64,000 nucleotides of DNA, taken from contig NC_091941.1 in the NCBI RefSeq assembly GCF_041260155.1, positions 40,558,747 to 40,622,746 of the forward strand. Direction: 5' to 3'. Numbering within the stretch: the first letter of the stretch is position 1; each line of letters opens with the position of its first letter. The stretch is from Ptychodera flava (lineage: Eukaryota; Hemichordata; Enteropneusta; Ptychoderidae). The notes under the pieces were generated by a model. That model worked only from the letters and a program-made list of their open reading frames with translations, was not told where the DNA came from and searched no databases. This document shows positions 1 to 64,000 of the stretch, piece after piece. Both the position numbers and the translations under genes were made by a program.

Positions 1-880
1 AAATGATTGCATGATAAATTGCAACCCTCCCTCCCAAAACCGCCGGCCCTCCGGGCTGTAATTTCTATCGCTAACATATATAACCAATTGTTATTTAAAT
101 TTGCTGATATTGTTTCAGTTATTCCTGGGAGAGAATATAAGGAGGGTCAAGTTTTAGAATGTCGGACAAGGGGGTCACATTTTAGACAAGAGGATAGAGG
201 GAGGGAGGGTCACATTTTACAGTACAGGTGCGCGCGAAATTCCCCCGGCCCAACCCTTGTAAATACTGAAGGCTCCCGTAGAGAGGTTTAGTTACGCGTA
301 TTTACGCGTACGTCTGACGGCACGCAGTGATGTACATGTGTCTGTGCTAACGTGTGATTTTTGGTTTAGCTCTGCGTCCCTGATGATTTTGCTGCACTTT
401 TTTCTCAGAAACATGTGAAATTTGTGTATTTTTCAAGAAAAACATTTCTCGGCATGAGGACTATTCTTCTACCCTCGGAATGAATAGCCTAATTTCCTTT
501 GACACTGTGCAGTTACAGGCGTCGGATAAAAAGTTGATATGAGACTTCAAAGTCCGTCCATGACAGGAAATCATAGCAAGTACTTCTAAACAGCTATGAT
601 TATCAGGTACATAGAGAACGTTTCCCGTACGTCATAAAATTATTTGATGAAAACAAATATCTGTCACGTGATCAATGCTTTCGTCGTTTCCGTGCCTTGA
701 AATATCAATTCATATGTAAGGACAACAGAGAATTTTGATGGATCATTTGCCGAAATTCTCATCAGCAGTTGATCTAATATTTAAGAGATAATTCACAACT
801 GTTTGGAAGCAGTGGAATTAATAGGGGGGTCGATATTGTTTGGGATTTATTTACAGATTAATTTACCTTCTAAGTCGATC

Positions 881-929
<49 letters not shown>

Positions 930-1426
930 GTTGTTTTTTGGCTGTTTCTAGTATGTATCGTTCCTGTTCGAGTTTTGTGAACTACTTGTACTAACAAGCT
1001 ACGACCCATGAGCGTAGCAGAATCACTGTTCTGAGCATGAACAGAGGTTAAAGGTATTTATATTTAATTTCGAGAAATGAAAAATAAATGATACACAACA
1101 GAGATAATGTGCGGTATGCGGTGGTCGCCGGGGGTGGTCGTCACACCCCACGAGCGCACTTTGTACCCTCCAAGAACTCACCATGTTTATTGCATTATTC
1201 CCCCTCTTACAACGTATCGTCAAAAGACAGCGGACTTACAAGACCTATAAAACTGCATTACATGATTTAGAGAATATACACAAAATATACTGGTGTCGAC
1301 ATCGTGGAGTTAAAGACAAAATACACTGACACCAATATATACGCATTCAACACCTATCATACAAACGAGGCAACGAGCACAGTCCCGCTATTCATAGAGG
1401 GACAGTGCCTCGTGTAACTCCATTAA
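1..1426. other. Non-coding stretch with G-rich repeat and (GATT)n microsatellite
   Basis: No convincing exon seen. Positions ~130-230 carry three loose copies of a G-rich phrase (ggagggtcacatttta), a motif that recurs across the window (2880-3210, ~16740-16790). A perfect (gatt)n tract lies at about 882-924. Short open frames here are interrupted by repeats and have no recognisable domain. Confidence 0.6.
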
Positions 1427-2198
1427 GGTGAAGTACTACGAATTACGTCAAAATTAAGTTGTGGTGTCATTTTCTTGAAACTTTGCACAAATATTCTTGG
1501 AAGTTGTGCAAGTGCAGAAATGAAATAAAAAATGGGGGTCACCACGCTTGTTTCCATGGAAACGGACGTTAGAATGGCGTCGTTAGAAATACATAAAAAT
1601 GATATAATTCACTTAAACTAAAGAAAGCAATCATAAAACGCTTAGCAAATGAGTTAATTTTAATAAATACCGAGACTTAAGATCCATATCTATCGAATGT
1701 ATAGTGTTCATGATGTTTGTGAAGAAATTTTGACATAAGTATCGATTACAAAATGACAATATCGAAATTATATCACTACATAATTTTCGAACTTTCTTCC
1801 TGTCGCTTTGAATGGTGTCATTTGACCAAACATGGCGAATAAACTCCTGACATAATACCATTTAGTTTACACTTTTAATAAAAGGGTGTCACCACGCTAC
1901 TTTTTACAATATCTCAAGGTGAATGGGTAATTTGCACCATATAAAAGGGAGAGAAATGTTAATTTTACGCTCATATTGAATAAAAACCAGCTTCCTAGGG
2001 GGTCAAAATATGACAAGGTTATAGGTCACATGTATTTCTAAGACACTGGGTCAAAAAATTAGGTAAAAGCGCAATTTCAACAATGACAGGTGATGTTAAA
2101 AACATGCGCTACAAAATAACCAATTGCGGCAGGCTGGAGTTAAATCTGCGCAGAAACGTTCTAAAGCGTGTGCGCGTCCGAATTCGTCGTCCTTTACC
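1427..2198. mobile_element. TTAA-flanked non-autonomous DNA transposon (MITE-like, 772 bp)
   Basis: TTAA lies directly on both sides (1423-1426 and 2199-2202). The left end begins GGTGAAGTACTACGAATT; the reverse complement of the right end begins GGTAAAGGACGACGAATT, so these are imperfect terminal inverted repeats. No transposase is present. Two internal copies of a ggtcaccacgct phrase occur (~1537 and ~1890). A TTAA target duplication is typical of the piggyBac and Kolobok superfamilies; which of the two applies is not decidable from these ends. Confidence 0.7.
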
Positions 2199-2461
2199 TT
2201 AAGGTGCGGAATTGAGTTTTATCGGTTTTTGAAAGTTTTGTTGGAAGTTTGGAAAGCTAAATTAAACAGTTAAACAGTAGTAATTTGGCTAAATAGCAGA
2301 CATCGGGTAGATGCCAAATGGTAAACCGCGACCGGCAAGGTAAGGAAGGCTAAATTCGCCAAATAACCTTCTCAGACCACAGGCATAATTGTTGACCGGG
2401 TAGTTTGTATCAAAGGTGTTTGCTGTGAGTTTTTATGCTACGTTCCGACGTCCTGATATGC

Positions 2462-3516
2462 GCTATAGCCACAGGGTGTTGTCTAAATGTCCGTCCCCAG
2501 GGGTGGGTAGGTGTTTCGTTGTATTGCTAATAAAGATATATTCTACCAACCTTTGGTGTTTTGGTCTTAAACTTAGCACTGCCCTTGACAATCTTGCGTT
2601 AACGTTTTATCAACATGCTGTATCTATTATCTGATGAGTTTGAGTGCAAATTGGCCAAAGTAAGCAAGGGTAAATTACTAAGCTGTGGACGCTGTCACCA
2701 GATTATCACCGGATTAAATTTGACAAAGTCAACAACTACTGGCGCGTTCGTTGTTGACTTTGTCAAATTTAATCCGGTGATAATCTGGTGACAGCGTCCA
2801 CAGCTTAGTAATTTACCCTTGCTTACTTTGGCCAATTAGGCACTCAAACAGGTGCAGCCACCGGAGCTATTCATCGAAAAAGCTATTCAAGGAGCAATTT
2901 TTGAGGGCAGGGGAAATTTTAATTTTGCTAGGGCAGGGGACATATTTTTAGGTGGTAGGGGAGCAAATTTTAGTTTTTTTGTAGGGCAGGGCGGATATCG
3001 GTCGATTGTCATGGGGACAGGGCTTGGCGAAAAACTTTTTGAGGGGAATTGTTTCCAGGGCAGGGGAAATTGGCAAGTTTTTTTTCGCCACAGGGTGAGG
3101 GAGCTTCAAAAATTCACAGTGGGGAGGGGAAACATGCAAAAATAAGTGGGGAGTGGGTAAAAATGAAGTTTGAGTGTGGGAGGGTAAGTCGAAAAATGTT
3201 CTGTGGGAGGGCAAATTATGAACAGCTAGTTAATTACCCTCTTGACTTAAAATTAGTCAATTCACATTATTTGTCATGCACAATATATCTTATCATAGTA
3301 AGGATCTTTTTAAAAGTGCATTGTTCGTTGGCTGCACCTGCTATCAGATAATAGATACAGCATGTTGAATAAAACGTTAACGCAAGATTGTCAAGGGCAG
3401 TGCTAAGTTTAAGACCAAAACACCAAAGGTTGGTAGAATATATCTTTATTAGCAATACAACGAAACACCTACCCACCCCTGGGGACGGACATTTAGACAA
3501 CACCCTGTGCTATAGC
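2462..3516. mobile_element. Foldback element with nested inverted repeats (~1.05 kb)
   Basis: Outer arms 2462-2634 and 3342-3516 are near-identical inverted copies of ~173 bp starting gctatagc(c)acagggtg. Inside, 2637-2736 and 2750-2848 form a second, almost perfect ~100-bp inverted repeat separated by only ~13 bp. The interior 2880-3210 is a run of G-rich units (gggcaggggaaatttt-like). No transposase; target duplication unclear. Open frames over the arms appear in both orientations because the arms are inverted copies, so they are not genes. Confidence 0.75.
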
Positions 3517-3581
3517 CTTCCCTGTATGAAGGCTACATATCAGAACGTACGGTTGGACCTGTAGCTCTGCAGTGGTTGTCT

Positions 3582-3671
3582 AGCTCTGCGTGGCAGGGCT
3601 GTGTGTTACCGGTGTTGTGGTGGGAGGCTGTATAACGCCGGTAACACACAGCCCTGCCACGCAAAGCTATG
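3582..3671. repeat. Short inverted repeat (31-bp arms)
   Basis: Arms 3582-3612 and 3641-3671 (agctctgcgtggcagggctg... and its complement) flank a ~28-bp loop. A hairpin MITE remnant is the likeliest reading; it abuts the right end of the foldback element at 3516. Confidence 0.6.
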
Positions 3672-3848
3672 GTTTTGCCGTCCGACCCAAATACCCGGGC
3701 AAAACCTCGAGCTACACAGCCATGCCTCTGGCTACTCTCATTTGAGGCCATGTTTGCAAATACGCCGGGGCAGTGAAGATATAAGGTGACTCCCTAGGTT
3801 GCTGGAAAAGGTAGCCTAATTCAAAGCTTCGACTCCTCATGTCGTTAC

Positions 3849-4203
3849 AAATGGCATAGCTTAATTTTGGCAGGGATTCAACGCCTAACGGCGTCGAATC
3901 CCTGCCAAAATTAAGCTATGCCATTTGCATCGCATAATGGCATGTCCGCATTTTGCATCGCATAATAGCATGTCCAAATGATCGCATTTTGCACCTCATC
4001 ATGGCATGTCGTAATTACGAATGTCAAGTCTGCATGTCCAAATATTCGCATTTTGCATCTCATCATGGCATGTCGTAATTGCGAATGTCAAGTCTGCATG
4101 TCCAAATATTCGCATTTTGTACCTCATCATGGCATGTCGTAATTACGAATGGCATGTCGTAATTACAAATGGCATAGCGTAATTTTGGCAGGGATTCAAC
4201 GCC
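3849..4203. repeat. Inverted-repeat-bounded element with internal ~62-bp tandem units
   Basis: A 37-bp motif (aaatggcatagcttaatttt... ending ggattcaacgcc) occurs at 3849-3885, inverted at ~3891-3929, and directly again at 4167-4203. Between the last two lie about four tandem units of ~62 bp built from gcatgtccaaatattcgcat and catcatggcatgtcgtaatt. This layout, terminal inverted repeats around a microsatellite-like core, is known for some Helitron/MITE-type elements; the family is not assigned. Confidence 0.65.
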
Positions 4204-4575
4204 ATACGCAACAGAAACTGCAAGTACAAAAAACTGTCTAGATCCACAATGACTGTGGTACTGCGTGTGTGTTTGCCTGTAGCTAGATTTAACTTTACCA
4301 AAGGCGACTGAAATCTCCACATTCAGTGTTTAAAAACTTGACTTTGAAGTCTTAAATTTCAGATTCGAATGATCGTGATAACAATAACCTTAACACAGAA
4401 GTGATATTTGCAATCAATAGCGTTATTTCACGGTGACCTGTAATTGATTTTGAGATGTACAGTCGTGCAAAATTAATTCAGTCCGGTGATTCTTTTAAAG
4501 TGTTTACTCTGTACTTGATGGTGAAATAAATTTCTTCTGGTTAATGTCTCGCATTTGTTTTGTTTTTTACTCGTC

Positions 4576-4717
4576 GCCACGTGACTTTCTTTTGTTTCAA
4601 AAGTGTCCATTTTACAAGTTCTTTTGTTTAAAAGTGTCCGATTTACTAGTAAATCGGACACTTTTAAACAAAAGAACTTGTAAATCGGACACTTTTTAAA
4701 CAAAAGAAAGCCAGGTG
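4576..4717. repeat. Palindromic MITE (~140 bp)
   Basis: Centre 4614-4682 is an essentially perfect palindrome (acaagttcttttgtttaaaa, then gtgtccgattt, mirrored). The match extends outward, less perfectly, to ccacgtgactttcttttg on the left and its complement on the right. No coding capacity. Confidence 0.75.
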
Positions 4718-6491
4718 GTAATAATAAAATATTCGGTTATGGAAATTAGAAAGCATGGTTAGAACAATGGGCACGAGGCTGAGAGTGGTATAACGATGTG
4801 AATACCAAAGTTGCGACAGATGTCTAAAAGAGCCTTTCCTGCCTCGTTTATAAATTTATCTTTTGAGTTTCTTGGTGCGTGAAAAGCTGATGGGCAATAA
4901 GGGGTGCATTTTAGAAAGATTATGATGCGAGAGGTTTAGAAAGCGTTCCTAGGGTCAATGCGGGTAGCAGGACAAAAGCTGATCATCAATATCACAGATC
5001 ATTATCTGTAATGTTGGCGTATTGAAACAGATATTACAGACCATCCAGTAAATTTTGTATTTGTTAAAAATTTGAATCCAGTGGTTTAGGTGCTCAGCTT
5101 TGCTTCTTTAATTTTAACCGAAGCCCCTTTCTATCTGACTTTGGAGATATTTATTGGCCACCGGTTTTAGCATTCACGAATCGAATTCAACGTATGACAA
5201 TTTTTATGATTTTTTAAAACCTCAGTTCAAAGCATGCCCAAGTTTAATCTAAATTGACGAAATACGGACACAATAGCCACTCGTGTTGCTACTGCCGTAG
5301 GTTTGGATACATAGCTCAGAACCAGGACTGATGTAGTCGTGGGCACCTCACTCGCTGCAGACAAGTACATAAATATTGAACAGAGTAGAGACGAGGGTAC
5401 TTTCAAGCAGGATTATCGGAGAAATGTAAAGTAACACTGCTGAGGTGCCCAGATGAAGACAATATCGACTATTTTCCCAAATGTTTAATAATAGTATCTA
5501 GTTTATTAATAATAGTTTCTGTCTTGCAAACAATATACCGAATATTCTTTGCTGTCTTGCTGCCAATCAGAATTTATCTTTGCTGTTTGTACGTATGATC
5601 CATGAAACCTGTCGCCTTGTCACCATCCATCTCGTATTAGTATTTCGCGAACTATCACTTTGGTCAAGATCACTGCAGATTGCCTTTCCACAGACGGGCA
5701 GACGTTCTCCCCTGAGTTTTGTGCATTCTTTGATGGATTAGTCCAAAGCAATAAATGTAAGAAGGTATGGCGATTTTCTATTTGCAAAAGCACTGTACAG
5801 CATTCGCTGAGCAAGACTAAAATTAAAACATGTCGCGTGTCTTGGGATAAATTGTTGCATTTCGATGCGAAAATGCAATGACCTAAAAACTTGACTAAAC
5901 CAAAGTTGGGGAAACTTAGGAAGCCATCATCATTTCCGGACTGTGATGGAGTCGGAGGAATTTTATCGAAAACTCTGAAATTTCGAGTAACCCAGCCCCC
6001 CCCCCCCCCCCATCATGATGAATTTGAGTAACCCCCTCCCTAACACATAAATTTTGACTGACCCCCACACATAGAAAAAGTTACATGTCACTACGTGTAT
6101 TTGTAAATTTTACAAAATTACAGCAATAGTAAAGACCTTACACATCATGGTGTACCCTGCTAGATTATCATCGGTTATCTCATGACGGTTGAAGAAGGTG
6201 AAACCAACAAAACGAAATTCAAAGTCACTACAAAATATAGTTATAAAAGCTCATGCTATAACCAGTATGCAACCATACAGTATCGTTTAATTTGGATGGG
6301 TATCATTACAGGTTTTTCACTATACGATATCTCACAGGGCGGAATTTGAAAGTACGGAGGGGGTATACGCGAGAAGATGAGGAAAAGCGTCAGAGGGGGC
6401 TGCCCCTGTCTTGCATGGGAAATTTTCAGGAATTGACGTGTGCAATGGTGCAGTTTGGTGCAATCTGAGAGGGGTTTTTAATTTTGTTTTA
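4718..6491. other. No gene seen; homopolymer-C tract
   Basis: AT-rich sequence without supported exons. A poly-C run lies at about 5995-6011 and G-rich phrases at 6350-6480, the latter belonging to the same low-complexity family found elsewhere in the window. The 60-75-codon frames near 5620-5881 overlap in opposite strands and show no domain. Confidence 0.5.
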
Positions 6492-9400
6492 GGGACGATT
6501 CAGAATTTACTTCCAGGGGGAGGGTGGAGGATTTTCTATTTTCTGGGTGATTTTTTTCCACGCCCCCCCCCTAGTAAATTATAGAAAAAATCTATGGCCC
6601 CCCCCCTCATCTTTCCTGTTTTTTTTTCCATGGCCCCCCCCCCCCTAAATATATACATGCATGCTTATACATTATAGTCATATCCAGTCTAACAAGTTGC
6701 AGGAACTGTAGTGGACATATAATCGATGATATAACAAATCATTTCAGGGTTATGTGACTATAAAAAGAATGATTTGCAGGGACTGCAAGTGGCACACTTT
6801 TGGAAAGAATAAACATATCTGGTTGTAAATTTCTGAAGAAAAGTTAATTACTAAATATGAATACTTTTTTCGTTATGTCTCACTGATAAATATGATGCAC
6901 ACAAAGACAAGCAAAGATGTCAGTTAGAAATAGTGAACAGAAAATCAGAGGAGCAGTCTGCAAATGATATATATCTTGAAGTTTAATGGTACATCATTTG
7001 CAGATATCCAGATATTTCTGGAAAGTGAGATGTACATGTACATGCACACGTTCAGCATACATTTTCATTTGATGATGCTGAATATTTGCAGACTCACGGT
7101 GAAAGTTTTAAACATTAGGAATTAAAATTGGTGAAAGCCAACTTATTTTTAATTTTCTCTTTTTTTCTAATTTGGTTGTCATAAGACCAAGTAGCTGCCA
7201 CTGAAAGCAACAATTGCTGACGGAACATTTCTTGAACAAAACACCTTATCCAAAACATGAATTCACATGTTATTCTGCTCATTCCATTCACAATCCAATG
7301 TTCATATTAAAATGCAGATTACCCTGTGTAAGTCAAAGTTCACATTTTGTCAGCAGTATTTTTCAAAATTGACAGAGCATTCATATTTCAAATTTTTTTA
7401 ACAAACTTTAATTTAAAATAGTCGTGATGCACATGTTTTCAGATGACACGAAACAATACATGTTAATTTGTTTTTTTGCCTTTTCTGCCAGCCGCCACTG
7501 TAAAATCTTTGATTATACATATCAGAATGAATGGGACACAAAAGTATTAGCATCAATACACAATGTGTAAGCGTATCCAGATTTCTCCTAGCCTCATACA
7601 CATTGAGATCACTTCTTGGACTACAGCAAATTTCTTGGTACACAATATTTCAACAATCCGACACCGTAGCATTGATGCAGTGCCACATAATCTTCTGGAT
7701 GCCCATACAGCATTATTGGAAAATCAACCCTTTTATAAATTATCACCATATATTTTTGACAGTAATACATAATATTTTTATTTTAAACATTAAAAAACTA
7801 TTCGTTGAAAAGGTAACTTGAAGATGAGACGGCCATAAATTTATTTTCAAAAAAGTTTATAGTAGATGTAAGCACTGTAAAAAGTTATGTAAAACATTTA
7901 AAAAATTTAGAAAGGGTAAAATTGATGAGAATGAAACATAGAAAAAAGGAGCAGAAAAGAAGAGAGGATAAAAAATACGAGGACTATGACTGGTTAAAGT
8001 TGCTCTTGAGTGGGAACCTTCAAAATTTAAACGTAAAAGAATTAAAAAAATACCTTGATAAACATAAATTACCAAAACAAAAAAAAATTGAAAGCTGAAA
8101 AAGTTCAAATTATAACCGCACATATACCGTACATGCACAACCTTCATTCAATTTAAGAAAACTGTCAGGGAAAGATATTGTAACAACTTATGTCACAGAT
8201 GAGTCAGAGTCAGATAGCAGTGACTCTGAATTGGAAACCTCTGTCAATGGAGTCATTGAGAGTGATGATGATGGTGTTGGTTCTGAATATGATAGTGACA
8301 CAGACACTGACACTGACAAAATCCCAGAGAACCAACGTGACCATGTTACTTTAAGAAGTGGCAGAGTAGCAAGTCGTTTTGTTTTGAATTAAGGTGGAGC
8401 TGCATGTTGCCAACACAGTTTTTTTCAAAGCAATATTTCTCATCAAAGATGACAAGGAAACCCCCTCATACCATATATTTTCAAAAAGCAGAGACTTTAA
8501 AGTTTAGTATGGTAGCAGTAGTTTACTCAAAGGATGAAGTGGGTGTATATTTGGGGTAAAAAACCTCAATTTTGGTATTAATGATAAAAATTAATTTAAG
8601 TCAAAAACTTGACACTATTTTCTGAAATGTAATATTTCACTTGAAAGGAGAGTATATGTAGAAAAAAACAACTATTTTATTTGGCATTATCCATCCTCAT
8701 TTTAAAATTGTAGGGGTTTAAAGACTGACACACTAATAATTGATTAAAATCATGATCAGCAAAATTAAGATGCCTCTTATTCAAAATGCCTCATATTAAA
8801 AATGTAAGAGCTTTATTGCCAAACAAAACCAATTGATAGTCGTTGTGTTATATAGCATGTAAAAAACATAATGTGAAATTTCAGAAAATTTGACCCAGCC
8901 GGAGTGGAGTTAAATTCTTTGGAAATTTTGAAAATTGGGAGGCAAAAGAAGCCAAGAAATCGGGTGATTTGCATAAATTAACACTTCTTTTTCATACAAC
9001 TTTCAACTGCTTTACAAGCTACAAGGTAAACCCAACCTTAAAAAGACATTTGCTGTAATTTTTAGCATTTGTTCAATGTTCATCTCTGTGCATCAGCATT
9101 TGTTTGATATTCTATCACTACATAGAACACCCAATGCTGTATTTAGCAACATACCAGTGTGAACATAAATGACCATTGTTATTGTTGATAAATGAATTCT
9201 AGTCTGGACTTGATTCGAGATCTCTTTTCAACAAAAACAACCCTGACTGTTCACTGTATGGTTTGTGTTGACATGCTAAATACTGGACATTTCATGACGC
9301 TTCAGGGAGGAGAACAAGATACTGCAGTAGATGCATAAAACAAAACCACTGTGAATATTACCGAATTTGGCAGCTAAAGGAGTTTAACTAAACATGTGAG

Positions 9401-9606
9401 TTTATCTGTCACCCAGGTAGCGTCTATGGTTCTCTTTCGTAGGGATCAGAAATTCTGGGCAAATATTGAATTGATGTTTTTTTTCCTTGGCCCCCCCTAA
9501 AAGATTGTGGTATTTTTGTCTGGCCCCCCCTAAATTTTCTTGGGAAAAATGGGTGACCCCCCCTGAAAATCCTCCACCCCCCTGGAAGTAAATTCTGAAT
9601 CGTCCC
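6492..9606. mobile_element. TTA-flanked DNA transposon with ~41-bp terminal inverted repeats
   Basis: Both ends carry GGGACGATTCAGAATTTACT followed by TCCAGGGGG and then GTGGAGGATTTTC, in inverted orientation (6492-6536 and 9562-9606). TTA flanks each end (6489-6491, 9607-9609), a 3-bp duplication as seen in the PIF/Harbinger superfamily. Length is 3115 bp. A coding remnant lies at 7949-8391; the rest shows no recognisable transposase. Poly-C/poly-G runs sit just inside both ends. Family assignment is inference from duplication size and the GGG start. Confidence 0.65.
7949..8391 (+). pseudogene. Transposon-derived protein C-terminus: SAP-like helix motif plus acidic tail
   Basis: One frame reads YEDYDWLKLLLSGNLQNLNV, then KELKKYLDKHKLPK, which resembles the short SAP-like helix-loop-helix (a DNA-binding fold) seen at the end of some transposon proteins of aquatic animals. 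A second frame, offset after an A-rich run near 8080, continues with a Ser/Asp/Glu-rich stretch (ESDSSDSELE, SDTDTDTDK) and ends LRSGRVASRFVLN before the stop at 8389-8391. The two frames look like one protein tail broken by a frameshift. It lies inside the TTA-flanked element. The family is not recognised; a nuclease- or transposase-associated protein is possible. Confidence 0.4.
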
Positions 9607-12600
9607 TTACTAAGTAAAACTGTCAGAACACCCCAAGGGGAGAGCACGAGAGGGGTGTCCTCCTCTCGCATCGAATATTTTGAGATATTGATGCGTGTAA
9701 TGGTGCAATCTGAGAGGTCTTTCAATTTATTTTGCAACAAAAATTGAGTATAACCCCTTTTTTCTCTCCACTTTTTGAACAACCCCCTTGTAGCTTTCAA
9801 TTGTTTGAGTGCCCCCCTTCTCAGATTCCTCCGACCCCCATGCCGTAAATAATGACGGCTCCTTTACTATGTATATTGATGAGACAAATGATATTGTAGT
9901 AGTGAAAGACATTTCGCATTTTCAAGTCAGCTAATTTGTTATTGGCATATCTAATGAGCTTTCACAATTTGGCATATGAAACTTGAAGGACTTGACCAAT
10001 GGCAATCAAACTTTACTAAATAAAGTGATAATTCAATGATATGACAGCAGTGGAAGAAATTTAGCATTTCATTTTAGGTAATTACATATTTGCATACCAA
10101 ACACTGTTTTAACTGAAGCTATTACATGATGAATAGTGTATGTGATGTTGATTATAACAATTTAATGAAGTAATTACCAAATCTTTAATCGTTTTGTGAT
10201 TGCCTGTATGAAACAGGTACGGAAACCCCAATTTCAAACTGACTTGTAACAAGCATATCAAGCCCTATTGTTGGCTACAGTGGCGGTTTAGGCGCGTATT
10301 TCGAATGACTGTGCCTGTTAATGTCTTCATTATGAGTTGGTTTGACTCAAAAGGCTTGACTCAAATGACTTGACTCAAATTGTCGTTGCCTGTTTGTTTA
10401 GGCTATCAAACTGAATAGTTTTTTTTTTCTTTCCCTAAGTTTCCTCATTATCCTGTGACATATTTTCATGGAACCTTGTCTTCCTTTATGGCGATCTTTA
10501 CTCCTGTAGTCAGCGTTGGTAACTTCTGTAAAACATCTGAACACGTCACAGACATCAAAACTATTATCGGACCAATGCAAGTCGAAGCATCGATTAATGC
10601 TCAAGTTACGTGATTCATTCGGTAAGACTGTCGAAGTTTCTCTCGATAAGGCTGAGTTCACAAAAAAATTATGAGGGAGGAGGCTGGAGGAATTTACGGG
10701 TGGGGTTCAAAAATTCTGGGCTTAGTAAAGGGGGGCTTGAAAGTTTTAATCTGCCTATAGGGGGAACCTGAAAATTTTTGGTTCCCAACATTTTGATGTC
10801 GTCCAATGGTCCTAATGTTAGTAATAAATTAAACAAAATCTAGAACCGTTTTGCCGCATTTTATGACTCTAGTCTCGAAAAAATAAAAAAATGCATGAAT
10901 GGCATTAAATTTTCGTAAAAACAACAAGTTGGCCTTGTAACGGGCAGGAGCTGCAAATGTCGATAATTTTTTTAATGTTTCTATGCAATATACAAATACA
11001 GTTTCTTGATGTCTCTCTACAGCATGCTGAAAAACACAATATTCAGTTTGTCAACAAAGCCCGTTTGTCTGTATATTGGTGATAAGCGAATTAGAGTTCA
11101 GACTGAAAGTTATTTTTCAATTATACGAATGCACGGTACACCAAGGCTGTGTTGGCAAGCTGAATACTGGACAGTTAAACATGCTGGAGGGAGTAGAACA
11201 AGAACGCAGTTGTATAAACTGAACAAAAATATTGTCAAAATACAAAGGTAAGTCACTGCATACCGATGGTGACAGGATACTCTGACTCTGATGTAGTTTA
11301 AGAAGAGTTTGGGTCATAGGACACTCAATTGACAGTGAAACATACATGTACTTGTACACAAGATCAGGCCAGAGAGCAACACATGGAAGACTGGGAGACT
11401 TAATAGTTACCATGGAATTTTGAATTCTGGCATATAAGAGTAATAAAATATTACAGAAAAAAGATGGGGTCACCATGCTTGATTTTATACAAATGCACGA
11501 TGAAAAGTCACAGTGTTTCTCGAAAATGACTTAAAATCAATATATAAAACCATTCAGTTCAAGTTCATGCAGTGAATAAAATTTTCACATCTCATCATAC
11601 AATGACACAAAAGTAAAGTTTTGAACAGTATAATCATTTATTTGATAGAATATTTTAACCTTCCAGTTACCAGTATTGTCAGTTTTGCAAAACATTTATA
11701 AGTAGCATCTAAATCGTATATGTCTTGTACTTTTGAAAAAAATATTTTTGGCAGGTCAGTTTTTCACAATTTGGCTAAATGTAGCCAGGAATTCACAATT
11801 TGCATAATCTCTCGTGATTGTCATTTTGTGTGCTCTTCAGCTGGTGCCATTGGTATGGCCAGAGTTGGATAATCTCAAGTCGACTTAGACTGATAAATCA
11901 AAAGTCCACTGATGCATTTAAAAATGAATCAATTAAAGAACCTGCCCTAGCGAAATGGCTCTACAACCTGTTGATAAGTGGTAGTTTCGAACATCTGCGA
12001 GCAAAACTAAGCAATACATGTTTATTTTTGCTCTGCGTGCATTCCTAAGAAATACGGGAGAGACTTGAAAATTTATGATCATATAGACGGAGGACTTGAA
12101 AACTGTTGAGATTTCAATCGCGATTCCTCCACCCCACCCCCCCACCCCCCACCACCACCGTGTTTTGTGAACGCAACCTAATTGACTGAAATTTCGTAGG
12201 CCTGCTTTATTTTCAGTCTCAGTATATCAACAATGTGGGCACATCTGTGTACGTCACACGAATTTCCAGTAGGCCTAAAGAGCACATCTCAGAAACTCTT
12301 CCCCAAACATAAATCATAGTCTTCATAGGGCTGCGTTCACAAACACCTCATGGAGGAGAATTAACGGGGACATAGCAAGGGTATGTTTGGAACATTTGAA
12401 GGGATTTGGAGACTTAAAGGGGGACCCGAAACGAAACTGTCTCTGATTGATATGAAATATGTGTTGGATTAAATCTAAGATAAAAAGTCACAGAAAGTAA
12501 ATGTATGGAAAAAATTCTCTGTTGTGTATTTATTGTTAAGAACACATACATAAACATACTGGTACTTTCTAACATCCATAGACATCAACCCAGATCAAAT

Positions 12601-14614
12601 GGAACTGCTCCAGCCTCTTTGTTCTGTGTATCAACAGACACATTATAGACCGTAAAAAGATTACAGTGAGTCGCTTGTTCCAATGCACAATATAGGTATT
12701 ATGAAACATCACATCCACAACTTTTGCAGCATTCTCTAGTTGAGGCTGGAAAACCAAAAGTTGGTGTTTAATGTATAAGACTAAATGGCAGCTGTTGATA
12801 ACAGTATGGAAAACAACCTGTGAGACCGGCCTTTTCCATAGATGAGCAGTGGAACAGTGGAAGTCACACTGGTTCACTTTTAATAGGAAACAAATGGAAC
12901 AGTTAAACACATTCTGACTGGCCTTTCAGTAACAACTCAGATTTATGGGTGAGAATGGGCCATTTACATAGCCTAAGAGTAACCTTACTCCATTATACTT
13001 GTAACTTTGGGCTATTTTTGTTTTTTGTTTTTGTTTTTTGTATCTGCTGTAGTTTCTTGCTCTAGTCTCGGGAGCGTGATAAAAAGTCTAGTTTTTAAGT
13101 TATCAACGCAGCATTATGTGTACAGTCAGAATTGTTATGTGTTTAAAATTGACTTTAAGTCCGGACTAGATTTCATTTGTCATCAATAACAATGATTACA
13201 GTCTTTACACATATACAGAGTATTTTGCCAAACAGATTATTTTGTTATTCCAACATGCCGTGAGTAGAACAAGAAACTGCAATTGATACATAGAACAAAC
13301 AAAATGTACTGAAAAATTGGCCAAAAAGTACAGCTTATGTCCTTTTACACAGTTATGTCAGTTTTCCTGGTAGGTGAAGGAAGTCATCCTGTTTCCAAAT
13401 CATTTTTTCTGTTATCGCTGTTTTTCTGTTTTACAGGATGAAGTTTTTCCTGTAAGAGAAATATGTCAAAACAGCGCCCTCCTTCCCTATGGAAGGGAAA
13501 CACACACCGAAAACAATCTGCGCATTTTAAAACGGCGCCAGTTTTATTTTGAGGGGGTGTCAAAATTATAGCAGATCAGAATAGGGGGCATTATCAGGTG
13601 TTTGAGATTGTTAGGGGAGGAATTTGAAGAAATCAGAGAATCTTTTATTTTCCTTCCCCTCCCCGCTCCAGAGGTGTTTGTGAATGCAGTGTAATCTTAA
13701 TACTGACAAAGGCGGGTAGCCCTTTATAATCGAAAATGAGCACCATGACATCAAGGAGCTTTTTTCTTCAGCACTCCATTCATGTGACAAAAGTCAGGCT
13801 CTGTGCAAGTGTTCCGAACACACAGCCATACAGTGTATACATATGATATTACATTTTCCGATATTTACTTAATTGAATTAAAGAACCACCATTTTACTGA
13901 AAAGTTCCTAACTGTTGTTATGAATCAAAATATTGTTTCCACCACATGGAGGAAAGTAAACACCTGGTGTATCCATGAATAAAACCAATGTATGTTTGTA
14001 TGTTTGAAAAGCAAAGAATGGTACTGCATGGAGGAAATGAAGTATAGTGTCCTTCATCGTTTTCGAAATAAAGTATTGCGACACTGCAGCGGAGGGAAGT
14101 GGAGAATTGTGACTCATACAGAGAATGTTACCATGGAAAAAATTGAGAAGGTGAGACATCGTAACGAAAATACTATTTTAATGTAATTTGAATATTTTGT
14201 GGAGAGTTTCCACCTACAATTTTCATGAAATATTGCACCAGTAAGGACACATGTACCAACAAAACTTTCTTTCATATTTTTGGTCTTTAAATGGTATGGC
14301 ACACGTGCAGCAAGGAGCTCGAGGCTGGTACAAAACTGTCGATCGAAGCAGCGGGGATACCGTCGACCTCGACGAGAATCGATCCATACTTCGAATTTCA
14401 TTGATTGTCGATACAACCATGAAAGATGAATGAGCAAATCTCGAGTAATTGATAATTCAAACAGAAGATTATGCAACCAGGATCGAATGAGGTCTTATAG
14501 AAAAGGAATTAAAGTGAACAATGCGTTGAGAGCAGCAAACAGGCTGGGATCATGGATTAATAGCATTTAGTTACGCTTCTCAATTGACGTGACGGGTTCT
14601 TGAGTTGTTACTCC
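9607..14614. other. No gene seen; degenerate dispersed repeats
   Basis: About 5 kb with no supported exon. It holds related degenerate blocks at 11131-11250 and 13203-13320 (also 9240-9352 in the neighbouring element) sharing phrases such as gaatactggacagtt and gagtagaacaagaa. G-rich phrases occur near 10670-10790, 12355-12440 and 13550-13630, and a C-rich tract at 12125-12165. The block 11470-11480 shares ggggtcaccatgct with the element at 1427-2198. Overlapping frames at 14114-14476 exist on both strands and are not convincing. Confidence 0.5.
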
Positions 14615-17306
14615 ATGATAAAGTTCGACATGGACGTGACCTTTTTACAAAGACTTAGTTTGACTATTCTGGTACTCCATAAAGGTAAGATAACACGCTT
14701 TTCACTAGAATCGGTTATTTAGTAAAAGGCGATTCGATCAACTTTTAACATCAAATGACGTTTGATTTTGTCCATCAGTTGTGCAGACAATCAGTGCAGT
14801 TTTAACTCCACATGACTATATAGATCAGACGGTAAAGTATATTTAAGACTACTTGCATTTATCTGGTCACAAGATTACGTCAGTCGGTAGTAAGTGCAGT
14901 GACTCCTGAGTAAACGAACAACAATCAAGTCGTTAACGTCGTTTCAAATTCTATATTGAATCATATGATACTACACTCTCAAATGTTCATTCCTGATTTG
15001 TGTGTGATTAGATTCAACCACTAATCCACCTCGCTCAGAGAACTTCAAAGAACGAACTGACCCGGTTGATGGAAAAGTCTTATATCTTTGTTTATTTTTT
15101 CAGTTTTATACTCTTCTGTATTTAATGTTGTGTTGCAAAACGGCACATAAATATTACGAGTGCTGGTCATATGTGGTGCACAGTTTTTAGTAGCATAGCT
15201 TAGTCGTTTCTTTTTTCTTGTTGACTTTTTATGCAGGAGTAAAAGGTACGGAATACTGTGAGCCATACTATGATAATAATGGGAATTTGAATAACGGCTT
15301 CACGTGTTCAAATGCCATTTTGTTGCGGTTTTTCAATTATTGCTGCGGAATATGTACCTTCAAGTATTGCTGTAACGACCCGTCAGACTTAGACCAGTCT
15401 TCCTGTCAAATAACCACTGCTGTTCAGAGCACAGAGATCACCGTTACAGAGAAGAGTTCGCTAAGAGAAGATGAGTACGTATTGTTTTGATTTAAAGGAG
15501 CAATGTTTGGACGTAAGCGGGTTCTTTCCATGGATCAATCTATTACCCATTTGTCATTACTTTTTGTCAGTGGGTGTCAAACCAGCGACAAATCGGACAC
15601 TACTTTGTGTCAGTGTAGCTGACCGGTCAGTGTTGTCAGACAACTCTTTAGTTGTGATTAAAATTTATGTGTAAATTGTTATATTGTTCATCGCTCAGCA
15701 ATTTAATGACGTCTGTTACCAGTGACATTTATTTCTTATTATTAAGCATGATATTTAGAAGTCTACATTTTGTCAATTTGTAATTTGCATATTTGACAAA
15801 TGTTTGTAATACGTCTGTGAAAATAGCACCCATAACATGCGAAATGATACAGAATATCTTGAGAGTGGAATTCTGACAGACAAGACTTTTACCGACACTA
15901 AAACGCAAGGTTACGCTTTCCAAGATAAAATATTTCAGAATTCGTTAACAACATGACAATGTGTGGCGAACAAGTATACCTCGAACTTAGCAGCTCAGAG
16001 GTGAGATATATACCTGTGAAGACTTGTATCAGCACGATACAATGGTCTTTGCAATCAACCTAATACCAGATAACTATCTTACCATCGGCACATAAAATCA
16101 TCTCGACACGGCTTTTTTAAACCTAGCAAGATTTGGTCAGTATTGCATGTTGATTAGTCTTTACTTTTTATATGCAACCAAGTTTTTCGACAAGGACTTG
16201 ACGCCAACTTCCGACAATTTCGCGGATAATGTCCTTTTGTTGAACTTGGCAAGATTTAGTCAGTAATTTTGACACTGAAGTGTGCATTCAACGAAGTAAG
16301 GAATTTGGGAAAACATCAGATCAAATTCTTACCCAGTGACATGGAAAATGGTAAAAGTAACTAATAATCTGTTTTTCCCCAACAGACTTTTTACTATTGT
16401 AGCTGTCACAACTGGGACCAGTGGATTTCTATTAGTGGCCGCTGTAGTCGGTTGTTTGCTGTGTTACTGGTTGTCAACTAGATCTTCAACGCCCTCAAAG
16501 ATGCCGTGGGTCCCACCCAGTGAGTATGCTATTTGGAAGTTTCCACAAGATGTCTATTTAATATTACAGTGTTTTTATTTGAAAATCTCTCATATTTTTT
16601 CAAATCATTCACTATTTACGGCATTACTTGCGAAGGTATGCGATTCCATACATTTCCAAGTAAACATTCCATTTACAATATGATAAACACCAACTTAGGG
16701 ACTTGTCAGTGTCTTCAGTCTGGGGGCCGGTGGATCTATGGGAGGGGCCTGTTTTTGACTTCGGTGATAGAGGGGGGTCACAATTTTTTGAATTGTTCGA
16801 TAAAACGCACCGTACAAGCCACGAATTGCATCATTCAGTTGCATTGCGCGCATCTTTAATATATACCAGAGATATCTTGATGTTTGCAAATTGAAAGTCT
16901 GGTTTGCAAAGCGTACTAATATGAAATCTGCAGTTCACACACAAAGCATGTCAACATCCTGATCCTTTACTGTTTTCTCTATGAGAACAATATGAGAAAG
17001 CAGCAAGAACAAATATTTCCCAATACATGACAACTTAAATAGAAAGTTAAAGGTCTGCCGGATACTCTTTACATAGTCAACCTCTAACAAGTCACAGACA
17101 GAAGATACCAAACACACTATTTCTTTCTTTCTGAAACAGACAGGGTATCCCCAGTCCAAACATCACATCAACATTCAGAATCACAACAAGATCCAGCAAG
17201 TCGTCCGACAAATGGTGATCTGATGTCAGTTGAAGAATTAGTACCACCGCCGAGTCCACCTCCATATTCACCCCAACTTAGTTTTTCAAATGCCGGTTTG
17301 GTTTGA
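14615..17306 (+). CDS. Shisa-family single-pass membrane protein (complete, 4 exons, ~202 aa)
   Basis: Exons 14615-14684, 15237-15474, 16386-16519, 17140-17306; all introns are GT-AG with phases 1, 2, 1. Exon 1 encodes a hydrophobic leader (MDVTFLQRLSLTILVLHKG; Met1 or Met6 could start). Exon 2 encodes a Cys-rich domain, cysteines at about 31, 47, 59, 60, 63, 68, 69 and 80, with the family signature: Tyr-rich segment, D-x-x-G, GFTC, YCCGIC, KYCC and LDQSSC. Exon 3 gives a transmembrane helix (~105-132). Exon 4 gives a proline-rich cytoplasmic tail ending SPPPYSP, a PPxY motif (187-190) that in this superfamily (Shisa, WBP1/VOPP1) can bind WW domains. Shisa proteins act in ER/Golgi retention of receptors or as receptor auxiliary subunits; which applies here is unknown. 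A G-rich repeat lies in intron 3. No clear AATAAA found close downstream. Confidence 0.85.
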
Positions 17307-17656
17307 AATGGAAATATGTTGGAGTTGTTAAAGACTGTGGCTTAACATACAATACTCCTTGCCCGTGCGCAGTGTACACACGCATTTCCTGTATGTTAAT
17401 ATCTCAAAGTACTCTAGGCAGCGTCCACGAAGATCTCCGGAGGGGCTGGGAAAAATCTTGATAAAAGACTGAGTAATAGCTTCACGAAAAAGGTCTACTC
17501 CGGGTCACATATCAACTTTTTATTTTATTGCTCCTTGATTGACCTTATAATTCAATATGTCACGGTTATCAAAAAAATTCAAAACAAAGACATTTGAGGA
17601 AGGTCGCCTACTTGTGACATGTTTATTGGCGAGTAAACCGATTTCATTGTAAGCCG

Positions 17657-17763
<107 letters not shown>

Positions 17764-18518
17764 CATAGTTATAAAACTATTATTCAATCTTGGTCACAAC
17801 TGTTGTATGACTTCCTCACGTAATGGTGTCGCTGTGGTGGTCGTTCATGCACCAGCATAGCATGTCCTTGCTAGTTGTCATAATTCAGCTGCACGTTTAT
17901 CATTTACGTTTATCATTTTAGACGTGTTAGACACGTCAGAAACGATAAGCGATAGATGTATACTTGCATGTTTGACACTTTAGTCTGACATGGAAATTTA
18001 CAAAAATTAGCCGTGATTTGCTACAATATAAACGTGACCAACTAAAATGTAAAAATGACCAAAATGTAAAACTAAGCACCACTTGCCATGGATGAGCTGT
18101 CTAGACATGATTTGCATAGCGTGTTTTAAATGTGTTGTAACTATGTCTGTCACTTGAAATCTCAGGACAAACCATTTAATATATCTCGGCCAATCCTATG
18201 GAAAGCAAGAAGTTACTTAAATGTGTCAAAGAAATGCAGCCTTTGTCTTACAGAGAAGCAATTCATAACTAATGCAGATAAGTCCAGCCTTTCAAACAAG
18301 CGTTCCGAGTTGGTCTCCAAGTGCCGACACGAAAATAAATTTTACTTGTCAAATTTCAATCCAACCCACCGCACCAAATGGTTTGACCCAACCTGATACT
18401 TCTATGTGAGCACCTGAAGCAAATTTCATACAATAAAATCTACCTATCTGACGATCGTGTGTATGCGTGAAAGTCGAGCAATAGGTACCAAGCATATATA
18501 CTTGATGTGTTCTCATAT

Positions 18519-18528
<10 letters not shown>

Positions 18529-18559
<31 letters not shown>

Positions 18560-18638
18560 TGTTATTGTTCTTTGTTTTGCAGACTATAAATATATATATT
18601 GTTATTGTTCTTTGTTTTGCAGACAATATATATATATA

Positions 18639-18706
<68 letters not shown>
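18529..18706. repeat. (TA)n microsatellite block with duplicated spacer
   Basis: Two TA tracts (18529-18555 and ~18625-18705) around two copies of a spacer ending ttctttgttttgcagac. The long Tyr/Ile open frames here are products of the TA repeat. Confidence 0.9.
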
Positions 18707-18710
<4 letters not shown>

Positions 18711-20688
18711 ATTGTAAATAATTGTTATTAACGACAGTTGACTTTAAGTCTGCAGATTCAATCCAGTAAAAATTGAATTTGCATTAATAGCATTGTTTCG
18801 CGGTTACAGTTTTGATACTAAATATAAATTCTCGAGAGCGAAATCGGACACTGCTGCCAGAAATTTGGGCATTTTATATTATTGCATGCATAGCTGTTGT
18901 TGTAGGTTCTAGTCTGAGATGTTATAATGTCTTTCTAGTGTTTATTTGAACATTGTGAGTCGCCCATTGTACTGTAGTCGTTCTTGCACGCGTACTCTTG
19001 AAGAATGTAATCTGAAAGAACTGTCATGTTTCTATAATTTGTACCGGTTACTGTAAATCTTCATTCTAGTAATTCGCCAAATTTCAACATTTCGCCACTT
19101 GGGCTTGAATTTCCACGGTTTGCCGGAGGTGTAATTCTTCAAAATTGGCGGCAAATTTACATTTGCAAGTCTCTCCTGTGTTTAAATTCAATGGCAGCAC
19201 CATTCCTGGCACCCTCATGTATCGTGAATTCCTATGATTATGCATGAAATGTCTCACGCAAGGTTGGACAATAGAAAGACAATGTAGACGAACTTTTTTA
19301 TCAGAATCGTAGCTGTTAAGTATCGCTTTTCATATTTTCACAGCTTTGATTTAAAACAATGATGTTGTGACATGTCTCATACATACTACGAATTAATCAT
19401 TGTGAAACTAGCGTTGGCAAGTTTTCTTGTCGACAAAGTATTGTAAATTTGGGAGTCGGACTTTGGGGGCCTTTAAGTGAGCATATCTCCGGGCTCTCGG
19501 AGCTAAGAGTTGCCCCAGGCAGCCATCAGGCTGACCTGGGCAAATGAAGTTTCGAGCACAACGTTAATTCCTGTGTCGCCTGATCTATATATTTACTCCA
19601 TTAACGAGTACTGTGGTCTGAAGTTCCCCTGAATCCTGATTCCAGAACAGCAAGAACACTCCTCGGACAATTAGTTTATGAAACAAGAATGTAATTTTCA
19701 ACAGCTTTATTTAAAGCAATTGCCAAAGATGAAATTGCTACTTACATTTAAATTGATTATGTTGACGAACTCAAAGCTAAATGGGAGACCTTTAAAATAC
19801 CTCGGAAAGTAGACTTTGAAATTACAGTTTATGCGTCTTCTTTAAAAACAATGTTTGACAGCAACATTCTTCATATTCGTTCCAATTTGAAGAATAAATC
19901 CATTCTTAAAAAGAATTTAATGTATTTATATACCTTTATTTCATAAAGCGAATGTTCATAATTTGTATAAATAAACGATGATGGTGTTTTAATTCCATTT
20001 TCTCGTAAAGTCTAGGGACTGTCAATGACACCTTCCATCAAAAGGTTGAAGATTACGTCACACATTTGAACTCATCACCCAAAGACTAGGTTTGGTTATT
20101 GAGCATGCTGTGATAATATTGATTTGTATTTTGTTGTTTGGCTATTTACATCGATAACGTTCATAGCTTTTCATTGCAATAAATAAACAGCTATTAAGTT
20201 TCATGATATGGTACAGATTTTACTTCCATTTTAAGTTCAACCCACTCCGCCCTGCAGACACAATATTATTCAGATCCCTGTTATCAGGGTAATTACCCCG
20301 TAGACTGGTGTGATATTTCATTAGGATATCGTTTTCTTGGCAAAGTATTCCATCAAGGACGAAAAAGCTTATTGCACTCATTTGTTTATTGTAATATATA
20401 CATAACAAAAAGTGGCGTTGCACAAAAGCAATGTTAGGGACTTGGAACAATGATAACGTCTTTGTGCAGTATGTGGCAATCATGTGTCGGCATAGTACGA
20501 AATGGAGACTGTCAAAATTTTGCCAAAGGTTAGGCATAATTGCAGATATATAGAAATAGATCCAAACCAGATGAAAAGCTTGATTATTGAGGTCACGTGT
20601 TAAACACAGACTAAAACATGTACTACATTTAAACCGGTCTGAAAACTATTATATTGAATAACTAATCAACGAACCAAATTACAGTAAT

Positions 20689-20846
20689 ACAAACACGATT
20701 GGAACTGATTTGAGAAAATTGGGTCTTGTAATTGTTCAAATTTATCAATTGTGTTCGGTGCCATGTAGCTGAAAGTTGCAATATAACAAATTACCAACAT
20801 TACTGCAATATCCTATCCTCCTAAACTTGTTCCAATCGTGTTTACA
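20689..20846. mobile_element. Short MITE, copy A
   Basis: Ends are inverted copies: left acaaacacgattggaactga, right (reverse complement) gtaaacacgattggaacaag. About 157 bp, non-coding. The same terminal motif bounds 27882-28103. Confidence 0.55.
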
Positions 20847-23800
20847 ACAGAATCAAAACCCACAGTGGAAAACACAATTATGTCAATGCTCTGAAATGCT
20901 AGGAGATATCACAGTCCCTCGTGTGAGTGGGTGTGTGTGGAGGGACTGTGGAGACATCGAGTGACAATAGCTTGCAAATGACAGTCTGTTCATCTGTCGT
21001 GGATAAACCGCGTACTGTTAGTTGACAAAGAACTGAAAGATGACTCGTTGACCGACGACTGTCGACCGAGTATGGGTTGCATTTCCATGCTCAGTAGACC
21101 TAAATCAATGGCTGGTAAATTGAGACTGGAGAGAAAACTCTCTACTCTCACACACTGTCAACTTTGATCAAGCTAGCAGCTATTGCACAACACAGGCGGC
21201 CGTCCAGCAGTCATTGCATTGACAGCGCGCAGTGACGGCACTGGCGACCGATGAGCAAGTCATTGCATCGGGAGCGGGCAGTCACGCGGCCGAGAGACTG
21301 GAGACAGTGGTGACACCAGGGGCAGCAGCGACAGAAAGGCACACCTGCCTTAGGTTTTTATTCCTGGTGTTTTGTTGTGAACACGTCAATATATATCCAA
21401 CTCAGTTATGTCATATCTGTAGGTGCTGGTTGGTGTCATGCAACCAGGCAACAGGTGTTGCTCTAATTATATGTAGATTGGAGTTCATCCATCCGATACT
21501 TTCGAGTAAACACAAGGTACATATACACACTCGATGTGCGAATGTTACGTCCATCAAATAATAACTTTGACCCGAACGTCATCGGTCATAGTTAATATTA
21601 TCAAAATAGCTCAGTGATTCAAATTTAACAAAACAAGTTTAAAATAACAGAGACTTTTGGATCGAAGAAGAAATACATTACTGGCTCTGGCTATAGCCCG
21701 ACCAGCGTCACAACAAAATGAAGGGAATTAATGAACAAACATAAGCAATTCAGCCAAGAGAGAGAAGATGACAACCTCAGCAACCATTGCAGTAATATGC
21801 TGCAGTTTATGTCATGTCCTTCGTGAATCGTGTTTATCCTGCACCAATCCTGTAAAACTAGTAGTTCTATGGGAATAAAGCATTCAATTTCTTTATGGTC
21901 TTGGAAGATTATGACCGCAATGATTCACAGCGGGGAAAAGCCTACCCTATTTTGTAATTAGACAACAAGACGCTAATGAAAAACAACGGCAAACCACAGT
22001 CCCTCCACGTATAGGACGGTGGACAAACACAATAACGCAACAACTCTTACTTTCGTGGTATCTCGCGTCAGTTTGACGTGATTGCACAAAGCATACTTTG
22101 ATTCTTAGCAGTATTCTCGGTGAAGAAAACCAGAACTTCAAATGTATTTCCAACGATCAAATCAGCTTCAGAATATGTATCTGTGCGTTGCGAGGAGTAC
22201 AAATTTGTTACCAACATCTGTCAGTATTTCACCACCAGCTGAGTAAACCTTTATAATTGTGAAAGGAAGGCCAAAAACAAGTTTCTGAGGCTATTACAGG
22301 GCATGCGAGTAAGAAATATGTGCACCTCATATGTATGAATCAAACAAAAAGTCAATGAAAATTTTTATGACCACACTCTACTTAGTCCCCCCACAATTCG
22401 ACCAATCCTCAACCAAGCTTTTATGATGATAAATGAGTAAAAGATGTAGATGATCTTTATGGCATGTTAACTATAGCATTGCAAGCTTTTATTAGCTTCT
22501 TTTGCAGATAGTCTCAAAACGTACATCGAAAACATTAATTTTATTTCATGTAGACATTGACAACATATCCACTACTATGGTAAGGAGTATTCCAGAAATA
22601 AAGATTTAAGCACCGTGGTGTTGATGATTAAAATTTGACTTCAATGTTCAAAGCGTTCCAACGAATTCTACGAGCGCAATAGTTACAGCATTTGATTTAA
22701 TCGGATTTGGCTACGTACAGTAAAAGATTCATCAAAAAGACGGTACCTATGCTGTTCATTGTATTTACCAGGCATTCAGATCGAGGTATGTAATCAAACT
22801 TTGTGCAATTACGTAGCTTAGTAACCATGACAAATTAATGTCATGCAGATGAATAGAAGTTCTTCAAGGAATTAATTACGCTAGACGTAACACTAAGGTT
22901 GTTGACTCGATAACCATGACAGACAACAAAATCAATATGTCTCCCTGATTAATCGAACAATTTTAAGTTGACAATAACAACAACAATCTTTACTCAGATA
23001 TTTTCTACCTTGATGCCATCTATATTGTTCCTCATTAGGCCTACGCTTACGTCACCCAATTCATGAAAGTGCACCTTCCTTATATTGAAGGCCACCAGTC
23101 TCTTCAAAATGGATCTTAGTTTCAGCCACGTTACTGAGCTGAATACCATGTTTAATTTGTGTCTCAATTTGTGTCCAAAGGCGCTTTAAGTGTTCAGTGC
23201 TGAATAACGTTTTTTACGTAAACCACATTGGACACTCGCCGGAACTCTAGTGGTCTCATCAACCGGCACCTACTAGTTAGTAAACCTAGTGTATCACTGT
23301 GTGCACAGTCATTGCTTTATTAACTAATCCTAATGCCCAAGTATTAAAAAAGTTATCGATACCGTTGTTCTGATGATTTGGTTTCTGTTATCCTCCAAGA
23401 ACCGGATTGCAAAAATCCGTTTCCTTCTATCAGTGGAATGCCAATGACGTCACACTTGACCCAAAAATTCACTTTTAAGGATGTACGACGTCTTTGGTCA
23501 CCAACGTAAAGATCAAGTTCTTAGTTTACGACAAAACTCAAGTGCCATCATTGAAGACATCATGAGTCATAATTAAGTATCATTTTCATCGTGTTGCGGT
23601 TTGGGATAACACTTACATCTAGACACCAAAGCCTTTCGTTTCTGTCATAATAAGATAAACGGAGATAAAATCTTTCTTTTAATGTCTATTAGAATGGATG
23701 ACATAATATCTTGTAGATCATACAAGACTAGGACTAATTCTATCTTGCATATCTCTAATTTCTCAGAAGAAGCAGTAAAAAAATAAGGAGGAAGGTCACA

Positions 23801-24434
23801 ATGGAGTAAGTATTTGCATAATGCTTTCATGCTTGGAGACAGATCCCAAAGTTTACTGCCTATCGGAATATCAAGGCTATAAGTCTTGATAAGTCTTACG
23901 ATAACAATTTCTAACAAGATACCTCTGTATAAATAATATGTCTAACAATTTGGATATCTTCATTTTATTAATTTGGTGTGCACGTAGCCTAAATAGGATA
24001 GATTTTCGATATAGTATCAATAAAAAGCTGTTAATTTTATTGTAATCCTCTTTATTATGAATAAACATACATTTTGTCAATTCTTCCAATGATTACGCTG
24101 TCTTTGTAATTGAGCCCCATTAATGACGTCACAATAGAACGGATTGCACTGCTCATACATGGCTATGTTTCACATCAAATATTTCTTTTTGCTGTTAACA
24201 GTGAAAGTGATATCGTTTCAATCCCTTCCGCCAAGCGAAAGTTGAGACTTACGTTTTAATTTGACACTTACTTGTTTAATCAATATTTGTGCATTTTACA
24301 TTTCCTCGTGAATTAATGTGTGTATGTCAAGTGACAGAACTCAGGGATATTGATGTACATGCTTATGGAAGGTTAATCTATACTAACAGGGACATTAGTT
24401 AGGTCATGTATTCATTAGTGGAACAACGACGTAT
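20847..24434. other. Intergenic, no gene seen
   Basis: About 3.6 kb without supported exons or clear repeats. A relatively GC-rich patch lies at ~21190-21350. Open frames of 60-109 codons lack domains and start at unremarkable ATGs. Confidence 0.45.
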
Positions 24435-24760
24435 GTATGAGTCCTATCGTCAACCAACCAATGTACCAGTATATGAGTCCTATCGTCAACCAACCAATGT
24501 ACCAGTATGAGTCTTATCGTCAACCAACCAATGTACCAGTATATGAGTCCTATCGTCAACCAACCAATGTACCAGTATATGAGTCTTATCGTCAACCAAC
24601 CAATGTACCAGTATATGAGTCCTATCGTCAACCAACCAATGTACCAGTATATGAGTCCTATCGTCAACCAACCAATGTACCAGTATATGAGTCTTATCGT
24701 CAACCAACCAATGTACCAGTATATGAGTCCTATCGTCAACCAACCAATGTACCAGTATAA
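24435..24760. repeat. 36-bp minisatellite, left block (~9 copies)
   Basis: Unit begins tatgagtcctatcgtcaacc and continues aaccaatgtaccagta. Because 36 is a multiple of three, frames on both strands stay open and one would spell a 12-residue repeat (YESYRQPTNVPV). Some units are 34 bp, which shifts frame, arguing against coding. Confidence 0.95.
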
Positions 24761-25105
24761 TAATAATAATAATATTTGGTTCTTATATAGCGCACATATC
24801 CACAAGTAGATGTGATCAAGGCGCTTTACAATTATTATTACCCCTGGTCACTGGACCTAATATTATACCACTCAACTCCCTGGGGAGCAGACAACAGCTC
24901 ACATGTGCAGCCAATAAGCGCAGCAGAGCTAAACGCACACATAACAACCTCTGTCCTACCAGGTACCCATCACTCCTGGGTGGGGAGAAGCAATGAGGAA
25001 TAAAGTGCCTTGCCCAAGGACACAACACCACAGCCATGCCGGGGCTCGAACTCACCATCCTTTGATCGTGAGTCCACTGCTCTAGCCACTGGCCCATGAT
25101 GCCTC
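24761..25105 (-). mobile_element. tRNA-derived SINE, inserted in the minisatellite
   Basis: Read on the minus strand it starts near 25104, has an A-box-like TGGCTAGAGCAGTGG (25074-25092 region) and a B-box-like GAGTTCGAGCCCC (~25041-25053), then a body with TTGGGCAAGGCACTTTATTC, then AAAGCGCCTTGATCACATCT and GCGCTATATAAGAACC, ending in (ATT)n at 24761. Internal RNA polymerase III boxes plus an ATT-repeat tail are hallmarks of tRNA SINEs mobilised by LINEs. Its insertion splits one minisatellite into two blocks. Confidence 0.85.
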
Positions 25106-25109
25106 CATA

Positions 25110-25418
25110 TGAGTATATGAGTCTTATCGTCAACCAACCAATGTACCAGTATATGAGTCCTATCGTCAACCAACCAATGTACCAGTATATGAGTCCTATC
25201 GTCAACCAACCAATGTACCAGTATGAGTCTTATCGTCAACCAACCAATGTACCAGTATATGAGTCCTATCGTCAACTAACCAATGTACCAGTATATGAGT
25301 CTTATCGTCAACCAACCAATGTACCAGTATATGAGTCCTATCGTCAACCAACCAATGTACCAGTATATGAGTCCTATCGTCAACCAACCAATGTACCAGT
25401 ATATGAGTCCTATCGTCA
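25110..25418. repeat. 36-bp minisatellite, right block (~8-9 copies)
   Basis: Same unit, orientation and variant positions (gtcc/gtct) as the left block, resuming after the SINE; the last unit ends in tatcgtcagatgattgc. Confidence 0.95.
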
Positions 25419-27109
25419 GATGATTGCTCGGACTTTTTTTTTCAATGCAAATATTTTACTGTTACTTATATTGCAATTGCGTGCAATTCAGATAAGTGGC
25501 CCACAATGAAACTTATCTGCGAAACAGTGAAGCTGACTACATCTAAGCAGGCATTTTAAACACTTTGATTAGTTACGAAATAGACATACTAAATAAAACA
25601 AAGACTTCGCAACTTATTTATGAGACGATAGCGTCATTGCCTTGTCTACAGATCTTCTCCTTCTTGATCAAGTGTATACGTCCTAACGTGTCTCGAAAGG
25701 TTCGAAGCATTATTCATATCCATCTCTTCTGCCGAGTTCATTACTCTCCTAAATGATAGAATGTAATGGAACTGCGTAGGATAGGATAGTCGATCGAAGG
25801 TCCGGGATCAAAGTGTCAGGCTGAAGGCCTATGCCTGTATGTACCCACCAATCTTGGGTAAGGCACAGTGAAAAGCCTAGATAACTAAAAGTGTACTGCT
25901 GAAGGACGCAATATTAAAATTTGTATAAAGGGATGTAGGACTGTCCCCTTAAAATATTTGAAGATGCCAATCAAAGTGATCTAATGCATCAAATACCCTG
26001 TATTTTTCAAACAATATTTATTATACACTTATGATATTTAAATATCTAAAAGCGCTATTACAAATGTGCAGGGTCTTCGCTGTGGCGATACTATAGACAA
26101 GGTCGTTTGTTGATCATGTCTGCGTGACTGTCAGGTATATCTACCTTACCTACTTTTCAGGTAAAGAAAATTCGCTCTTCCCTCAATATTTCTTGTAGCC
26201 AGTAGAATAATTTTGAACATCTCATTTTTAAATAGTCTTACATGTAAGGATAACAAAGAACCGATCACGAAAACGATATTCAATGAAAATATGTCAAATC
26301 TGTTGAGTGTCACCTGTACTACTTTCACATGAGTTGATATGATTTTTTGGTTTGTAAAGCTGTTCCAAATTGGCCTCAAAAGCTGCAATGACTTGTAACT
26401 ACAGTGAAAATCAAAGACCTGTATACCAACCCATAATAAACACACCACAGAGCACACTGTGCGGTGCACTTCATATATATACTTCATACATGTACATTCC
26501 TTTATAGGCCTGGGTTACTTTGTATGATAGCCAAGTCAGAGTCGAGTTGTACTCTTGTCCTTGCCTTTGCATTGTTTGAAGTTATTTGGCAAAACAAACT
26601 CATGGTCCGCGGGAAAAGAGGGGTACGTTCAGCAGAAGCTATACGGGAGAAAGTTGTCGAAATGTACGTGGATGGAAAATCATAGGTATCAATGGTGAAG
26701 TGGTGGAAATGGTGGAAAATGTTCGTCAACACTGATTAATTGACATGCAGGAAATGGGGTACACAGCCATATCTGAACAATTACAAAGGAAGCGTACTGT
26801 TAAACAACACTATGATCCACTAGTTACAATGTCTCCCAGACACTGTAATTAGCGAGGTCACTTGGTCTTAAATTGATGCATGAATTTCTTTACATTTGAT
26901 GAATTATTAATGTCTCCGGGTTCTACTTATGCAAAATTAATGACTGTCAGCTAATCAGGACACCGACCTTTTTCATGCCAGTGTCGCCCGCACTCCTTGA
27001 TAATATGACACCAGTGACAAAACCAACAACTTGGTCTGGCGTAGCATTTCGCTCAACAGCGTGTATCATATAAGACGAAAGTGACAATCATTATTTCATC
27101 AAATAAGGC
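25419..27109. other. Intergenic, no gene seen; upstream region of the next gene
   Basis: No supported exon. A frame at ~26596-26685 (GVRSAEAIREKVVEMYVDGK) looks faintly like a transposase helix-turn-helix but is short and unsupported. The start of the gene at 27110 is preceded by an AT-rich segment with tatcatataag at ~27064, a weak TATA-like candidate. Confidence 0.4.
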
Positions 27110-29918
27110 ATGATGGGGCTTCATTTGACCCTTCTCCTTGTCTTCTTTACTACATTTAAAGGTAAGTTGTTAAATTGTGAACTCTACTGCAATCTCTCAA
27201 TGTATTTTGATGCACATACATGTAGTTGAATTTTTCTGACATCGTCGGTGTCTTCAGCAACACTTTAAGATGTCATTGTATCTGTATATAAAATGATTTT
27301 AATAACACCGCATGCAATATCTTTACCCATAGGAGCATTAAGCGGTGGTGGTGTGGGCGGTTTCGGCTTTGTTTTTGGAGGGTCGGCGTGGTCTCATTCA
27401 AGTTGGTCTGCAAGTTGGTCTTCAAGTTGGTCTGCAAGTTGGTCTTCAAGTTGGTCTTCTTCGAGCAGTTTGTCATCAGTTTCTGACTCACAGTCTGAAG
27501 AATCAGAGTCTAGCGAATCGGAATTCTCCAGTTTATCAGCTGATGACATTTCAAACGACGGGTAAGTGTTATATCAATGTTCTATAGATTTGAATAGAGT
27601 TATCGTTTGATAGGTGAAGAGAAACATCTTACAGTTACTAGCCATCCATCAATTCATTCACATTTTATTCAAATTTATCCGAGCCGGGTGAGTTTGTTAA
27701 GGGTTATCACTGTCATGTGCAACACCCTATCAAGGAAGCCCTCTTCGTTTATCACCAGGTCGATGAAAAATTTTCAGACCTCCGACAATTAGACAACAAT
27801 TTTTTGTGATAAAAATCTAGATTATTATAGTAAATCTCGATAAAATAAACTCTATATGCCGACTTCAACTACTGGTGACTGTGAACACAATTGGAACTAA
27901 TTTGGGATTATTGGATGGTGAAGTAATGTCGATCTAAGCTACAAATGTAATCTCATCTGCTTTTCTTTTTACATTACACACTTGTTTTTATGAGTAATTT
28001 GTAATATTGCAACATTAAACTATTTGGCACCTAACTCTTTTGAGAAATTAAAAAAATATGAAATCCAATTATACCAAATTAGTTCCAATCGTGTTTGTGT
28101 ACGGGCACTGTGTCCGACAGACATTTTCTAGAGCTACTAAGAGAGGGATCGGCCCTTCCGAGCTCATTCGAGTTTTTGGCTCAAAATGAAGATTTGTTAT
28201 TCTATGAAATCATTTTTCAAAGTAACCTTTACTTTGTCGTTGTGTAATATCCCCGGCCATAATTGTTACCTCCGGTAAGCAATTGCTTTTAGTCGTGCTG
28301 TACTTTTCTATTTTTTTTCATGTTATGGCATACATAACATTTACGGAAAATCGTTTACGATTATTCTTTCTCTTAGTCTCATGTTAGTCTTGTGAGGTGC
28401 GGTATAATGTTGACCAAAATTTTGTTTGAACATAGTGATGTTCTCGTAAAATGATTGAAAACCCTTATGAAAATTGAACTCATTCTTTTCAGAGCATGTA
28501 ATGATGCTAATTTGCATGTGGAATGAAATAGAATTGAAAACAGGAATTATGCTAACAGGAGATTGGAAAACAGACTCGCCAAAACGTTTTCATCTTATCA
28601 GCGTAAAAATGGCAGCGGATTACAAGATGTTCTCCGAAATAATTAAGTTTCTAGGTTTGATACACACTGTCTTTATCACTTTATCATTCTATTTTGAAAA
28701 GAGAGAATCCTTTATTTTACGGAGATGTGTTTTTATCCTTAAAGCGTAATCACTACCTCGCGTTGCGGTATGTATATTGTTCATAGAAGCTTATTCACGG
28801 TTATTCGAGAACGATGTACGAGAACATATTATAAAATCCCGGTACTTTGTTAAAATAACCTTATATTACTAAGGTGTCTTGTGTTGGCATTAAGTCTATA
28901 TTTACTGCTGAATACAGTACATAAAGGCAGTATCTGCTCAAATTGCGGGGAAATTGAACTTCAAAGTTAATGAAGGAGATAATTTGTATAACATAATATT
29001 GTTTTAATTTTCACTGCACATGTGTGTAATACATGAGTTCTCAAGTTACTGTTTCGATGATTAACCTCATTTTCCTTATTTTTGTCTTTCAATACAGATT
29101 GGTCACCATGGTTATAATCATAACAGCAGTTGTAGGCTCTGTCATATTCGTTGCCATAGTAATGAGTGTACTGGTATTTTGGCTGATAAACAAGTCATCA
29201 ACTGTTGTTAGCAAGCAAGGTAATATCGCATTCTAAAAATCTCTGAACGAGTGAATACCATAAACTATAGGACAAGTGTAATGTTCAGTTCACTGTAACT
29301 TGGCATTTGAATTTATATATGAAATAAATTGAAATTGAATGAAATGAAATGAAATGAGATGAAATAGTATTTTTTCGTAATGAGAGAACAACTAGAAACG
29401 GAAATACCATGATACCGGTATACTTATCGAATGTTAGATTATTTTCTATTTATTATTGCAAACGACTTTTACATAATGAGTCGTTTGCTATTTTACAAGT
29501 GACGTGGGAAACACTGAATGTTTCTAATTACTGAATGCGAAGAGTACGAGTAAGCATTTTCCTAGAAAAACACTAAAAGAGGTTTGACAACCGACTTTCT
29601 CTTACATGACTTTTCGAAAGAAACAGTGGACTGCAAATATCTCTGGTTGGTAAATAAATTATCTCATATCTTGAATTGAATTGAAGCTTGCAGACTATAT
29701 CCACTTTTTGAAACAAGACCATCATTAATAAAGATTGATTTAACGTTCTACCCTTACTTTCTTCAATTTAAGCTATTTTGCCAACGTCTCGAGGCAGTCA
29801 CCAGAACGCCGCTTCGATTTCTGGTCACATCACACAAGAAGCTAATGTTGGTGTAAATGGATCCAGTTTGCCCGGTGTTGTGTTTCCGGTAGATTCTGGT
29901 TGGTCATCACATTATTAG
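27110..29918 (+). CDS. Single-pass membrane protein with Ser/Trp-repeat, Cys-free ectodomain (complete, 4 exons, ~182 aa)
   Basis: Exons 27110-27161, 27333-27561, 29098-29219, 29773-29918; GT-AG introns in phases 1, 2, 1, the same as the Shisa-like gene 10 kb upstream on the same strand. Exon 1 is a signal peptide (MMGLHLTLLLVFFTTFKG). Exon 2 encodes Gly-rich GGGVGGFGFVFGG, then S-W-S-A/S units made by a 12-bp tandem repeat, then an acidic Ser/Glu run. Exon 3 encodes a transmembrane helix (~96-124, ending VLVFWLINKSS, compare LLCYWLSTRSS in the neighbour). Exon 4 is a 48-residue Ser/Gly-rich tail without PPxY. The predicted protein contains no cysteine. I infer a diverged paralogue of the Shisa-like gene in which the ectodomain exon was replaced or remodelled. 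Function unknown. Confidence 0.75.
27882..28103. mobile_element. Short MITE, copy B, in intron 2
   Basis: Left end gaacacaattggaactaatt and right end (reverse complement) acaaacacgattggaactaa are inverted; the same motif bounds the element at 20689-20846. About 220 bp, non-coding. The interior is not obviously shared with copy A. Confidence 0.55.
29328..29367. repeat. (GAAAT)n short tandem repeat
   Basis: Imperfect pentanucleotide run (gaatgaaatgaaatgaaatg) in intron 3 of the gene above. Confidence 0.8.
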
Positions 29919-30720
29919 CATTGACTCTTCCCTGTAAATAGTACAGCATGGCTTATAACTTCACATTTCAAAAACAAGCGGACCGAATTAATCTAATCAC
30001 GTGATATGAAACTATTGGAGGTCAATACAGCCTGGTTTAATATGTGTGTCCGCCGCCAATTTTCTTCAGACTTGGTGTATGGAGAAGGTCCTCTGGCGTT
30101 GAAATGTTATTGGAATAAAAGAAACGCCATAAAGTTCAGCTCTTGTAAAACAGGATTGATTTACTATGCTTCAGCTTTCAAACCTAAGCAATACGAGCCG
30201 TCATCAATATTATAGGGCTTGTTGGATTATGTAGGGACGGCGGTATTTCTTGTAAAAAACAGTGACGTCTCTCTTAATACCCTGTCTCTACCATATATCT
30301 GGAAAATGTAAAGAGTGTCGTATCATCCTAAAATATATTTGGGACCTAAATAGATCGTTATTATCTGTAAGTAATGATTCTGTACAAGTAACATTTGCAA
30401 GAAGCGAACTGCAAAAACAGTATTTTAGTAAAGGATATAGTTATCGGCTTGCCAGTACAATGAGTTACCTATTTCCATAAGGAATTGTATGGGTCTAGGA
30501 AGTTTAAAGCATGTCTTTTGTTAATTTTTAATCTTCAAAGCTTTTCTGATATTTTTACCAGTTGACCTGATAATGTTTGTAATTTATTTGTTATGTTTTT
30601 ATTGTTTCTGTCCTTTTTTGGAACATTTTTCTCACTTTGTAAAATCGTATAAATAAGTATCGTTTTAGTGCTTGAACCTGCCGAAAAGAGGAATACACTA
30701 ATCAGAGCTATCGAGTTGAA

Positions 30721-30764
<44 letters not shown>

Positions 30765-31814
30765 AATGATGATGATAAGGTGACATGGATACTCTTTCCA
30801 TTCATGGAATTAATTCTCGCCATATTAAGTGGAAAGCAAACTTTTTTAAAATTTTGAATGGAATTCCCTCCTATAAAAATTTGAAACAAAGGAATGATTT
30901 ATATATACTCACTATCACATGAATTAATCCTTGGATTGTTGATGGGTAAATAGTCAAATTCCACATCAGACGTCATTTTGATGGCAAGGGGTTGTCAACC
31001 TGTCGAGTACCATCGTTAAAGTCATCATTATTTAGCTATCAGTATATACAAAATGAAATGCATTGATTTCATATGAAAGAAAGCACCTCCTTTGTCATGA
31101 GGTGTCCAACACTCTCTCTAAATGCAAAGAAAGAAAGGGTAAGTATTAAGAGAGAGTGTTGGACACACATGAGTGCTTACTCTTCATGGCAAAGGGGCTT
31201 TATTTCATACCGTTCTTTATTGACAAACACGAACACAAACACAACTGTATATGGAAATAGTCATACGTAACGAATAAACAAACATGTATAAACAACAGAA
31301 AAACAAGGAGCCAACGTTCCCTGTCCAGACACCCCCCCTTTCTCAGGCCTAATTGTTAAATGGCATCTTCGCAAGTATATGAGACAAATCTAAACTACCG
31401 GTAATAGTTTCATTTAAATGAAGTCTGAATGTTCGGCTTATCAGTCTTGCCACCTTATTTCGCATTGCTCCAGAAAATTAAATACTGAATCGTGTACATA
31501 AATAAAAATGCTCAAGACCTTTAGCAAAAGTTAGAGCTTTTACTATAAAAAGGACAATCGTTATTACTTTTGATAATATTTCCACCATTTTTCTGCCTCA
31601 TAATTATCATTCTAAAGTATGTTGAAGTACGACGTACTGCCTGGTGGCGCTCAACTGTAAGCTTATACTCCTCTAAGAGTGTCAGGTTACACCCCGTAAT
31701 GTGTGAATATCTCCGATATGGCACACTTGCACTGTCACGTACTGATCTGTCTCCCTGTCCCATTTCTATCGCTGGCTGCGCTATGCTTACGAAGAGCTCG
31801 GAAAAGCGCAACTC
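29919..31814. other. Intergenic: (GAT)n microsatellite and an 18-bp hairpin
   Basis: (gat)n occupies ~30720-30778; the His- and Ser-run frames over it are artefacts. Positions 31102-31119 (gtgtccaacactctctct) and 31149-31166 are an 18-bp inverted repeat with a ~29-nt loop. No exon supported. Confidence 0.6.
30114..30119 (+). terminator. Candidate polyadenylation signal AATAAA
   Basis: First AATAAA after the stop codon at 29916-29918, about 200 bp downstream. It would give a short 3' UTR; untested. Confidence 0.4.
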
Positions 31815-34440
31815 GCTCCTGGCATATTTTAGGATCTGACCTTATTGAAACATTTAACGCTTGCTTTAATTCAGGGGAATTGACAAACAGCCAGATGGTT
31901 TAGTTTCTTTTGCTCTAGGGAGATAAGGCAGACTTTAAAAATTGGAGACCAATAAGTCTCCCCAATGTAGACTATAAGATTCTTGCAAAAGTAATTGCTA
32001 ATAGAGTGCGGAAGCTAATTGGCACAGTATGTAGCCCAGATCAGTGTGGATACATCCCCGGGCTGGAGATAGTTGATAATATTGTCTTTACTAGAGATAT
32101 CATTGAATATGCAAATATTACTGATAAACCTCTTATTGTCATAAGTCTTGACCAAACAAAAGCTTTTGACAGGCTAAACAGAGATTTCCTTTTTCAATTC
32201 CTTGACGAATTCAAATTAAATTTGGCACTGACTTCATCAAGTGGATAAAAATTCTTTATAACAATACTACATGCAAAATTAAGTGCAATGGCTTTCTTTC
32301 TCGCAGAATTCAACTTCATAAGGGTGAGAGACAAGGGTGCCCCTTATCACCATCACTGTATATTACGGCAGCAGGAGTGCTAGCCGAAAATATTCGTAAA
32401 GATGACAGCATAGCGGGATTCATACTGCCAGACAAACAAACAAGAGGAAAAAATTAAGAGTTATGCAGATGATACGACTGTGTACTTGATAAATGTAGAA
32501 AGCATTACACAGTCTTTGAAAATGTTTAACAAATGTGAAAAAAGCAACAGGTGCAAAGCTGAACAAGAAGAAATCCAAAGGTTTATGGGCTGGGAGTTTT
32601 AAAGTGGCACTCCCAATTGGTAACATTTTTAAAGCACATCTTTTTAATGCCAACGGTCGATATTACACGGGGCGACTGCGCGCGGATCACGAGATATCGA
32701 TAAAAACATGTCCTCAAAAAAGTAAAAGTTTAAATTCCGGTGACCCACCTAAATTCAGCTTCCGAACATCGAACGTTCGGCACTGGGGCCATTGTCAACT
32801 AAGCTATGGAGTACGAGTCTACGCTTTATTAACGCTGCTGTACGCCACAGTACCACTCGCGTCGGTGATCGGTCATGCTCCCCGGGGGAAAGCCGAGTCT
32901 TACTGACTCTGAGAAAAAAACGGAAAACAAAGTTTGATTCCACCAGAGTTCGCATAGGTGACTAGCACAGTTACGTGCGGTTGATACATAGCGGCCGCCG
33001 AGTGGTATGCATAGACGCATACGACGCGCGCGGCGTACTGTGTGGCAGACGACAAAATGTAGTCATCAGAGGCGGCTAATATTTGACACGTAAAAACTGA
33101 TGTTTATGTGGTATTGGTTAAAAATATAGTACAACTGATTTAGAACAATGAAAATGACAAAAACTAAGGAGAAGTTTTACAAAACTTACCTGAGGTAATG
33201 GCATAATGCTGTATATAAAGTCTTTGCAGTGGGAAGTAAATTAATTGCGTCGTTCGAACTTATTGTAGACTCCCTAGAATATCGTCAATCAGCACAACAA
33301 CAAACCTTCGGGGGATTTCGGGTCAAAATCAGAAACGATCGTAAAATTTCGGGATGTGAAAAATACGCTCGGGAAATGACATGTTTTTATCGATATCTCG
33401 CGATCCGCGCGCATTCGCCACGTCAAATATCGACCGTTGGCATTAAAAAAAAAAGTGTTTTAAAAATGTTACCGAGTGCATGGGAGTGCCTCTTTAAAAA
33501 CCGCACTGATTCAGTGGAAGGGATCGATTTTTCAAACAAGATTTTACAGATCTTTGGAGTTGGGTTTGGAAAGAGTAACACATCTAGGTGTCCTCTTTTA
33601 TGAAAAATGGTCAAAGAGTAGAATTTTAAGGCTTAAAGACATCTGGAATGATAACAGAAATGACTGGATTCAACAATGAGAAATAATGACAAAAATTAGA
33701 GGAGGTACAAATAGCCATGTGCAAGAGGAAATTAAGACGGAGTATGAAACACTCCTCAATGCTATTCCAGATTCCTGGAAACAAATAACCACTTCAAACA
33801 TTCAAAATGACGAAAACTGTGATATTTTAGACTTACAGAATTATGGTCTGAAAAAAGCGATGTCAAAACCAAGTCACTTATTGGAAATTAGTTGATAAGA
33901 AATGGCATGCAGTCAAAGGTAAAATTGGTCAAAAATGGGCTGGGAATCTTAGTCTCACTGAGAGTTACAAAGCTACTTTATTCAGCCGTCTAAATTCAAC
34001 AGGAATTGTTAACAATTCAATAAATGATTTAAATTGGAATATTTTCCATACAGGCCTAGTCACAGGAAGCTTGGTCAAAACTTTCGATATTCAATTTAAG
34101 TGGTGGGATGAATGCCATATTTGAGGCCGAGAAGAAACACTGGAACACATCTTATTTGAGTGTTAATATGTAAAAGAAATCTGGCAGAAATGTATTTCTT
34201 TCTTTGTCAGAAAACACAACTTTGATAACAATTCCAATATCAAAAGTTTGTAATTGCAGGAATCGAAAATGATAATAACGCAACATCTGACATTATACTG
34301 TATTACTTCCTTTGTAAAATACACAGTTTAGAATATTCGAAATTCGGTTACTCTTGATGGGATTAAAGTTTCCCTTCAATCCTATGTTATCTTTACTCAT
34401 GGATGAATAAATTATATTTCACTTATAAGATGACGAACAA
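31815..34440 (+). mobile_element. L1/Tx1-like LINE fragment (reverse transcriptase and C-terminus), broken
   Basis: Reverse-transcriptase blocks appear in order across shifting frames: NWRPISLPNVDYKILAKVIA (from ~31940), DQCGYIPG, ISLDQTKAFDR, then KWIKILYNNTTCKIKCNGFL and GERQGCPLSPSLY (from ~32225), the catalytic SYADDT (~32460), and LWAGSF...NRTDS split by an inserted element at 32603-33493. Downstream, WHAVKGKIGQKWAGNLSLTE and a C-terminal Cys/His segment (HIxGxEETLEHILFEC) match the tail of this LINE group. No endonuclease or 5' end is present, so it is 5'-truncated; several frameshifts and stops show it is old. SLDQxKAFDR and the C-terminal arrangement point to the L1/Tx1 group. Confidence 0.8.
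32603..33493. mobile_element. TTAA-flanked non-autonomous element inserted in the LINE (891 bp)
   Basis: Flanked by TTAA at 32599-32602 and 33494-33497. Ends AGTGGCACTCCC and (reverse complement) AGAGGCACTCCC; the inverted match extends ~110 bp inward through aatgccaacggtcgatatt and cgagatatcgataaaaacat. The LINE sequence before and after is contiguous in meaning (...AGSFK / NRTDS...), which places the insertion precisely. No transposase. piggyBac or Kolobok type inferred from the TTAA. Confidence 0.8.
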
Positions 34441-35829
34441 AGCTTAGGAGTTTATCACAAAGTTTTCAAGCCTTGTAAGACTCGAAGGAGAAGAATGCAT
34501 CCTGAATGCATTTATATGATGATCTTTGTTGTTAAATGACTGAATTTTTTTCAGACAAGTAGCATTGTAATTTTAACGCATTCACAGATATGTAGATATG
34601 TTTTATTTGCCACTTTGTTGAAAATTTATTTATCTTTTTTCAAAAAAAAAAACCCAAAACAAACAGCAACTCGCCAAGGAGTTGTTCGTGTCAGTATCAG
34701 ATTGTCGTCCAATCAATTACAGTTACCAGCTGTTGGAATATAATATTCCCACGGAGGATCGTCTGGAAGAAGTGTGTGTGTAAAATAGCTTTCCTATTGG
34801 ATAGACTGTCATCGTCATATCATCAGTACGGTCTTAGAACCAGCCATTGTACGACTATATGACCGTCAGCTAAGTGAATGGACCCCAGACAACAGCCATT
34901 TGATTGTCTAGTTACACGAACTTTAGTAATATGGTGGACGAAGTTTAATTTTGCGCCTGGAAATTTGTTTCCAGTAACAATACCATCAGTTCAATCATTG
35001 TAAACCAGTGTTTTATTTTTTAGTTTCTTTATTGTTATTATTAGTAGAATTATTAGTTGCAGTGAAATAAATCTCAATACAAACTGCCACGCAAATTGTA
35101 CGATAATCATTCTTTCCTTTTTCGTTATTTGGATACTGCGAACCAGGGTCCGTGTTTAGTTGGCTGGCTATACCCCCGATAGACCAGCTTTATCGAGTAA
35201 TCTCATCGGTGAATAGCTTCCTGAGCAATGCAAAAACCTGAGATATTCAAATGTAGTTTCAATTTTTGCTTGTCTTTAATCTCTACACCAAAACATGCCG
35301 CTGTGTTCGACTTCAAGGGTGCTCTTGTCTGGAGGACAGTCATTTTGATATCATCCTACGCATGGCAAGATTGGAAAGAAAGCACACAATTAAGGAGGGG
35401 TCTATGACCTTCCCGTCGTGATGTGACACAGTGATAAAGATTACAGAATAGAGTAATGCAGTCTTCAAAACAGGATCTACAATTTGCAGCGCTTATGAAG
35501 CAAATTGCTCTTCTCACTTCATGAATAAAACACATAGGAAGATTTGACTGACTTTGTACAACACTTTCCTTCTCACATTGTTCATATTTGTGATGCACCA
35601 GGGAAGATAGCTGTAACTAAATAGAAGCACGCTTCTGATTCTGTTTATTAGACGCTGCAGTACACCACGGAAAGACGGTTACGGTATGCTTAAGTGTTCG
35701 AAGATACGATATGTCATCCAGACGTTTCCAAGACTTCAAATTTACAGATTTAAATTTCCAATCGCTCTGTAATTGAACGTGTTCGCAAGTTCAAAATTTA
35801 TTTGATCTATGTAAAAGGTGAGACAAACG
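34441..35829. other. Intergenic, no gene seen
   Basis: AT-rich sequence with an A-rich tract near 34642. No exon or repeat recognised. Earlier exons of the FABP-like gene at 46018 were looked for here without success. Confidence 0.4.
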
Positions 35830-35990
35830 CGGTTACATGTGTATTTTTTTAAACCTGAGGGGATCCGATTAGTCGCTCTGTAAATATTCCTTATCAGCGA
35901 TCTAAACGATCTCACGTTTACACGTCAATCAATAAGGTATAAATTTAGTTCGGGCCTAGCGGTATTCAATGGCCCAGAAAACAACCGGTA

Positions 35991-38900
35991 GTCCGTGGGC
36001 TAGAGGGGGTCTACGTGCACCCCCCCCCCCCACAGGATAACAAACCTGTATTTTTCAGGACCCTTGGGATCCCTAGAATACGAAATGGAATTTTAACAGG
36101 AAAAATATAGGGACGCAATAGCTGTTATGGTCATGTTTTGAAGGGTACCGCAAAATCACGATTTTCCAAGCCAAATGCATTTTCATCAAATCTGTCTTCT
36201 TGTAAGTGATGTGCTGAGCTCATTTTTTAACATAACCTCACTTGTTTGGTATCATTAGAAAGGGAATTTATTCGTCTTTAAGATGACATATTGCACTATG
36301 CAATATCTTCTACAGTTTTTGTCAAATATAACCAAAACTTACCCCTTACCCAAAAATTAAACATTGCAAATTACAGTAAAACTCAAATTCTACCAATTTT
36401 TTAGCTAGGCATAATAAAATATGCCTTGCTTTGTCTGAAATCTGTTTTATTTGATACAGGGACATGTCAGAAATATGAAATAGACTTTTAACAGAAAAAT
36501 ATTGGGAATCTACAGCTGTAACAGTCATACTTTGAAGGGTACTGCAAAATAACAGTGTTGCAGATTTGCATGCATTTTTGTTAAAACTGTCTTCTTATAA
36601 GTTATCTGCTGAGCTTGTTTTTGAATATAACCTGGCTTGTTAGGTATCATTAGAAAGATAATTCACTAGTCTTTGAAATGACATATTGTAACATGCAATA
36701 TCGTGTATGGTTTTCATGATATATGACCAAAACTTACCCCATACCCCAAAGTTTACATTGAAAATTTCAGTCATAGCTAAAACCAAATTCTACCATTTTT
36801 TTACCTAGACATATAACATCTGGCCATTTTTGCTATGAAATCTATTTTATTTGGTATAGAAACATGTCAGAAATATGAAATAGACTTTTTACAGAAAGAA
36901 TATTGGTATTCTATGGCTGTAACAGGCATATTTTGTGGAGTACTGCAAAATCACAGCAGTGCAGACTCATATGTGTTTTTGTTAACTTTGTCCCATTGTA
37001 GGTCATCTGCTGCGCTTATTTTATTACATAACCATGTTTATTTGGTATCATTAAAAAGCTAATTTACTACTGTTCTAAATGACATATTGTTATATGCCAT
37101 ATCTGATATAGTTTTCATGGAATATGACGAAAACTTACCCCATACCACAAAGTTTATATCGAAAATTACTTTCGTAGCTATCGTCAAATTCTACCAATTT
37201 TCTAGCTAGACATAACAAATAAGGCAATGCTTTATATGAAATCTTTTTATTTGGTACTGAGGAATGTCAGAAATATGAAATAGACTTTTAACAGAAAATA
37301 TATTGGGACTCTACAGCTGTAACAGTCATATTTTGAAGGGTCTCGCAAAATCACAGTATTGCCAACTCGCTTGCTTTTTTGTTAAATCTGTCTTCTTATA
37401 AGTCATCTGCTGTGCTTGATTTTTGACATAACCTGGCTTGTTAGGTATCAATAGAAAGGTAATTAACTAGTCTTTAAAATGACATATCGTAATATGCAAT
37501 GTCTTGTTTAGGTTTCATGAAATAGGACCAAAACTTACCCCATACCCAAAGGTTTACACAGTAAATTACTGCAAATCTGAAACTCTACCTTTTTTTACAA
37601 TTTATTAACTTTATATACCAAAGGCAATGCTTGTATGCAATCTATGAAATCTGTGTTTTTGTTAAAAAGTATGTCACAAATATGAAAATAACTTTTAACA
37701 GGAACGTAATATGATTTTGTAGCCTTTTGGATCATATTTGGAAGGGTACCCAGGTATCAGGGCAAATTTGCCGAAACACATACATTTTCAATATATGGGT
37801 TCCCCCTCCGAAAATGATCCAAATGGCAACTAAATTGTATCATCTTCCCGTTAAAAGTTAATTTTATACTTGTAACATACTTTTGTAACAAATAAATCAG
37901 ATTTTAAACAAGAATTGCCTTTTGTATTATGTGCAGCAAAAATGGTAGAATTTAAGAGAAGCCGTAATTTGCGATTTGAACTTTTTAAGTATGGAGTAAA
38001 GTTTGACCATATTTCAGGAAAACTATGAATGACATTGTATATTACAATATGTCATCTTAAAGAAGAATAAATTGCCCTACTAATGATACCTCACAAGCTA
38101 GGTTGTGTCACAAAATAAGTTCAGCAGATGACTTACAAGAAGAAGAATTTAACAAAAAAGATGCCAGTTTGCGGTACTGCGATTTTGCATTTCCCTTCAA
38201 AATATGGCTGTTACAACAATACAGTCCAAATATTTTTTCAGTTAAAAGTCTATTTCACATTTCTGACATGACCCAGTACCATATACAACAGATTTAATAC
38301 CGAAACAGAGCTATTTTTATCACGTCTAGCTAAAAATTCACGGAATTTGATCACGTTATCTAGGACAGTACTTTCAATATAAACCTTGGGGTATGGGGTA
38401 CGTTTTGGTCATATTCCATGAAAAATATACAAGATATTGCCTGTTACAATATGTCATTGTAAAGAATATTCAATTACTTTTTCAATGATACTAAACAAAC
38501 CCAGTTATAATCAATAACAAGCTTAGTAGACGACTTATAAGATGACATATTTAACAAAAACGCATGCGAATCAGGAATACTGAGATTTTGCTGTACCCTT
38601 AAAAATACAGATGTTACAGCTATAGAATCCCAATATTTTTTCTGTTAAAAGTTCATTTCATATTTCTGATATGGCAAAGTACAAAATAAAACAGATTTCA
38701 TACAAAAAATTGTCTAATTTTTTATGTCTGCGTAAAAAATTGCTTGAATTTGACATTAGCTATGGCAGTAGTTTTCGATGTAAATTTTGGGGTATGGGGT
38801 AAGTTTTGGTCATATTTCATAAAAATCTGTACAAGATATTGCATGTTACAATATGTCATTTTAAAGACTAGTAACTAATCTTACTAATGATACCTAACAA

Positions 38901-40748
38901 CTTACATTATATTCTATGAGAAGCTCAGCAGATGACTTAAAAGACGATAGATTCAACAAAAATGCACACAAGTCAGGAATACTGAGATTTTCCTGTACCC
39001 TTCAAAATCTGACTGTTACAACTACAGAATTCCAATCTTTTTTCTGTTAAAAGTCTATTTTATATTTTTGACATGACCCATTACCGAATGAAATAGATTT
39101 CATACAAATAAATGCCTGATTTTATATGTCTAGGTAAAGAAAATGGTAGAATTTGATTTTAGCTATGACTGCAATTTTCAATGAAAATTTTGGGGTATGG
39201 GGTAAGTTTTGGTCATATTTCATGAAAACTATAGAAGATATTGCATGTTACAATATGTCATTCTAAAGATTAGTAAATTATCTTTCTAATGATACCTACC
39301 AAACCAGGTTATATTCAAAAACAGACTCAACAGATGACATATAAAAAGACAGACTTAACAAAAATACATGCAAATCTGCAACACTGTGATTTTGCGGTAC
39401 CCTTCAAAATATGACCGCAACAGCTGTAGAGTCCTAATATTTTTTCGGTTAAAAGTCTATTTCATATTTCTGACATGTCCCTATACCAAATAAAATAGAT
39501 TTCATAACAAAAACGGCCAGATTTTTTGTGTCAAGCTAAAAAAATAGTAGAATTTGGTTTTAGCTATGACTGAAATTTTCAATGTAAACTTTGGGGTATG
39601 GGGTAAGTTTTGGTCATATATCATGAAAACTACACACGATATTGCATGTTACAATATGTCATTTCAAATACTAGTAAATTATCTTTATAATGATACCTAA
39701 CAAGCCAGTTTATATTCAAAAACAAGCTCAGCAGATAACTTATAGGAAAACAGTTTTTACAAAAATGCATGCAAATCTGCAACACTGTTATTTTGCGGTA
39801 CCCTTCAAAATATGACTGCTACAGCTGTAGATTCCAAATATTTTTTCTGTTAAAGTCTATTTATATTTCTGACATGTCCCTGTACCAAATAAAATAGATT
39901 TCATAGCAAAAACGGCCAGATTTTTTGTGTCAAGCTAAAAAAATGGTAGAATTTGGTTTTAGCTATGACTGAAATTTTCAATGTAAACTTTGGGGTATGG
40001 GGTAAGTTTTGGTCATATATCATGAAAACTATACACGATATTGCATGTTACAATATGTCATTTCAAAGACTAGTAAATTATCTTTTTAATGATACCTAAC
40101 AAGCCAGGTTATATTCAAAAACAAGCTCAGCAAATAACTTATAAGAAGACAGTTTTAACAAAAATGCATGCAAATCTGCTACACTGTTATTTTGCGATAC
40201 CCTTCAAAATATGACTGTTACAGCTGTAGATTCCCAATATTTTTTCTGTTAAAAGTCTATTTCACATTTATAACATGTCCCTGTATCAAATAAAACAGAT
40301 TTCAGACAAAGAAATGCATACTTTATTATGCCTAGCTAAAAAATTGGTAGAATTTGAGTTTTACTGTAATTTGCAATGTTAAATTTTGGGGTAAGGGGTA
40401 AGTTTTGGTTATATTTGACAAAAACTGTAGAAGATATTGCATAGTGCAATATGTCATCTTAAAGACGAATAAATTCCCTTTCTAATGATACCAAACAAGT
40501 GAGGTTATGTTAAAAAATGAGCTCAGCACATCACTTACAAGAAGACAGATTTGATGAAAATGCATTTGGCTTGGAGAATCGTGATTTTGCGGTACCCTTC
40601 AAAACATGACCATAACAGCTATTGCGTCCCTATATTTTTCCTGTTAAAATTCCATTTCGTATTCTAGGGATCCCAAGGGTCCTGAAAAATACAGGTTTGT
40701 TATCCTGTGGGGGGGGGGGTGCACGTAGACCCCCTCTAGCCCACGGAC
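35991..40748. mobile_element. Giant foldback element built of ~400-bp satellite units (4.76 kb)
   Basis: Ends are inverted copies (gtccgtgggctagagggggt at left; its complement at right), each followed inward by a poly-C/poly-G run and gataacaaacctgtattttt. The flank on both sides is TA (35989-35990, 40749-40750). The left arm holds about five forward units (marker ttgaagggtaccgcaaaat near 36136, 36530, 36935, 37335, 37737), and the right arm about seven inverted units (near 38190, 38600, 38994, 39397, 39797, 40195, 40589). The outermost ~430 bp of the arms are nearly identical; inner units differ more. The turn-around lies near 37790. No ORF with a domain. Confidence 0.85.
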
Positions 40749-40769
40749 TATGGTAGCTCGCAATGGTGG

Positions 40770-41330
40770 ACACAAACATCGGACCGCTGCTGTCTACGCC
40801 CTTTTTGTTTTCAATCAACCGATTGAGATGCCTTCAGCGAAGACATTTACAAGAAGAAGAGAATTTATTTTGATGGATAGAGAATCGTGTCACCCGACAG
40901 CGCATACTTTTATGGTTTCGTCAAAGGCAAAATCCTCAGATATGCTCGCACTTGCAACAACACTGACGACTTTACTAAAAAAAGTAGCATTCTTCACAAG
41001 TAAACTTCTCGACAGAGAATACAAAAACAAAGAAATCACTAAAATAACAGCAGAAATAGACCACAGAATTCGAAATACACCAACAACCCGCACAGTGACA
41101 CGAAAAGAAACAAGTTGAACGAACAAATTTAGTTTAAGCACAACATACAGCCCACACCTCAAAACAAAAGGAAGTATTTTGAAACACTGGGCAGAGCTGG
41201 AAAAAGACACAACACTAAGGAATCTATATCCAGAATCACCAATCATTGCTTACAAGAGAAACAAAACTTTAAAAGACACACTAGTCAAAACAAAATTTCC
41301 AGAAGTAAATAAACAAATAACAAACTAACT
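40770..41330 (+). pseudogene. Penelope-like retroelement remnant (C-terminal part)
   Basis: An open stretch from ~40750 to 41118 includes SCHPTAHTFMVSSKAKSSDM and LLDREYKNKEITKITAEID, and adjacent sequence reads TTYSPHLKTKGSILKHWAEL and IIAYKRNKTLKDTLVKTKFP. These match the connector between the reverse transcriptase and the end of Penelope-like elements (HP..., then TTY.P...L, then YRR-x-NLKD-x-LV-x-A). The GIY-YIG nuclease is not seen. The element is broken. It follows directly on the foldback's right end, and a partly matching copy lies at 42447-42840. Confidence 0.6.
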
Positions 41331-41980
41331 TGATCCCCAAATGGATTTACAACATTTAAGCACATTTTGCGTCGTACTTGAAGAACAAGAACACTGAATT
41401 CACTTAAAAATTGCACAGACACAAACTGAGGAAAGAATTTACTCTGCCACCGATGAGAAAGCACACTTGGGTTTCGAAACGTAAGCGACAAAGGTGCACT
41501 TACGGTCGCGAGGGACCGTGGTGCACTCTATCAACTCTTGTAAGACTGTATCCGTAGGTCTGGCTGCGTCTGTCCATAAGATTTCCCTACACAAACAAAA
41601 CACTATCGTACATATTATGATAAACTTTAAAAGACACACTAGTCAAAACAAAATTTCCAGAAGTAAATAAACAAATAACAAACTAACTTGATCCCCAAAT
41701 GGATTTACAACATTTAAGCACATTTTGTGTCGTACTTGAAGAACAAGAACACTGAATTCACTTAAAAATTGCACAGACACAAACTGAGGAAAGAATTTAC
41801 TCTGCCACTGATGAGAAAGCACACTCGGGTTTCTAGATGTAAGCGACAAAGGTGCACTTACGGTCGCGAGGGACCGTGGTGCACTCTATCAACTCTTGTA
41901 AGACTGTATCCGTAGGTCTGGCTGCTTCTGTCCATAAGATTTCCCTACACAAACAAAACACTATCGTACATATTATGATA
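41265..41980. repeat. 358-bp tandem duplication (2 copies) at a Penelope-like 3' end
   Basis: 41265-41622 and 41623-41980 are nearly identical (a handful of differences, e.g. gcgtcgtac/gtgtcgtac). Each copy runs from aactttaaaagacacactag to actatcgtacatattatgat. Antisense frames over both copies give twin 66-68-residue products, an artefact of the duplication. Tandem partial copies with shared ends are typical of Penelope-like insertions. Confidence 0.85.
41450..41525 (+). ncRNA. Hammerhead-ribozyme-like core (candidate, degenerate)
   Basis: In the first 358-bp copy: CCGATGA, stem GAAA/TTTC, then GAAAC, followed by GTAAG...CTTAC as a possible stem III and GTC as a possible cleavage triplet. 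The second copy (from 41808) has the intact CTGATGA but an altered GAAAC. Penelope-like elements are known to carry hammerhead motifs. Stem I is not convincing, so activity is doubtful. Confidence 0.3.
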
Positions 41981-42446
41981 AACTTCCCGACACATATCCA
42001 AAACGAAACAAACAATATGGTAACACAAACTTTTGGATAGTAAGGTGGGGAGCCTCTTTCACATTTTTATGCGAGTTAGAAGACAGGATATACATGTAGT
42101 TCGGCGTTTAGTTCGGTGTTCTGGTCACACATGTAAAGAGGCCATTGTTTAGTACGGAGCACCGAACCAGCCCCTTTGACACCGAATTAATTTAGTTCTT
42201 TGTTAGTTCGGTGTTGTCTGGTCACACGTCCAACTGACACAGGTTTAAATTTATTCCAGTGTCAGCTCCGGAGTAAACACGCACGTGTTCACACTCTGTG
42301 GCTATATATATAGGTGGGTTTACACGTGTAGTTTTTTAAACCGGAGGGAATCTGATTAGTCGCTCTGTAAATATTCCTTATCAGCGATCTAAGCGATCTC
42401 ACGTTTACACGTCATGCACAAGGTATAAATTTAGTTCGGGTCAAGC

Positions 42447-42840
42447 GAAAGAAATAACGCCACCAACAATACAGTAGTCTTCATAACAACGTATAGCCCG
42501 TACATCGAAACGACAAAAATCAAGCAAGCCCTGACAGAAAACTGGAGTGAACTTGAAAAAGACGAAACACTAAAAAAAACTGTTCCAAAACCAACCAATA
42601 ATCGCATATAAAAGGAACAGAAATATAGGCGACACACTTATAAGCGCCAGACTTCACAAAAACTACAATAGCTCAAACTCAGGTTCACATGAACCTATAC
42701 AAACACAACAAGATCAAACAGTAGACATTCTAGCTTCCCTACCAAACGTAAGTGGAACGACATATTACCAAATAAAAGAATCAACCATTCAACACGTCTC
42801 ACCAATCAAAAATGAATTTTAAGCGACTGATGAACAAAAC
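42447..42840 (+). pseudogene. Penelope-like retroelement fragment
   Basis: Reads NNTVVFITTYSPYIETTKIK then QALTENWSELEKDETLKK and IIAYKRNRNIGDTLISARL, the same connector region as at 40770-41330 but clearly a different copy. 5'-truncated and broken. Confidence 0.55.
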
Positions 42841-42879
42841 TCTGTTTTCGAAGCGTAGCGCTTGGAGGACACCGTGACA

Positions 42880-43129
42880 TTACACTTTTATATGATATCC
42901 GATATTTACGGCTACTAGACCATACAATGTCGAAGTTAGATTGGCTTAGCCAGATCTATAAAGGGCTGAAATCTCCGATATATATCGGATATTTACTTGC
43001 GATTTCACTGAATCTGGTAACGTCTAGTATCAAAGCTATAGTCAGTCCTTGGAAGTCGGGTTTGGCCAGAACTGTAAGGTGGTGAAATCTCCAATATATA
43101 TCAGATATTTACGCGCGATTTGACTGAAT
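42880..43129. repeat. Segment dense in ATATCCGATAT-type quasi-palindromes
   Basis: Repeated phrases such as tccgatatatatcggatatt and gcgatttgactgaatctag occur with short spacing, leading into the ctagtatcg tandem units. No coding signal. Confidence 0.6.
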
Positions 43130-43346
43130 CTAGTATCGTCTAGTATCGATATTAGAGTCCCAAATCGCCGATAAATATCGGGTAAATATCAGAGATTTCA
43201 CAGATCTCTGTGAAATCTACGAGGCAAGTCATTCTAGTATCGTCTAGTATCGATATTAGAGTCCCAAATCGCCGAAAAATATCGGGTAAATATCGGAGAT
43301 TTCACAGATCCGGCGTGCCGATCCACGAGGCAAGTCATTCTAGTAT

Positions 43347-44283
43347 TATTATTATTATTATTAAAAATTCTTGAAAAAATGCACTACACATACGTCACAG
43401 TGCGCTGTACAGAACACACAAAAGAAAAAAGCGATTTTACAAAAAACAAGTGACAGGGATAAAACGCACCACACGAGCAGTCCTGCGGTGAAGAAATGTA
43501 CCGCAAAGCATAAACAAATCACTGATAATACAGATTAAAAAGATAGGTTTTCAAACCGCGTTTAAAAGACTCAACATTTCTTGCAGTACGAATCTCTACT
43601 GGCAACATATTCCACAACGATGGCGCACACACTGAAAAGGCTCTCTGGCCGTATGCTTTACTGAATTTTCCGCGAGGTGGAATCAGACGTAACTTGTCTG
43701 CAGAACGGAGATCTCTGGTAGGAACATATTGCTCTATCAGCTCTGTCAAATACATAGGTGCAAAGCCTCTGATCAATTTAAAAGTAATTAACATAATCTT
43801 GAACTTAATTCGTGCTTCAACAGGCAGCCAATGTAAATCAACTAGTACAGGTGTAATATGATCAAATTTGCGAGAACGGCTGACTAAACGTGCTGCGGCA
43901 TTTTGAAGAGATTGCAAACGGTGAAGCTGATCTTTGTTAATTCCATACAAGAGACTATTACAGTAATCTAACTGAGATGTTACAAATGCGTGGATCAATG
44001 TCTCGGTAGTGTCCTGATCGAGAAGGTTACGGATCTTGCCAATTCTATATAATGAGTAGTAGCCATTTCTACAAACGTGGTTTATATGATCAGACATAGC
44101 ACCATTCCTGTTTAAAATCGTGCCAAGATTACGTACAGAGTTTGAAGGGATGACATCAGTGTCGCCGATCCTAAGGCTAGATAGTCCCGTCGTATCAGAT
44201 TTCAAGCGTGACGAGAAATGGACGAGAAATGGACAACTTCAGTTTTGTCATCGTTCAGAATGAGTAGATTTGACTTCATCCAG
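43347..44283 (-). mobile_element. CR1/L2-like LINE 3' fragment, 5'-truncated, with target duplication
   Basis: Minus-strand LINE tail ending in (AAT)n at 43347-43362. The flanks share ctagtat (43340-43346 and 44284-44290), a likely 7-bp target-site duplication formed in the tandem repeat. It holds the C-terminal reverse-transcriptase region at 43519-44205. Confidence 0.8.
43519..44205 (-). pseudogene. LINE ORF2 C-terminal segment (reverse transcriptase thumb and tail)
   Basis: 228 codons include VRNLGTILNRNGAMSDHINH, VTSQLDYCNSLLYGI, RLQSLQNAAARLVSRSRKFD, HITPVLVDLHWLPVEARIKF and APSLWNMLPVEIR, the standard tail of CR1/L2-type LINE ORF2. The preceding stretch (LLILNDDKTEVVHFS, from ~44282) is in another frame because an 11-bp direct duplication (gacgagaaatg) sits at ~44211-44232. 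The fragment lacks endonuclease and catalytic motifs, so it is a dead 5'-truncated copy. Confidence 0.8.
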
Positions 44284-44711
44284 CTAGTATCGTCTAGTAT
44301 CGATATTAGAGTCTCCAAATCGCCAAAAAATATCGGGTAAATATCGGAGATTTCACAGATCCGGCGTGCCGAGGCACAGGGCAAGTCTTTCTAGTATCGT
44401 CTAGTATCGATACTAGTTCTGAGATCGTCGATATGTCAAACTTCGATACTAGATTGTAAATATCCGATATTTAAAAATTGTGCAAAGTCGCGCCTTCATG
44501 GGAAAGGATCGCAGTACAGTATCATTAGTCTCTCCGCTCCAGTGCGGATTAACACAAGACACGTAGATTACGGGTACGTCTCGCCATGGCTAAGCAACAT
44601 TTTACATAGAACAACCAAACATGATATACACTTATATTATACACAATATCATACACAAAACGCAAACAACCCAAATATGAACGATGTGTGGAGTTGCTTT
44701 CCCTTTACTAC

Positions 44712-45014
44712 CTACAACTCATCGTAAAATGGCATCGTTTTTCTAGCTCTGCCACTACGACGGTTGTTGTCGGACACGGATTTGAACTGAGCTCGCAACC
44801 GTTTGATTTTGTTGTGGCATTGTTCCGCTGTCCTCTCGAGTCCCTTCTCCCTGGCCTTGGCAGCGACGACTTCATACACTTGCCGATCCCTCGACGTGCC
44901 GTCCATCATACGGATGACGTTTTCGTCTCTCCAGATTGACATTAGTGGCCTGATCTCTTCCTGTGACCAATTGTTGCCGCGATCGCGAGAGCTTCTCACT
45001 TGAACACCGTCCAT
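44712..45014 (-). CDS. Myb/SANT-like DNA-binding protein of a Harbinger-type transposon (~100 aa)
   Basis: Starting at the ATG at 45014, the protein begins MDGVQVRSSRDRGNNWSQEE and continues with a trihelix/Myb-like domain: tryptophans at NNWS and SIWRD, EVVAAKAREKGLERTAEQCH, NKIKRLRAQFKSV, ending PFYDEL. PIF/Harbinger elements encode such a Myb-like protein, which helps the transposase bind ends and enter the nucleus. An ATG further upstream (45113) lies in the repeat-end sequence, so 45014 is preferred. It looks intact but short (family members often continue past FYDEL), and no transposase partner is present. It could instead be a captured or host-expressed copy. Confidence 0.65.
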   Translation of the reverse strand: MDGVQVRSSRDRGNNWSQEEIRPLMSIWRDENVIRMMDGTSRDRQVYEVVAAKAREKGLERTAEQCHNKIKRLRAQFKSVSDNNRRSGRARKTMPFYDEL

Positions 45015-45253
45015 TGTGGTAATGACCGCAAGCCCGTAGACAGGATATAGTTCAGCGTTTAGTTCGGTGTTCTGGTCACACGTGTAAATAGGCCATTGTT
45101 TAGTACGGAGCACCGAACCTGGACCAGCCCTCCGACACCGAATTAATTTAGTTCTTTGTTAGTTCGGTGTTGTCTGTTCACACGTCCAACTGACGCAGGT
45201 TTTAGTTTATTCCGGTGTCAACTCCGGACTTAACTCACACGTGTAAACCCCCC

Positions 45254-46017
45254 TTATGATGTACATCTTGACTTCCAACTTTCTTTGTAATTATTGACCT
45301 TAGATTACGTAATTAATGTTAATGACATTACGATTTTCACCTGCTTGCTTTCTGTTCATTTACAGTTACAGTACTTTACATGTTTGGATTGTTTGGTAAG
45401 GCTTCAGTGACATGCCATCCGTTTAACACTGTCTGCGTTTAAGTTTTAATGCTGTGTTCCAATCGTTTTCTGAGTATTATTCATTTGCCGTATATAGTGA
45501 CTTAGCGGTCGGTAACTCATGTGACTTGGCCTGGTCTATGGCTAGAAATTGATTTATTGCATTTGATTTCAAAGCAAATCAATGCTTTCAAAAACCCTGC
45601 ATTGAAAAGTGGATGATTTAATATTCCAATTATTACTTTAAAAAAAGCCACCCAAGATACACACCCATTCTCTAAAAATTAATGAAACTAGAATTAACAC
45701 TTGTTAGCTTCCTTTATCAAACGTAACTATAGGAAGCGTTCAAAATTCCAAAGGACCACCATTCCAGTATTCAGGATGAGTATGTATGGCTCATGCTACC
45801 ACACACGGTGAGTGAGGGGTGTAGCGCAGGCGAATGAGGCATTTAGGCCTATTGTCTCAGAAAAATCTATAAGTTCTATGATTATACAATACAAATATAT
45901 TGGTGACTTGGCCTAAAACTTCAAACAAAACCAATCTTTGGTATTTCAATCAATTTTCAATCATATTTGTCTTCGTTTGACATGCTTGAATCTATATCTA
46001 TTCATACTCATGTTCAG
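45254..46017. other. Intergenic/intronic, no exon seen
   Basis: Lies between the Harbinger-like end and the FABP-like exon and is probably intron of the latter. No upstream FABP exon recognised. Confidence 0.4.
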
Positions 46018-46224
46018 ATTGGTGAAGTTTTCGACTTGATGAATCAGCTCACTGGACTGACCAAAAAGGGACTGGCAAGTTTAGAAGGCAACAAGCTGAC
46101 TGTCAAGCCAGGAGCTGAATATCCTAAAGAACTTTCTTCCAGCTATGAAGTTGTTGATGGAAAACTAGTTATTATCATGAATGTGGGCAATGTGACCACA
46201 AAACGTATATTTAGCAAAGTGTAA
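46018..46224 (+). CDS. Fatty-acid-binding-protein-like, last coding exon (partial)
   Basis: Acceptor catgttcag precedes 46018. The exon reads IGEVFDLMNQLTGLTKKGLA, then SLEGNKLTVKPG, then YEVVDGKLVIIMNVGNVTTK and RIFSKV before TAA. Spacing and residues match the C-terminal half of intracellular lipid-binding proteins: LGEEFD, T-L-G-x-L, and DGKLV...V...R-x-Y/F-x-K at the end, i.e. the last strands of the beta-barrel that binds fatty acids or retinoids in the cytosol. The 5' exons are not in sight; they may lie beyond the 35.8-45.3 kb transposon nest or be lost, so it could be an orphan exon. The ORF can also be read from an ATG at 45967, but the acceptor makes that unlikely. Confidence 0.6.
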   Translation: MGEVFDLMNQLTGLTKKGLASLEGNKLTVKPGAEYPKELSSSYEVVDGKLVIIMNVGNVTTKRIFSKV

Positions 46225-47548
46225 TATTTTAATCAACTGAACCACTTAAGCTGGTTTTTAAAATTTCCAAAAATAAATCGTTCAATGTATTTTTTGAGTT
46301 TTGTGATATAATTGTACTGTTGCATTACAAACCATTTAACTTTGAAAACTTTATAACAATGAAAAGTAAGCCTGTTCTGTAATTATAGCATACTTCTTTC
46401 TTGGCAAAGTTTTTTGTACTCATTAAATTTGAATTGTGCTGTTACTTGATAATCTTTCTGACAAAATCAATCTTGTTTTTTTAAGTGAACTTCAAAGGGA
46501 AAACAATGAAAACAAGGCAATGCTTGAACAATATTGACAGCTGCAGAGATTGGGGTAATGCTGAATGTGAAAGCTAACAAAGGCAACACAGGCTGACATG
46601 ATACAGCATTCATCTTGTGTTTACAATGCTACAAGTGCCGATTCAGCATTCCAGTTAAAATTACCATGGTAACCTCTTAATGATAATGCCATTAATAAGG
46701 TTTTAATTTTTCTTAAAAATAGCCAAGATCCTATTGCAGTGAATTTGAAGGTGAAATATTAGAAAATGGCAGCTCATTAAATCTGCATAACACATGTGTT
46801 TTTGTCTTAGTACTGACATAGTAAAGACTTATATACTCATTAGTTGCTTTGCATGCACAAACTTATTTTGCCCCTTTCTTTGTGATTTCCACTTGATAAA
46901 GACACTGTATTCTCTAACACTACCTTGGCTTGTTGTGCTATACTGGTATTAAGATTTCTTTAATTGGAAATTGGATGTATTTGTCTACGAATACTGGCAG
47001 TAAATAGGTCTATCTCCTTACAAATACATGTATTGTTCTGTACACCCTCTTACACTAGCTGTGGTGTTGTTGGTTTGTTTGTATATTGCTATCACACAAT
47101 GTTACTGTTGTGTACACTATTAACATCAAGTTGTATTAACTGACAAAAGCTATGAAACAGTTGAGTGTAACGTAAGGCTTGCAATTGAAAAGTCTTTATC
47201 CACGTGATCAGTGCAATTGGACTACATCTGGCCAATTGTGTTCATCTTAAATATAACTTGACATCAGTTCTCGACTGTTGTTGTAGAAGATTCAATTTTG
47301 AATAAAACAATATATGACACATTTTATGACACTGTAAAGCTATTACAAAACCAACTATGAGTGATACATATTCACTATTATAAACTGTCTGCACAGTTAT
47401 GAAAATATTGGAGGGCAATCTGACTTTCTGGATTTTAGATCACTTGATCAGGAAAAATCTCTTTTTGTGTTTGAAAAATATTGATGAGTAACCTTCAAGA
47501 AACATGAGTGTGAATTGTTCATGAAAGTTTGCTTTTTCAAGACAATAC
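46225..47548. other. Convergent intergenic region
   Basis: Contains the FABP-like 3' UTR and the CMTR1 3' UTR (opposite strand). No repeats or further exons recognised. Confidence 0.5.
46272..46277 (+). terminator. Candidate polyadenylation signal AATAAA
   Basis: Lies 48 bp after the FABP-like stop codon, a plausible but untested 3' end signal. Confidence 0.45.
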
Positions 47549-50500
47549 TCATTTATGAGTAATTTTGTTGTTGATGAAATTTAAAATGAAATCCTTGGAA
47601 ATTTTATTAGAATCTGTACTTGTCGACTGCCCTTCATGGACCTTGACACCTTCCTCCCAAATCCAGTGATATCGATTCTGTTGACAAAACCTGAAATCAA
47701 AAGACAAACCATGTTAAAATAGGCTATCATTATTAAATAATTTAGGTGGTCATCACATCTACAAGTCATACAACATTTACTGCAGTACTCTCAATGTCAT
47801 ATCAGGAAACACATGGATAGAGACATTGTCACACATTATCAACACATGTTACAATTGTGCGACATCACTTATAATCAGTTTTCCTGGATTTGATGTTGAC
47901 AGGAAGCTCACAAAATTGTAAAAAAATATTGATTTATCGAAGTGATCTCTATCTGCGACTAGATATGAACTGAAAATGCTCTTTTTTTCTGCATATGTTG
48001 CCATTGTCTGAAATTGACATTTCTCTAGATTGTTACAATTGCTACGAGTTTGTATTCTCATTAGAGTTGTCGTAATCAACATCACATGCAATATTCATCA
48101 TGCATAATTTCAATCAAAAATCTTCTTAATAGGAAATTAGACGAGACGAAAAGATAAATTTCTTTCAATGCTGTCGTATCATTGCATCATCACTTTTTGC
48201 AGTAAGTTTGATTGCCTTTGGTCGAGTCATTAAAGATTATATTCAAAATCGTACAGCTCATTATATCTCAAAATTAAAGATAAGCTGAAAATACAGAATG
48301 TCTTTCAATATACATAGTAATTTTCCTCAACTTTGGCAAAGTCCTTCCGGATAGATTTGACTGATCAAGGTCATGGAATGTGTAAAATAGTAATAAGCTG
48401 ATGTGAAAACATAGGGCCAATATCTCTGAAGCTACTATAGACATGGATATAAAATTAACTATTTCCTGACTGTATGAAATAATCTCACTAAGGTTAAAGG
48501 GACCTGTATACCAAATATCAAAGCTGCCTGACCAGCTGTTTTAAAGATAAAGAGACCAATAGCTCCACTATTTTATGTAGAGAACTATTTGTAACGCGTA
48601 TTGATGAAGAAGGTGGGTATCTTTGATAGCTCTTTTCAGGATGGCCTGACCAGAAATGAAAAAAATAGTTGCAAAAATACAAAATTGAAGATTTCATCAT
48701 AATTTCAATAAATCAAATTAAGATAAACCCTAGGAACCTGTATACAAAGTATCAAAGCTGTCAGATGAGTAACTTTTGAGAAACAAATTATTTGACCAAA
48801 AATGGCAAAAATTGCCCAAAAAATAAAGAATTGAAAATTTCATCAAATTTTCACAACATCACATTAAGTTCATCCATAGAAACCCATATACCAAATATCA
48901 AAGCTATAAGATAAGTAGTTTTTGAAAAACAAAGTTTTTAACCAAAAATGGCAAAAATTGCACCCAAAAATACAAAATTGTAGATTTCATCATAATTTGA
49001 ATATACCACATTTTGATATTTCCTATGTAGGTGTATACCAAATATCAAAGCTATGAGATAAGTGGTTTTTGTGAAAAAAATGTTTGACCAAAAGTGACAA
49101 AAATTGCCTTAATAATACAAATTTGCATATTTCTACACAATTTGCATAAATTTGAAAAAGGTCATCCCTAGGGACCAATATCCCAAATATAAAAGCTGTC
49201 TGACTAGCAGTTGTGAAAAAGGAGATTTTTAAAGATTTTTTGACCAAAAATGACAATAATTGCCACAAAAATACAAATTTGCATAGAATGCTGGTTAGTA
49301 ATGAGCTTATGTAAAAATTCAAAATGACTCTCATTACCGTTATGTCACAGTATCTTTAACATATGTAGCAAGTTTCATCAACTTTGGTCAAATTGATCCA
49401 GATATATATCTCTAATTTGGAAAACTTCTTAAACCCTGGCTCGAAAAGGCCCAGGATCCCTATTAACTAAGGTGTTAAGAAGATTATGAGGTGTTTTTGT
49501 CTTTTGTTCTCCTTTGAAACTGCAATTGTTATATAAATATGTTGCTAGATTTTTGGATTAAGTCCTCACCGGGCTTTAAACATGCTAGGTAGAAATAAGC
49601 TGATGTAAAAAATGCAAAAATGACTTTCATTACTGTAATATCACTATTAGTTAGGTGGCTTAACAAAAATATCCTTACACGAATGACAAAAGTGCCAAAT
49701 TTGCTACAGATGTTCGCATATATGTGTAGATCAATATTAGCTATTGCTCCAAAAATTTTGGCCACCGGAAAGGCTCGATGACGTCATAAATTCAAAATGG
49801 CCGCCATTATAAAGCTTAAAAATGGTAAAATACGTCTAATTCAGGCAGTTTTCAATATTTTTTGAATAAACCAACACAAACATCCCAAATTACAAATACA
49901 ACATAAAATTGATGCAAATCAATTATTATGATGACGTCATAAAGGCAAAATGGCTGACCACATTCAAAATATCCCCCATATTATCGTCTGATAATGTTCA
50001 AATACTGTTAATTAAGCTTGTTTCCAGCATTTTAAACCCTGTACTGAAATTAACACCCAAAATTATAGACAAAACATATAATTGATACAAATTCATTATT
50101 GTGATGACGTCATAAAAGCAAAATGGACCGAAAATTACAAAATGACGTATTATGAAGTTCACCGTGCTTAGTAAAATAGCCAATTTACGTGACAAAATAA
50201 TACTTTAAAGGTAATCTACAATTTGTCTTGATAATCCATAAACTCAAAATAAATGATAAATGTACTAAAACTTAGCCAATAAGCCGAACACAAATTACAA
50301 ACTATTACGAAATTATTTATTTTTAACAATGACCTCTGTCTGAAAAACTGAACCAATATCAAGGAAATAAAGGTATCTTTACCCATAGGTTCTACCTTTG
50401 AAAGTGTTACGTTATAGTGAGTACATCAATAGTGATGTGATTTTATGATAACGAAAAACATGGCGAGAAACCGGTGAATAAATCATGCCTTGACCCTGGT

Positions 50501-53500
50501 CATGTGACTTTGGTCCCTGAAAAAAAGGTTTTATGTTTGTGATTTTGGTCTTTTGCTTCCTTTGTTTCAGAAGCCTTTTTCGTTTGAATTTTCTTGGATT
50601 TTTATGTCTTGATGTGTGGTGACATAGTTTTGTGCTACAGTTACTGTAGTTCTCCTTTTGGAGGATGTGCCGGCCTGAAAAAGATCATTTGGTCAGGGTT
50701 TTATGAACAAAAAGAAGACTAATGTTTGCTTTTTGAATCTAGCTTAGCTTACTTTTTTGCAGCTTTCGTGAATTTTATGAAAAGCGTCTTTGCCTTTCGT
50801 TGTTCACTTACCAGACTGGTTAGGAATTCAAAGATGAAGGAAACTGCAAAAAACGTGACCAGACGAGTTTTGCTGTTTGGAAACCCAAAACATAAAAAAC
50901 ACCAGAAAGAACATAAGCAGAAATGGAAGGTTAAACAAAGATAAGAACTCATAAAGATCCTCAGATTCATCAACAATCTCGTAAATCAAACCTTAATCAA
51001 AGCATTTTAAGTAAAGGCTTGAAATTTATTCCCACTCCGGAGTGTCTAGAAAAATTGTCGTATGAGATATCAACAAATTTATTCGCATCATAAGATTATG
51101 CAATATCATGAGAAACAATCAATCAATCAATCAGACATCTGTTCTTAGATAAGTACATGTTCAACACTAGTAACCGCGGAAAACCCAAAAATTGTAAAAC
51201 TGTCTCGAAGTAACTTAGATCGATAGAGGAAATTTCATTCACAACCCACTTCAGAAAGAATATGACTCTGGCAGAAAAGAATGCCCTGAACAATCTGTCT
51301 AAAAAACAAACAAATCTTAATGAAACCCATCAATAAAGGATGAGGCATAGCAATTGTGAATAAGATAAATGACATTAAAGAAAGTTATAGACAGCTGCGA
51401 ATTGAAAAATGTTCACTAATACATTTGGCGACATTGACTATACAGTGGATATTGTATACGAAATCATTTATCTGCGACATGAAGATCATTGGCGAGGTGA
51501 TTTACAATTTCCCAATTTCCATAAGTAGAATAATTTGTACACCACGATGGTATCTCCTGCCAAAAATACACAAAACCAAAGCAGAGGAAACAACCATCAC
51601 CCAACGTCTCAATAGAAATGGCTGCTCGAGCCCAATAAAACAAATGTCGGAATTTCTCGACCTTGTCATAAAACCAATCGTCCAAAACGACTTATAAATG
51701 CCAGGGACACAAAAAAACTTTATTCTCTAGTTAGAACCAATTAAAAAAACAAGCAAACTCTATTCTGGTAACATTAGACGTGGTATCAATGTAGTAAAAC
51801 ATGTCAAAAATGAAGCCAGAAATGCAGCGATCGTAGCATTGGACTCTGAAACAGAACTGCCAACTGGTATGATACAAAAACCAACCATCAATGTACATGA
51901 AAGACTTAACTGTCGATTATTCTGAAACGCAACATATTTTAATTCAACAGAAAAATACAAACGAATCTATGGATGCAGTATGGGCTCACCAGAAATAGCT
52001 GATATCATATACCATGAAACGGAGAAAGTTATATTAAATCCCAAATCCGCTGAAATATTCGTATGGAAATTTAAAAGGTGACATGTTCATGGTTTACACA
52101 CGAATCAAACATCAACTTTTAACATTCAGAACATTTGTTGAGGAGTGCAACACCCTGTACTCTACGTTCAACTTGGGAATTAATAATTGAACATTCTATC
52201 GACAAAATCTCATACCTTGACGCAATTGAGAGAGATGCCTCGATTTTAAAACCCACACAAAACCATCTGACGATATTTATCTGCCACTGACTTTCAAATG
52301 CTTCATTGAAAGTGAATTACTCAGATATGTACATGCAACAACAATATGGACTTCATAAAAAGGTCAATTTCTCAACGCAAAATCTTCAACACAGAGATTA
52401 CAAAAAGAAAGACATAGCTTGTATAAAAAAGAATGTAACAAAACGTCAGCCATCCTTCATCAACAAAAGTAAGAGTAATGATGTAACAAAATACTAGTCT
52501 TTACAACCTCATCAAAACCAGCCTAATCAAACAATGTGATAAGAATCTGGAAAATTATGAAGGGCGATTAAACGCTGGCCATGGTTTTCCAGAAAACCTA
52601 TAATAACGTATAAAAGGAAGAAAAACATACAATATATCCTCCTTCAAGCAAAATTCAAACACAAGGAGAGTAAAAATGAACGGTCTGAGCAACAATTCAC
52701 GCAAAATTCTGACCAAAATATAATGATTTTAGCATCTCTCTTTGATGCATTACGGGAAACCTCCATTAACTTAGGAATACCCGACTTCCCTAGAATATCA
52801 ATTTCACAGACCTGCCTTTCCTACAATGGCACTACAATGGCACCAGCTGGATTAGATAAACATATAACAATGGAACATTCACACCTAGGGGATTAAAAGT
52901 CTTCTGTTTGTCACCCGAGTTGGTCAGGCAAGAACTCGGGTTTCAGGTACCATGCAAGTTAATGCAGCCTTCCCCTAATGGAACAATGGCTACCATTAAA
53001 GTGAGCATGCGGGAATACAAAACCATTCAAGTGACTGAAGAAGGGACCCCACTTTGGCCCGAAACGCCGCTAGGAGGAATAACCAACATAAAACCTTATT
53101 TCTGGGACCAAGGTCACATTTCGAGGGTCAAAGCACTATCGATTCACTGGTTTCTCACCATTTTCCCTTATCACCAAACCACATTGATCTACTCACTATA
53201 CCGTATCACAAGCAAAGGTAGAACCAGTGTGTGAAGTTGCCTTCATTTCCTTTATATCGATTCGATTTTTCAAACACAAACCAATTTTAGTAATCAATAA
53301 TCTCATAAGAGTTTTAACTTGTGTTGAACTTATTGGCTGAGTTTTGATACATTTATCTTTTATTTTAAGTTTATGGAATATTAATACAAATTGTACATTA
53401 CTTTTATACTATCATTTTGTCACGTAAATGGGCTATTGTACCAAGCATAGTAAACATCATAATCGTCCATTTTGTAACTTTCGGTTGCCATTTTGGTTTT

Positions 53501-56500
53501 ATGACATCATCTTAATAATTAATTTGCATCAATTATCTGTTTTGTCTGTAATTTGGGGTGTTCATTTCAGTTCAGGTGATAAAATGCTGAAAACAGGCTT
53601 CATTAACAGTGTTTTAACATTTTTAGACAATGTTATGGCGGACATTTTGAATTTGGTCGGCCATTTCGCCTTTATGACGTCATCATAATAATTAATAAAT
53701 ACAATATCTCTCTTCGACAAATGATCGCTGATGGCATCGGTGACATTGGGCCTTAGTTAGTGACCACTACCTATCTGACTTATAGATTGATATATGGCGG
53801 GTGCCACATGTGGGGCAGGATGCGCTTACTATTTTAGAAACACCTGACATCACTTCTTGGTCTTCTGGCCAGAGGTCCATATATCTTTCTTTCATGAATA
53901 TGACTTTGTTTGTGTACCGTCTATTTACTGTCTGTTCTGTGCTGTTTTGTGTCTATGTTTACAACTATTGTCTTGCGAATTCCGACCTACTGTCATTGGA
54001 TTATGGATTGGTATGATTGCGATTATTTTGCATCAATTCAATGTTTTATTTATAATTGAGAATGTTTGAGTCAGTTTATTTACAAGAATAGTGAAAACTG
54101 GCTGAATAAACTATTTTACCATTTTTAAGCGTTATAATGGCAGCCATTTTGAATTTATGACGTCATCGAGCCTTTCCGGTGGTCAACATTTTTGGAGCAA
54201 TAGCTAATTTAGATCTACACACATATGTGAACCTCTGTAGCAAATTTGGCACTTTTGTCATCCATGTAACGATCTTGCTGTTTTTTGTTGCTAAGCCACC
54301 TGACTATATATCTTCAATGTACATAGCAAGTTTCATTAACTTCGTTTTGTTAATCCCAGACATAATCCCTAATTAATATTTATGCAAAACAACAAAACCA
54401 TCATCATAAAACTTCTACATGACCTTAGCATCTGTCACATAGTTAATTTAGTAATGTCTGTTGGAAGATTCAGATCACACGATATGATACATTCTGAGAA
54501 AATTTGATTATTGAACAGATAGTTAGACAAATTAGTGTTAATTATGCAAGCCACACCTATCAAAAACTAATCTGCTGTTCTTGAGATATGTGTACTATAT
54601 CATTTATCTGGAGACATCGGTATGACATTAGCTGAGATTTCAGACACACACGCTGAAAATGATTAGCCTTTCCTATTGGCAGTACACTGAGCAAAGTAAT
54701 TGACTGGTTTAAGTCATAATTAAAAAGTAAGAAATAACAAGGACTGTGAACTTCAGAAACAGCTTACCTATAAAGCTACCATCAAAAAAATTTTCTTTCT
54801 TTCATAAAATATAGTTTTGTAAATGGAACTCACAGATAATCAGACACCATATCACAGCATTAGACACACATTCTGCTGAAAGCCATAGACTCAAATGTCA
54901 TAGGTTTGTTTAGATTTCTATAAATACAGGAAATATGATTTCCACTCTCTGATGATAAGGATCTGTAGTATTAATCCAAACTGTGAAATCTTAATCAGAG
55001 TCTAAGATGACAAAGATGGCGCCATCACACATTTTTATTCATGGAACAAAAACTTAAATAGAAATTATGAGAAATGAGTTACTCACTTGAAAGTACCGAT
55101 TGAAGACTTAGGAATTTCAAAAAGAGACTCATGTGTAATGGTGTTGTAGAAATACTTCCTATTCTGTGATCTACTCAGTGCAATAATCCAAGGATCTTAC
55201 AAAAACACAAAAGATGAGAACAATGGATAATGCAGAGAAAGCTACAGGCTTTAATTCATACTAATCATGAACATCATAGGCATTCCATCTCTGCAAATTT
55301 TATGTACCACACATTGGTAAATAGCAACAATCCATAATCTATATAACTTTCAAACTTTAACATCTGCTTTTCAGGATGTTTGTCAACAGCATAAATGAAG
55401 TTAGAGCATTATATGTATGAAGTCAGCTGATTGGCTGGTCCAGTTGCTCCACATAATACAAGTCACAAACAATTAACATGTTGTAATTGACCTATTATTA
55501 AGATAGTTTTACAAAAACAGAAATTCACCACATTTACCTTGAGTTGTTTTGATGAAATAGACACCACTTGGTATCAAGTGTCTATTCTCTTTGCCTGCAT
55601 AACACAACCTTGGCATTTTGCCAGATCCTTTCACAATTTTCATCGCAAGGCTACAAAGCAAAAACATTCAACAATCAGTGTGATGATGTCAAAATATCAA
55701 TATTAAGAGTCAAAAAACTGACTGGCTGAAAATTAATGACTGATTTGCTTGGACCAATGTATTTGAAATTCAAGAAATCTGACAGATCAGTGAATTCTAA
55801 ATAGAATTGCATGCAGGACTATGTATCTGAAGAGTTATGGAGTCACATTAATACTGGTCACAGGGACTGTCAAATGGATTTGTTTACTTCTGATTAGACT
55901 CTGAAGATGATAAATATGAGTGGGCTATTACGGTAACCCTTTCACCACAATGGTTTGGCCCAAACTGTTTGATTTCAATGGTGAGTGTGGCCCTGTGTGC
56001 TTGAAAATGGGGATGTAAAGGTTAAGGTAATACAAAAACATTCAGGTTGCCAAGGGAATGAGTAATATCCTGGAAAACACAGAGTTTGTGATTACATTTA
56101 TCTGCTATACATGATAACGTAACCAAGCATGAAATCATCAAGGTTTATCTTGAAATCCAGACAGACTTTTCACAGTCAAAGTGTTGTCTGGGAATTAACA
56201 GGATCTCAGAAAGGATCAAAATTTACTGATATTGTAATTTTAAACTTTTGTGAATAGCATTTGTATAAAAAAATACGAGAAAAATTGCTAAATGTACAAA
56301 TGTTTCTGTACATGACTGCCATTTTGGAAAATTACCAGATTTGATCATCAAATGCATGCTGACTTCATCAGTATTGTCTGCAGTTAAAAAAAGCATCAAT
56401 GACACCCTACTCCTATTTGATGATATTACACACTATATGTAGAATGAAGCATATTGTATCAGGTATCTCTTTCTGACACTGATCAATTTGTGACACAAAG

Positions 56501-58927
56501 AAAGGTCTGCCAAGAAGTCTGCTATTTGATGTGGACATAATTAATAAGGTTATAGCACCTAAAATTCAGATGAACTCATGAAACAGCTGTTCTATAATTT
56601 TAGGGTCACAAGTGTCAATAGCACTTTGTACAATTTTGGTTACATTTTATACAAAGGTATGTGACACATACTGTATCATGCATCATCCTCTATTTCTACT
56701 GATCAATGTGCAACACCAATACAAGCCCTGCTAACTGGCCCATTACCATAGTAATAACAAATTTTATAAATTCCAATGGAGCACATTCCTAGCAATATGA
56801 AAACTAAATCTCTGAGCAAGTAAACACACTTGCCATACTTTATAAGATTTGTGAATGGATTATCAAGGTTTTCTAAACACAAACTGAAGTTTCTAATTTC
56901 ACAAAACGTTGAACAAATTGGAACAAGACAGGAAGCCTAAACATGACATTTACAAACCATCAGACATTGTTTCACAGAAGACTTCTGACAAAATGGTTAC
57001 AGTTTAAAGGTTCCAAGACAAGAAATTTGACATTTTTAAACTAACAATTCTCTAGTGGTTAATAACCTCAGAACCCCTGTAAATTACATATTTTCGGAAA
57101 ACCTAGATATAGGGGAACATTTTGGTTACCATAGTGTCACAATTGTTTACATAACTATCACGTGACAGGTAATTTGCATAACCTTTCAAAGATCGGTTTT
57201 CCGTATGTTTGGTTCAATGCTTTGAGATACGTGGCTGAAATTTGTGTGAGTGCAAGCTGTCCTACGGATCTTCCAAACTGTGTCTCAGATTTTTTTAAAC
57301 CTTCTTAAACAATTTTTATGCCAGACAAACTTCCAGAGTAGTGAATTTAACCGTAGTTGATTTCTTCAAAATTGGGCTCAAAAAAAACTATACAAGATAT
57401 AAAAAATCTGAGACACACTTTGGAAGAGCGCTGTGACAGCTTGCATTCAATGAAATTTGAATCAGATATTTTGAAGTATTGAGACAAAACAAAGGGGATT
57501 TATGAAAGGTTATGCAAATTACCTGTCATGTGATAGTTATGTAAACAATGGTGACACTGGCTACCAAATCTAGTCTTTCCGAAAATATATACTGTACGGG
57601 GGTTCTGAGCTTATTAATCATTAGAGAATTGTTAGATTAAACAGGTCAATTTCTTGTCTTGGAACCTTAAACACACAGCTTTGCTTGCATTTTAAATGGA
57701 GGAGTCATTTAGGTGTTGAAGTAACCAAAGTTCTTGTGCAAAATCCACAAAGATACTTGTTTTATTGAAGAGAGTGTGATAAAATGTTTGTTTTCTTTTT
57801 CAGATTTTATCATGACATCAGCTGGCCATGAGGTACATATATAAATGATATACAGTTGTTGTGATTTATTTTCCTTATTTTGAAGTCCTCACGAAATCTG
57901 CATAAATTCATCAAATGCTATATTTCTAGGTTTACAGTATTCAGTAATAACATTCAAGGGACTCTACAACTCTACATTTCAAATTTCAAAGTGAATGGAA
58001 GAGCTCTATGACTGCCCTAAAATAAACTGACATTCTTTATTCTTTCCAATTGAAAACCATGTCAAAATATCACAAACATTCAGGAGAAATTACATAAATT
58101 TTCACTTTTTTCCAAACATACAGAGATTTGCTAATAGAACATTGTGACAGTAATAGTAGTAGAGCCATTAATTAGTTTATGAGGCTGTGCTGTTAGTCCA
58201 TCTATTTTACTCATTTGCATATCAGTCATTCTATCAAGGTTGTTCAAACTTGTAGATTACGGACATCTTTAGCATAGCAGAATTTAGCAACATCACTGAG
58301 TTTTAAGTAAAATAATTTTGAGGATTCTTATCTTAGCAAATAAACATTTGCACACAGAGTGAAGGAGCACAGGATGGATAATTGGTGACTTATTTAAATA
58401 CTGAAAGTTAAAAAATACAACTTTCAATAACTTCATGGATGTAAACATGCTGTGTTAATCACATGGATATATGTTTACTCACAAAATTTCATTACGGTTT
58501 TTTTTTGTATTGTATACTTCTAATAATACTGAATGTGGAAAGTATTTGATCATTAGGTCACTAAGGGTGATTTTCTAAATACGGCAATAAGGACTTTGCA
58601 AGGGCCCTTTTAGGCAGACATTTTGATGTGCAAGTGTTTATGATATGAAAAAAAGAGTATCATAAAATCAATTTAAACATATGCAGATGGATGATCAGAA
58701 TAGGTTGCTATAAATTCTGTCCACAATAAATTCAGTATTTGTAAAATTAGAGAGAGTTTCAATGATTGTGCTTTTAAATCAATAGATTTGAGTACAAAAT
58801 ACAACATTACCAGTCAAAGATCTGATGAAGTTCTTCCAGTTTGTAGATTTGTTTTGTTCGTAGAGGTGCTAAGTCTGGTCGACTGGGTTTGTGGACGGCT
58901 TTCACAAACATCTCTGCTCTCATCATT
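47549..58927 (-). CDS. CMTR1: CMTR1, cap-specific mRNA (ribose-2'-O) methyltransferase, last four coding exons (partial)
   Basis: Minus-strand exons 58811-58927, 55538-55650, 55087-55195, 47549-47690, all GT-AG with matching phases (2, 1, 2). They read: [20 protein letters not shown] and [11 protein letters not shown], then [20 protein letters not shown] and [14 protein letters not shown] (end of the guanylyltransferase-like domain), then [20 protein letters not shown] and HESLFEIP (WW-type domain), then [16 protein letters not shown] to the stop at 47549-47551. This order and wording match the C-terminus of animal CMTR1, which methylates the first transcribed nucleotide of capped RNA in the nucleus. 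The methyltransferase domain would lie beyond the window. The last intron is 7.4 kb and holds a large inverted-repeat element. About 159 codons are seen. Confidence 0.9.
48490..49310. repeat. Degenerate ~145-bp tandem repeat in the CMTR1 last intron
   Basis: The phrase accaaatatcaaagct recurs near 48510, 48745, 48890, 49037 and 49178 (periods mostly 138-147 bp), each followed by gaccaaaaatggcaaaaatt and a cataatttcat-like block. A related block continues to 49649 and again just right of the inserted element (~54310-54380), so that element interrupted this array. Confidence 0.7.
51350..52760 (+). pseudogene. Penelope-like reverse-transcriptase remnant, heavily broken
   Basis: Recognisable pieces: [34 protein letters not shown] (the P..S..GSPTE.IS..VD region), [20 protein letters not shown] (the MGSP block), later ITKRKT- and [11 protein letters not shown]-like segments. 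Many frame changes indicate an old copy. It lies between the inverted arms. Confidence 0.55.
53035..53065 (+). ncRNA. Hammerhead-like CTGAAGA-stem-CGAAAC motif (candidate)
   Basis: CTGAAGA (53035-53041), a GC stem (GGG-A-CC, loop, GGCCC) and GAAAC (53061-53065) reproduce the hammerhead catalytic core around stem II. It sits where the right arm joins the Penelope-like core. Stems I and III are not evident, so this is a motif call only. Confidence 0.3.
53697..54031. mobile_element. ~330-bp SINE/LINE-tail-like insert in the right arm
   Basis: Aligning the arms shows extra sequence here that the left arm lacks. It includes ggcgggtgccacatgtgggg, caggatgcgcttac and aacacctgacatcact, phrases that look like the conserved core of SINE/LINE tails in marine invertebrates. 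No tRNA-type boxes recognised; family unassigned. Confidence 0.4.
57008..57667. mobile_element. TTAA-flanked foldback MITE (~660 bp) in a CMTR1 intron
   Basis: Long inverted arms ~57008-57300 and ~57395-57667 start (A)GGTTCCAAGACAAGAAATT and share gttctgag, tcggaaaa, gtgacaggtaatttgcataa and ctgagacac in mirror order. TTAA flanks both ends (57004-57007, 57668-57671). No ORF. Confidence 0.8.
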
Positions 58928-59019
58928 CTACAAAACAAATTTTTAGAAATTTTAGTGATTGCACATAATGTGTATGTCATATAAGGGCCTACTACCACTA
59001 TCAATACTACTATTAACAT

Positions 59020-59346
59020 CATGTTACCGAGGTTCCCCAGTCATGTTACCGAGGTACCCCAGTCATGTCACTGAGATTCCCCAGTCATGTTACCGAGGTT
59101 CCCCAGTCATGTTACCAAGGTTCCCCAGTCATGTTACCGAGGTTCCCCAGTCATGTTACAGAGATTCCCCAGTCATGTTACAGACGTTCCCCAGTCATGT
59201 TACAGAGATTCCCCAGTCATGTTACCAAGGTTCCCCAGTCATGTTACAGAGGTACTCCAGTCATGTTACCGAGGTTCCCCAGTCATGTTACCGAGGTACC
59301 CCAGTCATGTTATCGAGGTTCCCAAGTCATGTTATCGAGGTTCCCC
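59020..59346. repeat. 22-bp minisatellite (~15 copies)
   Basis: Unit catgttaccgaggttccccagt with variants (ccgagg/cagaga/ccaagg). Because 22 is not a multiple of three, all three plus frames stay open with related peptides; none is a gene. Lies upstream of the 58.9-kb CMTR1 exon, in an intron. Confidence 0.95.
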
Positions 59347-60559
59347 GTTACATTAATGCAATCCTATTAAAGGACAGCAGAAATGATGCTAGGGGTTGTC
59401 AAACCCTATACCAACAGTATCTTCCGAAACCTTTGCAAAAACCTGGATAATGAATCTGATTAATCTAATCACTATAAAAGATACTCTTATTATGTTTTTT
59501 ATTCTAGTAATCATAACCTACTTTGGCTTGACGACAAATAAATACTGTACATTGTGGATGAGCTGTGCAGAAACAAATTCAATGTGGACACATCACAAAA
59601 ATATGACATCCAATTGACCAAACTTTGTGTAATAAGCCCTTTATCGTACATGCATAGTTTGGTTACAATAGATTTCCTAGCCATGTTCTGAAAGTAACAA
59701 TGACGTAGACAGAAATTGACCTTGCTTGCTCCTTGCTGTACTCATAGAAAGTTGTTTGCTAAAGGGTGATGGAAGCCGTATCACTTGTTGATATTACTTT
59801 GTTGTTGGGCCATTCTACTTCACTTTAGGGGTTGTGGTACACTTTCAGAGCAAATAATTTACATATTAAGATGTCAGCACAGAATTTCACAATTTGAAGG
59901 ATGTTTGAGTGGAGTACAATGTAGATGTAAAACATAGGTTGGAGTGTGTATGAGCATTTTCCTGTTTTGAAAAAATAGCGTCAATGATGACACTGTGCTC
60001 CTCAGTGCATTTAGCGGTAGGGATGCAAGGAGAGAGGTTTGGGGAATGTTGCTGAGAAAGATGCAAAGAAAGGGTTGAAATGTGAAACTATAATAAAAAC
60101 CTATTGTTTTTTTAGCAGTGAGCGTCCAGCTTGGTAAACATGCCATCTTGTACATGAAGGCAAAAAACATAATTTTCACATGTCCACCAAACTTGGAATT
60201 TGCATAGATGTACATAGATCATCCAAATTGATTTATCTGTAAGATTTTGTATGTTCCTTGCTACAAAATTCTGACCCAATTGAATTATAACAGGAAAACC
60301 TGTACGCATGATTGGACAGTGTGGACTGTGTATTGCATGCACTACATCTGCCGTGATGATGGATTGCCAGACGACCACACTGCATCAAAGAACTGTAGTT
60401 TAAAACGAAAATATAATTCTAAACAAGTCATTGACAATGACATAGCAATAGGAGTATTAGTCTTGATGGATTGATATGTTGAGATCTATGGGCACATAGG
60501 TCTATGTCGTTGTTCCCATTTTGAAACACATGAGGCATGTCTAAGTTATGGTTCTAAAT
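59347..60559. other. Intronic/intergenic, no exon seen
   Basis: Searched on the minus strand for the preceding CMTR1 exon without success; no convincing splice-bounded frame. Confidence 0.4.
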
Positions 60560-61332
60560 TGGGAAAAAAGATCAGACCTGTAGCTGTATTGGCCAGCCAA
60601 GAAATACATATGCGCATAATAAATGAGGTACAAGATGTGACATCTTAAGGTCTAATATCCTATTAAAATTGAAGGGTATAGAACTTGTGGTTACTGAGAT
60701 ATGCATATATATGTATAATCAAGGTCAAAGGTCATTGAGGTCACGTGACATTTTGAAAAAAAAAAGTATTGCTAATAAACCCCTATATGCCAAAAATCAG
60801 ACCTCTACCTCTATTCGCTTGCCCAGAATTAGATATGTGCATAATAAATGAGGTAAAGCGTGTGTTGTCATAAGGTCTCCCATCCTACTAAATATAAAGG
60901 ACATAGCACTTGTGGTACTTATTTATTGACATAAACGTATATTTTAGGTAAAAAATCAAGTTCACATGACATTTTGTCAAAAAATTTCTATCCTATAGTT
61001 ATCCCTATATACGAAAAATCAGACATCCAGCTCTATTGGCTTGCTCAGAATTAGATATGCACATAATTAATGAGGTGCAGTATGTGGCGTCATAAGGTCT
61101 CCCATCATACCAGATATGAAGGGTGTGGCACTTGTGGTTACTGAGTTATGGACAAATATGTATATTTGAGGTCAAAGGTCATTGAGGTCACGTGACATTT
61201 TGTCAAAAAAAACTGTATTGCTAAGTTATCCCTATATACCAAAATCAGACCTCTAGCTCTATTGGCTCGCTCAAAATTAGATATGTGCATAAATAATGAG
61301 GTATAATATGTGGCGTCATCCCATCATACCAT
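60560..61332. repeat. ~225-bp tandem repeat (~3.4 copies)
   Basis: Markers tcacgtgacattttg at ~60741, ~60962 and ~61189 give periods of 221 and 227 bp; each unit also has aaaatcagacctctagctct, attggct, aattagatatgtgcataa and ataaggtctcccatcat. The last unit stops abruptly at about 61332 where LINE sequence begins. Confidence 0.85.
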
Positions 61333-61334
61333 AT

Positions 61335-62096
61335 TCCCTCTTTGAAGAAGTTGCCTCACTGAAAAATGATCTACGGTCTATCTGTGATCATTTTCAGAGC
61401 CAGTTGTTACAGACACAGAAGGCCGTTGAATTGCAGTGTCAAGATCGTGTTATTGCCGAGGTACGTGAATTGAAAAAACAATTGTCATCGTTGCGGAATT
61501 CTCTTGAGAACAAAGTGGCGGAGATCGAGGGCAAATATGCTTCAACTGTATATTCAGTCGGTGATATCATGGACAAACTTTCTTTTATTGATGATAAAAT
61601 AACAACGGCTGATACTAAGTTAGGAAAGGTAAACTTGGTGAATTCGTTTGCTGAATCTTTGAACTCCGTGTCACGTTCACGGAGAAACACCTCTGCTTCT
61701 GCGACCGCTGTGACGTCATCAATAGAGGTTGGTGTAGGTGCAACTCGTGATTGTGAGCGTGTTGTCTCCAGTGTCGCACCTCCCGCAGATCTTCATCGTC
61801 ACAATGTAGTTGGTAATATCACTCCCCAGTCGCAAACATCTCATTCAACAACACCAGAACCAATCCTGTCGAATACTCCTCGGTCTGATCCTCTACCGCC
61901 GTCTTCCGCGGTAAACCAGAGCCCAGCGAAATTCTCACGATCGACTGAGCGTTCGCCTACCATTCCAACTCCCAGTACTCCAAACGCGTACGCTAACCGG
62001 TATCAGAGTCGTCCAGATGAATCGCGTCGTAGCAGCGTTGATGAAGCTGATAGTCGGACGAGTTCTACATATCGCCGGACACAGTCTCGCATATAG
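61335..62096 (+). CDS. LINE ORF1, N-terminal part: coiled coil and Ser/Thr/Pro-rich linker
   Basis: From LFEEVASLKNDLRSICDHFQ the frame shows heptad-like segments (LQCQDRVIAEVRELKKQLSS, LRNSLENKVAEIEGKY) followed by a low-complexity Ser/Thr/Pro/Arg linker. The coiled coil of LINE ORF1p drives multimerisation and RNA binding. The frame is open upstream to an ATG at 61296, but those 13 codons come from the tandem repeat, so the true N-terminus is missing. It stops at TAG 62094-62096; the next 14 codons and the esterase continue in the same frame, so the TAG probably interrupts one longer ORF1. Confidence 0.7.
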   Translation, partial: SLFEEVASLKNDLRSICDHFQSQLLQTQKAVELQCQDRVIAEVRELKKQLSSLRNSLENKVAEIEGKYASTVYSVGDIMDKLSFIDDKITTADTKLGKVNLVNSFAESLNSVSRSRRNTSASATAVTSSIEVGVGATRDCERVVSSVAPPADLHRHNVVGNITPQSQTSHSTTPEPILSNTPRSDPLPPSSAVNQSPAKFSRSTERSPTIPTPSTPNAYANRYQSRPDESRRSSVDEADSRTSSTYRRTQSRI

Positions 62097-62138
62097 GGTC
62101 CGCATCGTCCACGATTCATAAGAGATGACGGTCGTAAC

Positions 62139-62813
62139 GTGAACTGTAATGTCCTTGTATTAGGTGATTCAATTACTAAGTACATCAACACGAGTTTGTT
62201 ATATAAGAATAAGCGTTCTGTTAAGCTTAGAGCTTCAAATATTGATGAAGCTTTTTCAAGTTTGAGAAATGTCAATAATATTGATGCAGAGATTGTAATC
62301 TTGCATATAGGGTCGAATGATGTTGGTTATTTACGTGATGATGTAATCATTGATGGAATAATTTCATTATGTAATGAAGTTAAATATGTCTGTCCTAAAG
62401 CAATGATTGTTGTGTCGGGTATCTTACCTTTCCATGGTGAATACTCCATTCTAAATAATCAAATCCAGTATATCAATGAGAAGGTTAAGAATGCATGTTC
62501 TGACACAAATCACTGCGTCTTTGTAGATCATTATAGATTAGGTAACAATAGCTACCTGTATCACAGTGACGGAATTCATATAAATTCACGAGGCACAAGT
62601 TTATTGGTGAGTGATATTAAATGGGGTGTCAGAGCAACAAAGAGAAACGATGTAACCACTCATTCTCGTACATATAGATCCCCGTCAAATTTTAGACGGG
62701 TGGATAGTAGAGATTCTTTCCAAGGAAATAGGCCCTACAGTAGAAGGCCATACTATAATTATGGCAATGGTTTATACGCTAGATATGATCAGGGTGATCG
62801 CAACCAGTTTTAG
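62139..62813 (+). CDS. LINE ORF1, C-terminal part: SGNH-type esterase domain
   Basis: NVLVLGDSITKYIN carries the block I GDS nucleophile; IVILHIGSNDVGYL carries block III GxND; YHSDGIHINSRGTSLL carries block V D-x-x-H. The catalytic Ser, Asn, Asp and His are all present. CR1-group LINEs are known to carry this esterase in ORF1, where it may act on lipids or ORF1p targeting; the exact role is unsettled. A basic Arg/Tyr-rich tail (RSPSNFRRVDSRD, YSRRPYYNYGNG) may bind RNA. In frame with the coiled-coil part across the TAG at 62094. Confidence 0.8.
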   Translation: MNCNVLVLGDSITKYINTSLLYKNKRSVKLRASNIDEAFSSLRNVNNIDAEIVILHIGSNDVGYLRDDVIIDGIISLCNEVKYVCPKAMIVVSGILPFHGEYSILNNQIQYINEKVKNACSDTNHCVFVDHYRLGNNSYLYHSDGIHINSRGTSLLVSDIKWGVRATKRNDVTTHSRTYRSPSNFRRVDSRDSFQGNRPYSRRPYYNYGNGLYARYDQGDRNQF

Positions 62814-62846
62814 ATTGTGACCAGCACAGCAGATATGTTAATGCAA

Positions 62847-62948
62847 GTTACCTGTATCACAGTGACGGAATTCATATAAATTCAGGTGGCACAGGTTTTT
62901 TGATGAGTGATATTAAATGGGGTGACAGAGCATCAAAGAGAAGCATTG
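62847..62948. repeat. ~100-bp partial repeat of the esterase block V region
   Basis: Copies 62551-62652 (tacctgtatcacagtgacgg through gatattaaatgggg) at an offset of 296 bp, with several differences. It lies after the ORF1 stop, in the inter-ORF region. Confidence 0.8.
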
Positions 62949-63187
62949 TTTCCTTTCATGTTGTTTGTTTTTAATGTCCTGGGACTGTCTAGATACAGCC
63001 ACTAATGGCTACAATGTTACACTGTGCTCCAAAAGAGTTGTTGTGTGTCCATTAACTTTTGTCAACCTGGTGCTAAATTTAGCACACCTGTTATTCTGGC
63101 TACTTTTTTCTATTTCTATTTGTAGTCAGCTGTTCATAAAGTTTTCCTTCAATTTATCCAGTTCTGTTATTCAGCTTTTACACTGAC

Positions 63188-64000
63188 ATGTGTTTTGCCT
63201 CGCAGAGACAGAGTACTGCTGTTTTAAGAAGGAATTTTAAGCGTTCTTTTTTACGTGTTGGAAGTTGGAACATCCAAGGTGGTTTATCAAAAAAATGTGG
63301 TGATGAAGATTTTCTATCAATTGTTAATCTATTTGATATAATGTGTATTCAAGAAACGTGGCTTTCAAAGTCAAACACTGTTGCTTTTGATAGTTATAGT
63401 TATTTTAGATCTGATAGAAATTTACAACATAAACGCAGTAAACGTGTTGCTGGGGGATCTGTTGTTGTATTTAAGTCATGCTTTAAGTCAGGTATCCATA
63501 AGATGAATTCAAAAATTTCTGACTTGCTCTGGGTAAAACTTGATAAGGATTTTTTCTCATTTAATAGTGATGTTTTTATGTGTTGTGTATATTTGCCTCC
63601 ACAAGGGTCTGTAATGCATGTAAATAATGATTATTTTGAAGCTCTTCATTCTGAGATTCTTGAATTTTCGAGTTTGGGAGACATAATTTTAGTAGGAGAC
63701 TTTAATGCTAGGACAGGTAATTTGCAAGATTATATTCAACATGATGACATAAATCACTGTCCTACACCTAATGATTATATTCCTGACTCCGTACATCATA
63801 GAATTTCAATGGATAATGGTAATTGTAGTATCAATCCCTTTGGGAGACAACTTATCGATCTTTGCATTCAAAACAGCTTACAGATTTTAAATGGTAGAAC
63901 TGCAGGGGATCTTTATGGAAAACCAACTTGTTACAAGAGAAATGGATTTAGTACAGTAGATTATGGTATTGTTACAAAGAATTTAGTGGACCGGATAGAT
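63188..64000 (+). CDS. LINE ORF2, endonuclease domain (partial, runs past window end)
   Basis: From ATG 63188 the frame is open to the end (271 codons). Apurinic-endonuclease motifs: VGSWNIQGG, DIMCIQETWLSK (catalytic Glu), CCVYLPPQGS, ILVGDFNARTG (Asp and Asn), FGRQLIDLCIQNSLQILNGR and FSTVDYGI. The final SDH motif and the reverse transcriptase would lie beyond the window. The frame is also open somewhat upstream of 63188, so the start is a best guess. No break seen in the visible part. Together with ORF1 it suggests a fairly young insertion. Confidence 0.85.
   Translation, partial: MCFASQRQSTAVLRRNFKRSFLRVGSWNIQGGLSKKCGDEDFLSIVNLFDIMCIQETWLSKSNTVAFDSYSYFRSDRNLQHKRSKRVAGGSVVVFKSCFKSGIHKMNSKISDLLWVKLDKDFFSFNSDVFMCCVYLPPQGSVMHVNNDYFEALHSEILEFSSLGDIILVGDFNARTGNLQDYIQHDDINHCPTPNDYIPDSVHHRISMDNGNCSINPFGRQLIDLCIQNSLQILNGRTAGDLYGKPTCYKRNGFSTVDYGIVTKNLVDRID

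Follow-up and report, generated by a model that had tools for sequence, protein, structure and literature searches.

A 4.76-kb inverted structure with tandem-repeat arms in Ptychodera flava, probably a non-autonomous foldback transposon

An inverted structure of 4,758 bp (4.76 kb) lies at positions 35991-40748 of the window, as we call the whole 64-kb stretch of Ptychodera flava DNA analysed here, which has a GC content of 36.4%. The initial annotation had delimited it exactly to the base, and its description as a foldback, in which inverted arms of ~400-bp units end in matching tips, is borne out. Tandem Repeats Finder (TRF) detects two arrays, one per arm, with periods of 400 and 402, the inverted-repeat scan pairs the arms with each other, and the direct ~400-bp period is present within both. 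The components are listed below, with units numbered from the tips towards the axis in the left (L) and right (R) arm.

35989..35990, no strand: left TA flank, a possible target-site duplication or the last 2 bp of the terminal inverted repeat (TIR)
35991..36081, + strand: left tip domain, 91 bp, 57% GC, begins GTCCGTGGGC..., poly-C at 36020-36031; equals the right tip domain bar one C
36082..36476, + strand: unit L1, 395 bp; 97.7% identical to R1, at most 78.6% to other units
36477..36876, + strand: unit L2, 400 bp; 95.7% identical to R2, 94.0% to R3
36877..37276, + strand: unit L3, 400 bp; 73-78% identical to all full units, none of those in the right arm being a clear partner
37277..37683, + strand: unit L4, 407 bp; groups with R7 at a bootstrap of 78, raw identity higher to L2/R2 (80.4%) than to R7 (74.7%)
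37684..37785, + strand: partial unit L5, at the axis; groups with R8 at a bootstrap of 100 (73.9% identity, versus 54-65% to others)
37786..37863, - strand: partial unit R8, at the axis
37864..38256, - strand: unit R7
38257..38659, - strand: unit R6
38660..39061, - strand: unit R5
39062..39463, - strand: unit R4; 87-88% identical to L2/R2/R3
39464..39863, - strand: unit R3; 96.0% identical to R2, 94.0% to L2, and probably derived from R2 by recent duplication
39864..40263, - strand: unit R2
40264..40658, - strand: unit R1
40659..40748, - strand: right tip domain, 90 bp, 57% GC; 40709-40719 is a poly-G run (+ strand)
40749..40750, no strand: right TA flank

The tips, which carry the sequence GTCCGTGGGCTAGAGGGGG, are the best-matched part of the structure. 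Read inward from 35991 and from 40748, they show no substitution over their first 173 bp, and their sole difference is the length of the homopolymer that had already been noticed near the termini, with 12 C at 36020-36031 against 11 G (+ strand) at 40709-40719. In the first 100 columns of the arm alignment, which represent the extreme tips, 99 of 99 aligned bases are identical. The GC content of the tip domains is 57%, compared to 31% in the element body, and the left tip domain still has 51% if the poly-C run is left out. A 21-base tip sequence, searched with up to three mismatches, occurs twice in the window, both times at the ends of the element, where shuffling leads to an expectation of 0.00.

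TA is present immediately outside each tip, as the initial annotation had stated, and beyond it the left and right flanks are unlike each other (...ACCGG to the left, TA, TGGTAGC... to the right). The direct repeat common to the flanks ...CCGGTA and TATGGT... consists of TA only, and a target-site duplication (TSD) of 8-10 bp as in Tetris or other Mutator-type foldbacks is absent. Polinton/Maverick elements possess a 6-bp TSD and a TIR starting with AG; here the hexamers just outside an AGT start, ACCGGT (left) and ATGGTA (right), form no such duplication. Because TA is its own reverse complement and constitutes 7.9% of the dinucleotides in the window, we regard the TA flanks as weak evidence of a TSD, which may be due to chance or represent the last 2 bp of the TIR.

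The two arms are of unequal length. With the repeat start taken as reference for the register, units begin at 36082, 36477, 36877, 37277 and 37684 in the left arm, and, from its own tip, at 40658, 40263, 39863, 39463, 39061, 38659 and 38256 in the right arm, beyond which alignment detects a further partial unit near the axis. The left arm thus comprises four full units and one partial unit, the right arm seven full units and one partial unit; the inverted arrays of the initial annotation stand, but not its counts of about five and about seven. The best in-register match of the arms spans 1,724 alignment columns with 26 gaps, at an identity of 87.2%. The axis is at ~37785, where L5 and R8 approach each other within some tens of bp without a separate middle domain; the boundary between them was placed by us with a precision of likewise some tens of bp. 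As is characteristic for foldback elements, long TIRs make up most of the element and their arms reach the axis, each TIR being composed of the outer tip domain (91 and 90 bp, respectively) and the tandem repeats (4+1 and 7+1).

The full units are 67-96% alike, the L1/R1 pair apart. An 18-base unit motif, allowing up to three mismatches, is found 10 times in the window (expected 0.08), and all occurrences are within the element. The initial annotation's term "satellite" for the unit is consequently not upheld in the window, where no unit copy lies outside the element by this search. Each full unit contains a short imperfect dyad (ATATTG...CAATAT in most; e.g., 36291-36320), which is longest in L1/R1; its conservation does not exceed that of shuffled columns, and we claim no function for it. 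Likewise, a conserved protein-binding block could not be recognised in the unit, as the top three 20-base stretches listed do not rise above shuffled columns (p 0.14, 0.19 and 0.34) in a test based on eight of the 11 full units, from which the near-duplicates R1, R2 and R3 were omitted. The tip domain might be thought to be a diverged unit end. We do not claim this: in a comparison with the tail of L1 the score was reached by 0.37 of 300 shuffles, and a profile of nine unit junctions extends, with low confidence, across those ~40 bp of the tip domain that are nearest to the units, while the tip domain alone yields no match.

The relationships among the units provide insight into the history of the arms. 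In the unit tree, L2, R2 and R3 form a group with 100% support, as do L5 and R8, and L4 groups with R7 at 78%. At both extremes of the arms similarity hence follows position across the arms and not neighbourhood within an arm (L1/R1, L2/R2, L5/R8). The pairing of L4 and R7 in the middle is weak: its bootstrap is 78, L4 shows a higher plain identity to L2/R2, and over the final 110 columns both units have their best match in L3 (67.4% for L4, 75.9% for R7), L4 being there no nearer to R7 (64.0%) than to most other units. An earlier tree, in which R7 and R8 were left uncut, placed L5 beside L1/R1 with a local support of 0.787.

Divergence between the arms is unevenly distributed. Over the first 358 bp the arms differ by a single substitution, over the following 532 bp by 25, with three single-base gaps in all (Fisher p 4.6e-5, the 358-bp cut having been picked after the positions of the substitutions were known). 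If the change point is searched for freely, the main step falls at ~810 bp, and none of 2000 permutations gave one as strong. Past the L2/L3 boundary, blocks of 100 bp are 75-83% identical up to 37578, followed by three last blocks with 82-89% identity, each over just 28-54 aligned bases. The gradient from nearly identical ends to drifted inner units, as initially described, is therefore real, but the well-matched outer tract extends over ~0.89 kb, about twice the ~430 bp given before. Judged from the sequence, the simplest history would be that of one old symmetrical palindrome, the arms of which changed their unit number independently and the outer ~0.9 kb of which were recently made alike again. 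R3 is probably a recent copy of R2, and this duplication probably the latest gain of a unit.

A neutral old palindrome is expected to be alike at its axis, where folding starts, and blurred at its outer edge. The observed pattern is the reverse, with the tips most alike and the axis most diverged, which favours a process acting from the ends, for example the repair of transposon ends after excision, as a likely cause of the outer homogenisation. The initial annotation's suggestion that the termini are kept alike by recent mobility or gene conversion gains support from the same pattern, as the outer ends are more alike than the interior.

The element itself appears to lack coding capacity. Its longest stop-to-stop frame has 82 aa, and none of its six frames of at least 60 aa matches Pfam at an E-value of 0.01; no source of a transposase was found in its frames, and a second copy of the tip is absent from the window at up to three mismatches. 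More degenerate tips reach best local scores of 36 and 34 in the window, compared to 30 for one control, the reversed tip, and the first 29 bp of the tip alone score at best 26 elsewhere in the window (control 22). The two top alignments cover part of the tip domain and miss its terminal bases, so we do not count them as family members, but they are possibly decayed relatives. Other poly-C runs, at 5996, 6563, 6598 and 6634, have no tip-like surroundings. Joining the flanks with one TA revealed no interrupted gene by eye. Neither the exact 21-base tip nor the exact 18-base unit motif occurs in the viral_contigs collection. The unit motif has exact matches in six bacterial stretches of the genome_contigs collection; none of these matches the element over more than 28 bp (best E 0.0002, with more than one short match per stretch), and we take these six to be chance matches, of which ~7 are estimated for a collection of that size.

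Foldbacks with tandem-repeat arms are a kind of element that is already known, and the suggestion of the initial annotation that a new class of foldback had been found does not hold, as Tetris (PMC4079207) and Galileo F (PMC3573991) share the plan. Tetris, described in 2014 from Drosophila virilis and also present in D. americana, is a non-autonomous foldback, the TIRs of which begin with a flanking domain, continue with ~220-bp tandem repeats and close with an inner domain; two alleles differ through the duplication of one unit, and the repeats seeded satellite arrays (PMC4079207). The Ptychodera element resembles it in being non-autonomous and in its long TIRs, in which an outer domain gives way to tandem repeats, and Tetris likewise has no conserved ORF; its repeat number also varies between copies (PMC4079207). 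It differs from Tetris in its ~400-bp units, in the TA flanks in place of a TSD of 8-10 bp, and in units that reach the axis in place of an inner TIR domain and a middle domain. Furthermore, a 37-bp stretch is common to the flanking domain and the units of Tetris, a link not established for the present element (PMC4079207).

In Galileo F of Drosophila mojavensis, long TIRs contain internal tandem repeats of ~210 bp, the number of which differs between the two TIRs of one copy, and it has been suggested that Galileo TIR repeats contain secondary transposase sites (PMC3573991). By contrast, Galileo was placed in the P superfamily by its transposase sequence and the TIRs of the F subfamily measure about 0.9-1.26 kb (PMC3573991), while no transposase was found for our element. 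Three further systems share some of these features. Tm1, a Mutator/Foldback element of root-knot nematodes, also possesses composite TIRs with a tandem-repeat number differing between the ends, but with ~14-bp units, a mostly 9-bp TSD and a putative transposase in some members (PMC3169594). miDNA4, a Tc1/mariner MITE of Xenopus tropicalis, is non-autonomous and carries tandem repeats, but its satellite motif is present as one monomer or as an array, and inverted arms of the repeat do not figure in the passages describing it (PMC12628747, PMC9659126). The Cg_HINE elements of Crassostrea gigas are non-autonomous mobile elements that carry dispersed short satellite-like arrays, but are of the Helentron type without TSD, and their repeats are central between two flanking modules (PMC7492417).

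Among the matches listed, whose titles and abstract openings were covered, no description of a TA-flanked foldback with tandem arms was found. The palindromic Tc4 and Tc6 elements of C. elegans are possible TA-type foldbacks. Possible differences from the known kind are the TA flanks, the longer units and the lack of a middle domain.

We consider it likely that the element is a non-autonomous TIR (class II) foldback DNA transposon that is moved in trans. This reading is supported by the sharp tips with TA outside both, the GC-rich tips on a body of 31% GC, the best match at the extreme tips and the published elements of like plan. In an old palindrome evolving neutrally, identity at the extreme tips should have been lost, so the tip match counts for a transposon; sharp ends alone are no proof of transposition, because any inverted duplication has two of them. 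The window holds one copy of the element, and its mobility is putative. Transposition would depend on a transposase supplied from elsewhere, which would recognise the ~90-bp tips and use TA as the insertion site. The arms may have begun as one tandem array that was duplicated in inversion, and from such an origin it follows that units near the tips and near the axis should have their counterparts at the same position of the other arm. At these two places the unit tree indeed supports the correspondence, its support between them being weak. Each arm would subsequently have gained and lost units through unequal exchange or slippage, of which the derivation of R3 from R2, as suggested by their identity, may be an example. 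The pattern of an outer ~0.9 kb with drifted inner units is observed; recent re-copying of this outer part from arm to arm would most likely have happened while the ends were repaired following excision, or through conversion within a folded-back molecule. By analogy with Galileo, the extra units might serve as secondary transposase sites.

A more far-reaching reading, to which we give a minor chance, is that of a TA-inserting, Tc1/mariner-like foldback family, which would use whole ~400-bp satellite-like arrays as its ends and re-copy these from one another at each transposition, driving concerted evolution from the tips inward. The TA flanks fit the assignment to Tc1/mariner but are weak evidence for it. 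It is also conceivable, if rather doubtful, and compatible with the preferred reading of a foldback transposon, that a genomic satellite array was captured by a transposon, which carries and spreads it. The ~400-bp units in tandem would agree with this, and related cases are known, namely Tetris, whose repeats seeded arrays, and the HINE elements of Crassostrea; yet the 64 kb contain no unit copy elsewhere, and with 67-96% identity (L1/R1 apart) the full units are less uniform than expected of an actively homogenised array. The distinct L1/R1 unit beside the tip likewise suggests a long history within the element.

Other readings appear less probable. The edge of a tandem array may have been locally duplicated in inversion and kept partly alike through conversion in a cruciform, a history that would account for the single copy in the window, for two sharp ends by construction and for TA flanks that arose by chance. 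We regard it as unlikely, since the pair that has diverged most, L5/R8 (74%), is located at the axis, whereas the arms agree best at their extreme tips; cruciform pairing would start at the axis, and conversion should then fade, not peak, at the outer boundary. Selection for a long-hairpin RNA, i.e., a dsRNA that feeds small-RNA silencing and is maintained for that role, is very improbable: the two arms can pair over 1.7 kb, but these features equal those of a foldback by-product, and the divergence of the inner arms is rather high for a hairpin under selection. Least probable of all is an artefact of the assembly, either from a fold-back (missing-adapter) read or from a mis-joined inversion. 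Large palindromes are a known type of artefact, but a fold-back read should give near-identical arms of equal length, whereas the arms here have 4+1 and 7+1 units, a difference of three full units, and differ by 17-26% in their inner parts; the flanks outside the tips are moreover unrelated.

The known kind is extended here by an apparent foldback with long arms of tandem repeats, which may belong to a TA-inserting group. A single copy already reveals much of the element's past, i.e., a symmetrical origin, independent changes in copy number and outer homogenisation, and studied across its genome the element would provide a clean test both of the upkeep of transposon ends by end repair and of the seeding of satellites by the arms.

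Several other repetitive and palindromic regions were observed in the window. Directly right of the element, at 41264-41985, there is a tandem duplication of 358 bp (98% alike); frames near it resemble the end of a Penelope-type reverse transcriptase, and the one nearby frame that was scanned, at 40729-41115, matched no Pfam family. Pfam comparisons of 10 ORFs, chosen from 247 stop-to-stop frames of at least 60 aa, gave matches above the curated cut-off in three of them, to a Myb/SANT-like domain, a GDSL-like hydrolase and an endonuclease domain, respectively, and Rfam reported nothing at gathering thresholds. The latter two Pfam domains belong to the second and third of the consecutive ORFs at 61293-64000, which would fit a LINE of the type with an esterase in its first protein.

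Another inverted structure, which is more diverged than the element, is formed by 49648-50544 and 53078-54306, with arms that are 81-85% alike and about 2.5-4 kb apart, an extra ~330 bp in the right arm, and no clear tips or TSD by eye. Shorter sequences of this kind comprise a self-complementary region of 668 bp at 57004-57671 (74% alike) and a palindrome of 142 bp with CCACSTG ends at 4577-4718 (93% alike). Tandem arrays are present at 48647-49233, with about four copies of a ~146-bp unit (74% matches in TRF, 68-73% to one copy in the repeat scan), and at 24436-24759 and 25112-25418, where two arrays of one 36-bp unit, separated by about 350 bp, share their orientation (95-96% matches). The region 2462-3516 looks like a young MITE-like element: its inverted 174-bp arms, which begin with GCTATAGC, are 98.9% alike, and a near-palindrome (93.9%) is situated between them at 2638-2849.
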